Below are positions 1 to 64,000 of a stretch of DNA of 64,000 nucleotides, in pieces. Each line of letters opens with the position of its first letter. Position 1 is the first letter of the stretch. The notes beneath the pieces were generated by a model. The model saw nothing but the letters and a program-made list of their open reading frames with translations, was not told the origin of the DNA and searched no databases. The stretch is taken from assembly GCA_032622095.1 (NCBI GenBank), contig CP136069.1, positions 34,694,194-34,758,193 on the forward strand, read 5' to 3'. The stretch comes from Siphonodentalium dalli (lineage: Eukaryota; Mollusca; Scaphopoda; Gadilida; Siphonodentaliidae). The position numbers and the translations under genes were made by a program.

Positions 1-145
1 AAAGCTCTCGCTTGTTGCCATTCATCGGAAAGCTCTCCCCGAGAGCTTTCCGATGAATGACAACAAGCCATATTTCCGACTAAATCCTGAAAAGTTACCC
101 ATAATTCTGCTGTGGTTAAGGGGTCGATTACTTAGGGAATTACTG
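1..145. mobile_element. Family A foldback MITE, left part cut by window edge
   Basis: The right arm is complete and ends in a degraded terminus (AATTACTG) followed by TA. The left arm is only partly visible. The first bases repeat the arm tip GCTCTCG before the loop, so this copy had a small duplicated segment at its centre. Confidence 0.8.
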
Positions 146-207
146 TATATAGAGTGACAGACATAGATAGAATGCTGCTTTAAATGTACTAGCTTTCATA
201 CTGACAC

Positions 208-352
208 TGAGGGTCTATAGAGTGAGACAGGCAGATAGGCTGGTGCTAAATTAACAATAATATTCTCCGGATCTGATGTGATCAGCTAAGCCGAAGTCCA
301 ATTCAGTAAATTGATTCCTCGAATACCAAGGGGTTTAGATGTGCATGTATAT
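208..352 (+). repeat. Diverged direct repeat, copy 1 (partner at 1752-1893)
   Basis: About 140 bp, from GAGTGAGACAGGCAGAT through GGGGTTTAGATGTGCATGT, reappears near 1752-1893 with scattered substitutions. The stretch between the copies holds a family A element and a family D element. This is either a local duplication or two copies of an unrecognised dispersed repeat. Confidence 0.8.
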
Positions 353-445
353 GAGATTACTACTACTAAGGGGGTCTATTTTTTCCTTTTTTGTGCTTTG
401 CATAGAGATTGCATGGAAAATAATAAGAAGGAAAAAGCAGATGTA

Positions 446-660
446 TAGTAATGCTCTAAATAATCGACTCCTTAACCACAGCAGAATTATGGGTAATTTT
501 TCAGGATTTTGTCGGAAATATGGCTTGTTGCCATTCATCAGAAAGCTCTCACTGAGAGCTTTCCGATGAATGGCAACAAGCCATATTTCCGACTAAATCC
601 TGAAAAGTTACCCATAATTCTGCTGTGGTTATAAGGAGTCGATTATTTAGGGCATTACTG
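446..660. mobile_element. Family A foldback MITE
   Basis: Near-perfect palindrome with the left terminus mutated to TAGTAATGC and the right terminus GGCATTACTG intact. The left flank is TA; the right flank is TG. The arms disagree at one diagnostic site (left TAATTTTTC, right GAAAAGTTA), which is unusual for the family. Open frames here on both strands are by-products of the palindrome. Confidence 0.9.
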
Positions 661-684
661 TGTGCTCTGAATACCATGTGCTCT

Positions 685-1716
685 CAGGCCTCTAAATATG
701 GTGTGTGTCATTTGCAGAATGAGGTTTCCAGAGGGGGAATTTAGTGATGCTACCCCGCACAGCAGGCTAGTGTCACCAAATTCATCCTCTGAGAACCTTA
801 TTCTGCATGGCCTCATCTGCTATTGGAGACATAGACTCAGATTTAAATTCCCAGATGCATGTGCACCTGGTTGATGTGCACCCCATTGGGCACCTCGATT
901 ATGCATTGCGTCGATCGCCAAAATTTTGGGATATGAGACGCTAAACCAAAAAAGAAAAAGAAACTTTCTAAACTAAAACAATTTTAATTTGTTAATCTGT
1001 CCGCCATTGTGGGCGCCATTTTGGATTTGGGGGACTTTCATTTTGATGTGATACTTCTTCACTGCCAATGACATGAAGTCCAGTGCTGGGCTGTTGACAG
1101 TATGGCCATTTTCCAGTGGAAAAATATAATGGGAATATCACGAAAACCATAAACTGACTCAGTTGTAATGCTATTATCATTCACACTCGTGGAACATATA
1201 TACACTGTTGGAAACTTTGAGATACAATTGTTCCGATACACCAATCTCTGAGTTCCAGTTATGAATAATGGCCGACTGCTGTGCTGAAGTAGGTCTGCAC
1301 TCAGTAAGGACGTATAGCACACAGCGTGACAAAAGCTTAATAAAGATACTTCCCAGAGAAGTTGAGGCCTAAGCAGAATGAGGTCCACAGAAGGTGAATC
1401 TAGTGATTCTGTGATATGTATCTAGTTTCATATTAATATCATTTTTAGTTACTTTTTTCCTTCTGTTCAGTTGCTATATCCCCTAATTTCCAGAAGATGA
1501 AATGCATAATCGAGGTGATTAATGGGTGAACATCACAACATCAACTGGGGAACTGATCCTGATCCTAGGTCTCCCATTGGAGTTGAGGCCTAAGCAGAAT
1601 GAGGTTCCCTGAGGGTGAATTTAGTGATGCTAGCCCGATGTGCAGGGTTAAGCGTCACTAAATTCACCTTCCGGGACCTCATTCTGCAAATGTCCGGCAC
1701 CATATTTTGAGCCATG
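685..1716. mobile_element. Family D twin-hairpin element, long form
   Basis: The ends are CAGGCCTCTAAATATGG and its imperfect complement ending GAGCCATG. The flanking octamers TGTGCTCT and TATACTCT agree at 6 of 8 positions, compatible with an old 8-bp target duplication. Each end folds as a hairpin built on GAATGAGGT and ACCTCATTC arms. The ~600-bp centre has no open frame with recognisable domains, so this is non-autonomous. An enlarged variant of the D elements at 20752 and 22611. Confidence 0.7.
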
Positions 1717-1751
1717 TATACTCTGTATAATACTGAGATGTCTGCGTACAG

Positions 1752-1893
1752 GATGGAGTGACAGAGGCAGATACACCACTGCCGCTAAATTAACAGTAAT
1801 ATTCTCCAGATCTCGAGTGATCAGCTAAGCCAAATTCCAATTCAGTAAATTGATTCCTCGAATACCGAGGGGTTTAGATGCGCATGTATATGA
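1752..1893 (+). repeat. Diverged direct repeat, copy 2 (partner at 208-352)
   Basis: Shares the core ATTGATTCCTCGAATACC and flanking sequence with copy 1 and keeps the same orientation. It lies immediately downstream of the D element. Confidence 0.8.
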
Positions 1894-2100
1894 TTGTCTA
1901 AAAACCTAAGCCGGGAGATTAGCCCTCAATAAAAGCTCACAAAAGTAACTCCCAAATGAGATTCCAAAGCTAAAGTTAATCTCTTTTCTTTTTGTTCCGA
2001 TCTGGCTACAAAAGTATCGTGGGTGTTTTGCGAGGCGAGGAGACACTCAGTCGGGAACATATCTTAACTAATCAGCAGTGGGAGTATTGTTTTATGTATG

Positions 2101-2233
2101 AATCAGACCCCCAGTTACAACAACAACTTATAAAATCTAATTTCTGAATCAGACCCCCAGTTACAACAACAACTTATAAAATCTAATGTTCAATGAATCA
2201 GACCCCCAGTTACAACAACTTATAAAATCTAAT
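2101..2233 (+). repeat. Three-copy tandem repeat, 46-49 bp
   Basis: Three copies of a unit starting AATCAGACCCCCAGTTACAA and ending ATAAAATCTAA begin at 2101, 2147 and 2196. They differ only by loss of one CAA triplet in the third copy and by short junctions (TTTCTG, TGTTCAATG). Confidence 0.95.
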
Positions 2234-2417
2234 TTAGCATCATTAATGCTTTAATGGCTTTGTTACGCTTATGAAATGTTTATTAAAAACCAAATGTGTC
2301 TTATTAATTAGATTTATAAATACTGAACATTGTCATTCTGTTATTAAACAATCATTGCCTTTCCTCTAAATCATGGAATTATATGACATAAATGGATAGA
2401 CAATTCTTTATTAAATA

Positions 2418-2484
2418 TTTCATGACGGGAGCTGCAGTGGTGCAGCATTAAAGCCAGTGCATTCCCTTATATATGCGAGGCAAC
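2418..2484 (-). mobile_element. Family B fragment (one end)
   Basis: Carries the terminal block CATGACGGGAGCTG, the GTGCAGCATTAAAG segment and the first hairpin arm, then stops. It is an inverted right end of family B (see 12246). Confidence 0.8.
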
Positions 2485-2671
2485 TTTTGAAGAAATACCG
2501 TTGTTATACGATATTGGGATCCTCGAATCGGATGGTAATATTTACATAGCGAGCGATAACTCTATTTCACAATATCACTTTACGCATCTGGGGTGTTTTC
2601 TGTGTCTTTTGTGAGATGAAAATCATGTTTTATTTGTTATAATCCGTGCAAAACAATTGTTTGCATGTTGA

Positions 2672-3060
2672 ACTAATACGTGGTCCGGTGGTTAGCGTGT
2701 CGGACTTCTATTCGCTGTAAACACACTGATATGGGTTCGCAGTGCGTCGTCGGTCATTGAGTCTTCACACAGCAGTGGCTTTGAGCGACATGCAATTGTT
2801 GGATTGCTCGCTGTTTCAAAACCCACGCAAGTTGTGACCCTTGAGCAAGGTCGCTCGTACTGTGTCAGCTTCGCATGATCGCATCACTCATGCATTAAAC
2901 GAGTACCAGTCAGCGTGTCATACTGATGAGTATCAGAGCATGTTCTGATCAATCTAGAGCAGCGCCTGCAATGGCTGCAGCCGGTTCATTGGTTGGCTTA
3001 ATTGTACAAATGACTGGGGTAATATTGTACCAAGGGTGTTAGAGCAAGTAATTGGTTAAT
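2672..3060 (+). mobile_element. tRNA-derived SINE
   Basis: The head resembles a tRNA promoter: an A-box-like GTGGTTAGCGTGTCGG near 2688-2702 and a B-box-like GGGTTCGCAG at 2733-2742, at tRNA-like spacing. Downstream lie CCTTGAGCAAGG at about 2849-2860 and a TAAACGAGTACCAG block. From memory, similar motifs occur in conserved central domains of several metazoan SINEs. The body is damaged and the tail end is not clear, so the right boundary is approximate. It is not a functional tRNA: no acceptor stem or anticodon arm can be closed convincingly. Confidence 0.65.
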
Positions 3061-3222
3061 CCCTATATAAAACTGGTCATTATCAAATTAACAGAATGGG
3101 GCAAGAATATTGTTATACTAGTAACCAAGTTGGCTAAGTCAAGAAGTGTTTCACACCTTAGGTATTCACATGTGTTATTCGTGACCTAGACCACTGTTAA
3201 GGCTTCTAAAAGCTACTATCAT

Positions 3223-3570
3223 AGAGATGCATGCAGCGGGAGAAGGAAATTGATAATTTCTAATTGATGAACATCATACAAAGATTCTGAACTGCCTGAG
3301 AATTTAAAAAATATATAGTCAGGAAGGGACGCCGGACAAGGGGGTGGCAAACCTGAATCAGGTGTGCACTTTTCGGATGCCACTGTTCTCAGCTGGGCCT
3401 AGGCAGGGGGGGGGGGCAAGTGTCCCTGCATGCCCCCCTTCTCCGGCGTCCCTTCCTGACTATATATTTTTTTAATTCTCAGGCACATATCAGCGGTTCA
3501 GGATCTTTGTTTGACGTTCATTAATAAGAAATTTTCCATTTCGTTTTCCCACTGCATCCCTAAGATGTGC
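3223..3570. mobile_element. Unclassified long inverted-repeat element (foldback)
   Basis: The core arms are almost perfect: 3295-3340, containing AGTCAGGAAGGGACGCCGG, pairs with 3440-3484. Pairing continues outward with more mismatches (AAAGATTCTGAACTG against the complement of CGGTTCAGGATCTTT) to roughly 3223 and 3570. The loop holds a G11 run at 3405-3420. I could not define a target duplication, so the superfamily is unknown. Confidence 0.75.
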
Positions 3571-3887
3571 AAACATTTGCAGTACTTCGGCTTTTGCGTA
3601 TAGATTTTGCTTTATGGACTTATTGGTAATGTGTCTGTCATGCTCAATAGAAATCTGTCACTGCTTCCATTCTCCCAATTTTCGAATTATTTTGTAGCGT
3701 TCCGCTCGCAAATTCTCTGATAAAGTGCAGTTGTATTCGATTCATTGCTTTGTGACATGACGGAGTAAGTCGGAGTACAGTAACTGTATGATTAGATTTT
3801 ATTGCTTTCTGCACAGTGAGTACATTACTGTTCATAGGTAACCCTTCATCATTGAGAATTAATTTTTAACTCTTGGATGACGTACAT
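3571..3887. other. Single-copy interval, nothing recognised
   Basis: AT-rich sequence with no convincing exon, RNA or repeat. The minus-strand frame at 3644-3835 is short and has no recognisable motif. Confidence 0.5.
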
Positions 3888-4285
3888 GAGCTGCGCTGGT
3901 GCATCAATAGAGATTCTGTGCCATGGCAATGCATCAATTCTCCCATTGCGAGCCTTGTATGTATAAGAGAATACATTGGCCTAACAATATTTTCCTTGAC
4001 CTTGTACAGTATATAATTCCCTAAATAATCAACTCCTTAACTACAGCAGACTTATGGGTAATTTTTCAGGATTTGTCTGAAATATGGCTTGTTGCCATTC
4101 ATAGGAAAGCTCTCAACAAGCCATATTTCCGACTAAATCCTGAAAAATTACCAATAATTCTGCTGTGGTTAACGAGTCGATTATTTAGGGCATTACTGTA
4201 AGCCAGTGCATTCTCTTATATATGCGAGGCTCCACTAGTACAGGATCTTTATTGCTACACCTGCGCAGCTCTTGTAATGAAAGGG
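3888..4285. mobile_element. Family B element interrupted by a family A insertion
   Basis: B sequence runs from CATGAGCTGCGCTGGTGCA to GTAATGAAAGGG. It is split by an A element at 4007-4198, which sits between CCTTGTA and TAAGCCAGTG; the unbroken B consensus reads CCTTGTAAGCC, so TA was duplicated. Both outer ends are of the right-end type (GCTGGTGCA... on the left, inverted), so this copy is rearranged. Its terminal TTAA (4286-4289) is also the left target of the C element that follows. Confidence 0.8.
4007..4198. mobile_element. Family A foldback MITE nested in family B
   Basis: The left end is degraded (CAGTATATAATTCCC) and the right end is GGCATTACTG. The centre has lost one arm tip (left arm ...GGAAAGCTCTC runs straight into AACAAGCC). 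Its position inside B gives a clean TA target duplication. Confidence 0.9.
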
Positions 4286-4289
4286 TTAA

Positions 4290-4682
4290 CCCTTTACCCA
4301 ACAGAAGGGCCCCTGTGCCAATGCATTCTCTTATATATGCGAGTCGACCATAGGTCGCCTCGCATATATAAGAGAATGCATTGGCTTAACGCATTAAAAA
4401 TTATAAAATTGTTAAAGAATGTAAGAAAATATGGTAAAAAGTGTTAAAAAAAGATTTTTTTTAATCCAATGCATTCTCTTATATATGCGAGGCGACCTAT
4501 GGTCGACTCGCATATATAAGAGAATGCATTGGCACAGGGCATAACTGTAACCATCACAATGTGGTCAATGAGCCGGTTCAAATGATATCCATATTTGTAT
4601 GGTTTTATTGAGATAGACCCAAGATATTTTAGGCTGTTGAAGCTTTATTTGGCCGGTTTTGGCCGGTTTGTTGGGTAAAGGG
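4290..4682 (+). mobile_element. Family C piggyBac-like MITE, copy 1
   Basis: Begins CCCTTTACCCAACA and ends TGTTGGGTAAAGGG, with TTAA on both sides. Inside are two ~67-bp hairpins built on CCAATGCATTCTCTTATA arms. The second hairpin is the reverse complement of the first. A ~150-bp unique tail follows (TATCCATATTTGTATGG, GGCTGTTGAAGC). There is no transposase. TTAA targets with CCCT-starting ends are the hallmark of piggyBac-group transposons; the assignment rests only on that. Confidence 0.9.
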
Positions 4683-4796
4683 TTAACCCTTCTTAACACT
4701 TTGATAATAATCCTTATTTTCCTATATCCCGGGAGACCGGAATACCGGTCCGGAAATCATACAATATTTGACACTAAATTACAGCACAATAAATAG

Positions 4797-4944
4797 AGGA
4801 TCTCACATGAGTTCCTATTTTATACGGAATTTATCAACCGAGTTCACTAAATTCGATTTGAGCCGAGGTTTACCGAGGCTCAAATAGAATTTAGAGGACG
4901 AGGTTGATAAATTACGTATAAAATAGGACGAGTGTGAGATACCT
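4797..4944. mobile_element. Unclassified ~148-bp imperfect palindrome
   Basis: The left arm (GGATCTCACATGAG..., TCCTATTTTATACG, TTTATCAACC) pairs with the right arm (GGTTGATAAATTACG, TAAAATAGGACGAG, GTGAGATACC). The loop is GAGCCGAGGTTTACCGAGGCTC, itself a small hairpin. The shape is that of a MITE, but only one copy is present here and no target duplication is clear. Confidence 0.7.
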
Positions 4945-4947
4945 TTT

Positions 4948-5560
4948 ATCACATGATCAAATAAACCCGAAGCAACGCGAAATATTCATCGAAAACAACA
5001 ATCATACACTGCAGCGATCGCAAGTTATCTGAAGAACGCTGTGACGTCATCGCACGCGCTGATATTAAACGTGTCTATTACCGATAATTATGAAACTGCT
5101 TTTATGGCCAAATTATGTGATAAATGCACATATCAACTAGAGTTGAACTTCTACTTTGCACACATGCGTCACCTGTTTGCCCATGTTACTTTGTCAGACA
5201 AACTGATGACAGAGGGTCTGTTTCTTCGCGCATGCACAGATGCCTATTTTGAGAAAAAAAATCACTTTTCATCGTTGGAAAATGGGAAGTATTTCGTTAG
5301 AAATTTCATGATCAAAGCACAAATTAATTAAAATAATGCCTCTACTTTGCACGAATGAGTCACACGTATATATATATTCATACCTCTGATCTTAGCAGCC
5401 AACTTGGTGACAGGGGATGGGGGTGCTTTTTCTTCAAGTATGCACAGAGGAAGAAACACATATTGTAGGGAAAGGATAAGAATTTCGTTATAAATATATA
5501 GCACGACCAAAGGGAGCCGCAATATCTACATTTATATTGAATGTGGAATAGACTGTCTCG
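4948..5560 (+). repeat. Two-copy diverged ~190-bp tandem repeat and upstream single-copy DNA
   Basis: Segments 5148-5334 and 5340-5530 align loosely: TCTACTTTGCAC, then TGCACAGA with TTTTCTTC-like flanks, then AAGTATTTCGTTAGAAAT / AAGAATTTCGTTATAAAT, then CACGACCAAAG / ATGATCAAAG. The 96-codon frame at 5041-5331 (+) overlaps the first copy. I do not call it a gene, because the repeat does not keep the frame. Confidence 0.55.
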
Positions 5561-5852
5561 TTGAAATACCTTGACATATTTCACCAAACACTAGTTCATT
5601 TAGCATAGTAGATTGCTGTATAGTTGAGCTTGTATACATGTATATACATCTCAGTTAAGAGCATTACGAGTTACGTCATCGGAAACACAATATAAAACGT
5701 CAGGCACCTCGGGGTGTGGACCATTTAACGTCAGGACGTCAGGGTTCAAAGGGTTAACTGAGAATTAATTTTTAAAGCCGCTGTGTTATGGTGAGAACAC
5801 ATGGATCTGTTTCTTAACCATTTCCTTACTAGATGGATTCTCCAATTTAAAA

Positions 5853-6230
5853 CCCTTTCTATACAGCAATGCCCTAAGTAATCGACTCCTTAACCACAGC
5901 AGAATTATGGGTAATTTTTCAGGATTTAGTTGGAAATATGGCTTGTTGACATTTATCGGAAAGCTCTCACTATAATGGCTTGTTGCCATTCATCGGAAAG
6001 CTCTCCCCGAGAGCTTTCCGATGAATGGCAACAAGCCATTATAGTGAGAGCTTTCCGATAAATGTCAACAAGCCATATTTCCAACTAAATCCTGAAAAAT
6101 TACCCATAATTCTGATGTGATTAAGGAGTCGATTATTTAGGGCATTACTGTATTAAATACTCATTGACGAATAGTTCCCTCAGGTAATGTTCATAGTTTT
6201 CGATAATAATTTCAACAAACGAGCATGGGT
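5853..6230. mobile_element. Family F fragment interrupted by a family A element
   Basis: CCCTTTCTATA precedes the A element at 5864-6150 and TATTAAATACTCATTGACG follows it. The F consensus reads CCCTTTCTATACTAAATACTC, so the insertion duplicated TA. F then continues through the GATAATAATTTCAACAAACG region and breaks off. Bases 6229-6274 resemble a family B right end (ATCTTTAATGCTGCA...CATCATGAAA). Confidence 0.75.
5864..6150. mobile_element. Family A foldback MITE with an extra nested palindrome
   Basis: At ~287 bp this is longer than the usual ~210 bp. The centre holds a second, complete palindrome (ACTATAATGGCTTGTTGCC and its complement around CTCCCCGAG). Both arms carry the same private changes against the family: GACATTTATCGG / CCGATAAATGTC and GTTGGAAATA / TATTTCCAAC. 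Confidence 0.9.
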
Positions 6231-6278
6231 TAGATCTTTAATGCTGCATGAGTGCACCTCCCATCATGAAACTGTTAA

Positions 6279-6670
6279 CCCTTTACCCAACAGAAGGGCC
6301 CTGTGCCAATGCATTCTCTTATATATGCAAGTCGACCATAGGTCGCCTCGCATATATAAGAGAATGCATTGGCTTAACACATTACAAATTATAAAATTGT
6401 TAAAGAATGTAAGAAAAAATGTTAAAAAGTGTTAAAAAAAGATTTTTTTTAGGCCAATGCATTCTCTTATATATGCGAGGCGACCTATGGTCGACTCGCA
6501 TATATAAGAGAATGCATTGGCACAGGGCATAACTGTAACTATCACAATGTGGTCAATGAGCCGGTTCCAATGATATCCATATTTGTATGGTTTTATTGAG
6601 ACAGACCCAAGATAATTTAGGCTGTTGCAGCTTTATTTGGTCGTTTTTGGCCTGTTTGTTGGGTAAAGGG
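6279..6670 (+). mobile_element. Family C piggyBac-like MITE, copy 2
   Basis: TTAA at 6275-6278 and 6671-6674. Complete, with both hairpins. Its right flank is the start of the tandem array at 6671, so it sits exactly on the array edge. Confidence 0.9.
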
Positions 6671-9487
6671 TTAAGAGGATTTTTACACAGTTTAGATTTA
6701 TTACAAATTTGGTTCTTTATTTACATAAAAAAAATGTATATTTTATTTAGAATTTTTATTATATTTTTCCAATATTTTGGCTTATATATTGAAAATTGAT
6801 GCAAGCACTATATGCTCTCATCTAATGTAATGACAACAGTAGAAACTAATTAGTGTGAAGGGACAAACATGGGGGTTAATTTATGCCTTAGGGTATAAGA
6901 TTTCCCCCTCTCAGCAGGGAGGGAATGTAGCGAACCATAGCCATTTAGTGTTTACCCATTATGAGGCATATGCATTGGATGAATGAAGGAACTCTATCAT
7001 TTCTACTTCTTTATTTATTATGTCAACAAGACGAGAATTTAACAATTCATTGCGATTATATCACATTATGTAACAAAACCAGAAGCAGGGTGTTTCAAAA
7101 ATTTTTTACCACAGGAGCTGAGCTCAAATATGTTATTTTCATACACTAAAATCTATACCAAGAGTATAAATTATAAGTATATTAAGAGGATTTTTACACA
7201 GTTTAGATTTATTACAAATTTGGTTCTTTATTTACATAAAAAAAATGTATATTTTATTTAGAATTTTTATTATATTTTTCCAATATTTTGGCTTATATAT
7301 TGAAAATTGATGCAAGCAATATGCTCTCATCTAATGTAATGACAAAAGTAGAAACTAATTAGTGTGAAGGGACAAACATGGGGGTTAATTTATGCCTTAG
7401 GGTATAAGATTTCCCCCTCTCAGCTGGGAGGGAATGTAGCGAACCATAGCCATTTAGTGTTTACCCATTATGAGGCATATGCATTGGATGAATGAAGGAA
7501 CTCTATCATTTCTACTTCTTTATTTATTATGTCAACAAGACGAGAATTTAACAATTCATTGCGATTATATCACATTATGTAACAAAACCAGAAGCAGGGT
7601 GTTTCAAAAATTTTGTACCACAGGAGCTGAGCTCAAATATGTTATTTTCATACACTAAAATCTATACCAAGAGTATAAATTATAAGTATATTAACCCTTT
7701 ACCCAACAGAAGGGCCCTGTGCCAATGCATTCTCTTATATATGCGAGTCGACCATAGGTCGCCTCGCATATATAAGAGAATGCATTGGCTTAACACATTA
7801 AAAATTATAAAATTGTTAAAGAATGTAAGAAAATGTAGGCCAATGCATTCTCTTATATATGCGAGGCGACCTATGGTCGACTCGCATATATAAGAGAATG
7901 CATTGGCACAGGGCATAACTGTAACCATCACAATGTGGTCAATGAGCCGGTTCCAATGATATCCATATTTGTATGGTTTTATTGAGACAGACCCAAGATA
8001 ATTTAGGCTGTTGCAGCTTGTTTTGGCCGGTTTGTTGGGTAAAGGGTTAAAAACAATATAACCTGGAATGGTGAATGCAACTTTTATAAAATGGATTATT
8101 ACAAAATCAAAATTTTTATTTTAAAAACGTTTTTCTCCCCATTTTGGCTTAATGGCTTTATATATTGAACACTGATACAGGCAACATGCTCCTATCTAAT
8201 TAACCAATTAGAACTAATTAGCGATACGGGGGTTAATAGTTAACTATATCTATTTAAGGGGTTAAAGTGGAACCCCCTCTCAGCAGGGATGGAATGTAGT
8301 GAACCATATAGCCTTCAGTGTTTACCAATTATGAGCTCCAAGGCACATGCATCCGATCAATGAATGAACTCTATTATTACTACTTCTTTATTTATTATGT
8401 CAACAAGACGAGAATTTAACAAATCATTGCGATTGCATCACATCATGTAACAAAACCTGAAGCAGGGTGTATAACAATTTTTACCACATGAACCGTCACT
8501 AAAGTAAGTTAGTTGTCACTATATGTAATTCTGAGCTCAAACATGTTAATTTCATACTCTAAATTCTATATCAAAAGTATAAGTGTATTTTAAAAAAATT
8601 GAACCTGGAATCATGAATACACCTTTTATAAAATGGATTATTATCAAGTATATATTTTTGTTTATTTATATCAAGAATTTATTTTTATTTTTAAAATGTT
8701 TTTCTGCCTATTTTGGCTTTATATATTGAAAATTGATACAAGCATCATCATACTCCTATCTGATGACCCAAAACATAAACTAATTAGTAAGATGGGGGTT
8801 AATAGTTAACTGTATTTATTGTAGGGGTTAAAGTAGCACCCCATTTCAGCAGGGAGGGAATGTAGTGAACCATAGCCTTTAGTGTTTACCCATTATGAGG
8901 CACATGCATCCGATCAATGAATGAACTCTATTATTACTACTTCCTTATTTATTATGTCAACAAGACGAGAATTTAACAAATCATTGTGATTGCATCACAT
9001 TATGTAACAAAACCTGAAGCAGGGTGTATAACAATTTGGACCACACGAACCATTGCTAAAGTAAGTTAGCTGTCACTACATGTAATTCTGAGCTCAAACA
9101 TGTTAATTTCATACTCTAAAATCTATATCAAAAGTATAAATATAAGTTTATTTTTAGAAAATTTAACCTGGAATCATGAATACACCATTTATAAAATGGA
9201 TTTTTTTAAAGTGTATTTTTGTGTTTATTTGTATCAAGAATTTATTTTTATTTAAAAAATGTTTTTCTGCCTATTTTAACTTTATATAATGAAAATATAC
9301 CATACTCCTATCTAATGAACCAAATAAAACTAATTAGCGATACTGGGGTTAATAGTTATCTATATTTATTGTATGGGGTTAAAGTAGCACCCCCTCTCAG
9401 CAGGGAGGGAATGTAGTGAACCATAGCCTTTAGTGTTTACCCATTATCAGCTCCCAGGCATATGCATTGGATGAATGAAGGAATCCA
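6671..9487 (+). repeat. Tandem array of a 510-560-bp unit, about 5 copies, with a C insertion
   Basis: Units begin near 6671, 7182, 8051, 8590 and 9155. The first two are nearly identical (offset 511 bp). The later three are diverged, with offsets of 531 and 563 bp measured at the CCTGGAAT marker. Shared markers include CTCAGCAGGGAGGGAATGTA, TTATGTCAACAAGACGAGAA and GAGCTCAAA. The last unit is cut after ATGAATGAAGGAAT at about 9487. Short frames repeated in units 1 and 2 (62 codons each) are not maintained in the other units, so the array is treated as non-coding satellite-like DNA. Confidence 0.9.
7695..8046 (+). mobile_element. Family C piggyBac-like MITE, copy 3 (short form)
   Basis: TTAA at 7691-7694 and 8047-8050. 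The AT-rich spacer between the two hairpins is about 40 bp shorter than in other copies (AAGAAAATGTAGGCC). It separates array units 2 and 3 and has intact ends. Confidence 0.9.
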
Positions 9488-10158
9488 GGTCCAGATATAA
9501 TGTGCTTACTGATGCATTGTACTCTACAATAATGGGTCCCGCTTTCATTATTCACACACCCGCTCTGGTGTGCAGTCGGATTTAAAGTTATCTCAGCATA
9601 CCTGTCAGTGTACCTGTGTCGGGATTATTTTATTTCCATACAAAGTGATTTGAGCATGTAATTTATTTCGTGTTCAGCGAGTGACAAGCTATTTGTTTGA
9701 CAAGGATTTTTTTCTCACGTAAAAACAAGGTATTTACATTTTGATTCTTTAGAAATTATCACTTTTTCGGAGACAAGGTTTTCATTTGTTAATATATTTA
9801 TTGAATTTTAACATTTCGGCTCAATTGCGTACAAATCGTAGCAATGACTCATCACAAGCTGTAAACTTGTCACATAACAAAAGAGTTTAGAGTCACGCCA
9901 GTGTCAAAATATAATGCAAATTTGTTTCCAAATTGTAAATCATGCATTTTGAAATTGTCCTATGGCCATATGAGTTTGATGAACTCATGTACTCTTTGTC
10001 ATGGTTAAGACATCATAGCTGGTTCCCAAATTTAAATATTAAAACTTCATTCATAGACAGAACATGATTAAATTTTCGTATTGTAAAATATTGTGACAAT
10101 GGGCATATAATCTTCCTAATCTTCAAGGCCACAAAATGCAGATTCAGATATTCCAAAT
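9488..10158. other. Single-copy interval, possible non-coding element
   Basis: Complex sequence, richer in CpG than the neighbouring array between about 9530 and 9900 (for example TGTGTCGGGATTATTT and CAATTGCGTACAAATCG). No open frame of useful length and no repeat partner in the window. Confidence 0.4.
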
Positions 10159-10162
10159 TTAA

Positions 10163-10420
10163 CCCTTTCAATACTAAATACTCATTGACGAGTAGTTATC
10201 CCATAGGAAATGTTCAGATAATAAGTTCAACAAACGACCATTGAACTTATTATCTGAACATTTCGCACCAGTGAATATGAATCCATGAATCTGCACTAGT
10301 ATTATTTTTTCGTATGTCTGTCATCTGCTCATTTTATCTGGACCCCCATTCAAATGAATGATGACTATTCCAACATATACTTTTATAACTAAATGGGAGA
10401 ATCCATTCAGGGTAGAAAGG
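10163..10420 (+). mobile_element. Family F TTAA-type element
   Basis: Starts CCCTTTCAATACTAAATACTC after TTAA and ends GGGTAGAAAGG. Contains the family's central hairpin: AATGTTCAGATAATAAGTTC paired with GAACTTATTATCTGAACATT. The distal end carries GGGAGAATCCATT. The right target is mutated to TTTG. The ~260-bp length matches the other full F copies. Confidence 0.8.
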
Positions 10421-11696
10421 TTTGAACACACATATTTAAAATCATCCACTTATTGGCAATCCTGGAATTTTTGGGGAAATTTGAAAGTTGAGAAATCTGT
10501 CTCCATGCAGGACTGGAAATATAATGAAAAATGTGATACCTTTTTCCACCTCACTGTGTTTCCCCTCACTATGGAAAAGTTTGAAAAGGCTATTAAAAGA
10601 AGTTCAATAAACAGGTTGAGGCAGACTCGACAGTCATACATAGTTTCTTGAAATGAATGTGAAAGGGGGTTTTCTGTATGTCTCATTATATTGTGTACAA
10701 CTGGAAAATGGATTATTCAATTATATCCTCGTAGATCTGAATGGTCAAAATTTCATATATATATTCTCCCTAAATTCGTCATCTAATTTGTTTCTTGGGA
10801 GAAGTGACTTCTCTCTCATATACCAGTATGTGTCCCAACAGCATATTTAAACTATATTTTCTGATTATATTGGTGTATTTACTCATTAGAATGGTCAAAT
10901 GGCCAGCAACCTACCTCCAAACCATATACACCCTCAACCTCAACTACACCCCCCCCCCACCACCTACCATCCTCTCTCCAGGAAAGCCAGTGACAAACTT
11001 GTCCAGATACACGAATCAAGTAAACCTTCCCTGCACATGGGTCACAAATCTGCACTTTATATTCAAGATCATGATTTATACCTGCTTCTCCATTGCTGGA
11101 CAGCCTCTGTTGGCCTATTGTGCCATGCACCATACTAACTGAACCACCGTCAACCCCTAGGAGAGAACAGGATAACCAATTCTGAAAATTTACTAAACAT
11201 ATTTTTTATGCATGTATTCCTATATTCTTATAGACATGCCATTTAGCCCACTTTGAAGCATGTATAACCGACCACAATAGAATGCATGGGACCCACGTAT
11301 TGTGCTCATGCATAACACCTGTATATTTACCTGTGGTTCACCAGGTGCCTTGATTTGTGTACATAGGTAAACACACCTATGCAGTCGATTATATATAGGT
11401 ATTAAACATACTATTATTATTATATCTATCTATACCAGCTTGCTCAAAAGCACATGTCAAAAATAACAAAAACCACAATGGCACTGAATGATTGAAGAAA
11501 AAACGAAATTATATGTTTGAACAAATCAGAGTTCTTGTGGCTTTTTAGCCTTTTATATGAAGGGACTGCATATTGTTAGGTGCGGTCTGTGTGTGTGTGG
11601 TCATTTATTTATATAGACTGAGCCAGATAGCTATTAATAATGACAACTAATTATTACTGGAAATATTATGGACACTGTGTCTTGATATTCCTTATA
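10421..11696. other. Single-copy AT-rich interval
   Basis: Contains simple sequence (C-rich at 10945-10960, GTGTGTGTGTGG near 11588) and several overlapping short frames of 60-115 codons on both strands. None has recognisable domains or coding-like bias. No gene is called. Confidence 0.45.
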
Positions 11697-11725
11697 AATC
11701 CATATGGAATTGGAATATTGTCAAA
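11697..11725 (+). repeat. 29-bp inverted repeat, left member
   Basis: The sequence from AATCCATATGGAATTGG to TTGTCAAA is repeated as an exact reverse complement at 12901-12929, 1.2 kb away. Family A material lies close to both members. Confidence 0.95.
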
Positions 11726-11751
11726 TTATTATATAGATAAAGGGAGATGTA

Positions 11752-11962
11752 CAGTAATGCCCTAAATAATTGACTCCTTAACCACAGCAGAATTATGGGT
11801 AATTTTTCAGGATTTAGTCGGAAATATGGCTTGTTGCCATTCATCAGAAAGCTCTCAGTGAGAGCTATGATGAATGGCAACAGGCCATATTTCCGACTAA
11901 ATCCGGAAAAATTACCCGTAATATTTCTGTGGTTAAGGAGTCGATTATTTAGGGCGTTACTG
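11752..11962. mobile_element. Family A foldback MITE
   Basis: CAGTAATGCCC ... GGGCGTTACTG flanked by TA on both sides. The right arm lost five bases near the loop (GAGAGCTATGATGAATGG). Confidence 0.95.
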
Positions 11963-12085
11963 TACTTGTGATCATTGAATTATGACCCATTCGTGTGAAC
12001 ACAGGGATTTTTCAAAATGTTTTTGGGAAAGGGTCCCGTGCCCATAGGGTCACAATTTAGAATTTATATGAGTAAACAGAGAATA

Positions 12086-12193
12086 CATGTAATGCCCTAA
12101 TTAATCGACTCCTTTAACCACAGCAGAATTATTGGTAACTTTTCAGGATTTAGTCGGAAATATGGCTTATTGCCATTCATCGAAAAGCTCTCG
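12086..12193. mobile_element. Family A half element (left arm only)
   Basis: The left arm runs from a degraded terminus (CATGTAATGCCC) to AAAGCTCTCG, which is the palindrome centre. The sequence then becomes unrelated. The right arm is completely absent. Confidence 0.9.
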
Positions 12194-12245
12194 TATATGA
12201 ACAAGCATTGTCATTGTGAAAATCTGTGTGATCAGATCGATAACC

Positions 12246-12508
12246 CTTCCATGACTGGAGATTTCTGAAATTTTGCGAAAAAACCCGTGCTAATGCATTC
12301 TCTTATATAATCGAGTGTCCCATAGGGAGCCTCATATATATAAGAGAATTCATTGGCCTAACAATATTTACCTCGAACTTGTAAGCCAATGCATTGTTTT
12401 ATATATGTGAGGCTCCCTATGGGAGACTCACATATATAAGAGAATGAACTGGCACAGGATCTTTAATGCTGCACCAGCGCAGTTCCTGTCATGAAGGGTT
12501 ACAACAGT
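12246..12508 (+). mobile_element. Family B twin-hairpin TTAA element (near-complete reference copy)
   Basis: Begins CCCTTCCATGACTGGAG and ends CTGTCATGAAGGG, with partial TTAA targets (ATAA, TTAC). The layout is: end, CCTGAAATTTTGCGAAAA-like block, hairpin 1, spacer CCTAACAATATTTACC, hairpin 2, ATCTTTAATGCTGCACCAGC, end. Hairpin loops use CTCCC/GGGAG stems, where family C has CGACC/GGTCG. About 260 bp, no coding capacity. Confidence 0.85.
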
Positions 12509-12677
12509 TAAATGAATTTTATAGAGCATAAGGATTTGAAACTGTTCTCAACATCATTCAGAAGTTCTATCTTTGTTCACAAACCAAGCGTTTCTGTGCA
12601 TTGGGAATTTTAGGGTAAGAAATTGGTGTGAAAACTATCTGAGGGGTGTTGAGACTAAATTAGCAGACCAAAAGATA

Positions 12678-12890
12678 CAGTAATGCCCTAAATAATCGAC
12701 TCCTAAACCACAGCAGAATTATGGGTAATTTTTTAGGATTTAGTCAGAAATATGTCTTGTTGCCATTCATTGGAAAGCCCTCAGTGAGAGCTTTCCGATG
12801 AATGGCAACAAGCCATATTTCCGACTAAATCCTGAAAAATTACCCATGGTTCTGCTGTTGTTAAGGAGTCGATTATTTAGTGCATTACTG
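12678..12890. mobile_element. Family A foldback MITE
   Basis: Full-length, CAGTAATGCCC to GCATTACTG, TA on the left and TT on the right. One arm has an extra T (AATTTTTTAGG). Confidence 0.95.
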
Positions 12891-12900
12891 TTATTATTAG

Positions 12901-12929
12901 TTTGACAATATTCCAATTCCATATGGATT
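12901..12929 (-). repeat. 29-bp inverted repeat, right member, fused to a family A terminus
   Basis: Exact complement of 11697-11725. It runs directly into TATTTAGGGCATTACTGTA, a bare right terminus of family A (about 12928-12948). Confidence 0.95.
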
Positions 12930-12949
12930 ATTTAGGGCATTACTGTAAT

Positions 12950-13500
12950 ACATGCAAAATTGATGCCAATGATTTTCCAGCGCAAACATATTCTTTTAAC
13001 AGTCTTGAAGCAGTGATGATCTCTATTAAATTGTCATTAAAGCCTTTTACTAGTTCAGATCATGTACTTTTTATGGCAGTTATTCATTTCCAATAATATT
13101 TTATCATGTCTGAAAATGCCCTTCCCAAAATTTCCCTTCTAAAAATATGATTAAAGTCATATTTTTGAAATTTTTATTGTTATATAATAGGCTTGATGTG
13201 GTCTTCAGATTGTATAGATTCCTTGCTTAACAATTAAGTAGTTTTCTGTGTAGGTCCATCTAAACTTTCCACCTCCTGACATAGCTCAGGCATGGAAAAC
13301 CCTTAATCATGATCGCACATGATAATGAAGTTAATTTACATTTAAATGGTCTAAATATTGTTATGGGGGAGCAATTGTACCTCCATGCTAATGTCGTTTA
13401 GAAAGGTCTACTTATGCAATTATTCATAAAATAAGCTGGCGCAAAAGGTTGCAATACAAATTTAGTCTGGATTATGTTCATTCGCTTCAGTATTATTAAC
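12950..13500. other. Single-copy AT-rich interval
   Basis: No repeat partner or gene recognised. The frame at 12902-13096 starts inside the inverted repeat and has no coding signature. Confidence 0.45.
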
Positions 13501-13731
13501 CTTTGCTTGACTGGAGCCTCTTGAAATTTTGAAAAAAAACCCTGTGCCAATTCATAGGGAGCCTCGCATATATAAGAGAATGATTTGGCCTAACAATATT
13601 TACCTAGACCAGGTAAGCCAGTGTATTCTCTTATATATGTGAGGCTCCTTATCAGAAACTTGCATATATATGAGAATGCACTGGCACCTGGTTTTTAATG
13701 CTGCACCAGCGCAGCTCCCGTCATGAAAGGG
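13501..13731 (+). mobile_element. Family B element
   Basis: TTAA, then CCTTTGCTTGACTGGAGCC, to CCCGTCATGAAAGGG, then TTAA at 13732-13735. The first hairpin lost most of its left arm (CCAATTCATAGGGAGCC). The second is decayed (TTATCAGAAACTTGC). Confidence 0.85.
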
Positions 13732-13847
13732 TTAAGAGTGCAATGCAGGATCCCATACTTTCCACGAAAACAGGGAAATAGTGGATTTCGTCAAATTGAA
13801 CTGCCCTCATTCTTCATGGCCTCATCTGCTATTGTAAACCAAAGGGT

Positions 13848-14080
13848 TAATGAGGGTCTCTACCTGTGTCTTTCATGTCTGGACCCCATTAATGAGGCTC
13901 CGGATGACATGTGTCTTCTGTATAACTATGTCCATAGATGACCATCAGTGTGTTGCAAATCACTGACTAATTTATAGCTGGTGTCTACATCTGATAGTCA
14001 GGGGTGGACAAACATCAGCTGTCTGACATGTGTCCAGCTTGGCTTCAGATCAGAAATGGTGATAATGTGTGTGAAATACA
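13848..14080 (+). repeat. Repeat K, copy 1
   Basis: Shares with 15556-15812 and 16066-16245 a block containing TTTCATGTCTGGACCCC, ATAACTATGTCCA and AATTTATAGCTG...GTCTACATC. A short frame with similar translation appears in copies 1 and 2 but breaks at TAG/TGA soon after. It could descend from an exon, but is more simply a dispersed or old tandem repeat. Confidence 0.75.
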
Positions 14081-14119
14081 GGGCATTGTGATGTGATGAT
14101 GACAAATCTGTTTAAAATA

Positions 14120-14334
14120 CAGTAATGCCCTAAGTAATCAACTCCTTAACCACAGCAGAATTTTGTGTAACTTTTCAGGATTTAGTCGGAAATATGGCTT
14201 GTTGCCATTCATCGGAAAGCTCTCGGGGAGTGCTTTCCGATGAATGGCAACAAGCCATATTTCCGACTAAATCCTGAAAAGTTACCCATAATTCTGCTGT
14301 GATTAAAGAGTCGATTACTTATAGAGCATTACTG
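14120..14334. mobile_element. Family A foldback MITE
   Basis: CAGTAATGCCC to AGAGCATTACTG between TA dinucleotides. Both arms carry the AACTTTTC / GAAAAGTT variant. The loop is CTCGGGGAGTG. Confidence 0.95.
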
Positions 14335-14488
14335 TAGGTATAAATTTTTCCTCTTTTAATAGTAGTGTTTTCAGGATAATTCTTCAAGTTACCTGTTGAA
14401 TCATTTCTGGGTTGATGCTCATAATAAATTCAACGTTTAAATTTTGTTGAAATTATAAATCGCCGAATCTTCATTTGAGAGCATCCTA

Positions 14489-14680
14489 CTATAATGTCCT
14501 AAATAATCAACTCCTTAACCACAGCAGAATTATGGGTAATTTTTCAGGATTTAATCGGATATATGGCTTGTTGCCATTCATCGGAAAGCTCTCACTGAGA
14601 GCTTTCCAATGAATAGCAACAAGCCATATTTCCGACTAAATCTGCTGTGGTTAAAGAGTCGATTATTTAGGGCATTACTG
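14489..14680. mobile_element. Family A foldback MITE, right arm internally deleted
   Basis: The left terminus has decayed to CTATAATGTCC and the right is GGCATTACTG. The right arm lacks about 24 bp (CCGACTAAATCTGCTGTGG), which leaves an unpaired bulge in the left arm. Confidence 0.9.
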
Positions 14681-14970
14681 TATGTCTTTAACTGGTTCAG
14701 TGCTGAAAGCCCATATTTGGACCCTATGTAAGAGTGCTGGAAGCCCAGATATGGGCTTTGGCAATGACACTGTCTTGTTTAGTCAACTCTTGTTTAGTTT
14801 AACCATTTAAATAGCGTTTGTCAGGTAATATTTCAGAAATATTGTTACATATATAATTAAATTGGGACATTGTGAAGTTTGAATGGATGCCGACCAATAA
14901 AATTGTCAGAAAAGGTACTTATATCGCGAAAAGTTTGAGAAAAATTACAAATGTTTTGCCCTAAGGGCGG
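14681..14970. other. Single-copy interval with a small hairpin
   Basis: AGCCCATATTTGGACC near 14708 and GATATGGGCT near 14752 form an imperfect stem. Otherwise no feature is recognised. Confidence 0.4.
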
Positions 14971-14971
14971 C

Positions 14972-15321
14972 CGACAACCAAGCTCATAACCATAACCTAA
15001 TCAGACATCCAGGCTCATATCGATAACCTACTTTGACAAACAGACAACCAGGCTCATAACCATAACCTAATGAGACATCTCGGCTCATAACCATTGCCTA
15101 ATGAGACATCCAGACTCATAATCATTGCCCAATGAGACATCCAGACCCATAACCATAGTCTAATGAGACATCAAGGCTCATAACCATAGTCTAATGGCTA
15201 ATAAGACATCCAGGCCCATAGGCATAGCCATAGCCTAATGAGACATCCAGACTCATAACCATAGCCTATTGAGACATCCAAGCTCATAACCATAGCCTAG
15301 TGAGACATCCAGGCTCATAAC
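14972..15321 (+). repeat. Degenerate ~31-bp minisatellite, about 10 units
   Basis: Units of the form AGACATCCAGGCTCATAACC followed by ATAGCCTAATG repeat with substitutions and a few insertions (for example CTAATGGCTAATAAGAC). The sequence is unrelated to the large 31-bp array at 45.7 kb; only the period matches. Confidence 0.9.
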
Positions 15322-15555
15322 ATAATCACAAATATATATACTGGGGTCAAATTTGAGAAAAGAGTGCAAATTATCAACTGCGAGCATAAAATTCAATAAT
15401 TTTCTGTTTGTTGAAATATATATACGCATTTTATTACGTGTATGTAGGATATTTAGCAGCGAACCAGTTAACAAATGAAAAATAGACTATTTCAATGTAT
15501 ATACTTTAGGTGCTCGATCAATAAGAATAATCCATTTAGTGAAAAAGGGTGCTCA

Positions 15556-15812
15556 GATGAGGCTCTCTACCTGTGCCTTTCATGTCTGGACCCCACTAAT
15601 GAGGCTCTCTACCCGTCCCTTTCATGTCTGGACCCCATTAATGAGGCTCTCGGTGACATGGGCCTTCTGTATAACTATGTCCACAGACAACCATCTGTAT
15701 GTTGGAAAACCCTGACTAATTTATAGCTGAGGTGTCTACATCAGATAGTTAGGGATGGATAAGGATCCGCCATATGACACGTGTCCAACTTCAATTCAGA
15801 TCTGTATCTTTT
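15556..15812 (+). repeat. Repeat K, copy 2 with an internal 45-bp duplication
   Basis: GAGGCTCTCTACC...TTTCATGTCTGGACCCC occurs twice in a row (15559 and 15601) before the rest of the unit. The 83-codon frame at 15475-15726 spans this copy but has no recognisable domain. Confidence 0.8.
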
Positions 15813-16065
15813 ATTGTGACTTGACAAATGTATAATGTAGATATTTGTTAGTGTCTTCAGAATAAATTTCAAGTCTATGATTGACTTCTGGTTTCATTCA
15901 ATCTTTTACTAAATTGCTGATGGCCAGTAATTTTTAATTCCATTGATTCATTTTAGCGATGTCCTGATAAATAAGTTCAAAATTTAATCTGTTTGTTGAA
16001 TTTCAGCTATGTTGAAATTATTAGCTGAATATTTCTTAAAATAAATCCTTAAAAGTGTGTCTTTA

Positions 16066-16245
16066 CTTGTAATCAGCTCCCCGTGACATGTGCCTTCTCT
16101 ATAACTATGTCCACAGACGACAATCAGTATGTTGGAAATCACTGACTGATTTATAGCTCATGTCTACATCTGATAATCAGAGCTGGACAACCATTGGTGA
16201 TCTGACATGATTGTGTCCAACTTTACTTCAGATCAGAAACTCTGA
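16066..16245 (+). repeat. Repeat K, copy 3
   Basis: Starts at GTAATCAGCTCCCCGTGACA and continues through ATAACTATGTCCACAGACGA to ACTTCAGATCAGAAA. The sequences after copies 1, 2 and 3 also look distantly alike (TGTCTT..GGATAATT), suggesting an old tandem arrangement. Confidence 0.75.
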
Positions 16246-16723
16246 TTGTATCATGCGGAAATTTTCTTTTGGCAGTATGTGTCTTAAGGATAATTTTTAA
16301 ATGGACATTGCTCTTTTGAACCTCCAAATTATGTCTACGTAATTTGGATGGAGGGAAAATAGGTCGACAAATACTGGAAGTACTGACTTACATGCTATAT
16401 TTACTCTGGAATTTTCAGCTGCTTTCGGCATTTTGCACAAACGATCTTTATTTTTACCAATCCGGAATAAGCTAACAATTGATTTAAGAATTATTCTATG
16501 CTGAAGAAAAGTTGGGGCCCCATTTTTCTAAATTCTATGATTGTGGAACTGTAGAAAATATTTTGAAGAATGAAGATTTGTGAAAAACGTGTTCATCCAA
16601 ATTACAAAAAACAAACTGGGGTATTTCATCCAATAAAATAACGTCAATATAAGAAAACGATGTGAAAACAAAGGAAACAATTGTCATTAATTTCACCAAA
16701 ATTCATGGCATCATTCATATTTA
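16246..16723. other. Single-copy AT-rich interval
   Basis: No gene, RNA or repeat recognised. Confidence 0.4.
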
Positions 16724-17284
16724 CAGTAATGCCCAAAGTATACGACCCTTTAACCCTTTACCCAACAGAACGGCCCTGTGCCAATGCATTCTCTTATATA
16801 TGCGAGTCGACCATAGGTCGCCTCGCATATATAAGAGAATGCATTGGCTTAACACATTAAAAATTATAAAATTGTTAAAGAATGTAAGAAAAAATGGTAA
16901 AAAGTGTTAAAAAAAGATTTTTTTTAGGCCAATGCACTCTCTTATATATGCGAGGCGACCTATGGTCGACTCGCATATATAAGAGAATGCATTGGCACAG
17001 GGCATAACTGTAACTATCACAATGTGGTCAAGGAGCCGGTTCCAATGATATCCATATTTGTATGGTTCTATTGAGACAGACCGAAGATATTTTAGGCTGT
17101 TGAAGCTTTACTTGGCCGGTTTGTTGGGTAAAGGGTTAAACGCAGCACAATTGTGGGAAATATTTCTGGATTTAGTCAGAAATATGGCTTGTTGCCATTC
17201 ATCGGAAAGCTCTCACCGACTAAATCCTGAAAAATTTCCCATAATTCTGCTGTGGTGTAGAAGTCGATTATTTAGGACATTTTG
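16724..17284. mobile_element. Family A foldback MITE split by a family C insertion
   Basis: The left terminus CAGTAATGCCC is followed by ACGACCC, then TTAA and the C element, then TTAA and ACGCAGCACAATTGTGGG, and the rest of the palindrome. The intact A sequence is CTCCTTAACCACAGC, so C used A's own TTAA. The right terminus is decayed (GACATTTTG), and the right arm near the loop is shortened. Confidence 0.9.
16754..17135 (+). mobile_element. Family C piggyBac-like MITE, copy 4 (nested in A)
   Basis: TTAA at 16750-16753 and 17136-17139. Full set of ends and hairpins; the GGCCGGTTTT duplication near the right end is reduced to a single GGCCGGTTT. Confidence 0.95.
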
Positions 17285-18823
17285 TTTTCTAACTGAAATT
17301 GATTACTTAATAAATTTGTAAATGTTGGACAATAATTGCCTATCCTTGTGTATAGTAAAATATTTTAGAGAGATCCAGACAAAGAAAGCTGTTGTATAGT
17401 GTGTAATTGGGGATCTATTTAAATTAAGGCACCATGTCAGCATTTGTCCGTATTTTGCTGGTACAAGGTAATTTTCCAGCTGAGTTCATATATCCATCAA
17501 TTTCGCTCTCAATCAAGGGGCCTACATTTGATTAAGTACATCTCAAACATTTATTCAGAAAAAAGACCCCATTAATTTTTAATCAGGCAAACCTGAACCA
17601 CTTCAGAAGAAACGATCTATCAACGTCGAAGAACATTAATATATAACCTTTTTGAATTTTCTCAAAAACTCTTGGAGCGATTACAAATTCTCGAAAAGAA
17701 CTGTTTTGACGATAAATAGTTTGTTTTATGAAGAAAAACCTGGTGTTTTGTTTCCCAGCTAATAAGAGGGCTCTATTGTTAAAAACAACAATGTAAATAC
17801 GTCGAGGGCACAGTCGGTACCATATTTACATTGTGCCCGATCCGAGGGGGTTGGAAGATGTTGATAGATGGGCGTCGGCCTGTTGATAGATGCCTCAATA
17901 ATTAATATAATCAAACTATCGGCTTACATAGTAATTATACCTGACTTCGGTGCAGTAATAGTTACTTCCCCTGACTCTGACCGATGGGTCCATTATTACC
18001 TATCTGCAGGCCGTTTTCTATAATATTGACTCACGTTGCTTCATGCCGTGACCCTGCAATTGTTTCCGTCAGATCTCACTATAACACGCTGTTAAGTCTT
18101 TGAGCCTAATCCGCATTTAGATCTTAATAAAAGCTGGAAATTTCAGGACGAAAATAGATTTCTTGTTTTGAACTTTATTTTTGCCTCATCTACTTACTGG
18201 TCAAGGCTCAAAATAATTTTCGTTTTGAATGACTGTCAAAATGACAGGCACTAAATGGATGATGTTGGTCATTTCAAAATGGTGCCTGTCAAATTTTCAG
18301 ATGTAATGTATGAGACAGTATTTAAATTTCCAATTGACTTATTATTCATCAATGATGAGCACATTTTAGTGAGCGTCCAATCGCCACCTAGGAAAAACCG
18401 ATGTTATTTTTGTTTTCATAAGTTCAAAAACTTTATGTTGATTAATAAATACAAAAATTTGCATTGGACAAAATGTCAGACAGATACAGAAGTACACTGG
18501 ACATAAGCTATTTTTCGTCGGACAATGACCGCGACCAGCCACTTATTCTGAGCCTTGTTACTGGTAACTCTTATCAGGGCCGATCTGTGTGGCCAAAACA
18601 TGCATAAGCCTTTTTTTTAAATTGGACATACATTATGTTATTGGTCTGTCCATCTAGCCGTCTGTTCGTTATATCTGGATATACCCGGTAAGGCCAATAC
18701 ATAAAATTTGCTAGATTTACATCCTCTCCCTACTTTTAGTCCCCTTCTCATTTTGTTTTTATTTGGATAATTTTCATGTAAACTTTTTTATCATTATATT
18801 GCGAAGACCCATAAATCAGTCTA
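17285..18823. other. Single-copy interval with a possible non-coding island
   Basis: About 17790-18120 is complex sequence with CpGs (GTGCCCGATCCGAGG, GATGGGCGTCGGCC, TGCCGTGACCC) and an inverted pair, CAATGTAAATACG / CATATTTACATTG. A short inverted repeat (TGACAGGCAC / GTGCCTGTCA) lies at 18241-18291. No exon with convincing splice sites was found. Confidence 0.4.
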
Positions 18824-19036
18824 CAGTAATGCTCTAAATAATCGACCCCTTAACCACAGCAGAATTATGGGTAACTTTTCAGGATTTAGTCGGAAATATG
18901 GCTTGTTGCCATTCATTGGAAAGCTCTCGCCGAGAGCTTTCCGATGAATGGCAACAAGCCATATTTCCGACTAAATCCTGAAAAGTTACCCATAATTTTG
19001 CTGTGGTTAAGGGGTCGATTATTTAGAGCAGTACTG
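18824..19036. mobile_element. Family A foldback MITE
   Basis: TA-flanked. Both arms carry the same departure from the family, CGACCCCTTAACC and GGTTAAGGGGTCG, plus the CTCTAAA / TTTAGAG and AACTTTTC / GAAAAGTT variants. Confidence 0.95.
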
Positions 19037-19140
19037 TATTTTGATCAAATTTGTCAATCTCAATCACCTTGTATTATACAAGACAGGATACTGCTTCAAT
19101 ATCTAGAACTGCATGACCATTTATATTGGGAAGAATAAAA

Positions 19141-19404
19141 TGGGACTGGAGCTGAGTTGGTGCAGCATTAAAAATCTTGTTCCAGTGCATTCTCTTATAT
19201 ATGTGAGTCTCCCATAGGGAGCCTTGCATATATAAGAGAATGCACTAGCTTACAAGGTCATGGTAAATATTGTTAGACCAATGTTTTCTCTTATATATGC
19301 GAGTCTCCCATATAGGAGAATACATTGGCCTAACAATATTTACAGAGAATGCATTGGCACAGGGTTTTCACAAAATTTCAAGAAGCTCCAGTCATGGAAG
19401 GGTT
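19141..19404 (-). mobile_element. Family B element, inverted
   Basis: Reads GACTGGAGCTGAGTTGGTGC at the left and CCAGTCATGGAAGGG at the right. The second hairpin is rearranged (CTCCCATATAGGAGAATACATTGG), and an extra CCTAACAATATTTAC spacer is present. The termini are decayed, with no TTAA. Confidence 0.8.
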
Positions 19405-19818
19405 TTTAACAAAAACAATATCAAATAAACAATCTAACATGTATAGTAACAATATAAACTAAACAATCCAACATGGACTGGTATAGTAAAAAGTATTTGA
19501 GAACCCAATAACTGAACTAACCATGTGAACAATATTTTTTAATTTGCAGAACTCCTGCTCAGATTAATATTCCCATGCTGTCCTGGCATTCTAACTATGT
19601 TACATCATGGCAGCCTCGATCCCAAACAGCGTTATTAAAATGCAGATTATCTGATTATTTAGATTCTGGCAGCTAACTTCCAAACACACATGACATCTTA
19701 ATGAAAGCTTTGTTCATATTGTTGAGATTTTGTGCATATAATCTCATAATCTAAACAGCCTTTGAAGATTCAAGAAGTACCATGTTTTCTTCATCATAAG
19801 ATGGAACATATTGTAGTC
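19405..19818. other. Single-copy AT-rich interval
   Basis: A local duplication of AATATAAACTAAACAATCYAACATG-type sequence occurs at about 19425-19480. Nothing else recognised. Confidence 0.4.
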
Positions 19819-19822
19819 TTAA

Positions 19823-20214
19823 CCCTTTACCCAACAGAAGGGCCCTGTGCCAATGCATTCTCTTATATATGTGAGTCGACCATAGGTCGCCTCGCATATA
19901 TAAGAGAATGCATTGGGTTAACACATTAAAAATTATAAAATTGTTAAAGAATGTAAGAAAAAATGGTAAAAAGTGTTAAAAAAATATTTTTTTTAGGCCA
20001 ATGCATTCTCTTATATATGCGAGGCGACCTATGGTCGACTCGCATATATAAGAGAATGCATTGGCACAGGGCATAACTGTAACTATCACAATGTGGTCAA
20101 GGAGCCGATTCCAATGATATCCATATTTGTATGGTTCTATTGAGACAGACCGAAGATATTTTAGGCTGTTGAAGCTTTATTTGGCCGGTTTTGGCCGGTT
20201 TGTTGGGTAAAGGG
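19823..20214 (+). mobile_element. Family C piggyBac-like MITE, copy 5
   Basis: TTAA at 19819-19822 and 20215-20218. Complete, with both hairpins and the GGCCGGTTTTGGCCGG repeat at the right end. Confidence 0.95.
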
Positions 20215-20254
20215 TTAATGTATACACCTATCAGTAAGCTGGGGGGGGGTATTG

Positions 20255-20440
20255 GCCATTTGTTGAACTTATTATCTGAACATTTCCCACCAATTAATAA
20301 GAATCCTTCTGCAATTATATTATCTGTTTTCCTGTCTGTTGTCTGATATTTTTTCTTGAACACCCCTCGAGATGAATAATATACCATTCCAATGTACACT
20401 TTTATAACTGAGTGGGAGAATCCATTTAATACAGAGAAGG
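20255..20440 (+). mobile_element. Family F fragment (right part)
   Basis: TTGTTGAACTTATTATCTGA, AACATTTCCCACC and GTGGGAGAATCCATTTAAT are followed by AGAGAAGG and TTAA at 20441. The left arm of the hairpin is missing. Confidence 0.75.
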
Positions 20441-20444
20441 TTAA

Positions 20445-20743
20445 CAACTTTAAGTTATAACTTATAACTTCCATATATCATAGTTCATCCAATCATCAGA
20501 ACGTCTGTCGGAAGCAGATATATTGCAGTTTGACCTATCCCGATGTTCCGTGAGTTATTATCCGTGGTCATTCCGACAATTCACCTCACAATCTATTCTA
20601 GCAACGATGTCAGTTAATATTTCTGCATTTGGCGTGTAATACTTCATAGAGACCATAATTAACAAACACGCTGACAGAAATCCATTATGGGTTAACGTTG
20701 TGAGGATCTCGTCGCTGCCTCAAGTAACGTACAGTTAGTTCAC
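20445..20743. other. Single-copy, CpG-containing interval
   Basis: Complex sequence (CGTCTGTCGGAAGCAG, TTCCGTGAGTTATTATCCG, CTCGTCGCTGCC), with no repeats and no open frame longer than a few dozen codons. Possible regulatory DNA. Confidence 0.35.
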
Positions 20744-20751
20744 GATGTCGA

Positions 20752-21182
20752 CATGCCTTGAAATAGTTTGTCTGTCATTTCCAGAATGAGGTCCCCAGAG
20801 GGTGAATTTAGTGACGCTATCCCGCATAGTGGGCTAGCGCATCACCAAATTCATCCTCTGGGAACCTCATTCTGCTTAGGCCTCAACTGCTATGGGAGAC
20901 CTAGTATCAGTTGAAGTTGGTTATGTTAACCCATTTAGTCAACTCGATTATCCATTTTATCTTATGTAAATTAGGGGATATAGAAACTGAACAGAATGGA
21001 AAAAGTAACTAAAAATAATGTTCATTTGAGACTATAGATACTTCCCAGAAGATTAGGCTGAAGCAGAAGGTCCCCAGAGAGTGAATTTAGTGATGCTAGC
21101 CCGCTATGTTGGGTAGCATCACTAAATTCACCCTCTGGGGGACCTCATTCTGCAAATGACAGACACACTATTTCAAGGTCTA
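20752..21182. mobile_element. Family D twin-hairpin element with 8-bp target duplication
   Basis: Flanked by GATGTCGA at 20744-20751 and 21183-21190. The ends are CATGCCTTGAAATAG and CTATTTCAAGGTCTA. Each end carries a ~110-bp hairpin with GAATGAGGTCC / GGACCTCATTC arms and a loop around CCCGC. The ~180-bp linker contains AGTAACTAAAAATAATGTT. No coding capacity. The 8-bp duplication suggests hAT-type mobilisation. Confidence 0.9.
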
Positions 21183-21436
21183 GATGTCGATAGCTAGCAG
21201 TGGGAGAGCTACCTATATCGGAAGATGTATGAGTAAAGGGACAAAATCTAGACAGATTTATGGCCGCGTTTAACTTCCTGCTGGAACTAATCAGAAAGCT
21301 GCCAAATATGGTCGTTTTAGACATAGCTAGTCTATCTATTTCCTGGAAGTCATTATTTCTACTTGGATCACCTGCAACACACAGGTCTCAATACCGCTCA
21401 TATTAACCTCTTAGCTGCTTTGTTAATAAATTAATT

Positions 21437-21485
21437 TATATAATTGGATGCATACTGGTATTACCAGTATGCATCCAATTATATA
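21437..21485. repeat. Perfect 24-bp palindrome with a 1-nt spacer
   Basis: Arms 21437-21460 and 21462-21485 (core TTGGATGCATACTGGTA) are exact complements around a single T. It sits 28 bp before a family A element and belongs to none of the families described here. Confidence 0.95.
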
Positions 21486-21513
21486 TAGTAATTTATAGAT
21501 AGTAGTAGGCATA

Positions 21514-21875
21514 GAGTAATGCCCTAAATAAATTGACTCCTTTTACCTTTTCAGTGGCATATCAGTGCCAAGTCCGATTTTGTATCAACCCATATTTCCT
21601 TGATCATATTTATTATAATCAATAAATTTGAAAAATGATCAAGGAAATATGGGTTGATACAAAAATCGGACTTGGCACTGAAAGGGTTAACCACAGCAGA
21701 ATTATTGGTAATTTTTCAGAATTTAGTTGGAAATATGACTCGTTGCCATTCATCGGAAAACTCTCAGTGAGCTTTCCAATGAATGGCAACCAGCGATATT
21801 TCCGACTAAATCCTGAAAAGTTACCCATAATTCTGCTGTGGTTATTAAAGGAGTCTATTATTTTGGGCATTACTG
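21514..21875. mobile_element. Family A foldback MITE split by a family J insertion
   Basis: The left terminus GAGTAATGCCC and right terminus GGGCATTACTG enclose the usual arms. After TGACTCC the arm is interrupted by 21545-21686 and resumes at TTAACCACAGCAG. A's TTAA was used again, as in the copy at 16724. Confidence 0.9.
21545..21686. mobile_element. Family J TTAA-type palindromic element nested in A
   Basis: Begins ACCTTTTCAGTG and ends CACTGAAAGGG; TTAA is intact on the right (21687-21690) and mutated to TTTT on the left. The arms contain CAGTGCCAAGTCCGATTTT and its complement, plus CCATATTTCCTTGATCAT. A fourth CCCTTT/AAAGGG-ended family, distinct in its interior. Single copy here. Confidence 0.85.
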
Positions 21876-21898
21876 TAAGTACCGATCTACTAACTCAT

Positions 21899-22107
21899 CC
21901 ATGACTGGAGCTTCCTACATTTTGCTAAAACCCTGGAGCCTCGCATATATGAGAGAATACATTGGCCTAACAATATTTACTTTCACCTTGTAATCCAGTG
22001 AATTATATTATATATGTGAGCCTCCTTATGGGAGACTTGCATATATAAGAGAATGCAGTGGCACAGGATCTTTAATGCTGCACCAGCACAGCTCCCGTCA
22101 TGAAAGA
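21899..22107 (+). mobile_element. Family B element
   Basis: TCCATGACTGGAGC to CCCGTCATGAAAG, followed by AGTTAAG. The first hairpin has lost its left arm (ACCCTGGAGCCTCGC). The second is complete but divergent. Confidence 0.8.
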
Positions 22108-22199
22108 GTTAAGAGCACTAACTGTCGGTCATTATTCATAACAGGAACTCTACAATATGAAAGTGCATCGGAACCAATTTATCTCAAGGTTTTTAAACC

Positions 22200-22255
22200 T
22201 TTCATGACAGGAGCTGTGCTTGTGCAGCATTAAAGATCCTGTGCCAGTGTTGCAT
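22200..22255 (-). mobile_element. Family B fragment, inverted
   Basis: CCTTTCATGACAGGAGCTGT through AAGATCCTGTGCCAGTG, then abrupt loss of similarity. Confidence 0.75.
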
Positions 22256-22610
22256 GATTCGGTATGCTAATAGCCATTGTATAGAGTAAGTTTTTGGGTT
22301 TTCGCGACATAACTACACAATTTTTTTTACTGCACAATGATTTATAACTTCAATGACCGAGCACACAACATCATCATATCATTCAGCAGTGATTAGTATA
22401 CTAACCCTTACATGGTGGGATTAGCGCTGGTGCAGCATTAATGATCCTGTGTCAGTGCATTCTCTTATATATGTGAGAATGCACTGGCTAAATACAAGGT
22501 CAAGTTAAAATATTGTTAGGCCAATGTAATCTCTTAGATATGCGAGGCTCCCTGTGGGATATGCATTGGCAAATTTTCGCAAAATTTCAGGAGGCTTCAG
22601 TCATGGAAGG

Positions 22611-23019
22611 CAAGCCTTGAAATAGTGTGCCTGTCATTTGCAGAATGAGGTCCTCAGAGGGTGAATTTGGTGATGCTACCCCACAGGGCGGCCTAGCATC
22701 ACCAAATTCACCCTCTGGGGACCTCATTCTGCTTAGACCTCAGCAGAATGAGGTTCCCAGAGGGTGAATTTGGTGATGCTACCCCGCTGTGCGAATGCCA
22801 GCATTATGTGTGAAATATGCCTGCATTATGTGTGAAATATGCCAGCATTATGTGTGAAATATGCCAGCATTATGTGTGATGTTCCAGCTATGCCTCTACA
22901 AACTGCTTGATATTACCGCGATGTTAGTTTTCTTCACACTGCTGTGCGGGGTAGCATCACCAAATTCACCCTCTGGGGACCTCATTCTGCAAATGACAGG
23001 CACACTATTTCAAGGCTTG
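22611..23019. mobile_element. Family D twin-hairpin element nested in B
   Basis: The ends CAAGCCTTGAAATAGTG and CACTATTTCAAGGCTTG are perfect inverted repeats. The 8-bp duplication ATGGAAGG is exact and is independently proven by the B consensus. The linker carries a four-copy 22-bp tandem repeat at 22795-22880. This is the cleanest definition of the D boundaries in the window. Confidence 0.95.
22795..22880 (+). repeat. 22-bp tandem repeat, 4 copies
   Basis: ATGCCAGCATTATGTGTGAA-type units lie inside the linker of the D element; one unit reads TGCCTGC. The other D copies lack this array. Confidence 0.95.
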
Positions 23020-23034
23020 ATGGAAGGGTTAAAT

Positions 23035-23381
23035 TGACGACTTGAGATGCCCTAGTCACTACTGTACACATTCTTCTTCCTGGCACAAGTAGGGTGTTGG
23101 GATAGGTATCACTGACCACTTAGCCTGGAGTGTATACAACCCACCTCTACATCAGACATCCATTGCTTACTAATAAATAATTCAGACCCTCTATCATTGC
23201 TCTTTACAGCTCCTCCTGTATCCAGTCATAATTTACCTCCCCAGTATCAGCTGACCTTTGTATCCGAGCTAACTATTAATGGTCCACGCACTCGGGACAA
23301 TATTTCTGAAATATTATAGCTTCTGATTTCAAAGTACCATTGTTTTTATCTAATTAGTCACAAGAGATGTTTCATAATATA
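23035..23381. other. Single-copy interval
   Basis: No repeat or gene recognised. The composition is less AT-rich at 23080-23250 (CCACCTCTACATCAGAC). Confidence 0.35.
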
Positions 23382-23633
23382 CAGTAATGCCCTAAATAAT
23401 CAACTCCTTAACCACAGCAGAATTATGGGTAGCTTTTCAGGATTTAGTCGGAAATATGGCTTGTTGCCATTCAACGGAAAGCTCTCACAGAGCTTTCCGA
23501 TGAATGGCAACAAGCCATATTTCTCACTGAGAGCTTTCCAGTGAATGGCAACAAGCCATATTTCCAGCTAAATCCTGAAAAGTTACCCATAATTCTGCTG
23601 TGGTTAAGGAGTCGATTATTTAGGGCATTACTG
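23382..23633. mobile_element. Family A foldback MITE with duplicated right arm tip
   Basis: TA-flanked, with CAGTAATGCCC and GGGCATTACTG. After the loop the stretch GAGCTTTCC...GCAACAAGCCATATTTC occurs twice in a row (from about 23488 and 23530), so the palindrome has three arm tips. Confidence 0.9.
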
Positions 23634-23789
23634 TAGTAGACATTATGTTTATTAATACCACAATTGCTAGAGTTTGTTATTGATATAATGATTAGCAGCT
23701 TATTAGTTAATCTTGGTCAGTGAGTACGTCACATATGCAATAATATCCATGGATGAATATATTTTTGCGAACAAACAGAGTAATATTGT

Positions 23790-23899
23790 ATTCTCATATA
23801 TTTGTGAGGCTCGATCCCTATGGGAGACTCGCATATATAAGAGAATGCGTTGGCACAGGGCTTTCGCAAAATTTCAGAAAGCTCCAGTCATGGAAGGGT
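23790..23899 (-). mobile_element. Family B fragment, inverted
   Basis: Half of the element: one hairpin with a GATCCCTATGGGAGA loop, CACAGGGCTTTCGCAAAATT, and CCAGTCATGGAAGGG. The frames covering this stretch are not genes. Confidence 0.8.
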
Positions 23900-23902
23900 T
23901 AT

Positions 23903-24610
23903 CTTTGCCACCCTCCACAATTAGAACCCTGCACTTTTCTGCAATTCAATACAAAAGAAATCTTTCTAACAATCTAGTTATATTTCCAATTTTGGATGGA
24001 AAGTTTGCTATAATTTAATATTCTGTATGCGTAACTCTTGACAAAATGCATCATGATTATCTCATTTCTCAAAAACACCCCCAAGCCTTCAATATCTCAC
24101 ATTCAATACCTCATCGCAAATTGAATTAAGATGTACAACAAATTAAATTTCAAACTCGATGGAGTTTCATCTGCGTTGCGTTTCAAATTGATCATACTCA
24201 TGTAGACATCCAAGGATCATATCGAGATGTCACAACGTAGCGTATCTAATTGTTCAATATTGATCCGGTATCATGAAAGTTGCCGAATTAATTTGATTGT
24301 CGCGCTCACCTCACTTCGACGATCGTCAGAAAACCAGTCTCGTGAACCATGGACAGCTAATAGAGTTTCTTCCATTCTGTTTATTGAATAAAGCGTCACC
24401 ATCCGTTCTCGGCTGGTTCCTAAAAATATTGGCATTTCTCTTTGTGACTGGCACAACTGTTCACCGGAGAAATTAGTTTCGGATAGGCTTTCCTTATTTG
24501 TATCTGACACTATTAGTCTTTTAGCTTATTCTCCGGAGACGTCGGCCGTCCTGGTTTGACCTCGCTTTATATGTTTTGTGTTTTTGCCCTGTCTTAATAA
24601 GTGACCTGGC
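23903..24610. other. Single-copy island, possible non-coding element
   Basis: From 24130 to 24580 the sequence is complex and CpG-containing (CGACGATCGTCAG is a palindrome; GTTCACCGGAGAAATTAGTTT; CTCCGGAGACGTCGGCCG). A 79-codon minus-strand frame (24271-24510) has no recognisable domain and lacks obvious flanking splice signals. It could be a missed exon, but regulatory DNA is as likely. Confidence 0.4.
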
Positions 24611-24918
24611 CAAGCATGAGTTTAGTGTGACTGTCATTTGCAGAATGAGGTCCCCAGAGGGTAAATTTAGTGATTTTATCCCACATTGCGGGTAGCATCA
24701 CTAAATCCACCCTCTGGGGAGCTCATTCTGCTTAAACATCGTCTTCTCTAGAAAGGATCTTTATTATAAAATTTCTATAGAAACTTCTTCACGTAGATTC
24801 TATTTCTTTTTTAGTTTAGTTTCTCTATATCCCCAAATTGGCAGATGACACGTTGCGAAGTTCCCAATGGGTGTACATCACAATATTCAACATTTGGGCA
24901 CACTAAACTCCGACTTTG
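24611..24918. mobile_element. Family D element, right hairpin deleted
   Basis: CAAGCATGAGTTTAGTGTG at the left, CACACTAAACTCCGACTTTG at the right. Only the left hairpin is present; the linker runs straight into the right terminus. The GAGTTTAGTG termini define a second end-subtype, versus GAAATAGTG at 22611. Confidence 0.8.
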
Positions 24919-24963
24919 TTCTCTAACAGAAAAATAATTATATTGGACCCATAAGCCCATTAA

Positions 24964-25341
24964 CCCTTTACCCAACAAACCGGCCAAAACCGGCCAAATA
25001 AAGCTGCAACAGCCTAAAATATCTTCGGTCTGTCTCAATAGAACCATACAAATATGGATATCATTGGAACCGGCTCCTTGACCACATTGTGATAGTTACA
25101 GTTATGCCCTGTGCCAATGCATTCTCTTATATATGCGAGTCAACCATAGGTCGCCTCGCATATATAAGAGAATGCATTGGCCTAAAAAGACTTTTTACCA
25201 TTTTTTCTTACATTCTTTAACAATTTTATAATTTTTATTGTGTTAAGCCAATGCATTCTCTTATATATGCGAGGCGACCTATGGTCGACTCGCATATATA
25301 AGAGAATGCATTGGCACAGGGCCGTTCTGTTGGGTAAAGGG
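24964..25341 (-). mobile_element. Family C piggyBac-like MITE, copy 6 (inverted)
   Basis: TTAA at 24960-24963 and 25342-25345. Runs from CCCTTTACCCAACAAACCGG to CCGTTCTGTTGGGTAAAGGG. One hairpin stem carries an uncompensated change (TCAACCATAGGTCG). Confidence 0.95.
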
Positions 25342-25522
25342 TTAATAGGGAATTTTTTTTATGGCCAGATCTAACGAGGAAGTTTAAACACATGCATTCT
25401 AAATTTTTGTCTGCCGTGGAAAAATTCCAATGACTGCCTCATATGAAGCACATCCATGCATCTTTCACCCAAAAGTGTTAGATAATAAAAAAAAGTGTTA
25501 GATAATAAAAAGAAAACGTTCT

Positions 25523-25935
25523 TTTAAAGGTACTCAATTCCATCAACAACAAGAAATTTTTTTGAAATGCCTCTTCAGTTATCAAAATTGATTTATTGCC
25601 CAGAAATAATGCTGACCATGCACAGTCAACTATAGTATAAAATTGTCCAAAACGTGTTATTTATCAACATTTTGTTCAACAAAATATGGCCGGATTTTTT
25701 CAAATTTTCAAAGCCAATTTGTTTTATAGTTATCCATCACCATGCGCAATTATGTCCGAGACCGTCGCTTGACATTTTTTTCCCAGGCCACAAATAAGTA
25801 CATATCTCAAGAAATAAAAAATTTCACAAATCAAAATCTGATCACTCTATCAAACATGTTTTACCCCCGAAACCAAAGAAATAGTAATTTGGGAGCATTA
25901 ATTCGGATTATGCTTCTTTAATTGTGATGGTTTTT
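25523..25935 (+). repeat. Dispersed repeat L, copy 1
   Basis: Starts TTTAAAGGTACTCAATTCC and contains ACAAATAAGTACATATCTC, AAGAAATAGTAATTTGGGAG and ATTATGC. It aligns with 36830-37205 and, over its first part, with 36428-36735. No coding potential or recognised ends; possibly a SINE-like or MITE family. Confidence 0.8.
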
Positions 25936-26196
25936 GACATATTACTTATGGATGATTATGTTGATTTTCGCGATGCCTGTATGATACGAATGATTACTAT
26001 TGTGAGTATCATTCATTTTCTTTGACCTGTTAAGTGGAACAATTGCTTAGGGAATCTTAGATTATTTTGTGTCAAATCGACCTGCAGACCATGAAGCTGC
26101 TAATAGACTTCATGTCTCGCATGATGATGAATCAAACGCTGAAGATTAATTAACTCCTCAATGTCGTGTTTCTCTCATCCAATAAGTATTATACAG

Positions 26197-26320
26197 TAAT
26201 CCTATTACACTCTGTCAACCCATGTTAATCCTGTTACACTCTGTCAACCCATATTAATCCTGTTACACTCTGTCAACCCATGTTAATCCTGTTACACTCT
26301 GTCAACCCATGTTAATCCTG
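26197..26320 (+). repeat. 29-bp tandem repeat, 4.3 copies
   Basis: TAATCCTGTTACACTCTG followed by TCAACCCATGT repeats at 26197, 26226, 26255, 26284 and partly at 26313. Only single-base differences occur. Confidence 0.95.
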
Positions 26321-26734
26321 TTAACTGCATTGAATTCATTGTTTCCTTCGGTTGGACATTAGCACATTGGAATAAGAGTGAGAAGTCACTTCTCCCTGAA
26401 TTGGGGAGGGGGAAACGGGGTAGAAATGGCCATTCCAAGTGCCCAGAATGGGAGAAAAATTCAGAAATATGACTAGAAAAGTATCATTTATAATTGTTTA
26501 AATGTGACTTACATATTTTGCAATAAAAAAGTTCCTCAGTTGGAGAAGTTGTACACTCCCAAAATCAAGAGGCATAAAGAGGTATTCAGGATTCCAGTCC
26601 AAATTTTACAGAACCAGCTTTTTTTATTTAGATTCTATAGAGTATAAAATAACATGATCCAATAAGAACGATCTGAATTTTTGATCAATTTATTTGATCT
26701 AATTTTGATGTTTTAGACGGACAGCAATATAACT
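26321..26734. other. Single-copy AT-rich interval
   Basis: Nothing recognised apart from a short purine-rich stretch at 26400-26420. Confidence 0.35.
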
Positions 26735-26957
26735 GAAATTTTTCTAAAACCCTGTGCCAACACACATTCTCTTTTATATGGGAGCCTCACATATATAAGA
26801 GAATACATTGGTCTAACAATATTTGCCTTGATCTTGTAAGCCAGGGCATTCTCTTATATATTCCAGGCTCCCTATGGGAGACACTCAAATATTTTATAAG
26901 AGAATGCACTGGCACAGGATCTTTAATGCTGCATCTGCACAGCTCCCGTCATGAAAG
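26735..26957 (+). mobile_element. Family B element, left end lost
   Basis: Begins within CTAAAACCCTGTGCC; first hairpin shortened (TTTTATATGGGAGCCTCAC), second nearly complete. Ends CCCGTCATGAAAG and runs into a family F fragment without an intervening TTAA. Confidence 0.8.
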
Positions 26958-26959
26958 TG

Positions 26960-27060
26960 ATAATAAGTTCAGCAAATGACCTATGGACGTTTGTTGAACT
27001 TATTTTCTGAACATTTCCTTTATAAGGGACCAACTGTTCGTCAATGAATATTAGTATAGA
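26960..27060 (+). mobile_element. Family F fragment
   Basis: GATAATAAGTTCAGCAAATG and TTTGTTGAACTTATTTTCTG form the F hairpin, followed by AACTGTTCGTCAATGAATAT, the F terminus without its last bases. Confidence 0.75.
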
Positions 27061-27070
27061 ATTATATGTA

Positions 27071-27282
27071 CAGTAATGCTCTAAATAATCGACTCCTTAA
27101 CCACAGCAGAATTATGGGTAACTTTTCAGGATTTAGTCGGAAATACGGCTTGTTGCCATTCATCGGAAAGCTCTCACTGAGAGCTTTCCGATGAATGGCA
27201 ACAACCATATTTCCGGCTAAATCCTGAAAAGTTACCCATAATTCTGCTGTGGTTAAGGAGTCGATTATTTAGAGCATTACTG
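27071..27282. mobile_element. Family A foldback MITE
   Basis: Clean TA on both sides. Belongs to the subgroup with CTCTAAA / TTTAGAG and AACTTTTC / GAAAAGTT in both arms. Confidence 0.95.
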
Positions 27283-28207
27283 TATACGGACCATATTTAA
27301 TTCTGGGAATTATGGAATCCTAACACCTGATGCTGCATGTTTTACTATCAAAAGATTAAATTCTCATCAAAAGAACCATTGCTATGCATTCATTGTAAAA
27401 TATTTGAAGAGGCTGAAAAGTAATTCCATATTATAAAAGCTTTACTTCTATAATGCCTTGTTTGGCTTTATTCAATTGATTACAAAACCTCGAGGATTCT
27501 AGATAAAAAAAACATTTCTACAACTCTTCCAAAGAGAATAATAGATTTTAAAACATCAATTGGCAATTCATGATAATGAAGGAAACGGTATTCTTTAGAT
27601 TCAACACAAACATTTGTGCAATGTTTGAATCTTCGTAAAACCGGAAACCTATTGGTTATGTCAATATTTTTTCCGAGATAACGCTGGATTATTTTTTTGT
27701 GGAAAATTAGAAAAGGGAGAGTGCAACATCAACACATGGTCGGCAATTGACCTAAAAATCAATACGTCGTGGCAGACCAGCTGGGACTGTCACTCGTCTC
27801 CCCGATTGTGTCTTTGCATTCGTAGCTGTCACCTTCGCTAGATCGCCCGCCGTTCAAACCTCTCAGAAACATGTGTCGCCAACTTGATCGGGTGTCGAAT
27901 CGTGAAATTATTGTGTCTGTGAGTCGCCAGTGATACGTTTCATTAGGATTATTGGGTGTTACCTGGTCAGTTTCGTACAATCGCTGTTCATAACTGCCAT
28001 GTGCTAATTGAATTAACAGTTTTATTGCGTTTTACCTGCCCAAGCTGACGACTTTTGTACAGGTGTGGCACTGCAGGTTTATAGGTATGACAATATCAAC
28101 GTGAAGACAGTTCATTCAGTGATACTATGTGATTCTCATACACAGGAAATATTTATCTTCAGGTATTTCTGATATTTTATATTCAAATTTCCTTATTATT
28201 TTCTGTT
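27283..28207. other. Single-copy interval with a possible non-coding island
   Basis: 27700-28060 is a complex CpG-containing block (TCGCTAGATCGCCCGCCG, GTGTCGAATCGTGAAATTAT, CTAATTGAATTAACAG). The minus-strand frame 27759-27980 is 73 codons, with polar composition and no recognisable domain. The TAATTGAATTA-type motif is reminiscent of homeodomain sites, which is only suggestive. Confidence 0.4.
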
Positions 28208-28211
28208 TTAA

Positions 28212-28459
28212 CCCTTTCTATACTAAATGGATTCTCCCACTAATTTATAAAAGTATACATTGGAACACTCCATTATTAATTTGTAGCGGTGTTTAGATAA
28301 TAAAAGCAGACGATCGACAGACAAAAAACTGATAATACAAGAACAGAATGATTCGTGTTCAGAAAATAAGTTCAACAAACGACCTTTGTTGTAATTAATT
28401 ATTATGTGAACATTTCCTAAGTGAACTACTTGTCAATGAGTATTTTAGTAATGAAAAGG
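28212..28459 (-). mobile_element. Family F TTAA-type element, inverted
   Basis: TTAA then CCCTTTCTATACTAAATGG, distal block GGATTCTCCCACTAATTTAT, F hairpin (AAAATAAGTTCAACAAACG, partly decayed partner TTAATTATTATGTGAACATT), and terminus TTGTCAATGAGTATTT...GAAAAGG. The right TTAA is decayed. Confidence 0.8.
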
Positions 28460-29371
28460 CTAAAATATGATATTTCTAGTGGAGCAACTTTTGCATTGAA
28501 AACAAAATTTCTCAACATTTACCTTTATAGCAAGTACAATTGTAGTTATATTTTACAGCCCTGTTAATTAATTAACAGAAAATTGCCTCGGCTAAAAAAT
28601 ACCCAATGAATTAAATTTTTGTCTCTGTATTTACTAATGCTAATTAACAGGAATGGTTATATCTGGTTATATCGTTCTAATAAATTTTTCCATTTATAAA
28701 TCAATTCATAATAGATGCTTATTTAAATATTTTTTATCCCAAAAAGTTCAAAAATTTCAGATGTGCAAGTAGTTTTATTTTTGAAATGGATGTTGATTTA
28801 GAAAGGATTATTTTAAATTTTTATACCTCTCCCTGTCCCTCCACAATAAAATCATTGAAAGTACATTTTTTCATTTTGTTCCATTTCTTCGCAACTCTAA
28901 TGCCATCTTTTTCCAAATTATTAAAACATTTAATTCAGAAAATAAGATGTCCTGAGATATAATCTTAATCATTCTTTAATTCTCAGATATCAGGCTTGCA
29001 TTGCATATATGTTCAGCTTACATTTCTGGGTTAAAACATTTTGTTAAAAATTCTATTTTGTCTTTATAAAGGTTTTCCTATTAAAAAGATGGCAAAATTG
29101 ACGAGGTTGCATCTTTGAAAGAACCATATATGGGTATGAGTAGCTTGTATAGAAGGAGCTAAAGAAATATGAGTTTTTTTCATTTTGATTGTTATAGGTT
29201 TTTTTTCTCACAATTATCATGCACATAGTTTGTTGATATGCATATTATGCAATTAGTTATTATATTGATAAATAAAATATAAATTCATGGAATAGTTTAG
29301 TTCATCACATGTGAAATTAATTGCTGGGTCATACTTAAGTAACTGGAAGGAAATATTAAAATCTGTATATA
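28460..29371. other. Single-copy, very AT-rich interval
   Basis: No gene, RNA or repeat recognised. Confidence 0.4.
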
Positions 29372-29476
29372 CAGTAATGCTCTAATTAATCGACTCCTTA
29401 AACACAGCAGAATTATGGGTAACATTTCAGGATTTAGTCGGAAATATGGCTTGTTGCCATTCATCGGAAAGCTCTC
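29372..29476. mobile_element. Family A half element (left arm only)
   Basis: An intact left terminus and TA, then the left arm up to GAAAGCTCTCG, the palindrome centre, where similarity ends. The same break position as in the half copy at 12086. Confidence 0.95.
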
Positions 29477-30348
29477 GCAACATAGGAGACATCATCTTTG
29501 AGTTTTTATTAGTCAACGATATTCATGACCGATTATTCTTTCTCATCTTGTATCTATAACTATTTCTAAATACTACGATTCTCACAAACATTTGCTAAGC
29601 CATGAATGCACTCCATATTTGGAAATGGTTTATTATATTCCATGTTAATAAAGGCCTCAATTAATAACTGCTGTAAATCCTAATTTGGTAATAGTGTCAA
29701 TGTTTATTATTCGCCGCACATAATTGCACGGTATAGAGCTGAGCATTGCATTTTCCATTATGCTGCTACCGGGATCGACAATGCTTTCTTCTTCCTCCGC
29801 CTTAATGAATTGTTTACATAGGAGTTTAAGCTCATTAGTTGCACCCACAATATAAGAGACCCAAGACACTCAGAGCCTAAGAAATCTGTTCCTGCCTGCC
29901 CAAGATCAGACACTAATTAAACTCTGAGCCTCGTCTATTATCATAACCTCAACAGTTATTTACTTATACCCGCTGAGTTTTTGTAAAGTAAATATGGGCC
30001 TATTGTTTGGGCCCAACACCGATAAACTATATATAGGCGCCTTGTAAACATTGTGTTGTCAAATCTTAGAGAAGTACAACTTTTGTGTTTTCTTTTCTGT
30101 GGAATTCAATAGAAATGAAAATAATGAGCGTTGCATAATGACAAAAAACATGCAGTTAATTCTTGTTTTGCCGATGTCATTGTTGAGAAATGTTTTTTTT
30201 CCATTGCCATGCAATATATCTTGTTTACGCGGAGTGTGTCAATGTTTTATGCTAAAGATACACATTGTGTTCAATATATCAATTCTAAGATCCTGCAAAA
30301 CTAAGGTCTTGGTCATGATCATTATCTATTGATTAAAATAAGACCGAA
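29477..30348. other. Single-copy interval with a possible non-coding island
   Basis: 29650-30000 is complex sequence (TTCGCCGCACATAATTGCAC, GCTACCGGGATCGACAATG). Frames of 70 codons (-) and 93 codons (+) have no recognised domain. Confidence 0.4.
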
Positions 30349-30493
30349 CAGGCCTCACAGTATGGTGCTGGACATTTGCAGAATGAGGTTCCCATAGGGT
30401 GAATTTAACGCAGAGGCTATGCAGGGTAGCATCATTAAATTCACCCTCTGGGGACCTCATTCTGCTAGTGTCCAGCACCATATTTTGAGGTCT
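30349..30493. mobile_element. Family D single-hairpin derivative
   Basis: CAGGCCTCACAGTATGGTGC at the left and GCACCATATTTTGAGG at the right enclose one hairpin. The end sequence matches the long D element at 685, a third end-subtype. Confidence 0.8.
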
Positions 30494-30528
30494 ATTGGAC
30501 CAGCACAATCCAATTTTTGCATGTCATT

Positions 30529-30825
30529 CAAGTCTGAGTTTAGTGTTCCTGTCATTTGCAGAATGAGGTCTCCAGAGGGTGAATTTAGTGACGCTATCCC
30601 ACACAGTGGGCTAGCATCACCAAATTCACCCTACGGGGACCTCATTCTCCATGTCCTCATCTGCTAAGGGAGACATATAGACTCAATTTGAGGTTCCTAA
30701 ATAGTGAATATTGTGATGTACACCCATTGGGAATTTCGATTATGCAATGTGTCATCTGCCAATTTTGGGATAGCATCACTAATTTCACCCTCCAGGTACC
30801 TCATTTTGCAAAAGACAGGTAGTAA
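30529..30825. mobile_element. Family D element, right end decayed
   Basis: CAAGTCTGAGTTTAGTG starts the element. The left hairpin is complete (stem ...GGTCTCCAGAGGGTG); the right hairpin has lost its left arm and ends near CATTTTGCAAAAGACAGG. Confidence 0.75.
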
Positions 30826-31009
30826 TGTTTACATACATTAATTGTAGCTAATGCTTTTTCGATGTGCCCTTAATCTGATGAATCAACCCTTCTAAAATGT
30901 TATTGTTCGGTTATTGTATGATAAACCACAATAGAGAGGCGACAATAATTAATAACGAACTGCTTTCTTATTGAAATGAAAAGTCGTTCAAACAGCGATT
31001 GCTGATATA

Positions 31010-31222
31010 CAGTAATGCTCTAAATAATCGACTCCTTAACCACAGCAGAATTATGGGTAACTTTTCAGGATTTAGTCGGAAATATGGCTTATTGCCATTC
31101 ATCGGAAAGCTCTCGCCGAGAGCTTTCCGATGAATGGCAACAAGCCATATTTCCAACTAAATCCTGAAAAGTTACCCATAATTCAGCTGTGGTTAAGGAG
31201 TCGATTATTTAGAGCATTACTG
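31010..31222. mobile_element. Family A foldback MITE
   Basis: TA-flanked, same subgroup as 27071. Loop CTCGCCGAG. Arms differ at GACTTAGTCGG / CCAACTAAATC-type positions only slightly. Confidence 0.95.
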
Positions 31223-32471
31223 TATAAGATTCCATGTTGCAGAATCTGATACATATACTATCAGTGATAGCTAGCATTTGGCAATTTCTAAAAGAATTTT
31301 GTAAAAAATATATTCATTTGGCAACATATTTGCCAAAAGGAAAATTTGGTCCAGTGCGAACCCTGCTTCTTGCCCTTAGTTCCTCCGTTACTCCTGCATT
31401 TGATACACAGATTGTGCGAAAGTGCCTCCCGATGCATGGAATTTATGATGAATCATTACAGCCTTACTACCGATGCTTTTTATCTCGCCTAAGACTCTTA
31501 GTTATCAGTAAGGCTGCAGTATAGTGCGTCGAATTACTCTACAGATGTCTTTGATACAAAAGAATTGCGTAAAAGGAGAGAAAGAGGAAGAAAAATCGTA
31601 ATTGCTATCCTTTGTGGGAAATTTGAACGGGAAGGCTTTCCTAACCCCAGGATCCAATTTAATGTTTCGTCTTGTCTTATTCAACAGTTATATTTTAGAT
31701 GCGTATGAGTCAATGCAGACTCTTTGATCTGAGGGCTGTGACGTTATTAATTTTGAGATCATCCCTAAATTTGGATTCAGATAATTAATCTTCATGATAA
31801 TAAAGGAAATTTTAGGTATCATTTGGACCAGAGGTTATCTTTGACCAGAGGTTATCTTTGACACTGATATCATACAAGTTTTCAGTGGCATTGATGGTTT
31901 TTCGTCAATCGAATGGAATGATCTAATCATGTCATTTGGATGTCTTGTCTGCTGGGTGGGGGTGGGGGGGGGGGGGGGGGGGGTGATGAGACAGGTTTCC
32001 CAACTGAAATCCAACTTTAAGAAATTCTATTTGCCCTCTGCATTGTTAACTTGATATTTTATTATTATTTTATCTGAAACGTCCCCATCTTCTAGAAATA
32101 TACAGTCAAAACTTTTTATCTACTCAAGTTGGGGATTTGTCGTTGAAAAAAAATAAATAAATATTTTTCATTCCAGTAACTCAATGAGTTCTGATGCCTT
32201 AGTGATTTTAAATTTTGGATTGCCAATGTGTGGGGTTGGAATTTTACCACCTACAACCCCCCTATTATTCCACCATCCTCCCCACCACCTACAACCCACT
32301 CCACTAATACCCCACCCCCCCCCCCCCCCCCCCCATACACATAGTTCCCACATAGGCCCATCTAACTTGGGAGTCGATCCAGACCATTTTATTCATTTGT
32401 ATTACAATTCCAATAACCAGTAGATTTAAGGCCTAATTAGACAGGAAATTATTCATCTTTAGCACAGTGTA
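31223..32471. other. Single-copy interval with long G and C runs
   Basis: Contains a G-run of about 20 at 31963-31983 and a C-run of about 20 at 32311-32331, 330 bp apart. A 96-codon plus frame (31234-31524) begins inside the A element's flank and has no recognisable domain. The proline/histidine-rich frame at 32184-32423 is a product of the C-rich simple sequence. Confidence 0.5.
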
Positions 32472-32642
32472 CAATAATGCCCTAAATTATCGACTCCTTA
32501 ACCACAGCAGAATTATGGGTAACTTTTCAGAATTTAGTTGGAAATATGGCTTGTCGCCATACATCGGAAAGCTCTCAGTGAGAGTTTTCCGATGAATGGC
32601 AACAAGCCATATTGCCCACTAAATCCTGAAAAGTTACCCATA
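32472..32642. mobile_element. Family A foldback MITE, right end truncated
   Basis: CAATAATGCCC start; palindrome up to AAAAGTTACCCATA, then unrelated sequence. About 40 bp of the right arm is missing. Confidence 0.9.
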
Positions 32643-32911
32643 TTTGTAATCGCACTTCCGACTATTTCTAATATTGGAAATTCTCTGGATTATTACCTGT
32701 CATCTGAAGACTTTGGTCTGTCACAGCATTGCCACCTAAAACCTCGTTAATATTCAATGATATGGAAACAGGTAGGAGGGCTGTCTACAGTGTCTAGACA
32801 AGGAGAGTTATTCATAGGAATATGATACCATGGTTTCACACTTTATCATGGAGGTCATTTTCACAGACTGTGTCAGTGTCCTGTCCCCCTCCTGGTTAAC
32901 CAGGTAACCCT
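32643..32911. other. Single-copy interval
   Basis: Nothing recognised. Confidence 0.3.
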
Positions 32912-33069
32912 TTCATGACTGGAGCTTCCTGAAATCCGATGAATGGCAACAAGCCATATACTGAGAGCTTTCCGATGAATGGCAACAAGCCATATTTCCG
33001 ACTAAATCCTGAAAAATTACTCATAATTCTGCTGTGATTAAGGAGTCGATTATTTAGGGCATTATTGTA
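32912..33069. mobile_element. Family B end joined to family A fragments
   Basis: CCCTTTCATGACTGGAGCTT and CCTGAAA of family B run directly into TCCGATGAATGGC of family A. The A right arm tip then occurs twice (CAACAAGCCATATACTG, CAACAAGCCATATTTCC) before the A terminus GGGCATTATTG at 33069. AGAAAGGGTTAA follows at 33076-33087, possibly a leftover TTAA-type terminus. A deletion/rearrangement junction rather than a clean insertion. Confidence 0.75.
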
Positions 33070-33135
33070 TTTAGTAAAGAAAGGGTTAAACTTGTGGGTT
33101 TTTGACAAATTTCTTCTTGAAAATTGTCAGCTTAG

Positions 33136-33240
33136 CCCTTTTATACTAACTACTCATTGATGAGTAGTTCCCATAGGAAATGTTCACATAATAAGTTCAG
33201 TCATTTTGTTGAACTTATTAATCTGAACATTTCCCTCCAA
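33136..33240 (+). mobile_element. Family F fragment (left part)
   Basis: TTAG then CCCTTTTATACTAACTACTC, GGAAATGTTCACATAATAAG and the second hairpin arm ATTTTGTTGAACTTATTAAT. Similarity fades near 33240. Confidence 0.75.
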
Positions 33241-33278
33241 TAACTTGGATCATTGCATGAACCAATTCATTGCTGTGT

Positions 33279-33521
33279 TGCGCTGGTGCAGCATTAAGTA
33301 TCCTGTGCCAGTGCATTCTATTATATATGCGAGTCTCCCATGGGGAGCCTCACATATACAAGAGAATGCTCTGACTTACAATGTCAAGGTATATATTGTT
33401 AGGCCAATGTATTCTCTTATATATGTGAGGCTCCCTATGGAAGACTCGCATATATATATGAGAGGATGCATTAGCACCGGGTTTTTGCAAATTTCAGGAC
33501 GCTCCAGTCATAGAAGGTTAA
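33279..33521 (-). mobile_element. Family B element, inverted
   Basis: GCGCTGGTGCAGCATTAAG to CCAGTCATAGAAGG, then TTAAC. Both hairpins are recognisable, with loops CTCCCATGGGGAG and CTCCCTATGGAAG. The longest frame in the window (148 codons at 33245-33691) runs across this element and is an artefact. Confidence 0.85.
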
Positions 33522-33524
33522 CAA

Positions 33525-34158
33525 GAAATTATTTTATTGTACCAATTTTAAACTTTCAGCCTACCCCTGATCATTTCATAAATTTCAAATTTTTCAGTTC
33601 TCCAATTAGCCCCTCCCCTATATCTCCCCTCCATCCAACTCTTGTCACCTCTTTATATCATCAGCTTTTGTCATCCCTACATGTGTGTTGAAAAAAAAAC
33701 TATGCTCGGAATAAATACGACCAGGCATGAATGCAGGATCGTGGATGACACTACTCCCTAGCAGCGTTTTTCCATCGATCTACATTTCTCTCCAAGTTAA
33801 ATCTATTGCTGTGTGAATTCCCATTGGACTCTCAAATGACTTCCATTGAAGTGATCCGGTTCTAATCAAGTGTCTTTCCATTTGGATACCATTCTCATTA
33901 GCCTTCGACAATGAAATCTCCAGATACCGCTCCGATGTTGATGACTCGGCTTTGATTTCCGCGAACATAATAATACCTCACAGTGATGTGGATAATAACT
34001 CCTATTCCCAGGTGTAACGTTACCTGCGAAAATGTAGGTGGAACAAAAGACCTCAGACTCAATTAGCGAAAACGTCAGTCTCGTCAACAATCTCAACTTC
34101 AAATAATGCTCCGCTAGGCTACAGCAACTTAATAGCCTCGTTTATAGAACCATTTCAA
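33525..34158. other. Single-copy island, possible non-coding element
   Basis: 33720-34140 is complex and CpG-containing (GATCGTGGATGACACTAC, CCGCTCCGATGTTGATGACT, GGTGTAACGTTACC). Two overlapping minus-strand frames of 62 and 78 codons have no domain or splice support. Confidence 0.4.
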
Positions 34159-34273
34159 CAAGCTTGCAAATAGTGTGTCTGTCATTTGCAGACTGAGGTT
34201 CCCAGAGGGTGAATTTAGTGACGCAATCCCGCATAGTGGACTAGCATCACCAAATTCACCCTCCGGGGACATC
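34159..34273. mobile_element. Family D single-hairpin fragment
   Basis: CAAGCTTGCAAATAGTGTG, then the left hairpin up to GGGGACATCATAAT. The linker and right half are absent. Confidence 0.8.
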
Positions 34274-36427
34274 ATAATACTTTAATGTTATACTATTTTC
34301 TGTAACATTGCACTGTCAACATGTATATGAATGTTATCAATATAAAATCTAATCTAATCTGCAAGTTCCACTGTTTGTCACTTGTTGGAAATTCGGAATG
34401 GTAATTTTTACAGTATATTTACTCTTTTTTTTCATCTTTATATTTCCTGAATCTACTTTTTCCCCCACAAATGTTCAGAAAACGAGGTAAACTATTTGTG
34501 TGGCCCTATTGCAAAGCAGAACACAGCCCTATTTCAGCACACACTATAGCTTAATCCTCCCTTGATTTCTTCTCATCAAAAACACCTGTCATTCATATCA
34601 CAGCAATCAGCCAATTAGGATGACTGAAGCTGGGTAAAGCTGAACACTATTAGTGTTAAGTTGTTCAGAGGGCATCAACACTCCGATGTTTATATTGTCT
34701 GGGAACATTGAGACTCACCCATCTCCTCATGCTGGAGGGTGGAGTGTGTTTTTTATTCGCTGTTTATCAGTCATGGTTTATACTGTAACAATAACTGTTA
34801 TGTTTAATAGCGTGGTAATTGTTTTCTCCAGTATCTTTGTATGTTATTACCTTCACTGTGCGAGTCTGACTTCTTCAGTGCTGATTACCCCTCATAGAGC
34901 CCCCAGGCAGACATAGCCATATGGTGGGGGGGGGCTGCATGGGAGGGCTGCAGCCCCCTCCCAACATTTTGTTGTGAGCTCAAATTGGTGCAAATTGAAA
35001 ATATTTGCAACAATTGGGACAAATTGAATGGTATTTCAGGGGAAAATTGTGGTAAATATATAACATTATTTTGTTCACATTTCTGCCCAAAATTATACAT
35101 ATTTAAGGTTAATTTAAATCTATTTTGTTACATTTATGTGTATATACAAGGTATATTCTACAAAAACTCTGTTATAATAATGAACCTCATGAAAGGGGTT
35201 AACTGCAAGTAAACAGGTCCAGCCTCTTATCTTTAATAGGTGCTCTGCCCCCTGCTCAGATCACATGTTAATGAGTCAATGGAACTATGGTCCATAAATG
35301 TCTAGGATTGTTCATATTATCACAGACCTTGGTGATTACCTCCAAGAATGCACTCAAGGCTCAAGTGTACAGAAACTAGATCTAAAGTGGCCCCTGATGA
35401 TAATTAGATATACAGGCATCAGTTCCCATTGTGAAATGTTATCAGCTATGACCTGGCGCTAAACAGACTTTAATTCTCATGATACTATCAACTAATTTAT
35501 CAGTAGATTGTAACAATTTATGTTTCATTTTGTTTAGCATTAATAGGGGGCGTGTAACAAGGTATTACAATAGGATTGGAGTGTATCAGTAAGATCTGGC
35601 ATTTAGGTATTTGACTAAATCCTCCCACACATGATACCTGAGCCACATTTAGGAGATAAGTTTATAAGATATGTCTATTGTGTGTCTGAACATGTGTACT
35701 GTATGATCTGACTCATATTTAAGTCAGTGGGTCATTCACATTGCTGATTCACATTGATGTCCAAGCATGCCAGCATGCAGGTAAAATTGGCTGGGTTAGC
35801 AGGTTGGTTGGCTTGTTGGATGTTTAAGTATTGTTCAGATGTTTGGACATGTCAGAACACAAACTCCAGGCAGAGTTATCTCCCATCACTCCGCTGAGAT
35901 ACCACTGCCATAATGACATTAATTGGTAAGGAATTCTTACGTGTTTTTAGTTCTTATGTTTTAGGATTAAAATTGTCTATGTCTGGCTCAGTTCATATTG
36001 TTCTTATCAATACCGAAAGAATTACCATTATTGCAAACTTTAAAACAAATTTGGTGGTCAAAACAAGATAATAGCTAGGTGACTAAATAGTAGTAATACA
36101 GTTCCGTGACGATATGTAAAAATAGAATTATCGTCTGCAAGTACACTCATTGTGGCAGTGATATACATGTATATCGCAGCGATAGCGTAGAGGGCGCTGT
36201 ATGGAGTTTGGTCAGAACATTGTCTCTTTTGGTGATGTTAGAGGGATGGCAGATGGTGATTACTTTTGCTATGAAATTAGGCCAATGCACGTAGAAACCA
36301 CCAATATCTGGTAAGCGACTGACAAACATATAGCTATATACGTTATCGGGCGGCCGCTCATCAGGTTGACATTCCTTTCAAAGTGCCTTTGCCATTGCTG
36401 GACGTCTTATAATGGTTTAATGCTGTT
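34274..36427. other. Longest single-copy interval in the left half
   Basis: Mostly AT-rich. Local features are a GC-rich hairpin GGGAGGGCTGCAGCCCCC near 34940 and a CpG-containing patch at 36100-36360 (GCAGCGATAGCGTAGAGGGC). Frames of up to 96 codons have no recognised domains. No gene called. Confidence 0.4.
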
Positions 36428-36735
36428 TAAAGGTACACAATTAAATATGATGGTCCCCATATCATCAGATTCCAACAACAACATTTCTTCAAAAGACGCT
36501 TTATTTATCAGAATTGATTAATTACACAAAACGTAGTGTTTTTTATATATTTTTTTTTTTTTGGGTTGAATTATTTTTGGGTATGCTTAAGCATGCTATA
36601 GCGAATTTAAAAACAAACTGGATAAGTCCTTAGGGGCATGTTATAACTCAAAACTATCACCAAGTATTCATAGTAATAATTTTGATGCCCATGAAAAACG
36701 TAAGATTCCCTGGCACTAAACCTACAAAATAAGCC
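36428..36735 (+). repeat. Dispersed repeat L, copy 2 (partial)
   Basis: TTTAAAGGTACACAATTAAA, CATCAGATTCCAACAACAAC, ATTTCTTCAAAAGACGCTTT and ATTGATTAATTACACAAAAC match copy 3; the 3' part is diverged or replaced. Confidence 0.7.
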
Positions 36736-36829
36736 TGGCACTGAATGAGTTAGGCAAAGAAATTTTGAAAACTATTGGTTAGATATTAAATGTAGATATA
36801 GTTACACTTTTTTGCAAGTATTACTGAGT

Positions 36830-37205
36830 ACTAAAGGCACTCAATCCTATCAGACAGTCCCGATATCATCAAGTTACAATAATAATCACATTTCTTCAAA
36901 TTACGCTTTAGTTAAGTTATCAACATCGATTAATTAAAACAAAATAATGCTAACCACTGTCAACTATCGTATAAAATTTCCCAAAACATGTTATTAATTA
37001 CCGAGACCGTAGCCTTGACAAATTATTTCCAGGTCACAAATAAGTACATATCTCGAGAAATAACGAATTTTTTCAAAAATTGATTTCTGATCACTCTGAG
37101 AGGTGGGTTCCTCGACTCGAATCAGATATTTTTTACCCCTGAAGCTGCCTGAAGCCAAAGAAATAGTAATTTGGGAGCATTAATTTGGATTATGCATCTT
37201 TTACC
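36830..37205 (+). repeat. Dispersed repeat L, copy 3
   Basis: CTAAAGGCACTCAATCCTAT to AATTTGGATTATGCATC. Matches copy 1 throughout, but carries a ~40-bp insertion containing GTGGGTTCCTCGACTCG. Copies 2 and 3 are adjacent, ~400 bp apart. Confidence 0.8.
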
Positions 37206-37701
37206 ATATTTACTGAACAGTTTTGCTGTCTGGAAGCAAACATGTCGAGCGTTGCTCAAATGCTTCCAAAATAAAAAGTAGAGATAAGCGACCAGGCAGA
37301 AATACTTTAACATTTACATAGATCATCTCATATTTACCATCACGTGGGAGCCCCAGAGAAATTAGCCACATGTCATTGTTACAGCAAACACCAGGGAGTT
37401 TTACGGCCCCCTAATGTTTGTAATCCACTCTGTTACTGATCCCAGCAAAGACGAATCACTATCGATTTCGGACCACATAGGCACGTGAAAAGCGGTGGGT
37501 TTCTTCTTCTAAAAGGTCTTCACGTTTTTCTTCCTTTGGTTCTAAATTGGAAGTCATAAAATACTGACAATTCAAATAGAATCAAATTCATCTGGGCCCC
37601 TTTGACGTCTATTGTGTTTCAAATTGAGACATCTCAAGTGTTATATAATAATTCTGGAAATGTCTGATGAATTCTTACAATGGTCTGCCCTGGACAGAAA
37701 C
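37206..37701. other. Single-copy interval, CpG-containing patch
   Basis: 37330-37640 is complex (CATCACGTGGGAGCCCC, ACTATCGATTTCGGACC, ATTGAGACATCTCAAG). No open frame of note. Confidence 0.35.
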
Positions 37702-38161
37702 CCTGCCTGAGTTTAGTGTTCCTGTCATTTGCAGAATGAGGTCCACAGAGGGTGAATTTAGTGATGCTATCCCGCATAGCGGGCTAGCATCACTAAATTC
37801 ACCCTCTGGGGACCTCATTCTGCGTAAGCCTCATCTTCTCACGAAAGTTTCTTTATTATGAAATATCTATAGAAACTTCTTCACATAGATTCTGTTTCTT
37901 TTTTTAGTTTAGGTTCTCTATATCACCAAATTGGCAGACGACACATTGCTTAATTGAGGTTCCCAATGGGTGCACATTACAATATTTACCATTTGGGAAC
38001 TTCAGTCAGTCTATGTCTCCCATAGCAGATGAGGCCTAAGCAGAATGAGGTCCCCAGAGGGTGAATTTGGTGATGCTAGCCAACTATGCGGAATAGCATC
38101 ACTAAATTAACCCTCTGGGGACCTCATTCTGCAAATGACAGACACACTAAACTCAGACTTA
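37702..38161. mobile_element. Family D twin-hairpin element
   Basis: Both hairpins are intact (loops CCCGCATAGCGGG and CCAACTATGCGG). The ends are of the GAGTTTAGTG subtype. Flanking octamers ACAGAAAC and ACAGATGT share only 5 of 8 bases, so the target duplication is weak. Linker homologous to that of 24611. Confidence 0.85.
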
Positions 38162-38315
38162 ACAGATGTCCTGATAGTGTTGCTCTTCAATAGGATCGCA
38201 TGGTCTTTGATATTTTTCTATTGGTGATGTCTTGTGCTGAGAAGTAGAACATTGAGATTTCATCTTGATCTTCGAATCACCACACACATAAAAACCATCT
38301 AATTATTGAACCCTT

Positions 38316-38731
38316 TCATGATGGGAGCTGTGCTGGTGCAGCATTAAAGATCTTATGCCAGTGCATTCTCTTACAGTAATACTCTAAATAATCGACTCCT
38401 TAACCACAGCAGAATTATGGGTAATTTTTCAGGATTTAGTCGGAAATATGGCTTGTTGCCACTGAGAGCTTTCCGATGAATGGCAACAAGCCATATTTCC
38501 GACTAAATCCTGAAAAATTACCCATAATTCTGCTGTGGTTAAGAAGTCGATTATTTAGGGTATTACCGCATATATAAGAGAATGCATTGGCCTACAAGGT
38601 CAAAGTAAATATTGTTAGTCTAATGTATTCTCTTTTATATGCGAGGCTCCCTATGGGAGACTCACATAAATAAGAGAATGCTTTAGAACAGGGTTTTCAT
38701 AAAATTTCATGAATCTCCATTCATGGAAGGG
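38316..38731 (-). mobile_element. Family B element split by a family A insertion, inverted
   Basis: CCCTTTCATGATGGGAGCTG to CATTCATGGAAGGG. The first hairpin is interrupted in its arm after CATTCTCTTA by an A element and resumes at CATATATAAGAGAATGC. TTAA at 38732-38735 is shared with a family F end. Confidence 0.85.
38375..38568. mobile_element. Family A foldback MITE nested in B
   Basis: CAGTAATACTC ... GGGTATTACCG. The left arm tip is deleted (TTGTTGCC runs into ACTGAGAGC). The terminal change AATAC / GTATT is present in both arms. Confidence 0.9.
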
Positions 38732-38735
38732 TTAA

Positions 38736-38796
38736 CCCTTTCTATACTAAATATTCATTGACGAGTAGTTCCCTTAGGAAATGTTCATATAACAAG
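38736..38796 (+). mobile_element. Family F terminal fragment
   Basis: CCCTTTCTATACTAAATATTC, then TTGACGAGTAGTTCCC and GGAAATGTTCATATAACAAG, then loss of similarity. Confidence 0.75.
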
Positions 38797-39073
38797 TTTT
38801 AAAAAAAAGTATTCTTTGTCTTAGTGATACAAGACACACATGTAGTTTTATCGAACAATCATTGAACATCAGGTCATCTAATGATTCCTAAATTCAAATA
38901 CTAATATTAGGTATTTAAACATGCATATTATTTGTCAGTATTTATACCTGTTTGTTATTGTCAATATTATGTTACCTGTCCTGACTAACATCACTGGATA
39001 GTGGTCAGTCAATAAAGTATTCTATTCTATTCTATAACAAATCACCATATTATTATTTGGGATAGAAGTTTAA

Positions 39074-39330
39074 CCCATTCTATACTAAATCGATTCTCCC
39101 ACTCAGTCATAATAGTATACATTGGAATGGTCTATTTTTCATTTGGATGGGTGTTCAGGTAATATTTAAAGCAGACAACAGACAGATATTACAAGAGCAG
39201 AATGATTCATATTCATTGATGACAAATGTCCGGGTAATAAGTTCAACAAACAATGGTCGTTTTGTTGAACCTATTATGTGAACATTTCAAAAGGGAACTA
39301 CTCGTCAATGAGTATTTAGTGTAGAAAGAG
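39074..39330 (-). mobile_element. Family F TTAA-type element, inverted
   Basis: TTAA (39070-39073), CCCATTCTATACTAAATCG, GATTCTCCCACTCAGTCAT, central hairpin GGGTAATAAGTTCAACAAAC / TTTTGTTGAACCTATTATG, terminus CTCGTCAATGAGTATTTAG...AGAAAGAG. The right TTAA is decayed to CTTA. Confidence 0.8.
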
Positions 39331-40298
39331 CTTAGCTCAATTTTACAAAAAGAAATCTGTCAAACACCCACAAGGTTTCTGACTGATTGTAAACATGGCT
39401 ATAATGCTTGTGCGGCTTCATTTACACGATGATGGTTTTGTAAAGCGTTTACAGTTAAAGCCATCAATTAAAGGCCAAATCTAATTCAACACCACTCGTC
39501 GACGAAACTCATTCTTTCCGAAAACTGAAATCCATTTATTTTCTGCCAGTTTGCAATTTTGTTGAAACTAAATGGATTTTCGGAGACTTGGAATTCGTGT
39601 ACAGACTAGAGAGAAGGACTGTAATTGGATTTACTCGTTATTTGTTTTGATCAATTAATTATTAATAATTTATGCGCGAATGTCGCAGGTGATACTCCGG
39701 CTGCTCTGTGCATGAGAGCACAATCACGATGCATCTTGGGAATTAGCCGCAACTGATTGTATGAAGAAGTGTCACCGAGATCGCATAATTAAATTGCTGT
39801 TTCGGATATTGATGCCAGGGCTCAGAGAACTCATTCAATTACACGATTCTTCTGTCATCCGTTTTTCCCAGAAGAGAATTGTCTTTTTTAGTAAATTAAC
39901 ATTTTTGCGATCCGACTCGATTGGTACACATGTCATTTAACCTTCAAAGTTCACACTCTGTCAACTTGCTTCAGCGTCTCCTCCTTATTAGGAAATGTCT
40001 CTTGCTATTTATTGTTGACGCTTCCGCAGAATTTTTTCAGCATCATAAAACAACCAAATTGAACCATCAGAATTGGTTTTGGTTTGTGACTCATTTTCCA
40101 TCCCGTCAGATTTCTGATCCCCCTCAGAATCTCATTTCGAAACAACTTTTTACAATTTTACCCTTTCATTACTGAATGTGATGTGACGTGACTCGATGTG
40201 ACATGACGCGATGTGATGTGATGTCTTGTTGACAGAAAAAGTATAATTTTAACAAGATGACAATGACAAGATGATGTTTTCTCTTTCTTAAACCTTCT
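39331..40298. other. Single-copy island, possible non-coding element
   Basis: 39430-39900 is complex, unrepeated sequence with CpGs (CACTCGTCGACGAAACTC, TTTATGCGCGAATGTCGCAG) and AT-rich homeodomain-like motifs (ATCAATTAATTATTAATAAT). At 40176-40223 there is a degenerate GATGTGA/ACGTGA simple repeat. The 84-codon frame at 39921-40175 has no recognisable domain. Confidence 0.4.
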
Positions 40299-41223
40299 CA
40301 AGCCTGAGTTTAGGTGCCTGTAATTTTCAGAATGAGGTCCTCAGAGGGTGAATTTGGTGATGCTATCCCACACAGTGAGCTAGCATCACCAAATTCACCC
40401 TCTGGGGACCTCATTCTGCTTGGCCTCAACTGCTATGAGAGACCTAGAATGAGACTGAAGTTCCCCAGTTGAAGTTGGTGCTGTTCACCCATTAACCCTT
40501 TACCCAACAGAAGGGCCCTGTGCCAATGCATTCTCTTATATATGCGAGTCGACCATAGGTTGCCTCGCATATATAAGAGAATGCATTGGCTTAACACATT
40601 AAAAATTATAAAATTGTTAAAGAATGTAAGAAAAAATGGTAAAAAGTGTTAAAAAAAGATTTTTTTAGGCCAATGCATTCTCTTATATATGCGAGGCGAC
40701 CTATGGTCGACTCGCATATATAAGAGAATGCATTGGCACAGGGCATAACTGTAACTATCACAATGTGGTCAAGGAGCCGGTTCCAATGATATCCATATTT
40801 GTATGGTTCTATTGAGACAGACCGAAGATATTTTAGGCTGTTGAAGCTTTATTTGGCCGGTTATGGCCGGTTTGTTGGGTAAAGGGTTAATCAACTCGAT
40901 TATGCTTTTTATCTTCTGCAAATCTTCACAGAAGCGAAAAATTAACTAAAAGCAATGTTAATTTGAGACTATAGATACTTCCCAGAAGATGAGGCCTAAG
41001 CAGAACTAGATTAGTTCAGATGGTAGAGTATATGGTAGAGTTACTCTGTTAGTATTTACATGTACGTACGGCAAAATTTTCCATCATTTTTTTTATTTAA
41101 ATAAAATATCATTCATTTAAATCACTTTGATTTAATTTGGCCAACCCTGGAACTTAATGGAGAAAGACTAATACAAATTTTTATGGAGGATTCTCTAAAT
41201 GACAGACACTATCTTCAGGCTTG
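40299..41223. mobile_element. Family D element with a nested family C
   Basis: CAAGCCTGAGTTTAGG at the left, left hairpin intact, linker interrupted by C at a TTAA (CACCCATTAA / TTAATCAACTCG; the copy at 20752 reads TTAACCCATTTAGTCAACTCG). After GGCCTAAGCAGAACT the right hairpin is replaced by other sequence. A right terminus, AAATGACAGACACTATCTTC followed by AGGCTTG, ends it. Confidence 0.75.
40496..40886 (+). mobile_element. Family C piggyBac-like MITE, copy 7 (nested in D)
   Basis: TTAA at 40492-40495 and 40887-40890. One loop stem has an uncompensated change (CGACCATAGGTTG). Confidence 0.95.
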
Positions 41224-41359
41224 TGTGGAGGATTCATCAGGCCGCGTTCCTGTCGGTTAATTTGTCTTTGAACAGGAGACACGAGAGCATTCAGTCATTC
41301 ATCACTGAGATATATCTCCGTCGTGGATTCCCGATCACCGGATATATCAGTATGTCGTA

Positions 41360-41791
41360 CAAGTGGTGTGTCTGTCATTTGTAGAATTAGGTCCCCAGAG
41401 GGTGAATTTAGTGATGCTATACTGCACGGTGGGCTAGCATCACCAAATTCACCCTCAGGTGACCTCATTCTTCTTTATAGGCCTCATCTTCTGGGAATTA
41501 TCTAGAGTCTCAAATTAACATTGTTTTTAGTTACTTTTTCCCTTCTGGGAAGTTTCTATATCACCTAATATATTTGCAGAAGATAAAATGCATAATCGCG
41601 GTTACTAATGGGTGAACATTACCAACTTCAATCCTATCCTACATCTCCCATAGCAGTTGAGGCCTAAGCAAAATGAGGTTCTAAGAGGTTGAATTTGATG
41701 TTGCTAGCCCACCGTGCAGGATATAGCGTCACTAAATTCACCCTCTGGGAACCTCATTCTGCAAATGACAGACACACTATTTGCAGGCTTG
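41360..41791. mobile_element. Family D twin-hairpin element with long flanking direct repeats
   Basis: CAAGTGGTGTGTCTGTC at the left (about 10 bp of the terminus missing) and CACACTATTTGCAGGCTTG at the right. Left and right flanks are 26-bp direct repeats (41334-41359, 41792-41817; ATCAC.GGAT.TATCAGTATG) with two mismatches, touching the element exactly. Loops are CACGGTGGGC and CACCGTGCAGG. It lies ~170 bp upstream of the candidate exon. Confidence 0.85.
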
Positions 41792-41875
41792 ATCACGGGA
41801 TGTATCAGTATGTCGTAGTGCGTCCCAACGGAGATTTGTCATCATGTCTGATCCGTATTGATTTCATTACAGGTA

Positions 41876-42047
41876 GTGAAGTCTAGAGCGGACGATGTGC
41901 AGAGCTCGTCGAACATATAAGGAACTTACACGAATCTCAAACAACTAAACAACGAAGCCATGCATCGCGATGTCATGTTAGGATTATTTGTGCGACTTTT
42001 GTGTTCTGTGATTCTTCTGTTTTCTTCTTGCGTGTATGGATTTAATG
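41876..42047 (+). CDS. Candidate first coding exon of a secreted or membrane protein (ATG at 41960)
   Basis: The ATG at 41960 is in a good context (GAAGCCATGC, G at -3). The 29 codons before the donor begin MHRDVM and continue with a hydrophobic core, LGLFVRLLCSVILLFSSC, then VYGFN: the shape of a cleavable signal peptide with a short charged start. The frame meets a strong donor, ATG|GTGAGT, at 42047/42048 in phase 1; without splicing it stops at TGA two codons later. Phase-1 introns just after a signal peptide are common in animal secreted and receptor genes. Upstream, TTGATTTCATTACAG ends at 41875, so the exon may start at 41876 with a 5' UTR exon further upstream. Alternatively 41818-41959 is promoter plus UTR. 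No downstream exon is visible, so the protein cannot be named. The next ~20 kb is transposons and minisatellite. The start of the feature is the possible acceptor; coding begins at 41960. Confidence 0.45.
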
Positions 42048-42068
42048 GTGAGTGATTTAGCCTCTGTA

Positions 42069-42331
42069 CCCTCTTGTTATCGAATGGATTTTCTCATTCA
42101 ATTATCAATGTACACTTTGGAATAATCTATTATTCATATGGAGGGATGTTCAGGAAATTTAAGCAGAGGACGGACAGCTGAACAAGCGATACAAGTGAAG
42201 AAGGATTTCTATTAGTTGGTGGAAAATGTTTAGATAATAACTTCAACAAACTATGGTTGTTTATTGTACTTATTATCTGAATATTTCCCAAGGGATAACT
42301 ACTCGTCAATGAGTATTTAATAAAGAAAGGG
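42069..42331 (-). mobile_element. Family F element, inverted
   Basis: CCCTCTTGTTATCGAATGG, the distal block TCTCATTCAATTATCAATGT, hairpin AGATAATAACTTCAACAAAC / TTATTGTACTTATTATCTGA, terminus CTCGTCAATGAGTATTTAAT...GAAAGGG. Targets decayed (TGTA, TGAA). It starts 21 bp after the candidate splice donor. Confidence 0.8.
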
Positions 42332-42345
42332 TGAATACCTCTATA

Positions 42346-42861
42346 CCCTTTTATTACTTAATGGATTCTTCCATTCGATTAGTAAAGTATACAATGGAAT
42401 GGTTTATTTTTCATTTGTAGGGATGTTAGGATACTATAAGCAGATGACAGGTAGACAAATCCCCTATAAAGGTTTCAATTGTACAGTAATGCCCTAATTA
42501 ATCGACTCCATAACCAAAGCAGAATTATGGGTAACTTTTCAGGATTTTGTCTGAAATATGGCTTGTTGCCATTCATCGGAAAGCTCTCGGGGAGAGCTTT
42601 CCGTTGAATGGCAACAAGCCATATTTCCGACTAAATCCTGTAAAGTTACCCATAATTCTGCTGTGCTTATGGAGTTGATTAATTAGGGCATTACTGTAGC
42701 TGGGCTATTCTGCTAATATGTTAAACAGTTTAAGCAGAAATACTATATAGTATCTCTGGTCTAAGGCTGTCTGTTGAACTTATTAGCTGAACATCTCTAC
42801 ATATGAATAAATGGGAATCAGTTAATTACTCATTAGTGAGTAGGCCTCGGTTATCGAAGGG
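42346..42861 (-). mobile_element. Family F element split by a family A insertion, inverted
   Basis: CCCTTTTATTACTTAATGG start, F interior to TTCAATTGTA, then the A element, then decayed F with TGTTGAACTTATTAGCTGA, ACTCATTAGTGAGTAGG and a terminus ATCGAAGGG. In tandem with the preceding F copy. Confidence 0.75.
42484..42696. mobile_element. Family A foldback MITE nested in F
   Basis: TA-flanked. Both arms share changes not seen together in other copies: CCCTAATTAATCGACTCCAT paired with ATGGAGTTGATTAATTAGGG (one mismatch). Confidence 0.95.
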
Positions 42862-43075
42862 TTACAGTTGTATTATCTCCCTTGAGCCATTTAGCTGGGC
42901 TGTTTATCGTAGAGTGTCAAGCTTCTAGGGTTGTCATAGTTTTCAGATTTATAAAATAAAATTTATTATTATTAATAGACTATTGGTACCTTGCTATTCA
43001 AAATCATTGATCTCCCTTTCTTCACAAGATTAGAAATTCTATTAAATATCTATGATATATTGTTATCGGGACATG

Positions 43076-43278
43076 CAGTATTGCCCGAAATAAACGACTC
43101 CTTATAACCACACCAAAAGTATGGGTAATTTTTCAGGATTTAGTCGAAATATGGCTTGTTGCCATTCATCGGTGAGAGCTTTCTGATGAATGGCAACAAG
43201 CCATATTTCCGTCTAAATCCTGAAAATTTACCCATAATTCTGCTGTGGTTAAGGAGTCGATTATTTAGGACATTACTG
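43076..43278. mobile_element. Family A foldback MITE, diverged
   Basis: CAGTATTGCCCGAAATAAACG ... GGACATTACTG, without TA duplication. The left arm tip is shortened (CATCGGTGAGAGC). Confidence 0.9.
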
Positions 43279-43939
43279 AAACTTCATACATGCATTATAT
43301 AATGCGATGATATATAAATTGTTCATCTTCTTGGAAATTCCTTATTTTGATCTCGTCATCCCCTCACCTGTACAAGGAACATTTTGTAGTTGACACAGCA
43401 GTTACCAACCACATAAAAATGCTGATCAAGCTGAATGTTATAATCAAATCCTGTGACATTTTGATGAAGTTTTTCTTCATTTTGATGAATTTTCTTGGCA
43501 TTTTGATGCATACCTTGCCACTAGTCTGTGCTATAGACATGAGACCCTGCAACGATCTCGTGGACAGCTTTGCTACTCAGACGATTACTTTCGTGACATA
43601 TTGTTTGTTCCGTAGTAGGCTCGATGACAGAGGGCTCTCGGAAACTAATCATTTCCTTCTCCAATCTTCTGTACCATAAACATTTCCACCTAGATCGACA
43701 TTGATTTTGAAGTGAAATTCATTAATTTTCCGACAAGCCAGCCCAGATTGTTTGGCAGAGAAGAGAGCTCATCACCAGAATTATATACTACCACTGTTTA
43801 CTTTTTGCAAACAAGTTTAACCCTCGATTGAGAGCTTTTGTGACTTAATTCTGTTTAATTAAAGTGGCATACAGCCTTGGGAGTGGGTAATGTGAAAATT
43901 CAAAAAGGTTTGTAGAACTTTGTACATCCATCACCACAA
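43279..43939. other. Single-copy interval
   Basis: A 110-codon plus frame (43347-43679) is partly made of ATTTTGATGAA repeats (43458-43510) and has no recognisable domain. 43540-43740 is CpG-containing (GACGATTACTTTCGTGAC). No splice-supported exon seen. Confidence 0.4.
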
Positions 43940-43943
43940 TTAA

Positions 43944-44366
43944 CCCTTTACCCAACAAAGCGGCCAAAAACGCCCAAATGAAGCTTCAACAGCCTAAAAT
44001 ATCTTCGGTCTGTCTCAATAACACCATACAAATATGGATATCATTGGAACCGGTTCATTGACCACATTGTGATGGTTACAGTTATGCCCTGTGCCAATGC
44101 ATTCTCTTATATATGCGAGTCGACCATAGGTCGCCTCGCATATATAAGAGAATGCATTGGCCTAAAACCATTTTTTCTTACATTCTTTAACAATTTTATA
44201 ATTTTTTCTTACATTTTTTATAATATTTTTCTACATTCTTTGACAATTTTATCATTTTTAATATGTGATAAGCCAATGCATTCTCTTATATATGCGAGGC
44301 GACCTATGGCTGACTCGCATATATAAGAGAATGCATTGGCACAGGGCCGTTCTGTTGGGTAAAGGG
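43944..44366 (-). mobile_element. Family C piggyBac-like MITE, copy 8 (inverted, long spacer)
   Basis: TTAA at 43940-43943 and 44367-44370. The AT-rich spacer between the hairpins is expanded (TTTTTTCTTACATT repeats), making this the longest C copy. One loop has GGCTGACTCGC. Confidence 0.95.
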
Positions 44367-44452
44367 TTAAAGAAGAATATGGAAATTAGACATAGACTTT
44401 TTTGTAACCCTTCTATGATTCAATAACTATTATACAATGCAAGAGCCCATTT

Positions 44453-45098
44453 AAAGTGATTTGAAACACTCTGGTAGGGTGATTAAAGTGATGTGAAACA
44501 CTCTGGTAGGGTGATTAAAGTGATGTGAAACACTCTGGTAGGGTGATTAAAGTGATGTGAAACACTCTGGTAGGGTGATCAAATAGAAATGGAGAATAAT
44601 CTTAAAGTGATGTGAAACACTCTGGTAGGGTGATCAAATAGAAATGGAGAATAATCTTAAAGTGATGTGAAACACTCTGGTAGGGTGATCAAATAGAAAT
44701 GGAGAATAATCTTAAAGTGATGTGAAACACTCCGGTAGGGTGATCAAATAGAAATGGAGAATAATCTTAAAGTGATGTGAAACACTCCGGTAGGGTGATC
44801 AAATAGAAATGGAGAATAATCTTAAAGTGATGTGAAACACTCCTGTAGGGTGATCAAATAGAAATGGAGAATAATCTTAAAGTGATGTGAAACACTCCGG
44901 TAGGGTGATCAAATAGAAATGGAGAATAATCTTAAAGTGATGTGAAACACTCTGGTAGGGTGATCAAATAGAAATGGAGAATAATCTTAAAGTGATGTGA
45001 AACACTCTGGTAGGGTGATCAAATAGAAATTGAGAATAATCTTAAAGTGATGTGAAACACTCTGGTAGGGTGATCAAATAGAAATTGAGAATAATCTT
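44453..45098 (+). repeat. Composite minisatellite: 3 x 32 bp then 10 x 55 bp
   Basis: The 32-bp core (AAAGTGATGTGAAACACTC then TGGTAGGGTGAT) starts at 44453, 44485 and 44517. From 44549 each core is followed by a 23-bp extension (CAAATAGAAATGGAGAATAA TCT) and the period becomes exactly 55 bp, up to 45098. Variants are a central CTCCGG block in units 4-7 and ATTGAG in the last two units. Not coding: the frame shifts and stops recur. Confidence 0.95.
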
Positions 45099-45474
45099 GC
45101 TCAATGTAGTTATTTGTTATGAATATTAATCCAAATTGAAAACATACGCGTCGTCATTATTATATATTAATTAATGCAAAGACTCTTGATGGCGAAATCA
45201 TTTGTGTTAGGTTATCGCCCACATCGAGATGTAAATATTTACAATTGAGTGTAGTAAAAAATAGACGATGTTTTCTATGGAGTGGTATGATCGATTTATT
45301 TAAATTTCACCGATATTAGTAGAATACTACATTCCCCAGGTTGGCATAGCGCCCGAGTACTAACTTATCAATTCCACGCACCTGAACAAGTCCATATGTC
45401 TTTAAAATGAGTAAGCAAACCAGCACACCATTAGAATCAGTAAATACGCTTTGAATATTCTGTTTGGTCACATA
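45099..45474. other. Single-copy interval
   Basis: AT-rich, with one CpG patch (TAGCGCCCGAGTACTAAC). Nothing recognised. Confidence 0.35.
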
Positions 45475-45676
45475 CAGTAATGCCCTAAATAATCGATTCC
45501 TTAACCACAGCAGAATTTTCAGGATTTTGTCGAAAATATGGTTTGTTGCCATTCATCGGAAAGCTCTGAGTGAGAGCTTTCCAATGAATGGCAACAAGCC
45601 ATATTTCCGACTAAATCCTGAAAAATTACCAATAATTCTGCTGTGGTTAAGGAGTCATTTATTTAGGGCATTACTG
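45475..45676. mobile_element. Family A foldback MITE, last copy before the large array
   Basis: TA-flanked, CAGTAATGCCC ... GGGCATTACTG. The left arm lost the ATGGGTAATTTT segment, and the loop is CTGAGTGAG. No further A copy occurs in the remaining 18 kb. Confidence 0.95.
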
Positions 45677-45750
45677 TACATACTGGTATATGAGAGAGAA
45701 GTCACTTAGGACAAAAATTAGGAGAAGTGATACATTTCAGAGAGAAAATA

Positions 45751-48700
45751 TCTCCCATGTCGCCCTCTAGGCTGGTCCCTGTCTCCCATGTCGCCCTCTA
45801 GGCTGGTCCCTGTCTCCCATGTCGCCCTCTAGGCTGGTCCCTGTCTCCCATGTCGCCCTCTAGGCTGGTCCCTGTCTCCCATGTCGTCCTCTAGGCTGGT
45901 CCCTGTCTCCCATGTCGCCCTCTAGGCTGGTCCCTGTCTCTCAGGTCGCCCTCTAGGCTGGTCCCTGTCTCCCATGTCGCCCTCTAGGCTGGTCCCTGTC
46001 TCTCAGGTCGCCCTCTAGGCTGGTCCCTGTCTCCCATGTCGCCCTCTAGGCTGGTCCCTGTCTCCCATGTCGTCCTCTAGGCTGGTCCCTATCTCCCAGG
46101 TCACCATCTAGGCTGGTCCCTGTCTCCCATGTCGTCCTCTAGGCTGCTCCCTGTCTCACAGGTCGCCCTCTAGGCTGGTCCCTGTCTCTCAGGTCGCCCT
46201 CTAGGCTGGTCCCTGTCTCCCATGTCGTCCTCTAGGCTGCTCCCTGTCTCACAGGTCGCCCTCTAGGCTGGTCCCTGTCTCTCAGGTCACCCTCTAGGCT
46301 GGTCCCTGTCTCCCATGTCGTCCTCTAGGCTGGTCCCTGTCTCCCATGTCGCCCTCTAGGCTGGTCCCAGTCTCCCATGTCGCCCTCTAGGCTGGTCCCA
46401 GTCTCCCATGTCGCCCTCTAGGCTGGTCCCTGTCTCCCATGTCGCCCTCTAGGCTGGTCCCTGTCTCCCATGTCGTCCTCTAGGCTGGTCCCTGTCTCCC
46501 ATGTCGCCCTCTAGGCTGGTCCCAGTCTCCCATGTCGCCCTCTAGGCTGGTCCCAGTCTCCCATGTCGCCCTCTAGGCTGGTCCCAGTCTCCCATGTCGC
46601 CCTCTAGGCTGGTCCCTGTCTCCCATGTCGCCCTCTAGGCTGGTCCCAGTCTCCCATGTCGCCCTCTAGGCTGATCCCTGTCTCCCAAGTCGCCATCTAG
46701 GCTGATCCTTGTCTCCCAAGTCGCCCTCTAGGATGGTCCCTGTCTCCCATGTCGCCCTCTAGGCTGGTCCCTGTCTCCCATGTCGTCCTCTAGGCTGGTC
46801 CCTGTCTCCCATGTCGCCCTCTAGGCTGGTCCCTGTCTCCCAGGTCGCCCTCTAGGCTGGTCCCTGTCTCCCATGTCGCCCTCTAGGCTGGTCCCTGTCT
46901 CCCATGTCGCCCTCTAGGCTGGTCCCTGTCTCCCATGTCGCCCTCTAGGCTGGTCCCTGTCTCCCATGTCGTCCTCTAGGCTGGTCCCTGTCTCCCATGT
47001 CGCCCTCTAGGCTGGTCCCTGTCTCTCAGGTCGCCCTCTAGGCTGGTCCCTGTCTCCCATGTCGCCCTCTAGGCTGGTCCCTGTCTCTCAGGTCGCCCTC
47101 TAGGCTGGTCCCTGTCTCCCATGTCGCCCTCTAGGCTGGTCCCTGTCTCCCATGTCGTCCTCTAGGCTGGTCCCTATCTCTCAGGTCGCCCTCTAGGCTG
47201 GTCCCTGTCTCTCAGGTCGCCCTCTAGGCTGGTCCCTGTCTCTCAGGTCGCCCTCTAGGCTGGTCCCTGTCTCCCAGGTCACCATCTAGGCTGGTCCCTG
47301 TCTCCCATGTCGTCCTCTAGGCTGCTCCCTGTCTCACAGGTCGCCCTCTAGGCTGGTCCCTGTCTCTCAGGTCGCCCTCTAGGCTGGTCCCTGTCTCCCA
47401 TGTCGTCCTCTAGGCTGGTCCCTGTCTCCCATGTCGCCCTCTAGGCTGGTCCCTGTCTCCCATGTCGTCCTCTAGGCTGCTCCCTGTCTCACAGGTCGCC
47501 CTCTAGGCTGGTCCCTGTCTCTCAGGTCACCCTCTAGGCTGGTCCCTGTCTCCCATGTCGTCCTCTAGGCTGGTCCCTGTCTCCCATGTCGCCCTCTAGG
47601 CTGGTCCCAGTCTCCCATGTCGCCCTCTAGGCTGGTCCCAGTCTCCCATGTCGCCCTCTAGGCTGGTCCCTGTCTCCCATGTCGCCCTCTAGGCTGGTCC
47701 CTGTCTCCCATGTCGTCCTCTAGGCTGGTCCCTGTCTCCCATGTCGCCCTCTAGGCTGGTCCCAGTCTCCCATGTCGCCCTCTAGGCTGGTCCCAGTCTC
47801 CCATGTCGCCCTCTAGGCTGGTCCCAGTCTCCCATGTCGCCCTCTAGGCTGGTCCCTGTCTCCCATGTCGCCCTCTAGGCTGGTCCCAGTCTCCCATGTC
47901 GCCCTCTAGGCTGATCCCTGTCTCCCAAGTCGCCATCTAGGCTGATCCTTGTCTCCCAAGTCGCCCTCTAGGATGGTCCCTGTCTCCCATGTCGCCCTCT
48001 AGGCTGGTCCCTGTCTCCCATGTCGCCCTCTAGGCTGGTCCCTGTCTCCCATGTCGCCCTCTAGGCTGGTCCCTGTCTCCCATGTCGCCCTCTAGGCTGG
48101 TCCCTGTCTCCCATGTCGCCCTCTAGGCTGGTCCCTGTCTCCCAGGTCGTCCTATAGGCTGGTCCCTGTCTCCCATGTCGCCCTCTAGGCTGGTCCCAGT
48201 CTCCCATGTCGCCCTCTAGGCTGGTCCCTGTCTCCCATGTCGTCCTCTAGGCTGGTCCCTGTCTCCCATGTCGCCCTCTAGGCTGGTCCCAGTCTCCCAT
48301 GTCGCCCTCTAGGCTGGTCCCAGTCTCCCATGTCACCCTCTAGGCTGGTCCCTGTCTCTCAGGTCACCCTTTAGGCTGGTCCCTGTCTCCCATGTCGCCC
48401 TCTAGGCTGGTCCCTGTCTCCCATGTCATCCTCTAGGCTGGTCCCTGTCTCCCATGTCGCCCTCTAGGCTGGTCCCTGTCTCCCATGTCATCCTCTAGGC
48501 TGGTCCCTGTCTCCCATGTCTCCCTCTAGGCTGGTCCCTGTCTCCCATGTCGTCCTCTAGGTTGGTCCCTGTCTCCCATGTCATCCTCTAGGCTGCTCCC
48601 TGTCTCCCATGTCGCCCTCTAGGCTGGTCCCTGTCTCCCATGTCGTCCTCTAGGCTGGTCCCTGTCTCACATGTCATCCTCTAGGCTGGTCCCTGTCTCC

Positions 48701-51700
48701 CATGTCGCCCTCTAGGCTGGTCCCTGTCTCCCATGTCATCCTCTAGGCTGCTCCCTGTCTCCCATGTCATCCTCTAGGCTGGTCCCTGTCTCCCATGTCG
48801 CCCTCTAGGCTGGTCCCTGTCTCCCATGTCGCCCTCTAGGCTGGTCCCTGTCTCTCAGGTCGTACTCTAGGCTGGTCCCTGTCTCCCATGTCATCCTCTA
48901 GGCTGGTCCCTGTCTCCCATGTCATCCTCTAGGCTGGTCCCTGTCTCCCATGTCGCCCTCTAGGCTGGTCCCTGTCTCCCAAGTCGCCCTCTAGGCTGGT
49001 CCCTGTCTCCCAAGTCGCCCTCTAGGCTGGTCCCTGTCTCACAGGTCGTCCTCTAGGCTGGTCCCTGTCTCACAGGTCGTCCTCTAGGCTGGTCCCCGTC
49101 TCCCATTCGCCCTCTAGGCTGGTCCCTGTCTCTCAGGTCACCCTTTAGGCTGGTCCCTGTCTCTCAGGTCGCACTCTAGGCTGGTCCCTGTCTCCTAGGT
49201 CGCCCTCTAGGCTGGTCCCTGTCTCCCAAGTCGCCCTCTAGGCTGGTCCCTGTCTCTCAGGTCACCCTTTAGGCTGGTCCCTGTCTCTCAGGTCGCACTC
49301 TAGGCTGGTCCCTGTCTCCCATGTCGTCCTCTAGGCTGGTCCCTGTCTCCCATGTCGTCCTCTAGGCTGGTCCCTGTCTCCCATGTCGCCCTCTAGGCTG
49401 GTCCCTGTCTCCCAAGTCGCCCTCTAGGCTGGTCCCTGTCTCCCATGTCGTCCTCTAGGCTGGTCCCTGTCTCCCATGTCGCCCTCTAGGCTGGTCCCTG
49501 TCTCTCAGGTCACCCTTTAGGCTGGTCCCTGTCTCCCATGTCGTCCTCTAGGCTGGTCCCTGTCTCCCATGTCACCCTCTAGGCTGGTCCCTGTCTCCCA
49601 TGTCGCCCTCTAGGCTGGTCCCTGTCTCTCAGGTCGCCCTCTAGGCTGGTCCCTGTCTCCCAGGTCGTCCTCTAGGCTGGTCCCTGTCTCTCAGGTCGCC
49701 CTCTAGGCTGCTCCCTGTCTCTCAGGTCGCCCTCTAGGCTGGTCCCAGTCTCCCATGTCGCCCTCTAGGCTGCTCCCTGTCTCTCAGGTCGCCCTCTAGG
49801 CTGGTCCCTGTCTCCCAGGTCGTCCTCTAGGCTGGTCCCTGTCTCTCAGGTCGCCCTCTAGGCTGCTCCCTGTCTCTCAGGTCGCCCTCTAGGCTGGTCC
49901 CTGTCTCCCATGTCGCCCTCTAGGCTGGTCCCTGTCTCCCATGTCGGCCTCTAGGCTGGTCCCTGTCTCCCATGTCGTCCTCTAGGCTGCTCCCTGTCTC
50001 CCATGTCGTCCTCTAGGCTGGTCCCTGTCTCCCATGTCGCCCTCTAGGCTGGTCCCTGTCTCCCATGTCGTCCTCTAGGCTGGTCCCTGTCTCCCATGTC
50101 GTCCTCTAGGCTGGTCCCTGTCTCCCATGTCGCCCTCTAGGCTGGTCCCTGTCTCGCACATGGCACTCTAGGCTGGTCCCTGTCTCGCACATGGCACTCT
50201 AGGCTGGTCCCTATCTCTCAGGTCGCCCTCTAGGCTGGTCCCTGTCTCTCATGTCGCCCTCTAGGCTGATCCCTGTCTCCCATGTCGTCCTCTAGGCTGG
50301 TCCCTGTCTCCCAGGTCGTCCTCTAGGCTGGTCCCTGTCTCCCATGTCGCCCTCTAGGCTGGTCCCTGTCTCCCAGGTCGTCCTCAAGGCTGGTCCCTGT
50401 CTCCCATGTCGCCCTCTAGGCTGGTCCCTGTCTCCCAGGTCGTCCTCTAGGCTGGTCCCTGTCTCCCAGGTCGTCCTCTAGGCTGGTCCCTGTCTCCCAT
50501 GTCGCCCTCTAGACTGGTCCCTGTCTCTCAGGTCGTCCTCTAGGCTGGTCCCTGTCTCCCATGTCGCCCTCTAGGCTGGTCCCTGTCTCCCAGGTCGTCC
50601 TCTAGGCTGGTCCCTGTCTCCCAGGTCGTCCTCTAGGCTGGTCCCTGTCTCCCATGTCGTCCTCTAGGCTGGTCCCTGTCTCTCATGTCGTCCTCTAGGC
50701 TGGTCCCTGTCTCCCAGGTCGTCCTCTAGGCTGGTCCCTGTCTCCCATGTCGCCATCTAGGCTGGTCCCTGTCTCCCAAGTCACCCTCTAGGCTGGTCCC
50801 TATCTCCCAGGTCGTCCTCTAGGCTGGTCCCTGTCTCTCATGTCGTCCTCTAGGCTGGTCCCTATCTCCCAGGTCGTCCTCTAGGCTGGTCCCTATCTCC
50901 CAGGTCGTCCTCTAGGCTGGTCCCTGTCTCCCATGTCGTCCTCTAGGCTGGTCCCTGTCTCTCATGTCGTCCTCTAGGCTGGTCCCTGTCTCCCATGTCG
51001 TCCTCTAGGCTGGTCCCTGTCTCCCATGTCGGCCTCTAGGCTGGTCCCTGTCTCCCATGTCGCCCTCTAGGCTGGTCCCTGTCTCCCATGTCGTCCTCTA
51101 GGCTGGTCCCTGTCTCCCATGTCGTCCTCTAGGCTGGTCCCTGTCTCCCATGTCGCCCTCTAGGCTGGTCCCTGTCTCCCATGTCGCCCTCTAGGCTGGT
51201 CCCTGTCTCCCATGTCGCCCTCTAGGCTGGTCCCTGTCTCCCATGTCGCCCTCTAGGCTGGTCCCTGTCTCCCATGTCGTCCTCTAGGCTGGTCCCTGTC
51301 TCCCATGTCGTCCTCTAGGCTGGTCCCTGTCTCCCATGTCACCCTCTAGGCTGGTCCCTGTCTCTCAGATCGCCCTCTAGGCTGGTCCCTGTCTCCCATG
51401 TCGTCCTCTAGGCTGGTCCCTGTCTCCCATGTCGTCCTCTAGGCTGGTCCCTGTCTCCCATGTCGCCCTCTAGGCTGGTCCCTGTCTCGCACATGGCACT
51501 CTAGGCTGGTCCCTGTCTCTCATGTCGTCCTCTAGGCTGGTCCCTGTCTCCCAGGTCGTCCTCTAGGCTGGTCCCTATCTCCCAGGTCGTCCTCTAGGCT
51601 GGTCCCTGTCTCTCATGTCGTCCTCTAGGCTGGTCCCTATCTCCCAGGTCGTCCTCTAGGCTGGTCCCTATCTCCCAGGTCGTCCTCTAGGCTGGTCCCT

Positions 51701-54700
51701 GTCTCCCATGTCGTCCTCTAGGCTGGTCCCTGTCTCTCATGTCGTCCTCTAGGCTGGTCCCTGTCTCCCAGGTCGCCCTCTAGGCTGGTCCCTGTCTCCC
51801 ATGTCGTCCTCTAGGCTGGTCCCTGTCTCCCATGTCGCCCTCTAGGCTGGTCCCTGTCTCCCATGTCGTCCTCTAGGCTGGTCCCTGTCTCCCATGTCGT
51901 CCTCTAGGCTGGTCCCTGTCTCCCATGTCGGCCTCTAGGCTGGTCCCTGTCTCCCATGTCGCCCTCTAGGCTGGTCCCTGTCTCCCATGTCGTCCTCTAG
52001 GCTGGTCCCTGTCTCCCATGTCGTCCTCTAGGCTGGTCCCTGTCTCCCATGTCGCCCTCTAGGCTGGTCCCTGTCTCCCATGTCGCCCTCTAGGCTGGTC
52101 CCTGTCTCCCATGTCGCCCTCTAGGCTGGTCCCTGTCTCCCATGTCGCCCTCTAGGCTGGTCCCTGTCTCCCATGTCGTCCTCTAGGCTGGTCCCTGTCT
52201 CCCATGTCGTCCTCTAGGCTGGTCCCTTCTCCCATGTCACCCTCTAGGCTGGTCCCTGTCTCTCAGATCGCCCTCTAGGCTGGTCCCTGTCTCCCATGTC
52301 GTCCTCTAGGCTGGTCCCTGTCTCCCATGTCGCCCTCTAGGCTGGTCCCTGTCTCCCATGTCGCCCTCTAGGCTGGTCCCTGTCTCCCATGTCGCCCTCT
52401 AGGCTGGTCCCTGTCTCCCATGTCGCCCTCTAGGCTGGTCCCTGTCTCCCATGTCGTCCTCTAGGCTGGTCCCTGTCTCCCATGTCGTCCTCTAGGCTGG
52501 TCCCTGTCTCCCATGTCACCCTCTAGGCTGGTCCCTGTCTCTCAGATCGCCCTCTAGGCTGGTCCCTGTCTCCCATGTCGTCCTCTAGGCTGGTCCCTGT
52601 CTCCCATGTCGTCCTCTAGGCTGGTCCCTGTCTCCCATGTCGCCCTCTAGGCTGGTCCCTGTCTCGCACATGGCACTCTAGGCTGGTCCCTGTCTCGCAC
52701 ATGGCACTCTAGGCTGGTCCCTATCTCTCAGGTCGCCCTCTAGGCTGGTCCCTGTCTCTCATGTCGCCCTCTAGGCTGATCCCTGTCTCCCATGTCGTCC
52801 TCTAGGCTGGTCCCTATCTCCCATGTCGCCCTCTAGGCTGGTCCCTGTCTCCCATGTCGCCCTCTAGGCTGGTCCCTGTCTCCCATGTCGCCCTCTAGGC
52901 TGGTCCCTGTCTCCCATGTCGCCCTCTAGGCTGGTCCCTGTCTCCCATGTCGCCCTCTAGGCTGGTCCCTGTCTCTCATGTCGTCCTCTAGGCTGCTCCC
53001 TGTCTCTCATGTCGTCCTCTAGGCTGGTCCCTATCTCTCAGGTCGCCCTCTAGGCTGGTCCCTGTCTCCCATGTCGTCCTCTAGGCTGCTCCCTGTCTCT
53101 CATGTCGTCCTCTAGGCTGGTCCCTGTCTCCCATGTCGCCCTCTAGGCTGGTCCCTGTCTCCCAAGTCACCCTCTAGGCTGGTCCCTGTCTCCCATGTCG
53201 TCCTCTAGGCTGATCCCTGTCTCCCAAGTCACCCTCTAGGCTGGTCCCTGTCTAACAGGTCGCCCTCTAGGCTGGTCCCTGTCTCCCAAGTCACCCTCTA
53301 GGCTGGTCCCTGTCTCCCATGTCGTCCTCTAGGCTGATCCCTGTCTCCCAAGTCGCCCTCTAGGCTGGTCCCTGTCTCCCAAGTCACCCTCTAGGCTGGT
53401 CCCTGTCTCCCAAGTCACCCTCTAGGCTGGTCCCTGTCTCCCATGTCGCCCTCTAGGCTGATCCCTGTCTCCCATGTCGCCATCTAGGCTGGTCCCTGTC
53501 TCCCAAGTCACCCTCTAGGCTGGTCCCTGTCTCCCATGTCGCCCTCTAGGCTGGTCCCTGTCTCCCATGTCGTCCTCTAGGCTGGTCCCTGTCTCCCAAG
53601 TCACCCTCTAGGCTGGTCCCTGTCTCCCATGTCGCCCTCTAGGCTGGTCCCTGTCTCCCATGTCGCCATCTAGGCTGGTCCCTGTCTCCCAAGTCACCCT
53701 CTAGGCTGGTCCCTGTCTCCCATGTCGCCCTCTAGGCTGGTCCCTGTCTCCCATGTCGTCCTCTAGGCTGGTCCCTGTCTCCCATGTCGTCCTCTAGGCT
53801 GGTCCCTATCTCCCAGGTCGCCCTCTAGGCTGGTCCCTGTCTCTCAGGTCACCCTCTAGGCTGGTCCCTGTCTCTCATGTCGTCCTCTAGGCTGGTCCCT
53901 ATCTCCCAGGTCGCCCTCTAGGCTGGTCCCTGTCTCTCAGGTCACCCTCTAGGCTGGTCCCTGTCTCCCATGTCGCCCTCTAGGCTGGTCCCTATCTCCC
54001 AGGTCGCCCTCTAGGCTGGTCCCTGTCTCTCAGGTCACCCTCTAGGCTGGTCCCTGTCTCCCAAGTCACCCTCTAGGCTGGTCCCTGTCTCCCATGTCGC
54101 CCTCTAGGCTGTTCCCTGTCTCCCATGTCGCCATCTAGGCTGGTCCCTGTCTCCCAAGTCACCCTCTAGGCTGGTCCCTGTCTCCCATGTCGCCCTCTAG
54201 GCTGGTCCCTGTCTCCCATGTCGCCCTCTAGGCTGGTCCCTGTCTCCCATGTCGCCATCTAGGCTGGTCCCTGTCTCCCAAGTCACCCTCTAGGCTGGTC
54301 CCTGTCTCCCATGTCGCCCTCTAGGCTGGTCCCTGTCTCCCATGTCGTCCTCTAGGCTGGTCCCTGTCTCTCAGGTCGTCCTCTAGGCTGGTCCCTGTCT
54401 CCCATGTCGCCCTCTAGGCTGGTCCCTGTCTCTCAGGTCGCCCTCTAGGCTGGTCCCTGTCTCTCAGGTCACCCTTTAGGCTGGTCCCTATCTCCCAGGT
54501 CGTCCTCTAGGCTGGTCCCTGTCTCCCATGTCGCCCTCTAGGCTGGTCCCTATCTCCCAGGTCGCCCTCTAGGCTGGTCCCTGTCTCTCAGGTCACCCTT
54601 TAGGCTGGTCCCTGTCTCCCATGTCGTCCTCTAGGCTGGTCCCTGTCTCCCATGTCGCCCTCTAGGCTGGTCCCTGTCTCCCATGTCGCCCTCTAGGCTG

Positions 54701-57700
54701 GTCCCTGTCTCCCAAGTCACCCTCTAGGCTGGTCCCTGTCTCCCATGTCGCCCTCTAGGATGGTCCCTGTCTCTCAGGTCGCCCTCTAGGCTGGTCCCTG
54801 TCTCCCATGTCGTCCTCTAGGCTGGTCCCTGTCTCTCAGGTCGCCCTCTAGGCTGGTCCCTGTCTCCCAGGTCGCCCTCTAGGCTGGTCCCTGTCTCTCA
54901 GGTCACCCTTTAGGCTGGTCCCTATCTCCCAGGTCGTCCTCTAGGCTGGTCCCTGTCTCCCATGTCGCCCTCTAGGCTGGTCCCTATCTCCCAGGTCGCC
55001 CTCTAGGCTGGTCCCTGTCTCTCATGTCACCCTTTAGTCTGGTCCCTGTCTCTCAGGTCGCCCTCTAGGCTGATCCCTGTCTCCCATGTCGCCCTCTAGG
55101 CTGGTCCCTGTCTCTCAGGTCACCCTTTAGTCTGGTCCCTGTCTCCCATGTCGCCCTCTAGGCTGGTCCCTGTCTCCCAGGTCGCCCTCTAGGCTGATCC
55201 CTGTCTCCCATGTCGTCCTCTAGGCTGGTCCCTGTCTCCCATGTCGCCCTCTAGGCTGGTCCCTGTCTCCCAAGTCACCCTCTAGGCTGGTCCCTGTCTC
55301 CCATGTCGCCCTCTAGGCTGGTCCCTATCTCTCAGGTCGCCCTCTAGGCTGGTCCCTGTCTCCCATGTCGCCCTCTAGGCTGGTCCCTGTCTCCCATGTC
55401 GTCCTCTAGGCTGGTCCCTGTCTCCCAGGTCGCCCTCTAGGCTGGTCCCTGTCTCTCAGGTCACCCTTTAGGCTGGTCCCTATCTCTCAGGTCGCCCTCT
55501 AGGCTGGTCCCTGTCTCTCAGGTCGTCCTCTAGGCTGGTCCCTGTCTCCCATGTCGTCCTCTAGGCTGGTCCCTGTCTCCCATGTCGCCCTCTAGGCTGG
55601 TCCCTGTCTCCCATGTCGCCCTCTAGGCTGGTCCCTGTCTCCCATGTCGCCCTCTAGGCTGGTCCCTGTCTCCCATGTCGTCCTCTAGGCTGGTCCCTGT
55701 CTCCCATGTCGCCCTCTAGGCTGGTCCCTGTCTCTCAGGTCGCCCTCTAGGCTGGTCCCTGTCTCCCATGTCGTCCTCTAGGCTGGTCCCTGTCTCCCAT
55801 GTCGCCCTCTAGGCTGGTCCCTGTCTCTCATGTCGTCCTCTAGGCTGGTCCCTATCTCTCAGGTCGCCCTCTAGGCTGGTCCCTGTCTCCCAGGTCGTCC
55901 TCTAGGCTGGTCCCTGTCTCCCATGTCGTCCTCTAGGCTGGTCCCTGTCTCCCATGTCGCCCTCTAGGCTGGTCCCTGTCTCTCATGTCGTCCTCTAGGC
56001 TGGTCCCTGTCTCTCAGGTCACCCTTTAGGCTGGTCCCTATCTCTCAGGTCGCCCTCTAGGCTGGTCCCTGTCTCTCAGGTCGTCCTCTAGGCTGGTCCC
56101 TGTCTCCCATGTCGTCCTCTAGGCTGGTCCCTGTCTCCCATGTCGCCCTCTAGGCTGGTCCCTGTCTCTCATGTCGTCCTCTAGGCTGGTCCCTATCTCT
56201 CAGGTCGCCCTCTAGGCTGGTCCCTGTCTCCCAGGTCGTCCTCTAGGCTGGTCCCTGTCTCCCATGTCGTCCTCTAGGCTGGTCCCTGTCTCCCATGTCG
56301 CCCTCTAGGCTGGTCCCTGTCTCTCATGTCGTCCTCTAGGCTGGTCCCTGTCTCTCAGGTCACCCTTTAGGCTGGTCCCTATCTCTCAGGTCGCCCTCTA
56401 GGCTGGTCCCTGTCTCTCAGGTCGTCCTCTAGGCTGGTCCCTGTCTCCCATGTCGTCCTCTAGGCTGGTCCCTGTCTCCCATGTCGCCCTCTAGGCTGGT
56501 CCCTGTCTCTCAGGTCACCCTCTAGGCTGGTCCCTGTCTCCCATGTCGTCCTCTAGGCTGGTCCCTGTCTCCCATGTCGCCCTCTAGGCTGGTCCCTGTC
56601 TCTCATGTCGTCCTCTAGGCTGGTCCCTATCTCTCAGGTCGCCCTCTAGGCTGGTCCCTGTCTCTCAGGTCACCATCTAGGCTGGTCCCTGTCTCCCATG
56701 TCGGCCTCTAGGCTGGTCCCTGTCTCTCAGGTCACCCTTTAGGCTGGTCCCTATCTCCCAGGTCACCCTTTAGGCTGGTCCCTGTCTCTCATGTCGTCCT
56801 CTAGGCTGGTCCCTGTCTCCCATGTCACCCTCTAGGCTGCTCCCTGTCTCCCAAGTCGCCCTCTAGGCTGGTCCCTGTCTCCCATGTCGTCCTCTAGGCT
56901 GGTCCCTGTCTCCCATGTCGCCCTCTAGGCTGGTCCCTGTCTCCCATGTCGTCCTCTAGGCTGCTCCCTGTCTCCCAGGTCGCCCTCTAGGCTGCTCCCT
57001 GTCTCCCATGTCGCCCTCTAGGCTGGTCCCTGTCTCTCAGGTCACCCTTTAGGCTGGTCCCTATCTCTCAGGTCGCCCTCTAGGCTGGTCCCTGTCTCTC
57101 AGGTCACCATCTAGGCTGGTCCCTGTCTCCCATGTCGGCCTCTAGGCTGGTCCCTGTCTCTCAGGTCACCCTTTAGGCTGGTCCCTATCTCCCAGGTCAC
57201 CCTTTAGGCTGGTCCCTGTCTCTCATGTCGTCCTCTAGGCTGGTCCCTGTCTCCCATGTCGCCCTCTAGGCTGGTCCCAGTCTCCCATGTCGCCCTCTAG
57301 GCTGGTCCCAGTCTCCCATGTCGCCCTCTAGGCTGGTCCCAGTCTCCCATGTCGCCCTCTAGGCTGGTCCCAGTCTCCCATGTCGCCCTCTAGGCTGGTC
57401 CCAGTCTCCCATGTCGCCCTCTAGGCTGCTCCCTGTCTCCCAAGTCGCCCTCTAGGCTGGTCCCTGTCTCCCATGTCGCCCTCTAGGCTGGTCCCTGTCT
57501 CCCATGTCGCCCTCTAGGCTGGTCCCTGTCTCCCATGTCGCCCTCTAGGCTGGTCCCTGTCTCCCATGTCGCCCTCTAGGCTGGTCCCTGTCTCCCATGT
57601 CGTCCTCTAGGCTGCTCCCTGTCTCCCAGGTCGCACTCTAGGCTGCTCCCTGTCTCCCATGTCGCCCTCTAGGCTGGTCCCTGTCTCTCAGGTCACCCTT

Positions 57701-60700
57701 TAGGCTGGTCCCTATCTCCCAGGTCGTCCTCTAGGCTGGTCCCTGTCTCCCATGTCGCCCTCTAGGCTGGTCCCTATCTCCCAAGTCGCCCTCTAGGCTG
57801 GTCCCTGTCTCTCAGGTCACCCTTTAGGCTGGTCCCTGTCTCCCATGTCGCCCTCTAGGCTGGTCCCTGTCTCCCATGTCGTCCTCTAGGCTGGTCCCTG
57901 TCTCCCAGGTCGCCCTCTAGGCTGGTCCCTGTCTCCCAGGTCGCCCTCTAGGCTGCTCCCTGTCTCTCATGTCGTCCTCTAGGCTGGTCCCTGTCTCCCA
58001 GGTCGCCCTCTAGGCTGGTCCCTGTCTCCCATGTCGCCCTCTAGGCTGGTCCCTGTCTCCCATGTCGCCCTCTAGGCTGGTCCCTGTCTCTCAGGTCACC
58101 CTTTAGGCTGGTCCCTATCTCCCAGGTCGTCCTCTAGGCTGGTCCCTGTCTCCCATGTCGCCCTCTAGGCTGGTCCCTATCTCCCAGGTCGCCCTCTAGG
58201 CTGGTCCCTATCTCCCAAGTCGCCCTCTAGGCTGGTCCCTGTCTCTCAGGTCACCCTTTAGGCTGGTCCCTGTCTCTCAGGTCGCACTCTAGGCTGGTCC
58301 CTGTCTCTCAGGTCACCCTTTAGGCTGGTCCCTATCTCCCAGGTCGTCCTCTAGGCTGGTCCCTGTCTCCCATGTCGCCCTCTAGGCTGGTCCCTATCTC
58401 CCAGGTCGCCCTCTAGGCTGGTCCCTATCTCCCAGGTCGCCCTCTAGGCTGGTCCCTATCTCCCAAGTCGCCCTCTAGGCTGGTCCCTATCTCCCAAGTC
58501 GCCCTCTAGGCTGGTCCCTGTCTCTCAGGTCACCCTTTAGGCTGGTCCCTGTCTCCCATGTCGCCCTCTAGGCTGGTCCCTGTCTCTCAGGTCACCCTTT
58601 AGGCTGGTCCCTATCTCCCAGGTCGTCCTCTAGGCTGGTCCCTGTCTCCCATGTCGCCCTCTAGGCTGGTCCCTATCTCCCAGGTCGCCCTCTAGGCTGG
58701 TCCCTGTCTCAGGTCACCCTTTAGGCTGGTCCCTGTCTCCCATGTCGTCCTCTAGGCTGGTCCCTGTCTCCCATGTCGCCCTCTAGGCTGGTCCCTGTCT
58801 CCCATGTCGCCCTCTAGGCTGGTCCCTGTCTCCCAAGTCACCCTCTAGGCTGGTCCCTGTCTCCCATGTCGCCCTCTAGGCTGGTCCCTGTCTCTCAGGT
58901 CGCCCTCTAGGCTGGTCCCTGTCTCCCATGTCGTCCTCTAGGCTGGTCCCTGTCTCTCAGGTCGCCCTCTAGGCTGGTCCCTGTCTCTCAGGTCACCCTT
59001 TAGGCTGGTCCCTATCTCCCATGTCGCCCTCTAGGCTGGTCCCTGTCTCCCATGTCGCCCTCTAGGCTGGTCCCTGTCTCACAGGTCGTCCTCTAGGCTG
59101 GTCCCTATCTCCCAGGTCGCCCTCTAGGCTGGTCCCTGTCTCTCAGGTCACCCTTTAGGCTGGTCCCTATCTCCCAGGTCGTCCTCTAGGCTGGTCCCTG
59201 TCTCCCATGTCGCCCTCTAGGCTGGTCCCTATCTCCCAGGTCGCCCTCTAGGCTGGTCCCTGTCTCTCAGGTCACCCTTTAGTCTGGTCCCTGTCTCCCA
59301 TGTCGCCCTCTAGGCTGGTCCCTGTCTCCCAGGTCGCCCTCTAGGCTGATCCCTGTCTCCCATGTCGTCCTCTAGGCTGGTCCCTGTCTCCCATGTCGCC
59401 CTCTAGGCTGGTCCCTATCTCCCAGGTCGCCCTCTAGGCTGGTCCCTGTCTCTCAGGTCACCCTTTAGGCTGGTCCCTATCTCTCAGGTCGTCCTCTAGG
59501 CTGGTCCCTGTCTCCCATGTCGCCCTCTAGGCTGGTCCCTATCTCCCAGGTCGCCCTCTAGGCTGGTCCCTGTCTCTCAGGTCACCCTTTAGGCTGCTCC
59601 CTGTCTCCCATGTCGTCCTCTAGGCTGGTCCCTGTCTCCCATGTCGCCCTCTAGGCTGGTCCCTGTCTCTCATGTCGTCCTCTAGGCTGGTCCCTATCTC
59701 TCAGGTCGCCCTCTAGGCTGGTCCCTGTCTCCCAGGTCGTCCTCTAGGCTGGTCCCTGTCTCCCATGTCGTCCTCTAGGCTGGTCCCTGTCTCCCATGTC
59801 GCCCTCTAGGCTGGTCCCTGTCTCTCAGGTCACCCTCTAGGCTGGTCCCTGTCTCTCATGTCGTCCTCTAGGCTGGTCCCTATCTCCCATGTCGCCCTCT
59901 AGGCTGGTCCCTGTCTCTCAGGTCGCCCTCTAGGCTGGTCCCTGTCTCCCATGTCGCCCTCTAGGCTGGTCCCTGTCTCCCATGTCGTCCTCTAGGCTGG
60001 TCCCTGTCTCTCAGGTCACCCTTTAGGCTGGTCCCTATCTCTCAGGTCGCCCTCTAGGCTGGTCCCTGTCTCTCAGGTCGTCCTCTAGGCTGGTCCCTGT
60101 CTCCCATGTCGTCCTCTAGGCTGGTCCCTGTCTCCCATGTCGTCCTCTAGGCTGGTCCCTGTCTCCCATGTCGCCCTCTAGGCTGGTCCCTGTCTCTCAT
60201 GTCGTCCTCTAGGCTGGTCCCTATCTCTCAGGTCGCCCTCTAGGCTGGTCCCTATCTCCCAGGTCGCCCTTTAGGCTGGTCCCTGTCTCCCAGGTCGTCC
60301 TCTAGGCTGGTCCCTGTCTCCCAGGTCGCCCTTTAGGCTGGTCCCTGTCTCCCAGGTCGTCCTCTAGGCTGGTCCCTGTCTCCCATGTCGTCCTCTAGGC
60401 TGGTCCCTGTCTCCCATGTCGCCCTCTAGGCTGGTCCCTGTCTCTCATGTCGTCCTCTAGGCTGGTCCCTATCTCTCAGGTCGCCCTCTAGGCTGGTCCC
60501 TGTCTCTCAGGTCACCATCTAGGCTGGTCCCTGTCTCCCATGTCGGCCTCTAGGCTGGTCCCTGTCTCTCAGGTCACCCTTTAGGCTGGTCCCTATCTCC
60601 CAGGTCACCCTTTAGGCTGGTCCCTGTCTCTCATGTCGTCCTCTAGGCTGGTCCCTGTCTCCCATGTCGTCCTCTAGGCTGGTCCCTGTCTCCCATGTCG

Positions 60701-62640
60701 CCCTCTAGGCTGGTCCCTGTCTCACAGGTCGTCCTCTAGGCTGGTCCCTATCTCCCAGGTCACCCTTTAGGCTGGTCCCTATCTCCCAGGTCACCCTTTA
60801 GGCTGGTCCCTGTCTCTCACATGGCACTCTAGGCTGGTCCCTATCTCTCAGGTCGCCCTCTAGGCTGGTCCCTGTCTCTCATGTCGCCCTCTAGGCTGGT
60901 CCCTGTCTCTCATGTCGTCCTCTAGGCTGGTCCCTGTCTCCCATGTCACCCTCTAGGCTGCTCCCTGTCTCCCATGTCGTCCTCTAGGCTGGTCCCTGTC
61001 TCCCATGTCGTCCTCTAGGCTGGTCCCTGTCTCCCATGTCGCCCTCTAGGCTGGTCCCTGTCTCCCATGTCGTCCTCTAGGCTGCTCCCTGTCTCCCAGG
61101 TCGCCCTCTAGGCTGCTCCCTGTCTCCCATGTCGCCCTCTAGGCTGGTCCCTGTCTCTCAGGTCACCCTTTAGGCTGGTCCCTGTCTCCCAGGTCGCCCT
61201 CTAGGCTGGTCCCTGTCTCCCATGTCGTCCTCTAGGCTGGTCCCTATCTCCCAGGTCGTCCTCTAGGCTGGTCCCTGTCTCCCATGTCGCCCTCTAGGCT
61301 GGTCCCTATCTCCCAAGTCGCCCTCTAGGCTGGTCCCTGTCTCTCAGGTCACCCTTTAGGCTGGTCCCTGTCTCCCATGTCGCCCTCTAGGCTGGTCCCT
61401 GTCTCCCATGTCGTCCTCTAGGCTGGTCCCTGTCTCCCATGTCGTCCTCTAGGCTGGTCCCTGTCTCCCATGTCGTCCTCTAGGCTGGTCCCTGTCTCCC
61501 ATGTCGTCCTCTAGGCTGGTCCCTGTCTCCCAGGTCGCCCTCTAGGCTGCTCCCTGTCTCTCATGTCGTCCTCTAGGCTGGTCCCTGTCTCCCAGGTCGC
61601 CCTCTAGGCTGGTCCCTGTCTCCCATGTCGCCCTCTAGGCTGGTCCCTGTCTCCCATGTCGCCCTCTAGGCTGGTCCCTGTCTCTCAGGTCACCCTTTAG
61701 GCTGGTCCCTATCTCCCAGGTCGTCCTCTAGGCTGGTCCCTGTCTCCCATGTCGCCCTCTAGGCTGGTCCCTATCTCCCAGGTCGCCCTCTAGGCTGGTC
61801 CCTATCTCCCAAGTCGCCCTCTAGGCTGGTCCCTGTCTCTCAGGTCACCCTTTAGGCTGGTCCCTGTCTCTCAGGTCGCACTCTAGGCTGGTCCCTGTCT
61901 CTCAGGTCACCCTTTAGGCTGGTCCCTATCTCCCAGGTCGTCCTCTAGGCTGGTCCCTGTCTCCCATGTCGCCCTCTAGGCTGGTCCCTATCTCCCAGGT
62001 CGCCCTCTAGGCTGGTCCCTATCTCCCAGGTCGCCCTCTAGGCTGGTCCCTATCTCCCAAGTCGCCCTCTAGGCTGGTCCCTATCTCCCAAGTCGCCCTC
62101 TAGGCTGGTCCCTGTCTCTCAGGTCACCCTTTAGGCTGGTCCCTGTCTCCCATGTCGCCCTCTAGGCTGGTCCCTGTCTCTCAGGTCACCCTTTAGGCTG
62201 GTCCCTATCTCCCAGGTCGTCCTCTAGGCTGGTCCCTGTCTCCCATGTCGCCCTCTAGGCTGGTCCCTATCTCCCAGGTCGCCCTCTAGGCTGGTCCCTA
62301 TCTCCCAAGTCGCCCTCTAGGCTGGTCCCTGTCTCTCAGGTCACCCTTTAGGCTGGTCCCTGTCTCTCAGGTCGCACTCTAGGCTGGTCCCTGTCTCCTA
62401 GGTCACCATCTAGGCTGGTCCCTGTCCCCCAAGTCGCCCTCTAGGCTGGTCCCTGTCTCTCAGGTCACCCTTTAGGCTGGTCCCTGTCTCTCAGGTCGCA
62501 CTCTAGGCTGGTCCCTGTCTCCTAGGTCACCATCTAGGCTGCTCCCTGTCTCACAGGTCGCCCTATAGGCTGGTCCCTGTTTCTCAGGTCACCCTTTAGG
62601 CTGGTCCCTGTCTCTCAGGTCACCCTTTAGACTGGTCCCT
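45751..62640 (+). repeat. Giant 31-bp minisatellite, about 545 units (16.9 kb)
   Basis: The unit contains CCCTCTAGGCTGGTCCCTG followed by TCTCCCATGTCG: 20 of 31 bases are G or C and 22 of 31 are pyrimidines on this strand. Variation is concentrated at a few sites: CATGTCGCC / CATGTCGTCC / CAGGTCGCC / CAAGTCACC / CAGGTCACCCTTT, CTGTCTC / CTATCTC / CAGTCTC, and the rarer GCACATGGCACTC. Units keep the 31-bp period almost without indels; exceptions include CCCTTCTCCC near 52225, CCCATTCGCC near 49105 and CCTGTCTCAGG near 58708. Because 31 is not a multiple of 3 and every unit has CTAG (TAG on both strands), all six frames are closed every 93 bp or less, so it cannot encode protein. No transposon interrupts it. 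It may be collapsed or expanded in the assembly. Confidence 0.98.
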
Positions 62641-62740
62641 GGATCTTGAATATTATCTATAAATACCCTTGAATGTTCTTGCATTTCATTAGGTGTAACC
62701 TGTGGGAACCATGTCTTACATTCCTTTATATATTTTACAA
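62641..62740. other. Junction between minisatellite and tandem duplication
   Basis: The array stops at ACTGGTCCCT and AT-rich single-copy sequence begins at GGATCTTGAATATT without a transition zone. Confidence 0.6.
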
Positions 62741-62986
62741 TATTCTACTTGCCAATTGCCTGAAATATAATCCTTCTAAAGAAAAATATTCTGACATTTG
62801 AATACCACTTTTGTATTTTAAGTCATTAGTTCAAGAACCCCAATGGAATTTCCACATAAGATCTGTTAAATATAAGTTTGAAAGTGAAGTGTCATTATAT
62901 TATAGAAGTGGTTTCTCTCAGCTCTCAAGAGACACTTGGAATCTATTGTAAAATGATAAATAAGATCTCCACTTTCAGGATATTAA

Positions 62987-63368
62987 CCCTTTACCCAACA
63001 GAAGGGCTCTGTGCCAATGCATTCTCTTATATATGCGAGTCGACCATAGGTCGCCTCGCATATATAAGAGAATGCATTGGCTTAACACATTAAAAATTAT
63101 AAAATTGTTAAAGAATGTAAGAAAAAATGGTAAAAAAAGATTTTTTTTAGGCCAATGCATTCTCTTATATATGCGAGGCGACCTATGGTCGACTCACATA
63201 TATAATAGAATGCATTGGCACAGGGCATAACTGTAACTATCACAATGTGGTCAAGGAGCCGGTTCCAATGATATCCATATTTGTATGGTTCTATTGAGAC
63301 AGACCGAAGATATTTTAGGCTGTTGAAGCTTTATTTGGCCGGTTTTGGCCGGTTTGTTGGGTAAAGGG
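62987..63368 (+). mobile_element. Family C piggyBac-like MITE, copy 9
   Basis: TTAA at 62983-62986 and 63369-63372. Complete ends and hairpins; spacer slightly short, and one arm has ATATATAATAGAATGC. The empty counterpart at about 63972-63978 reads GATATTAAACC. Confidence 0.95.
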
Positions 63369-63457
63369 TTAAACCACTGGTGCGAAAACGGAATCTTGTC
63401 CGGAGAAATCTAGAATGGTGTTCAAAATTTGCATGCAAATCTATATAACTGACTGAT

Positions 63458-63490
63458 AACTAAACACTCATTGATGAGTAGTTACTTGAT
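63458..63490 (+). mobile_element. Family F terminal fragment
   Basis: ACTAAACACTCATTGATGAG then TAGTTAC matches the F terminus over about 30 bp only. Weak but specific. Confidence 0.5.
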
Positions 63491-64000
63491 TTTCATTGAT
63501 TTTGGGACGTTCAGCTACATAGATATATTAAAAAAACAACCTTTAGCTGATCTGTCTCTCAAACAAATCCTTAATGTTTCTATATATGATTTCATATGCC
63601 TATAGTATATCTGAACATGCCTAGAATTGAAGAGTTAGGGTTTCAGTACATGCTATTAGAATTTTATCGGAGAATCCAAATACTATTAGTAATAAAAGGT
63701 CAATATGCTCGCTTAAATTCTTTCATAGAGATGGTTTTACTTGGGAATGACCTGAAATATAATCCTTCTAAAGTAAAATATTCTCTCATTTGAATACCAC
63801 TTTTGTATTTTGACTCATTAGTTCAAGAGCCCCAATGGAATTCCCACATAAGATCTGTTAAAAATAAGTTTGAAAGTGAAGTGTCATTATATTATAGAAG
63901 TGGTTTCTCTCAGCTCTCAAGAGACACTCGGAATCTATTGTAAAATGATAAATAAGATCTCCTCTTTCAGGATATTAAACCACTGGTGCGAAAACGGAAT

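Follow-up and report, generated by a model that had tools for sequence, protein, structure and literature searches.

The window, which is the whole 64-kb stretch of DNA analysed here, contains a short ATG-started frame that ends at a splice-donor motif. The frame lies in an island of single-copy sequence between two repeat copies, D and F. The features of this locus are:

41360-41791, unstranded: D, a copy of a hAT-like non-autonomous element (MITE), from self-comparison and its terminal repeats
41794-42081, unstranded: island of 288 bases, single-copy in the window at E 1e-5 (self-comparison) and CpG-preserved (CpG count)
41960-42047, plus strand: candidate first coding exon, 29 signal-peptide-shaped codons and one further base (phase 1), from sequence reading and a signal-peptide scan
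42048-42053, plus strand: candidate splice donor GTGAGT, 6.1 bits with an approximate matrix
42082-42335, unstranded: F, one copy of a repeat and about 75% similar to that at 10159-10408, from self-comparison

The candidate exon opens with the ATG at 41960, and its 29 sense codons (MHRDVMLGLFVRLLCSVILLFSSCVYGFN) end at 42046. The G at 42047 is the first base of codon 30 and is directly followed by GTGAGT, and the donor is thus in phase 1. In the unspliced frame, a TGA follows at 42053-42055, two codons past the donor. The ATG, the 29 codons and the GTGAGT are as an earlier sequence-only reading had described them, and self-comparison agrees with its placing of D and F on the two sides of the exon, with D ending at about 41791 and F starting at 42082. 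That reading had also called the donor near-consensus, which holds for the intron side but not for the exon side (ATG/GTGAGT, 6.1 bits). The donor context is GAAGCCATGC, with a G at -3. Together with a donor at 10914, the candidate donor scores lowest among the nine that reach 6 bits on both strands outside the minisatellite described below.

The cleavage-site score of the candidate frame was 6.8, with the best cut after S22 (approximate von Heijne matrix), and its top 10-residue hydropathy was 2.76. The ATG-started frame has a hydrophobic core and, by this matrix, a permissible cleavage site, and a phase-1 donor motif, identified from the letters of the DNA, lies near that site. The donor, acceptor and cleavage-site matrices used here are approximate and were not trained on this organism. 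The hydrophobic part of the frame is 55% T; T-rich stretches are a usual source of false signal peptides.

Four further features were seen upstream of the ATG:

about 41848, plus strand: possible branch point CTGAT, read by eye
41862-41872, plus strand: possible acceptor TTTCATTACAG, 4.5 bits with an approximate matrix
41895-41948, plus strand: short upstream reading frame from ATG to TAA, read by eye; it would belong to the leader only with splicing at the 41872 acceptor
41916-41922, plus strand: TATA-like box TATAAGG, 44 bases 5' of the ATG, picked by eye; a possible alternative to the acceptor

The acceptor-like sequence reported ahead of the exon is present, although an exon behind it would start at 41873 and not at 41876, the boundary originally given. 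Outside the minisatellite, the frequency of acceptors scoring 4.5 bits or more is 0.44 per kb per strand. Transcription may start from the TATA-like box at 41916, giving a very short leader. Alternatively, an upstream exon may be spliced into 41873, which would place the 41895-41948 frame in the leader and D within a 5' intron. The proposal that D may affect the promoter thus depends on the start used.

Two articles report that phase-1 introns are over-represented around the cleavage sites of animal signal peptides (PMC1626468) and that, in human genes, signal peptides are linked to long introns of phase 1 (PMC7259759). The candidate shares with such first exons the start codon, an arginine in the n-region, the hydrophobic core, a small residue before the likely cut and a phase-1 donor just behind it, and differs in being known here from the sequence motifs of a single exon. 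It conforms to the established pattern without extending it. We consider it quite possible, at a little under even probability, that the frame is real and opens the coding region of a gene whose protein is secreted or membrane-bound, either as a complete first coding exon or as the initial coding portion of exon 2. Building on the directly observed frame, donor motif, single-copy island and CpG content, the ATG at 41960 would be used for translation and the hydrophobic stretch would direct the product to the ER, with cleavage by signal peptidase near S22, as preferred by the matrix, or alternatively near the small residue G27. The exon would splice in phase 1 to a partner that lies past the end of the window or is too small to recognise, with the intron leading to the mature part of the protein. 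D would then be an insertion upstream of a coding exon and F an insertion in its intron.

The chance expectation of such a combination was examined with the window itself and with Markov null windows. Outside the minisatellite, 703 ATG frames have 20 codons or more (nested starts counted separately), and 39 of them were signal-peptide-like by the approximate von Heijne matrix and hydropathy. None of the donors of at least 6 bits lay inside the minisatellite. Two conjunctions of a signal-peptide-like frame with a donor were found on the two strands together outside the minisatellite, and the candidate is consequently not the only such segment in 64 kb, as had been claimed. The second is:

43501-43368, minus strand: signal-peptide-like frame ending at the donor CAG/GTGAGG, phase 2, from the signal-peptide and donor scan

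Among Markov windows of order 1 (n=400), order 3 (n=600) and order 5 (n=400), 14%, 12.2% and 5%, respectively, held at least one loose conjunction; the thresholds were chosen after the candidate had been seen, and these and the following percentages are therefore descriptive. In the same order, a loose phase-1 conjunction was found in 5.2%, 4.5% and 0.8% of windows, and one passing an intermediate criterion in 2%, 2% and 0.8%. Conjunctions at least as extreme as the candidate were present in 0.8%, 0% and 0.5%, and two or more loose conjunctions, the number observed here, in 0.2%, 0.5% and 0.2%. A smaller first run (order 3, n=200) gave 0.5% for a conjunction as extreme, 2.5% for two or more loose conjunctions and 6.5% for a loose phase-1 conjunction. 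The reversed sequence, an imperfect control, contained 55 such donors and no conjunctions. This rarity in the Markov nulls, moderate and with post hoc thresholds, favours something real.

The CpG content of the island was also compared with its surroundings. The CpG observed/expected ratio of the island, whose first 24 bases belong to a short direct repeat beside D, is 1.17-1.18 compared to 0.56 for positions 1-45750. Its maximum of 13 CpG is reached by 1.1% of 200-base windows. We regard this evidence as modest because, among the 41 single-copy islands that are 150 bases or longer, 7, the candidate's included, have a ratio of at least 1.0.

The sequence-only reading had proposed looking downstream for a phase-1 acceptor exon. 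The search extended to the window end at 64000, and no convincing partner for the phase-1 frame was found in 42061-64000. Outside the minisatellite, the frame can be continued from five plus-strand acceptors scoring 3 bits or more, none of which passes the length-or-donor filter. At a threshold of at least 2 bits there are nine, and only the one at 63002 passes; it lies inside a repeat and is without a good donor. A six-frame Pfam search covering 1-45470 and 62642-64000 found no domain above the cut-off (1-14000, 14000-28000 and 27800-41800 at E up to 0.1; 41793-45470 and 62642-64000 at E up to 1). The sole Pfam rows named YneP (E 0.011, 0.22 and 0.4, below the cut-off) and came from three minus frames within 41793-45470; they were taken as an artefact because their coordinates fall in a 55-bp tandem array. 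The candidate exon had no PDB match, Rfam gave no match at the gathering score and a tRNA scan by the bacterial code returned none. The partner exon may lie beyond the window, be too small or weak to recognise, or be non-existent. A phase-1 two-cysteine peptide in frame at 43538 was rejected as a partner, its acceptor scoring -4.4 bits. This frame's own start at 43464 is signal-peptide-like (5.8) but without a strong donor, and the 43538/43464 frame had no PDB match.

Most of the sequence downstream of the candidate is occupied by a single array:

45751-62641, plus strand: 31-bp minisatellite that the candidate's intron would have to cross, from repeat analysis and an acceptor scan

The array spans 17 kb and comprises about 545 copies of the 31-bp unit at 92% matches, with a GC skew of about -0.28. 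The 195 acceptor-like sites in it that reach 4.5 bits or more are confined to the plus strand, where their density is about 11.5 per kb compared to 0.44 per kb per strand elsewhere; the minus strand has none. Most of these sites sit in unit variants reading ...CTCTCAG or ...CTCCCAG. All 195 continue the candidate's frame, for a median of 24 and a maximum of 55 codons, and the strongest plus-strand donor in the array has at most 0.7 bits. From these motifs, the sites could act only as short-frame last exons or as decoys, and are predicted to be decoys rather than exons. The sole basis for the statement that the following 22 kb are intronic was the absence of a partner, and such an intron is harder to believe because it must pass 195 decoys on its own strand. 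On this ground we lowered our estimate for a real exon from about even to somewhat below. A more specific form of it, in which the exon opens a lineage-specific gene for a secreted protein and stands alone in a repeat-rich stretch with its donor facing the 17-kb minisatellite and its 195 same-strand acceptor-like sites, went from doubtful to unlikely. Were this specific form true, a transcript spliced into the array would reach a stop after 55 codons at most, and the array length could set the share of transcript that reaches the true second exon.

The description of the frame as the first coding exon of a gene for a secreted or membrane protein is a reasonable, though tentative, reading. The statistics and the preserved CpG lean somewhat towards it, although neither a partner exon nor a domain was found in the parts of the window searched. 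A real exon is hardly more likely than chance, whereby a T-rich stretch behind an ATG stays open for 31 codons, meets GTGAGT and has no use as an exon; we give this, too, a probability approaching one half. The proportion of signal-peptide-like ATG frames outside the minisatellite (39/703) and the occurrence of loosely similar conjunctions in 5-14% of Markov windows are consistent with chance. The T-rich hydrophobic part, the second such case on the other strand and the negative results of the partner-exon (window), Pfam and PDB searches likewise argue against a real exon. In favour of one are the position of GTGAGT just behind the likely cleavage site of a signal-peptide-like frame, the rarity of equally extreme cases (0-0.8% of Markov windows) and the preserved CpG of the stretch (1.18 compared to 0.56), the last two of which speak against chance.

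It is also conceivable, though distinctly unlikely, that the real exon is the minus-strand frame at 43501-43368 and that the plus-strand frame arose by chance. The minus-strand frame is signal-peptide-like with a lysine-rich start and has the strongest of the nine donors, at 8.6 bits compared to 6.1, but its cleavage-site score is lower (3.9 compared to 6.8) and it overlaps a short 21-base tandem repeat at 43457-43508. Among its 99 frame-continuing acceptors of at least 2 bits, eight pass the filter; each qualifies on length (45-103 codons) rather than through a donor of 5 bits or more. Under this arrangement the two frames face each other 1.3 kb apart, and two long first introns would overlap in antisense. 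The in-frame stop two codons beyond the donor and the insertions close by on each side would suit a first exon that has decayed, severed from its gene by the insertions, or an unspliced peptide of 31 residues that starts here. We consider this very improbable, as neither the frame nor its start context nor the donor motif is damaged, and there is no sign that any gene was lost. If the plus-strand exon is real, it would place a gene start where no domain is recognisable, with its donor before a long acceptor-like array. The gain would be mostly one of annotation, since the pattern of a signal peptide, phase 1 and a long first intron is already well known.

The repeats around the candidate were characterised further. 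D has terminal inverted repeats (CAAGCCTTGAAATAG...) and, at some copies, 8-bp direct repeats, and may be a hAT-type MITE; hAT elements produce 8-bp duplications. Of the 10 D copies or fragments examined, 2 have perfect abutting 8-bp direct repeats, the copy at 20752 (repeat at 20744) and that at 22611 (repeat at 22603). In contrast, the copy beside the exon, at 41360, is abutted at both ends by a direct repeat of 26-27 bp, not 8 (41333-41359 and 41791-41817, 25/27 identical). No transposase domain was found in the Pfam-searched parts of the window (1-45470 and 62642-64000). Exact patterns taken from the repeats had no match in viral contigs (two patterns) or in prokaryotic contigs (one pattern). 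Other short CpG-preserved stretches, at 4800-5000, 24141-24400 and 27661-27900, are comparable with or stronger than that of the candidate. The segment at 2690-2900 is CpG-rich and resembles a tRNA-derived SINE, with motifs like box A and box B. Palindromes of about 205-217 bases that are 82-92% self-complementary lie at 42482-42698, 43076-43278, 45473-45678 and elsewhere, with many full or partial copies across the window.
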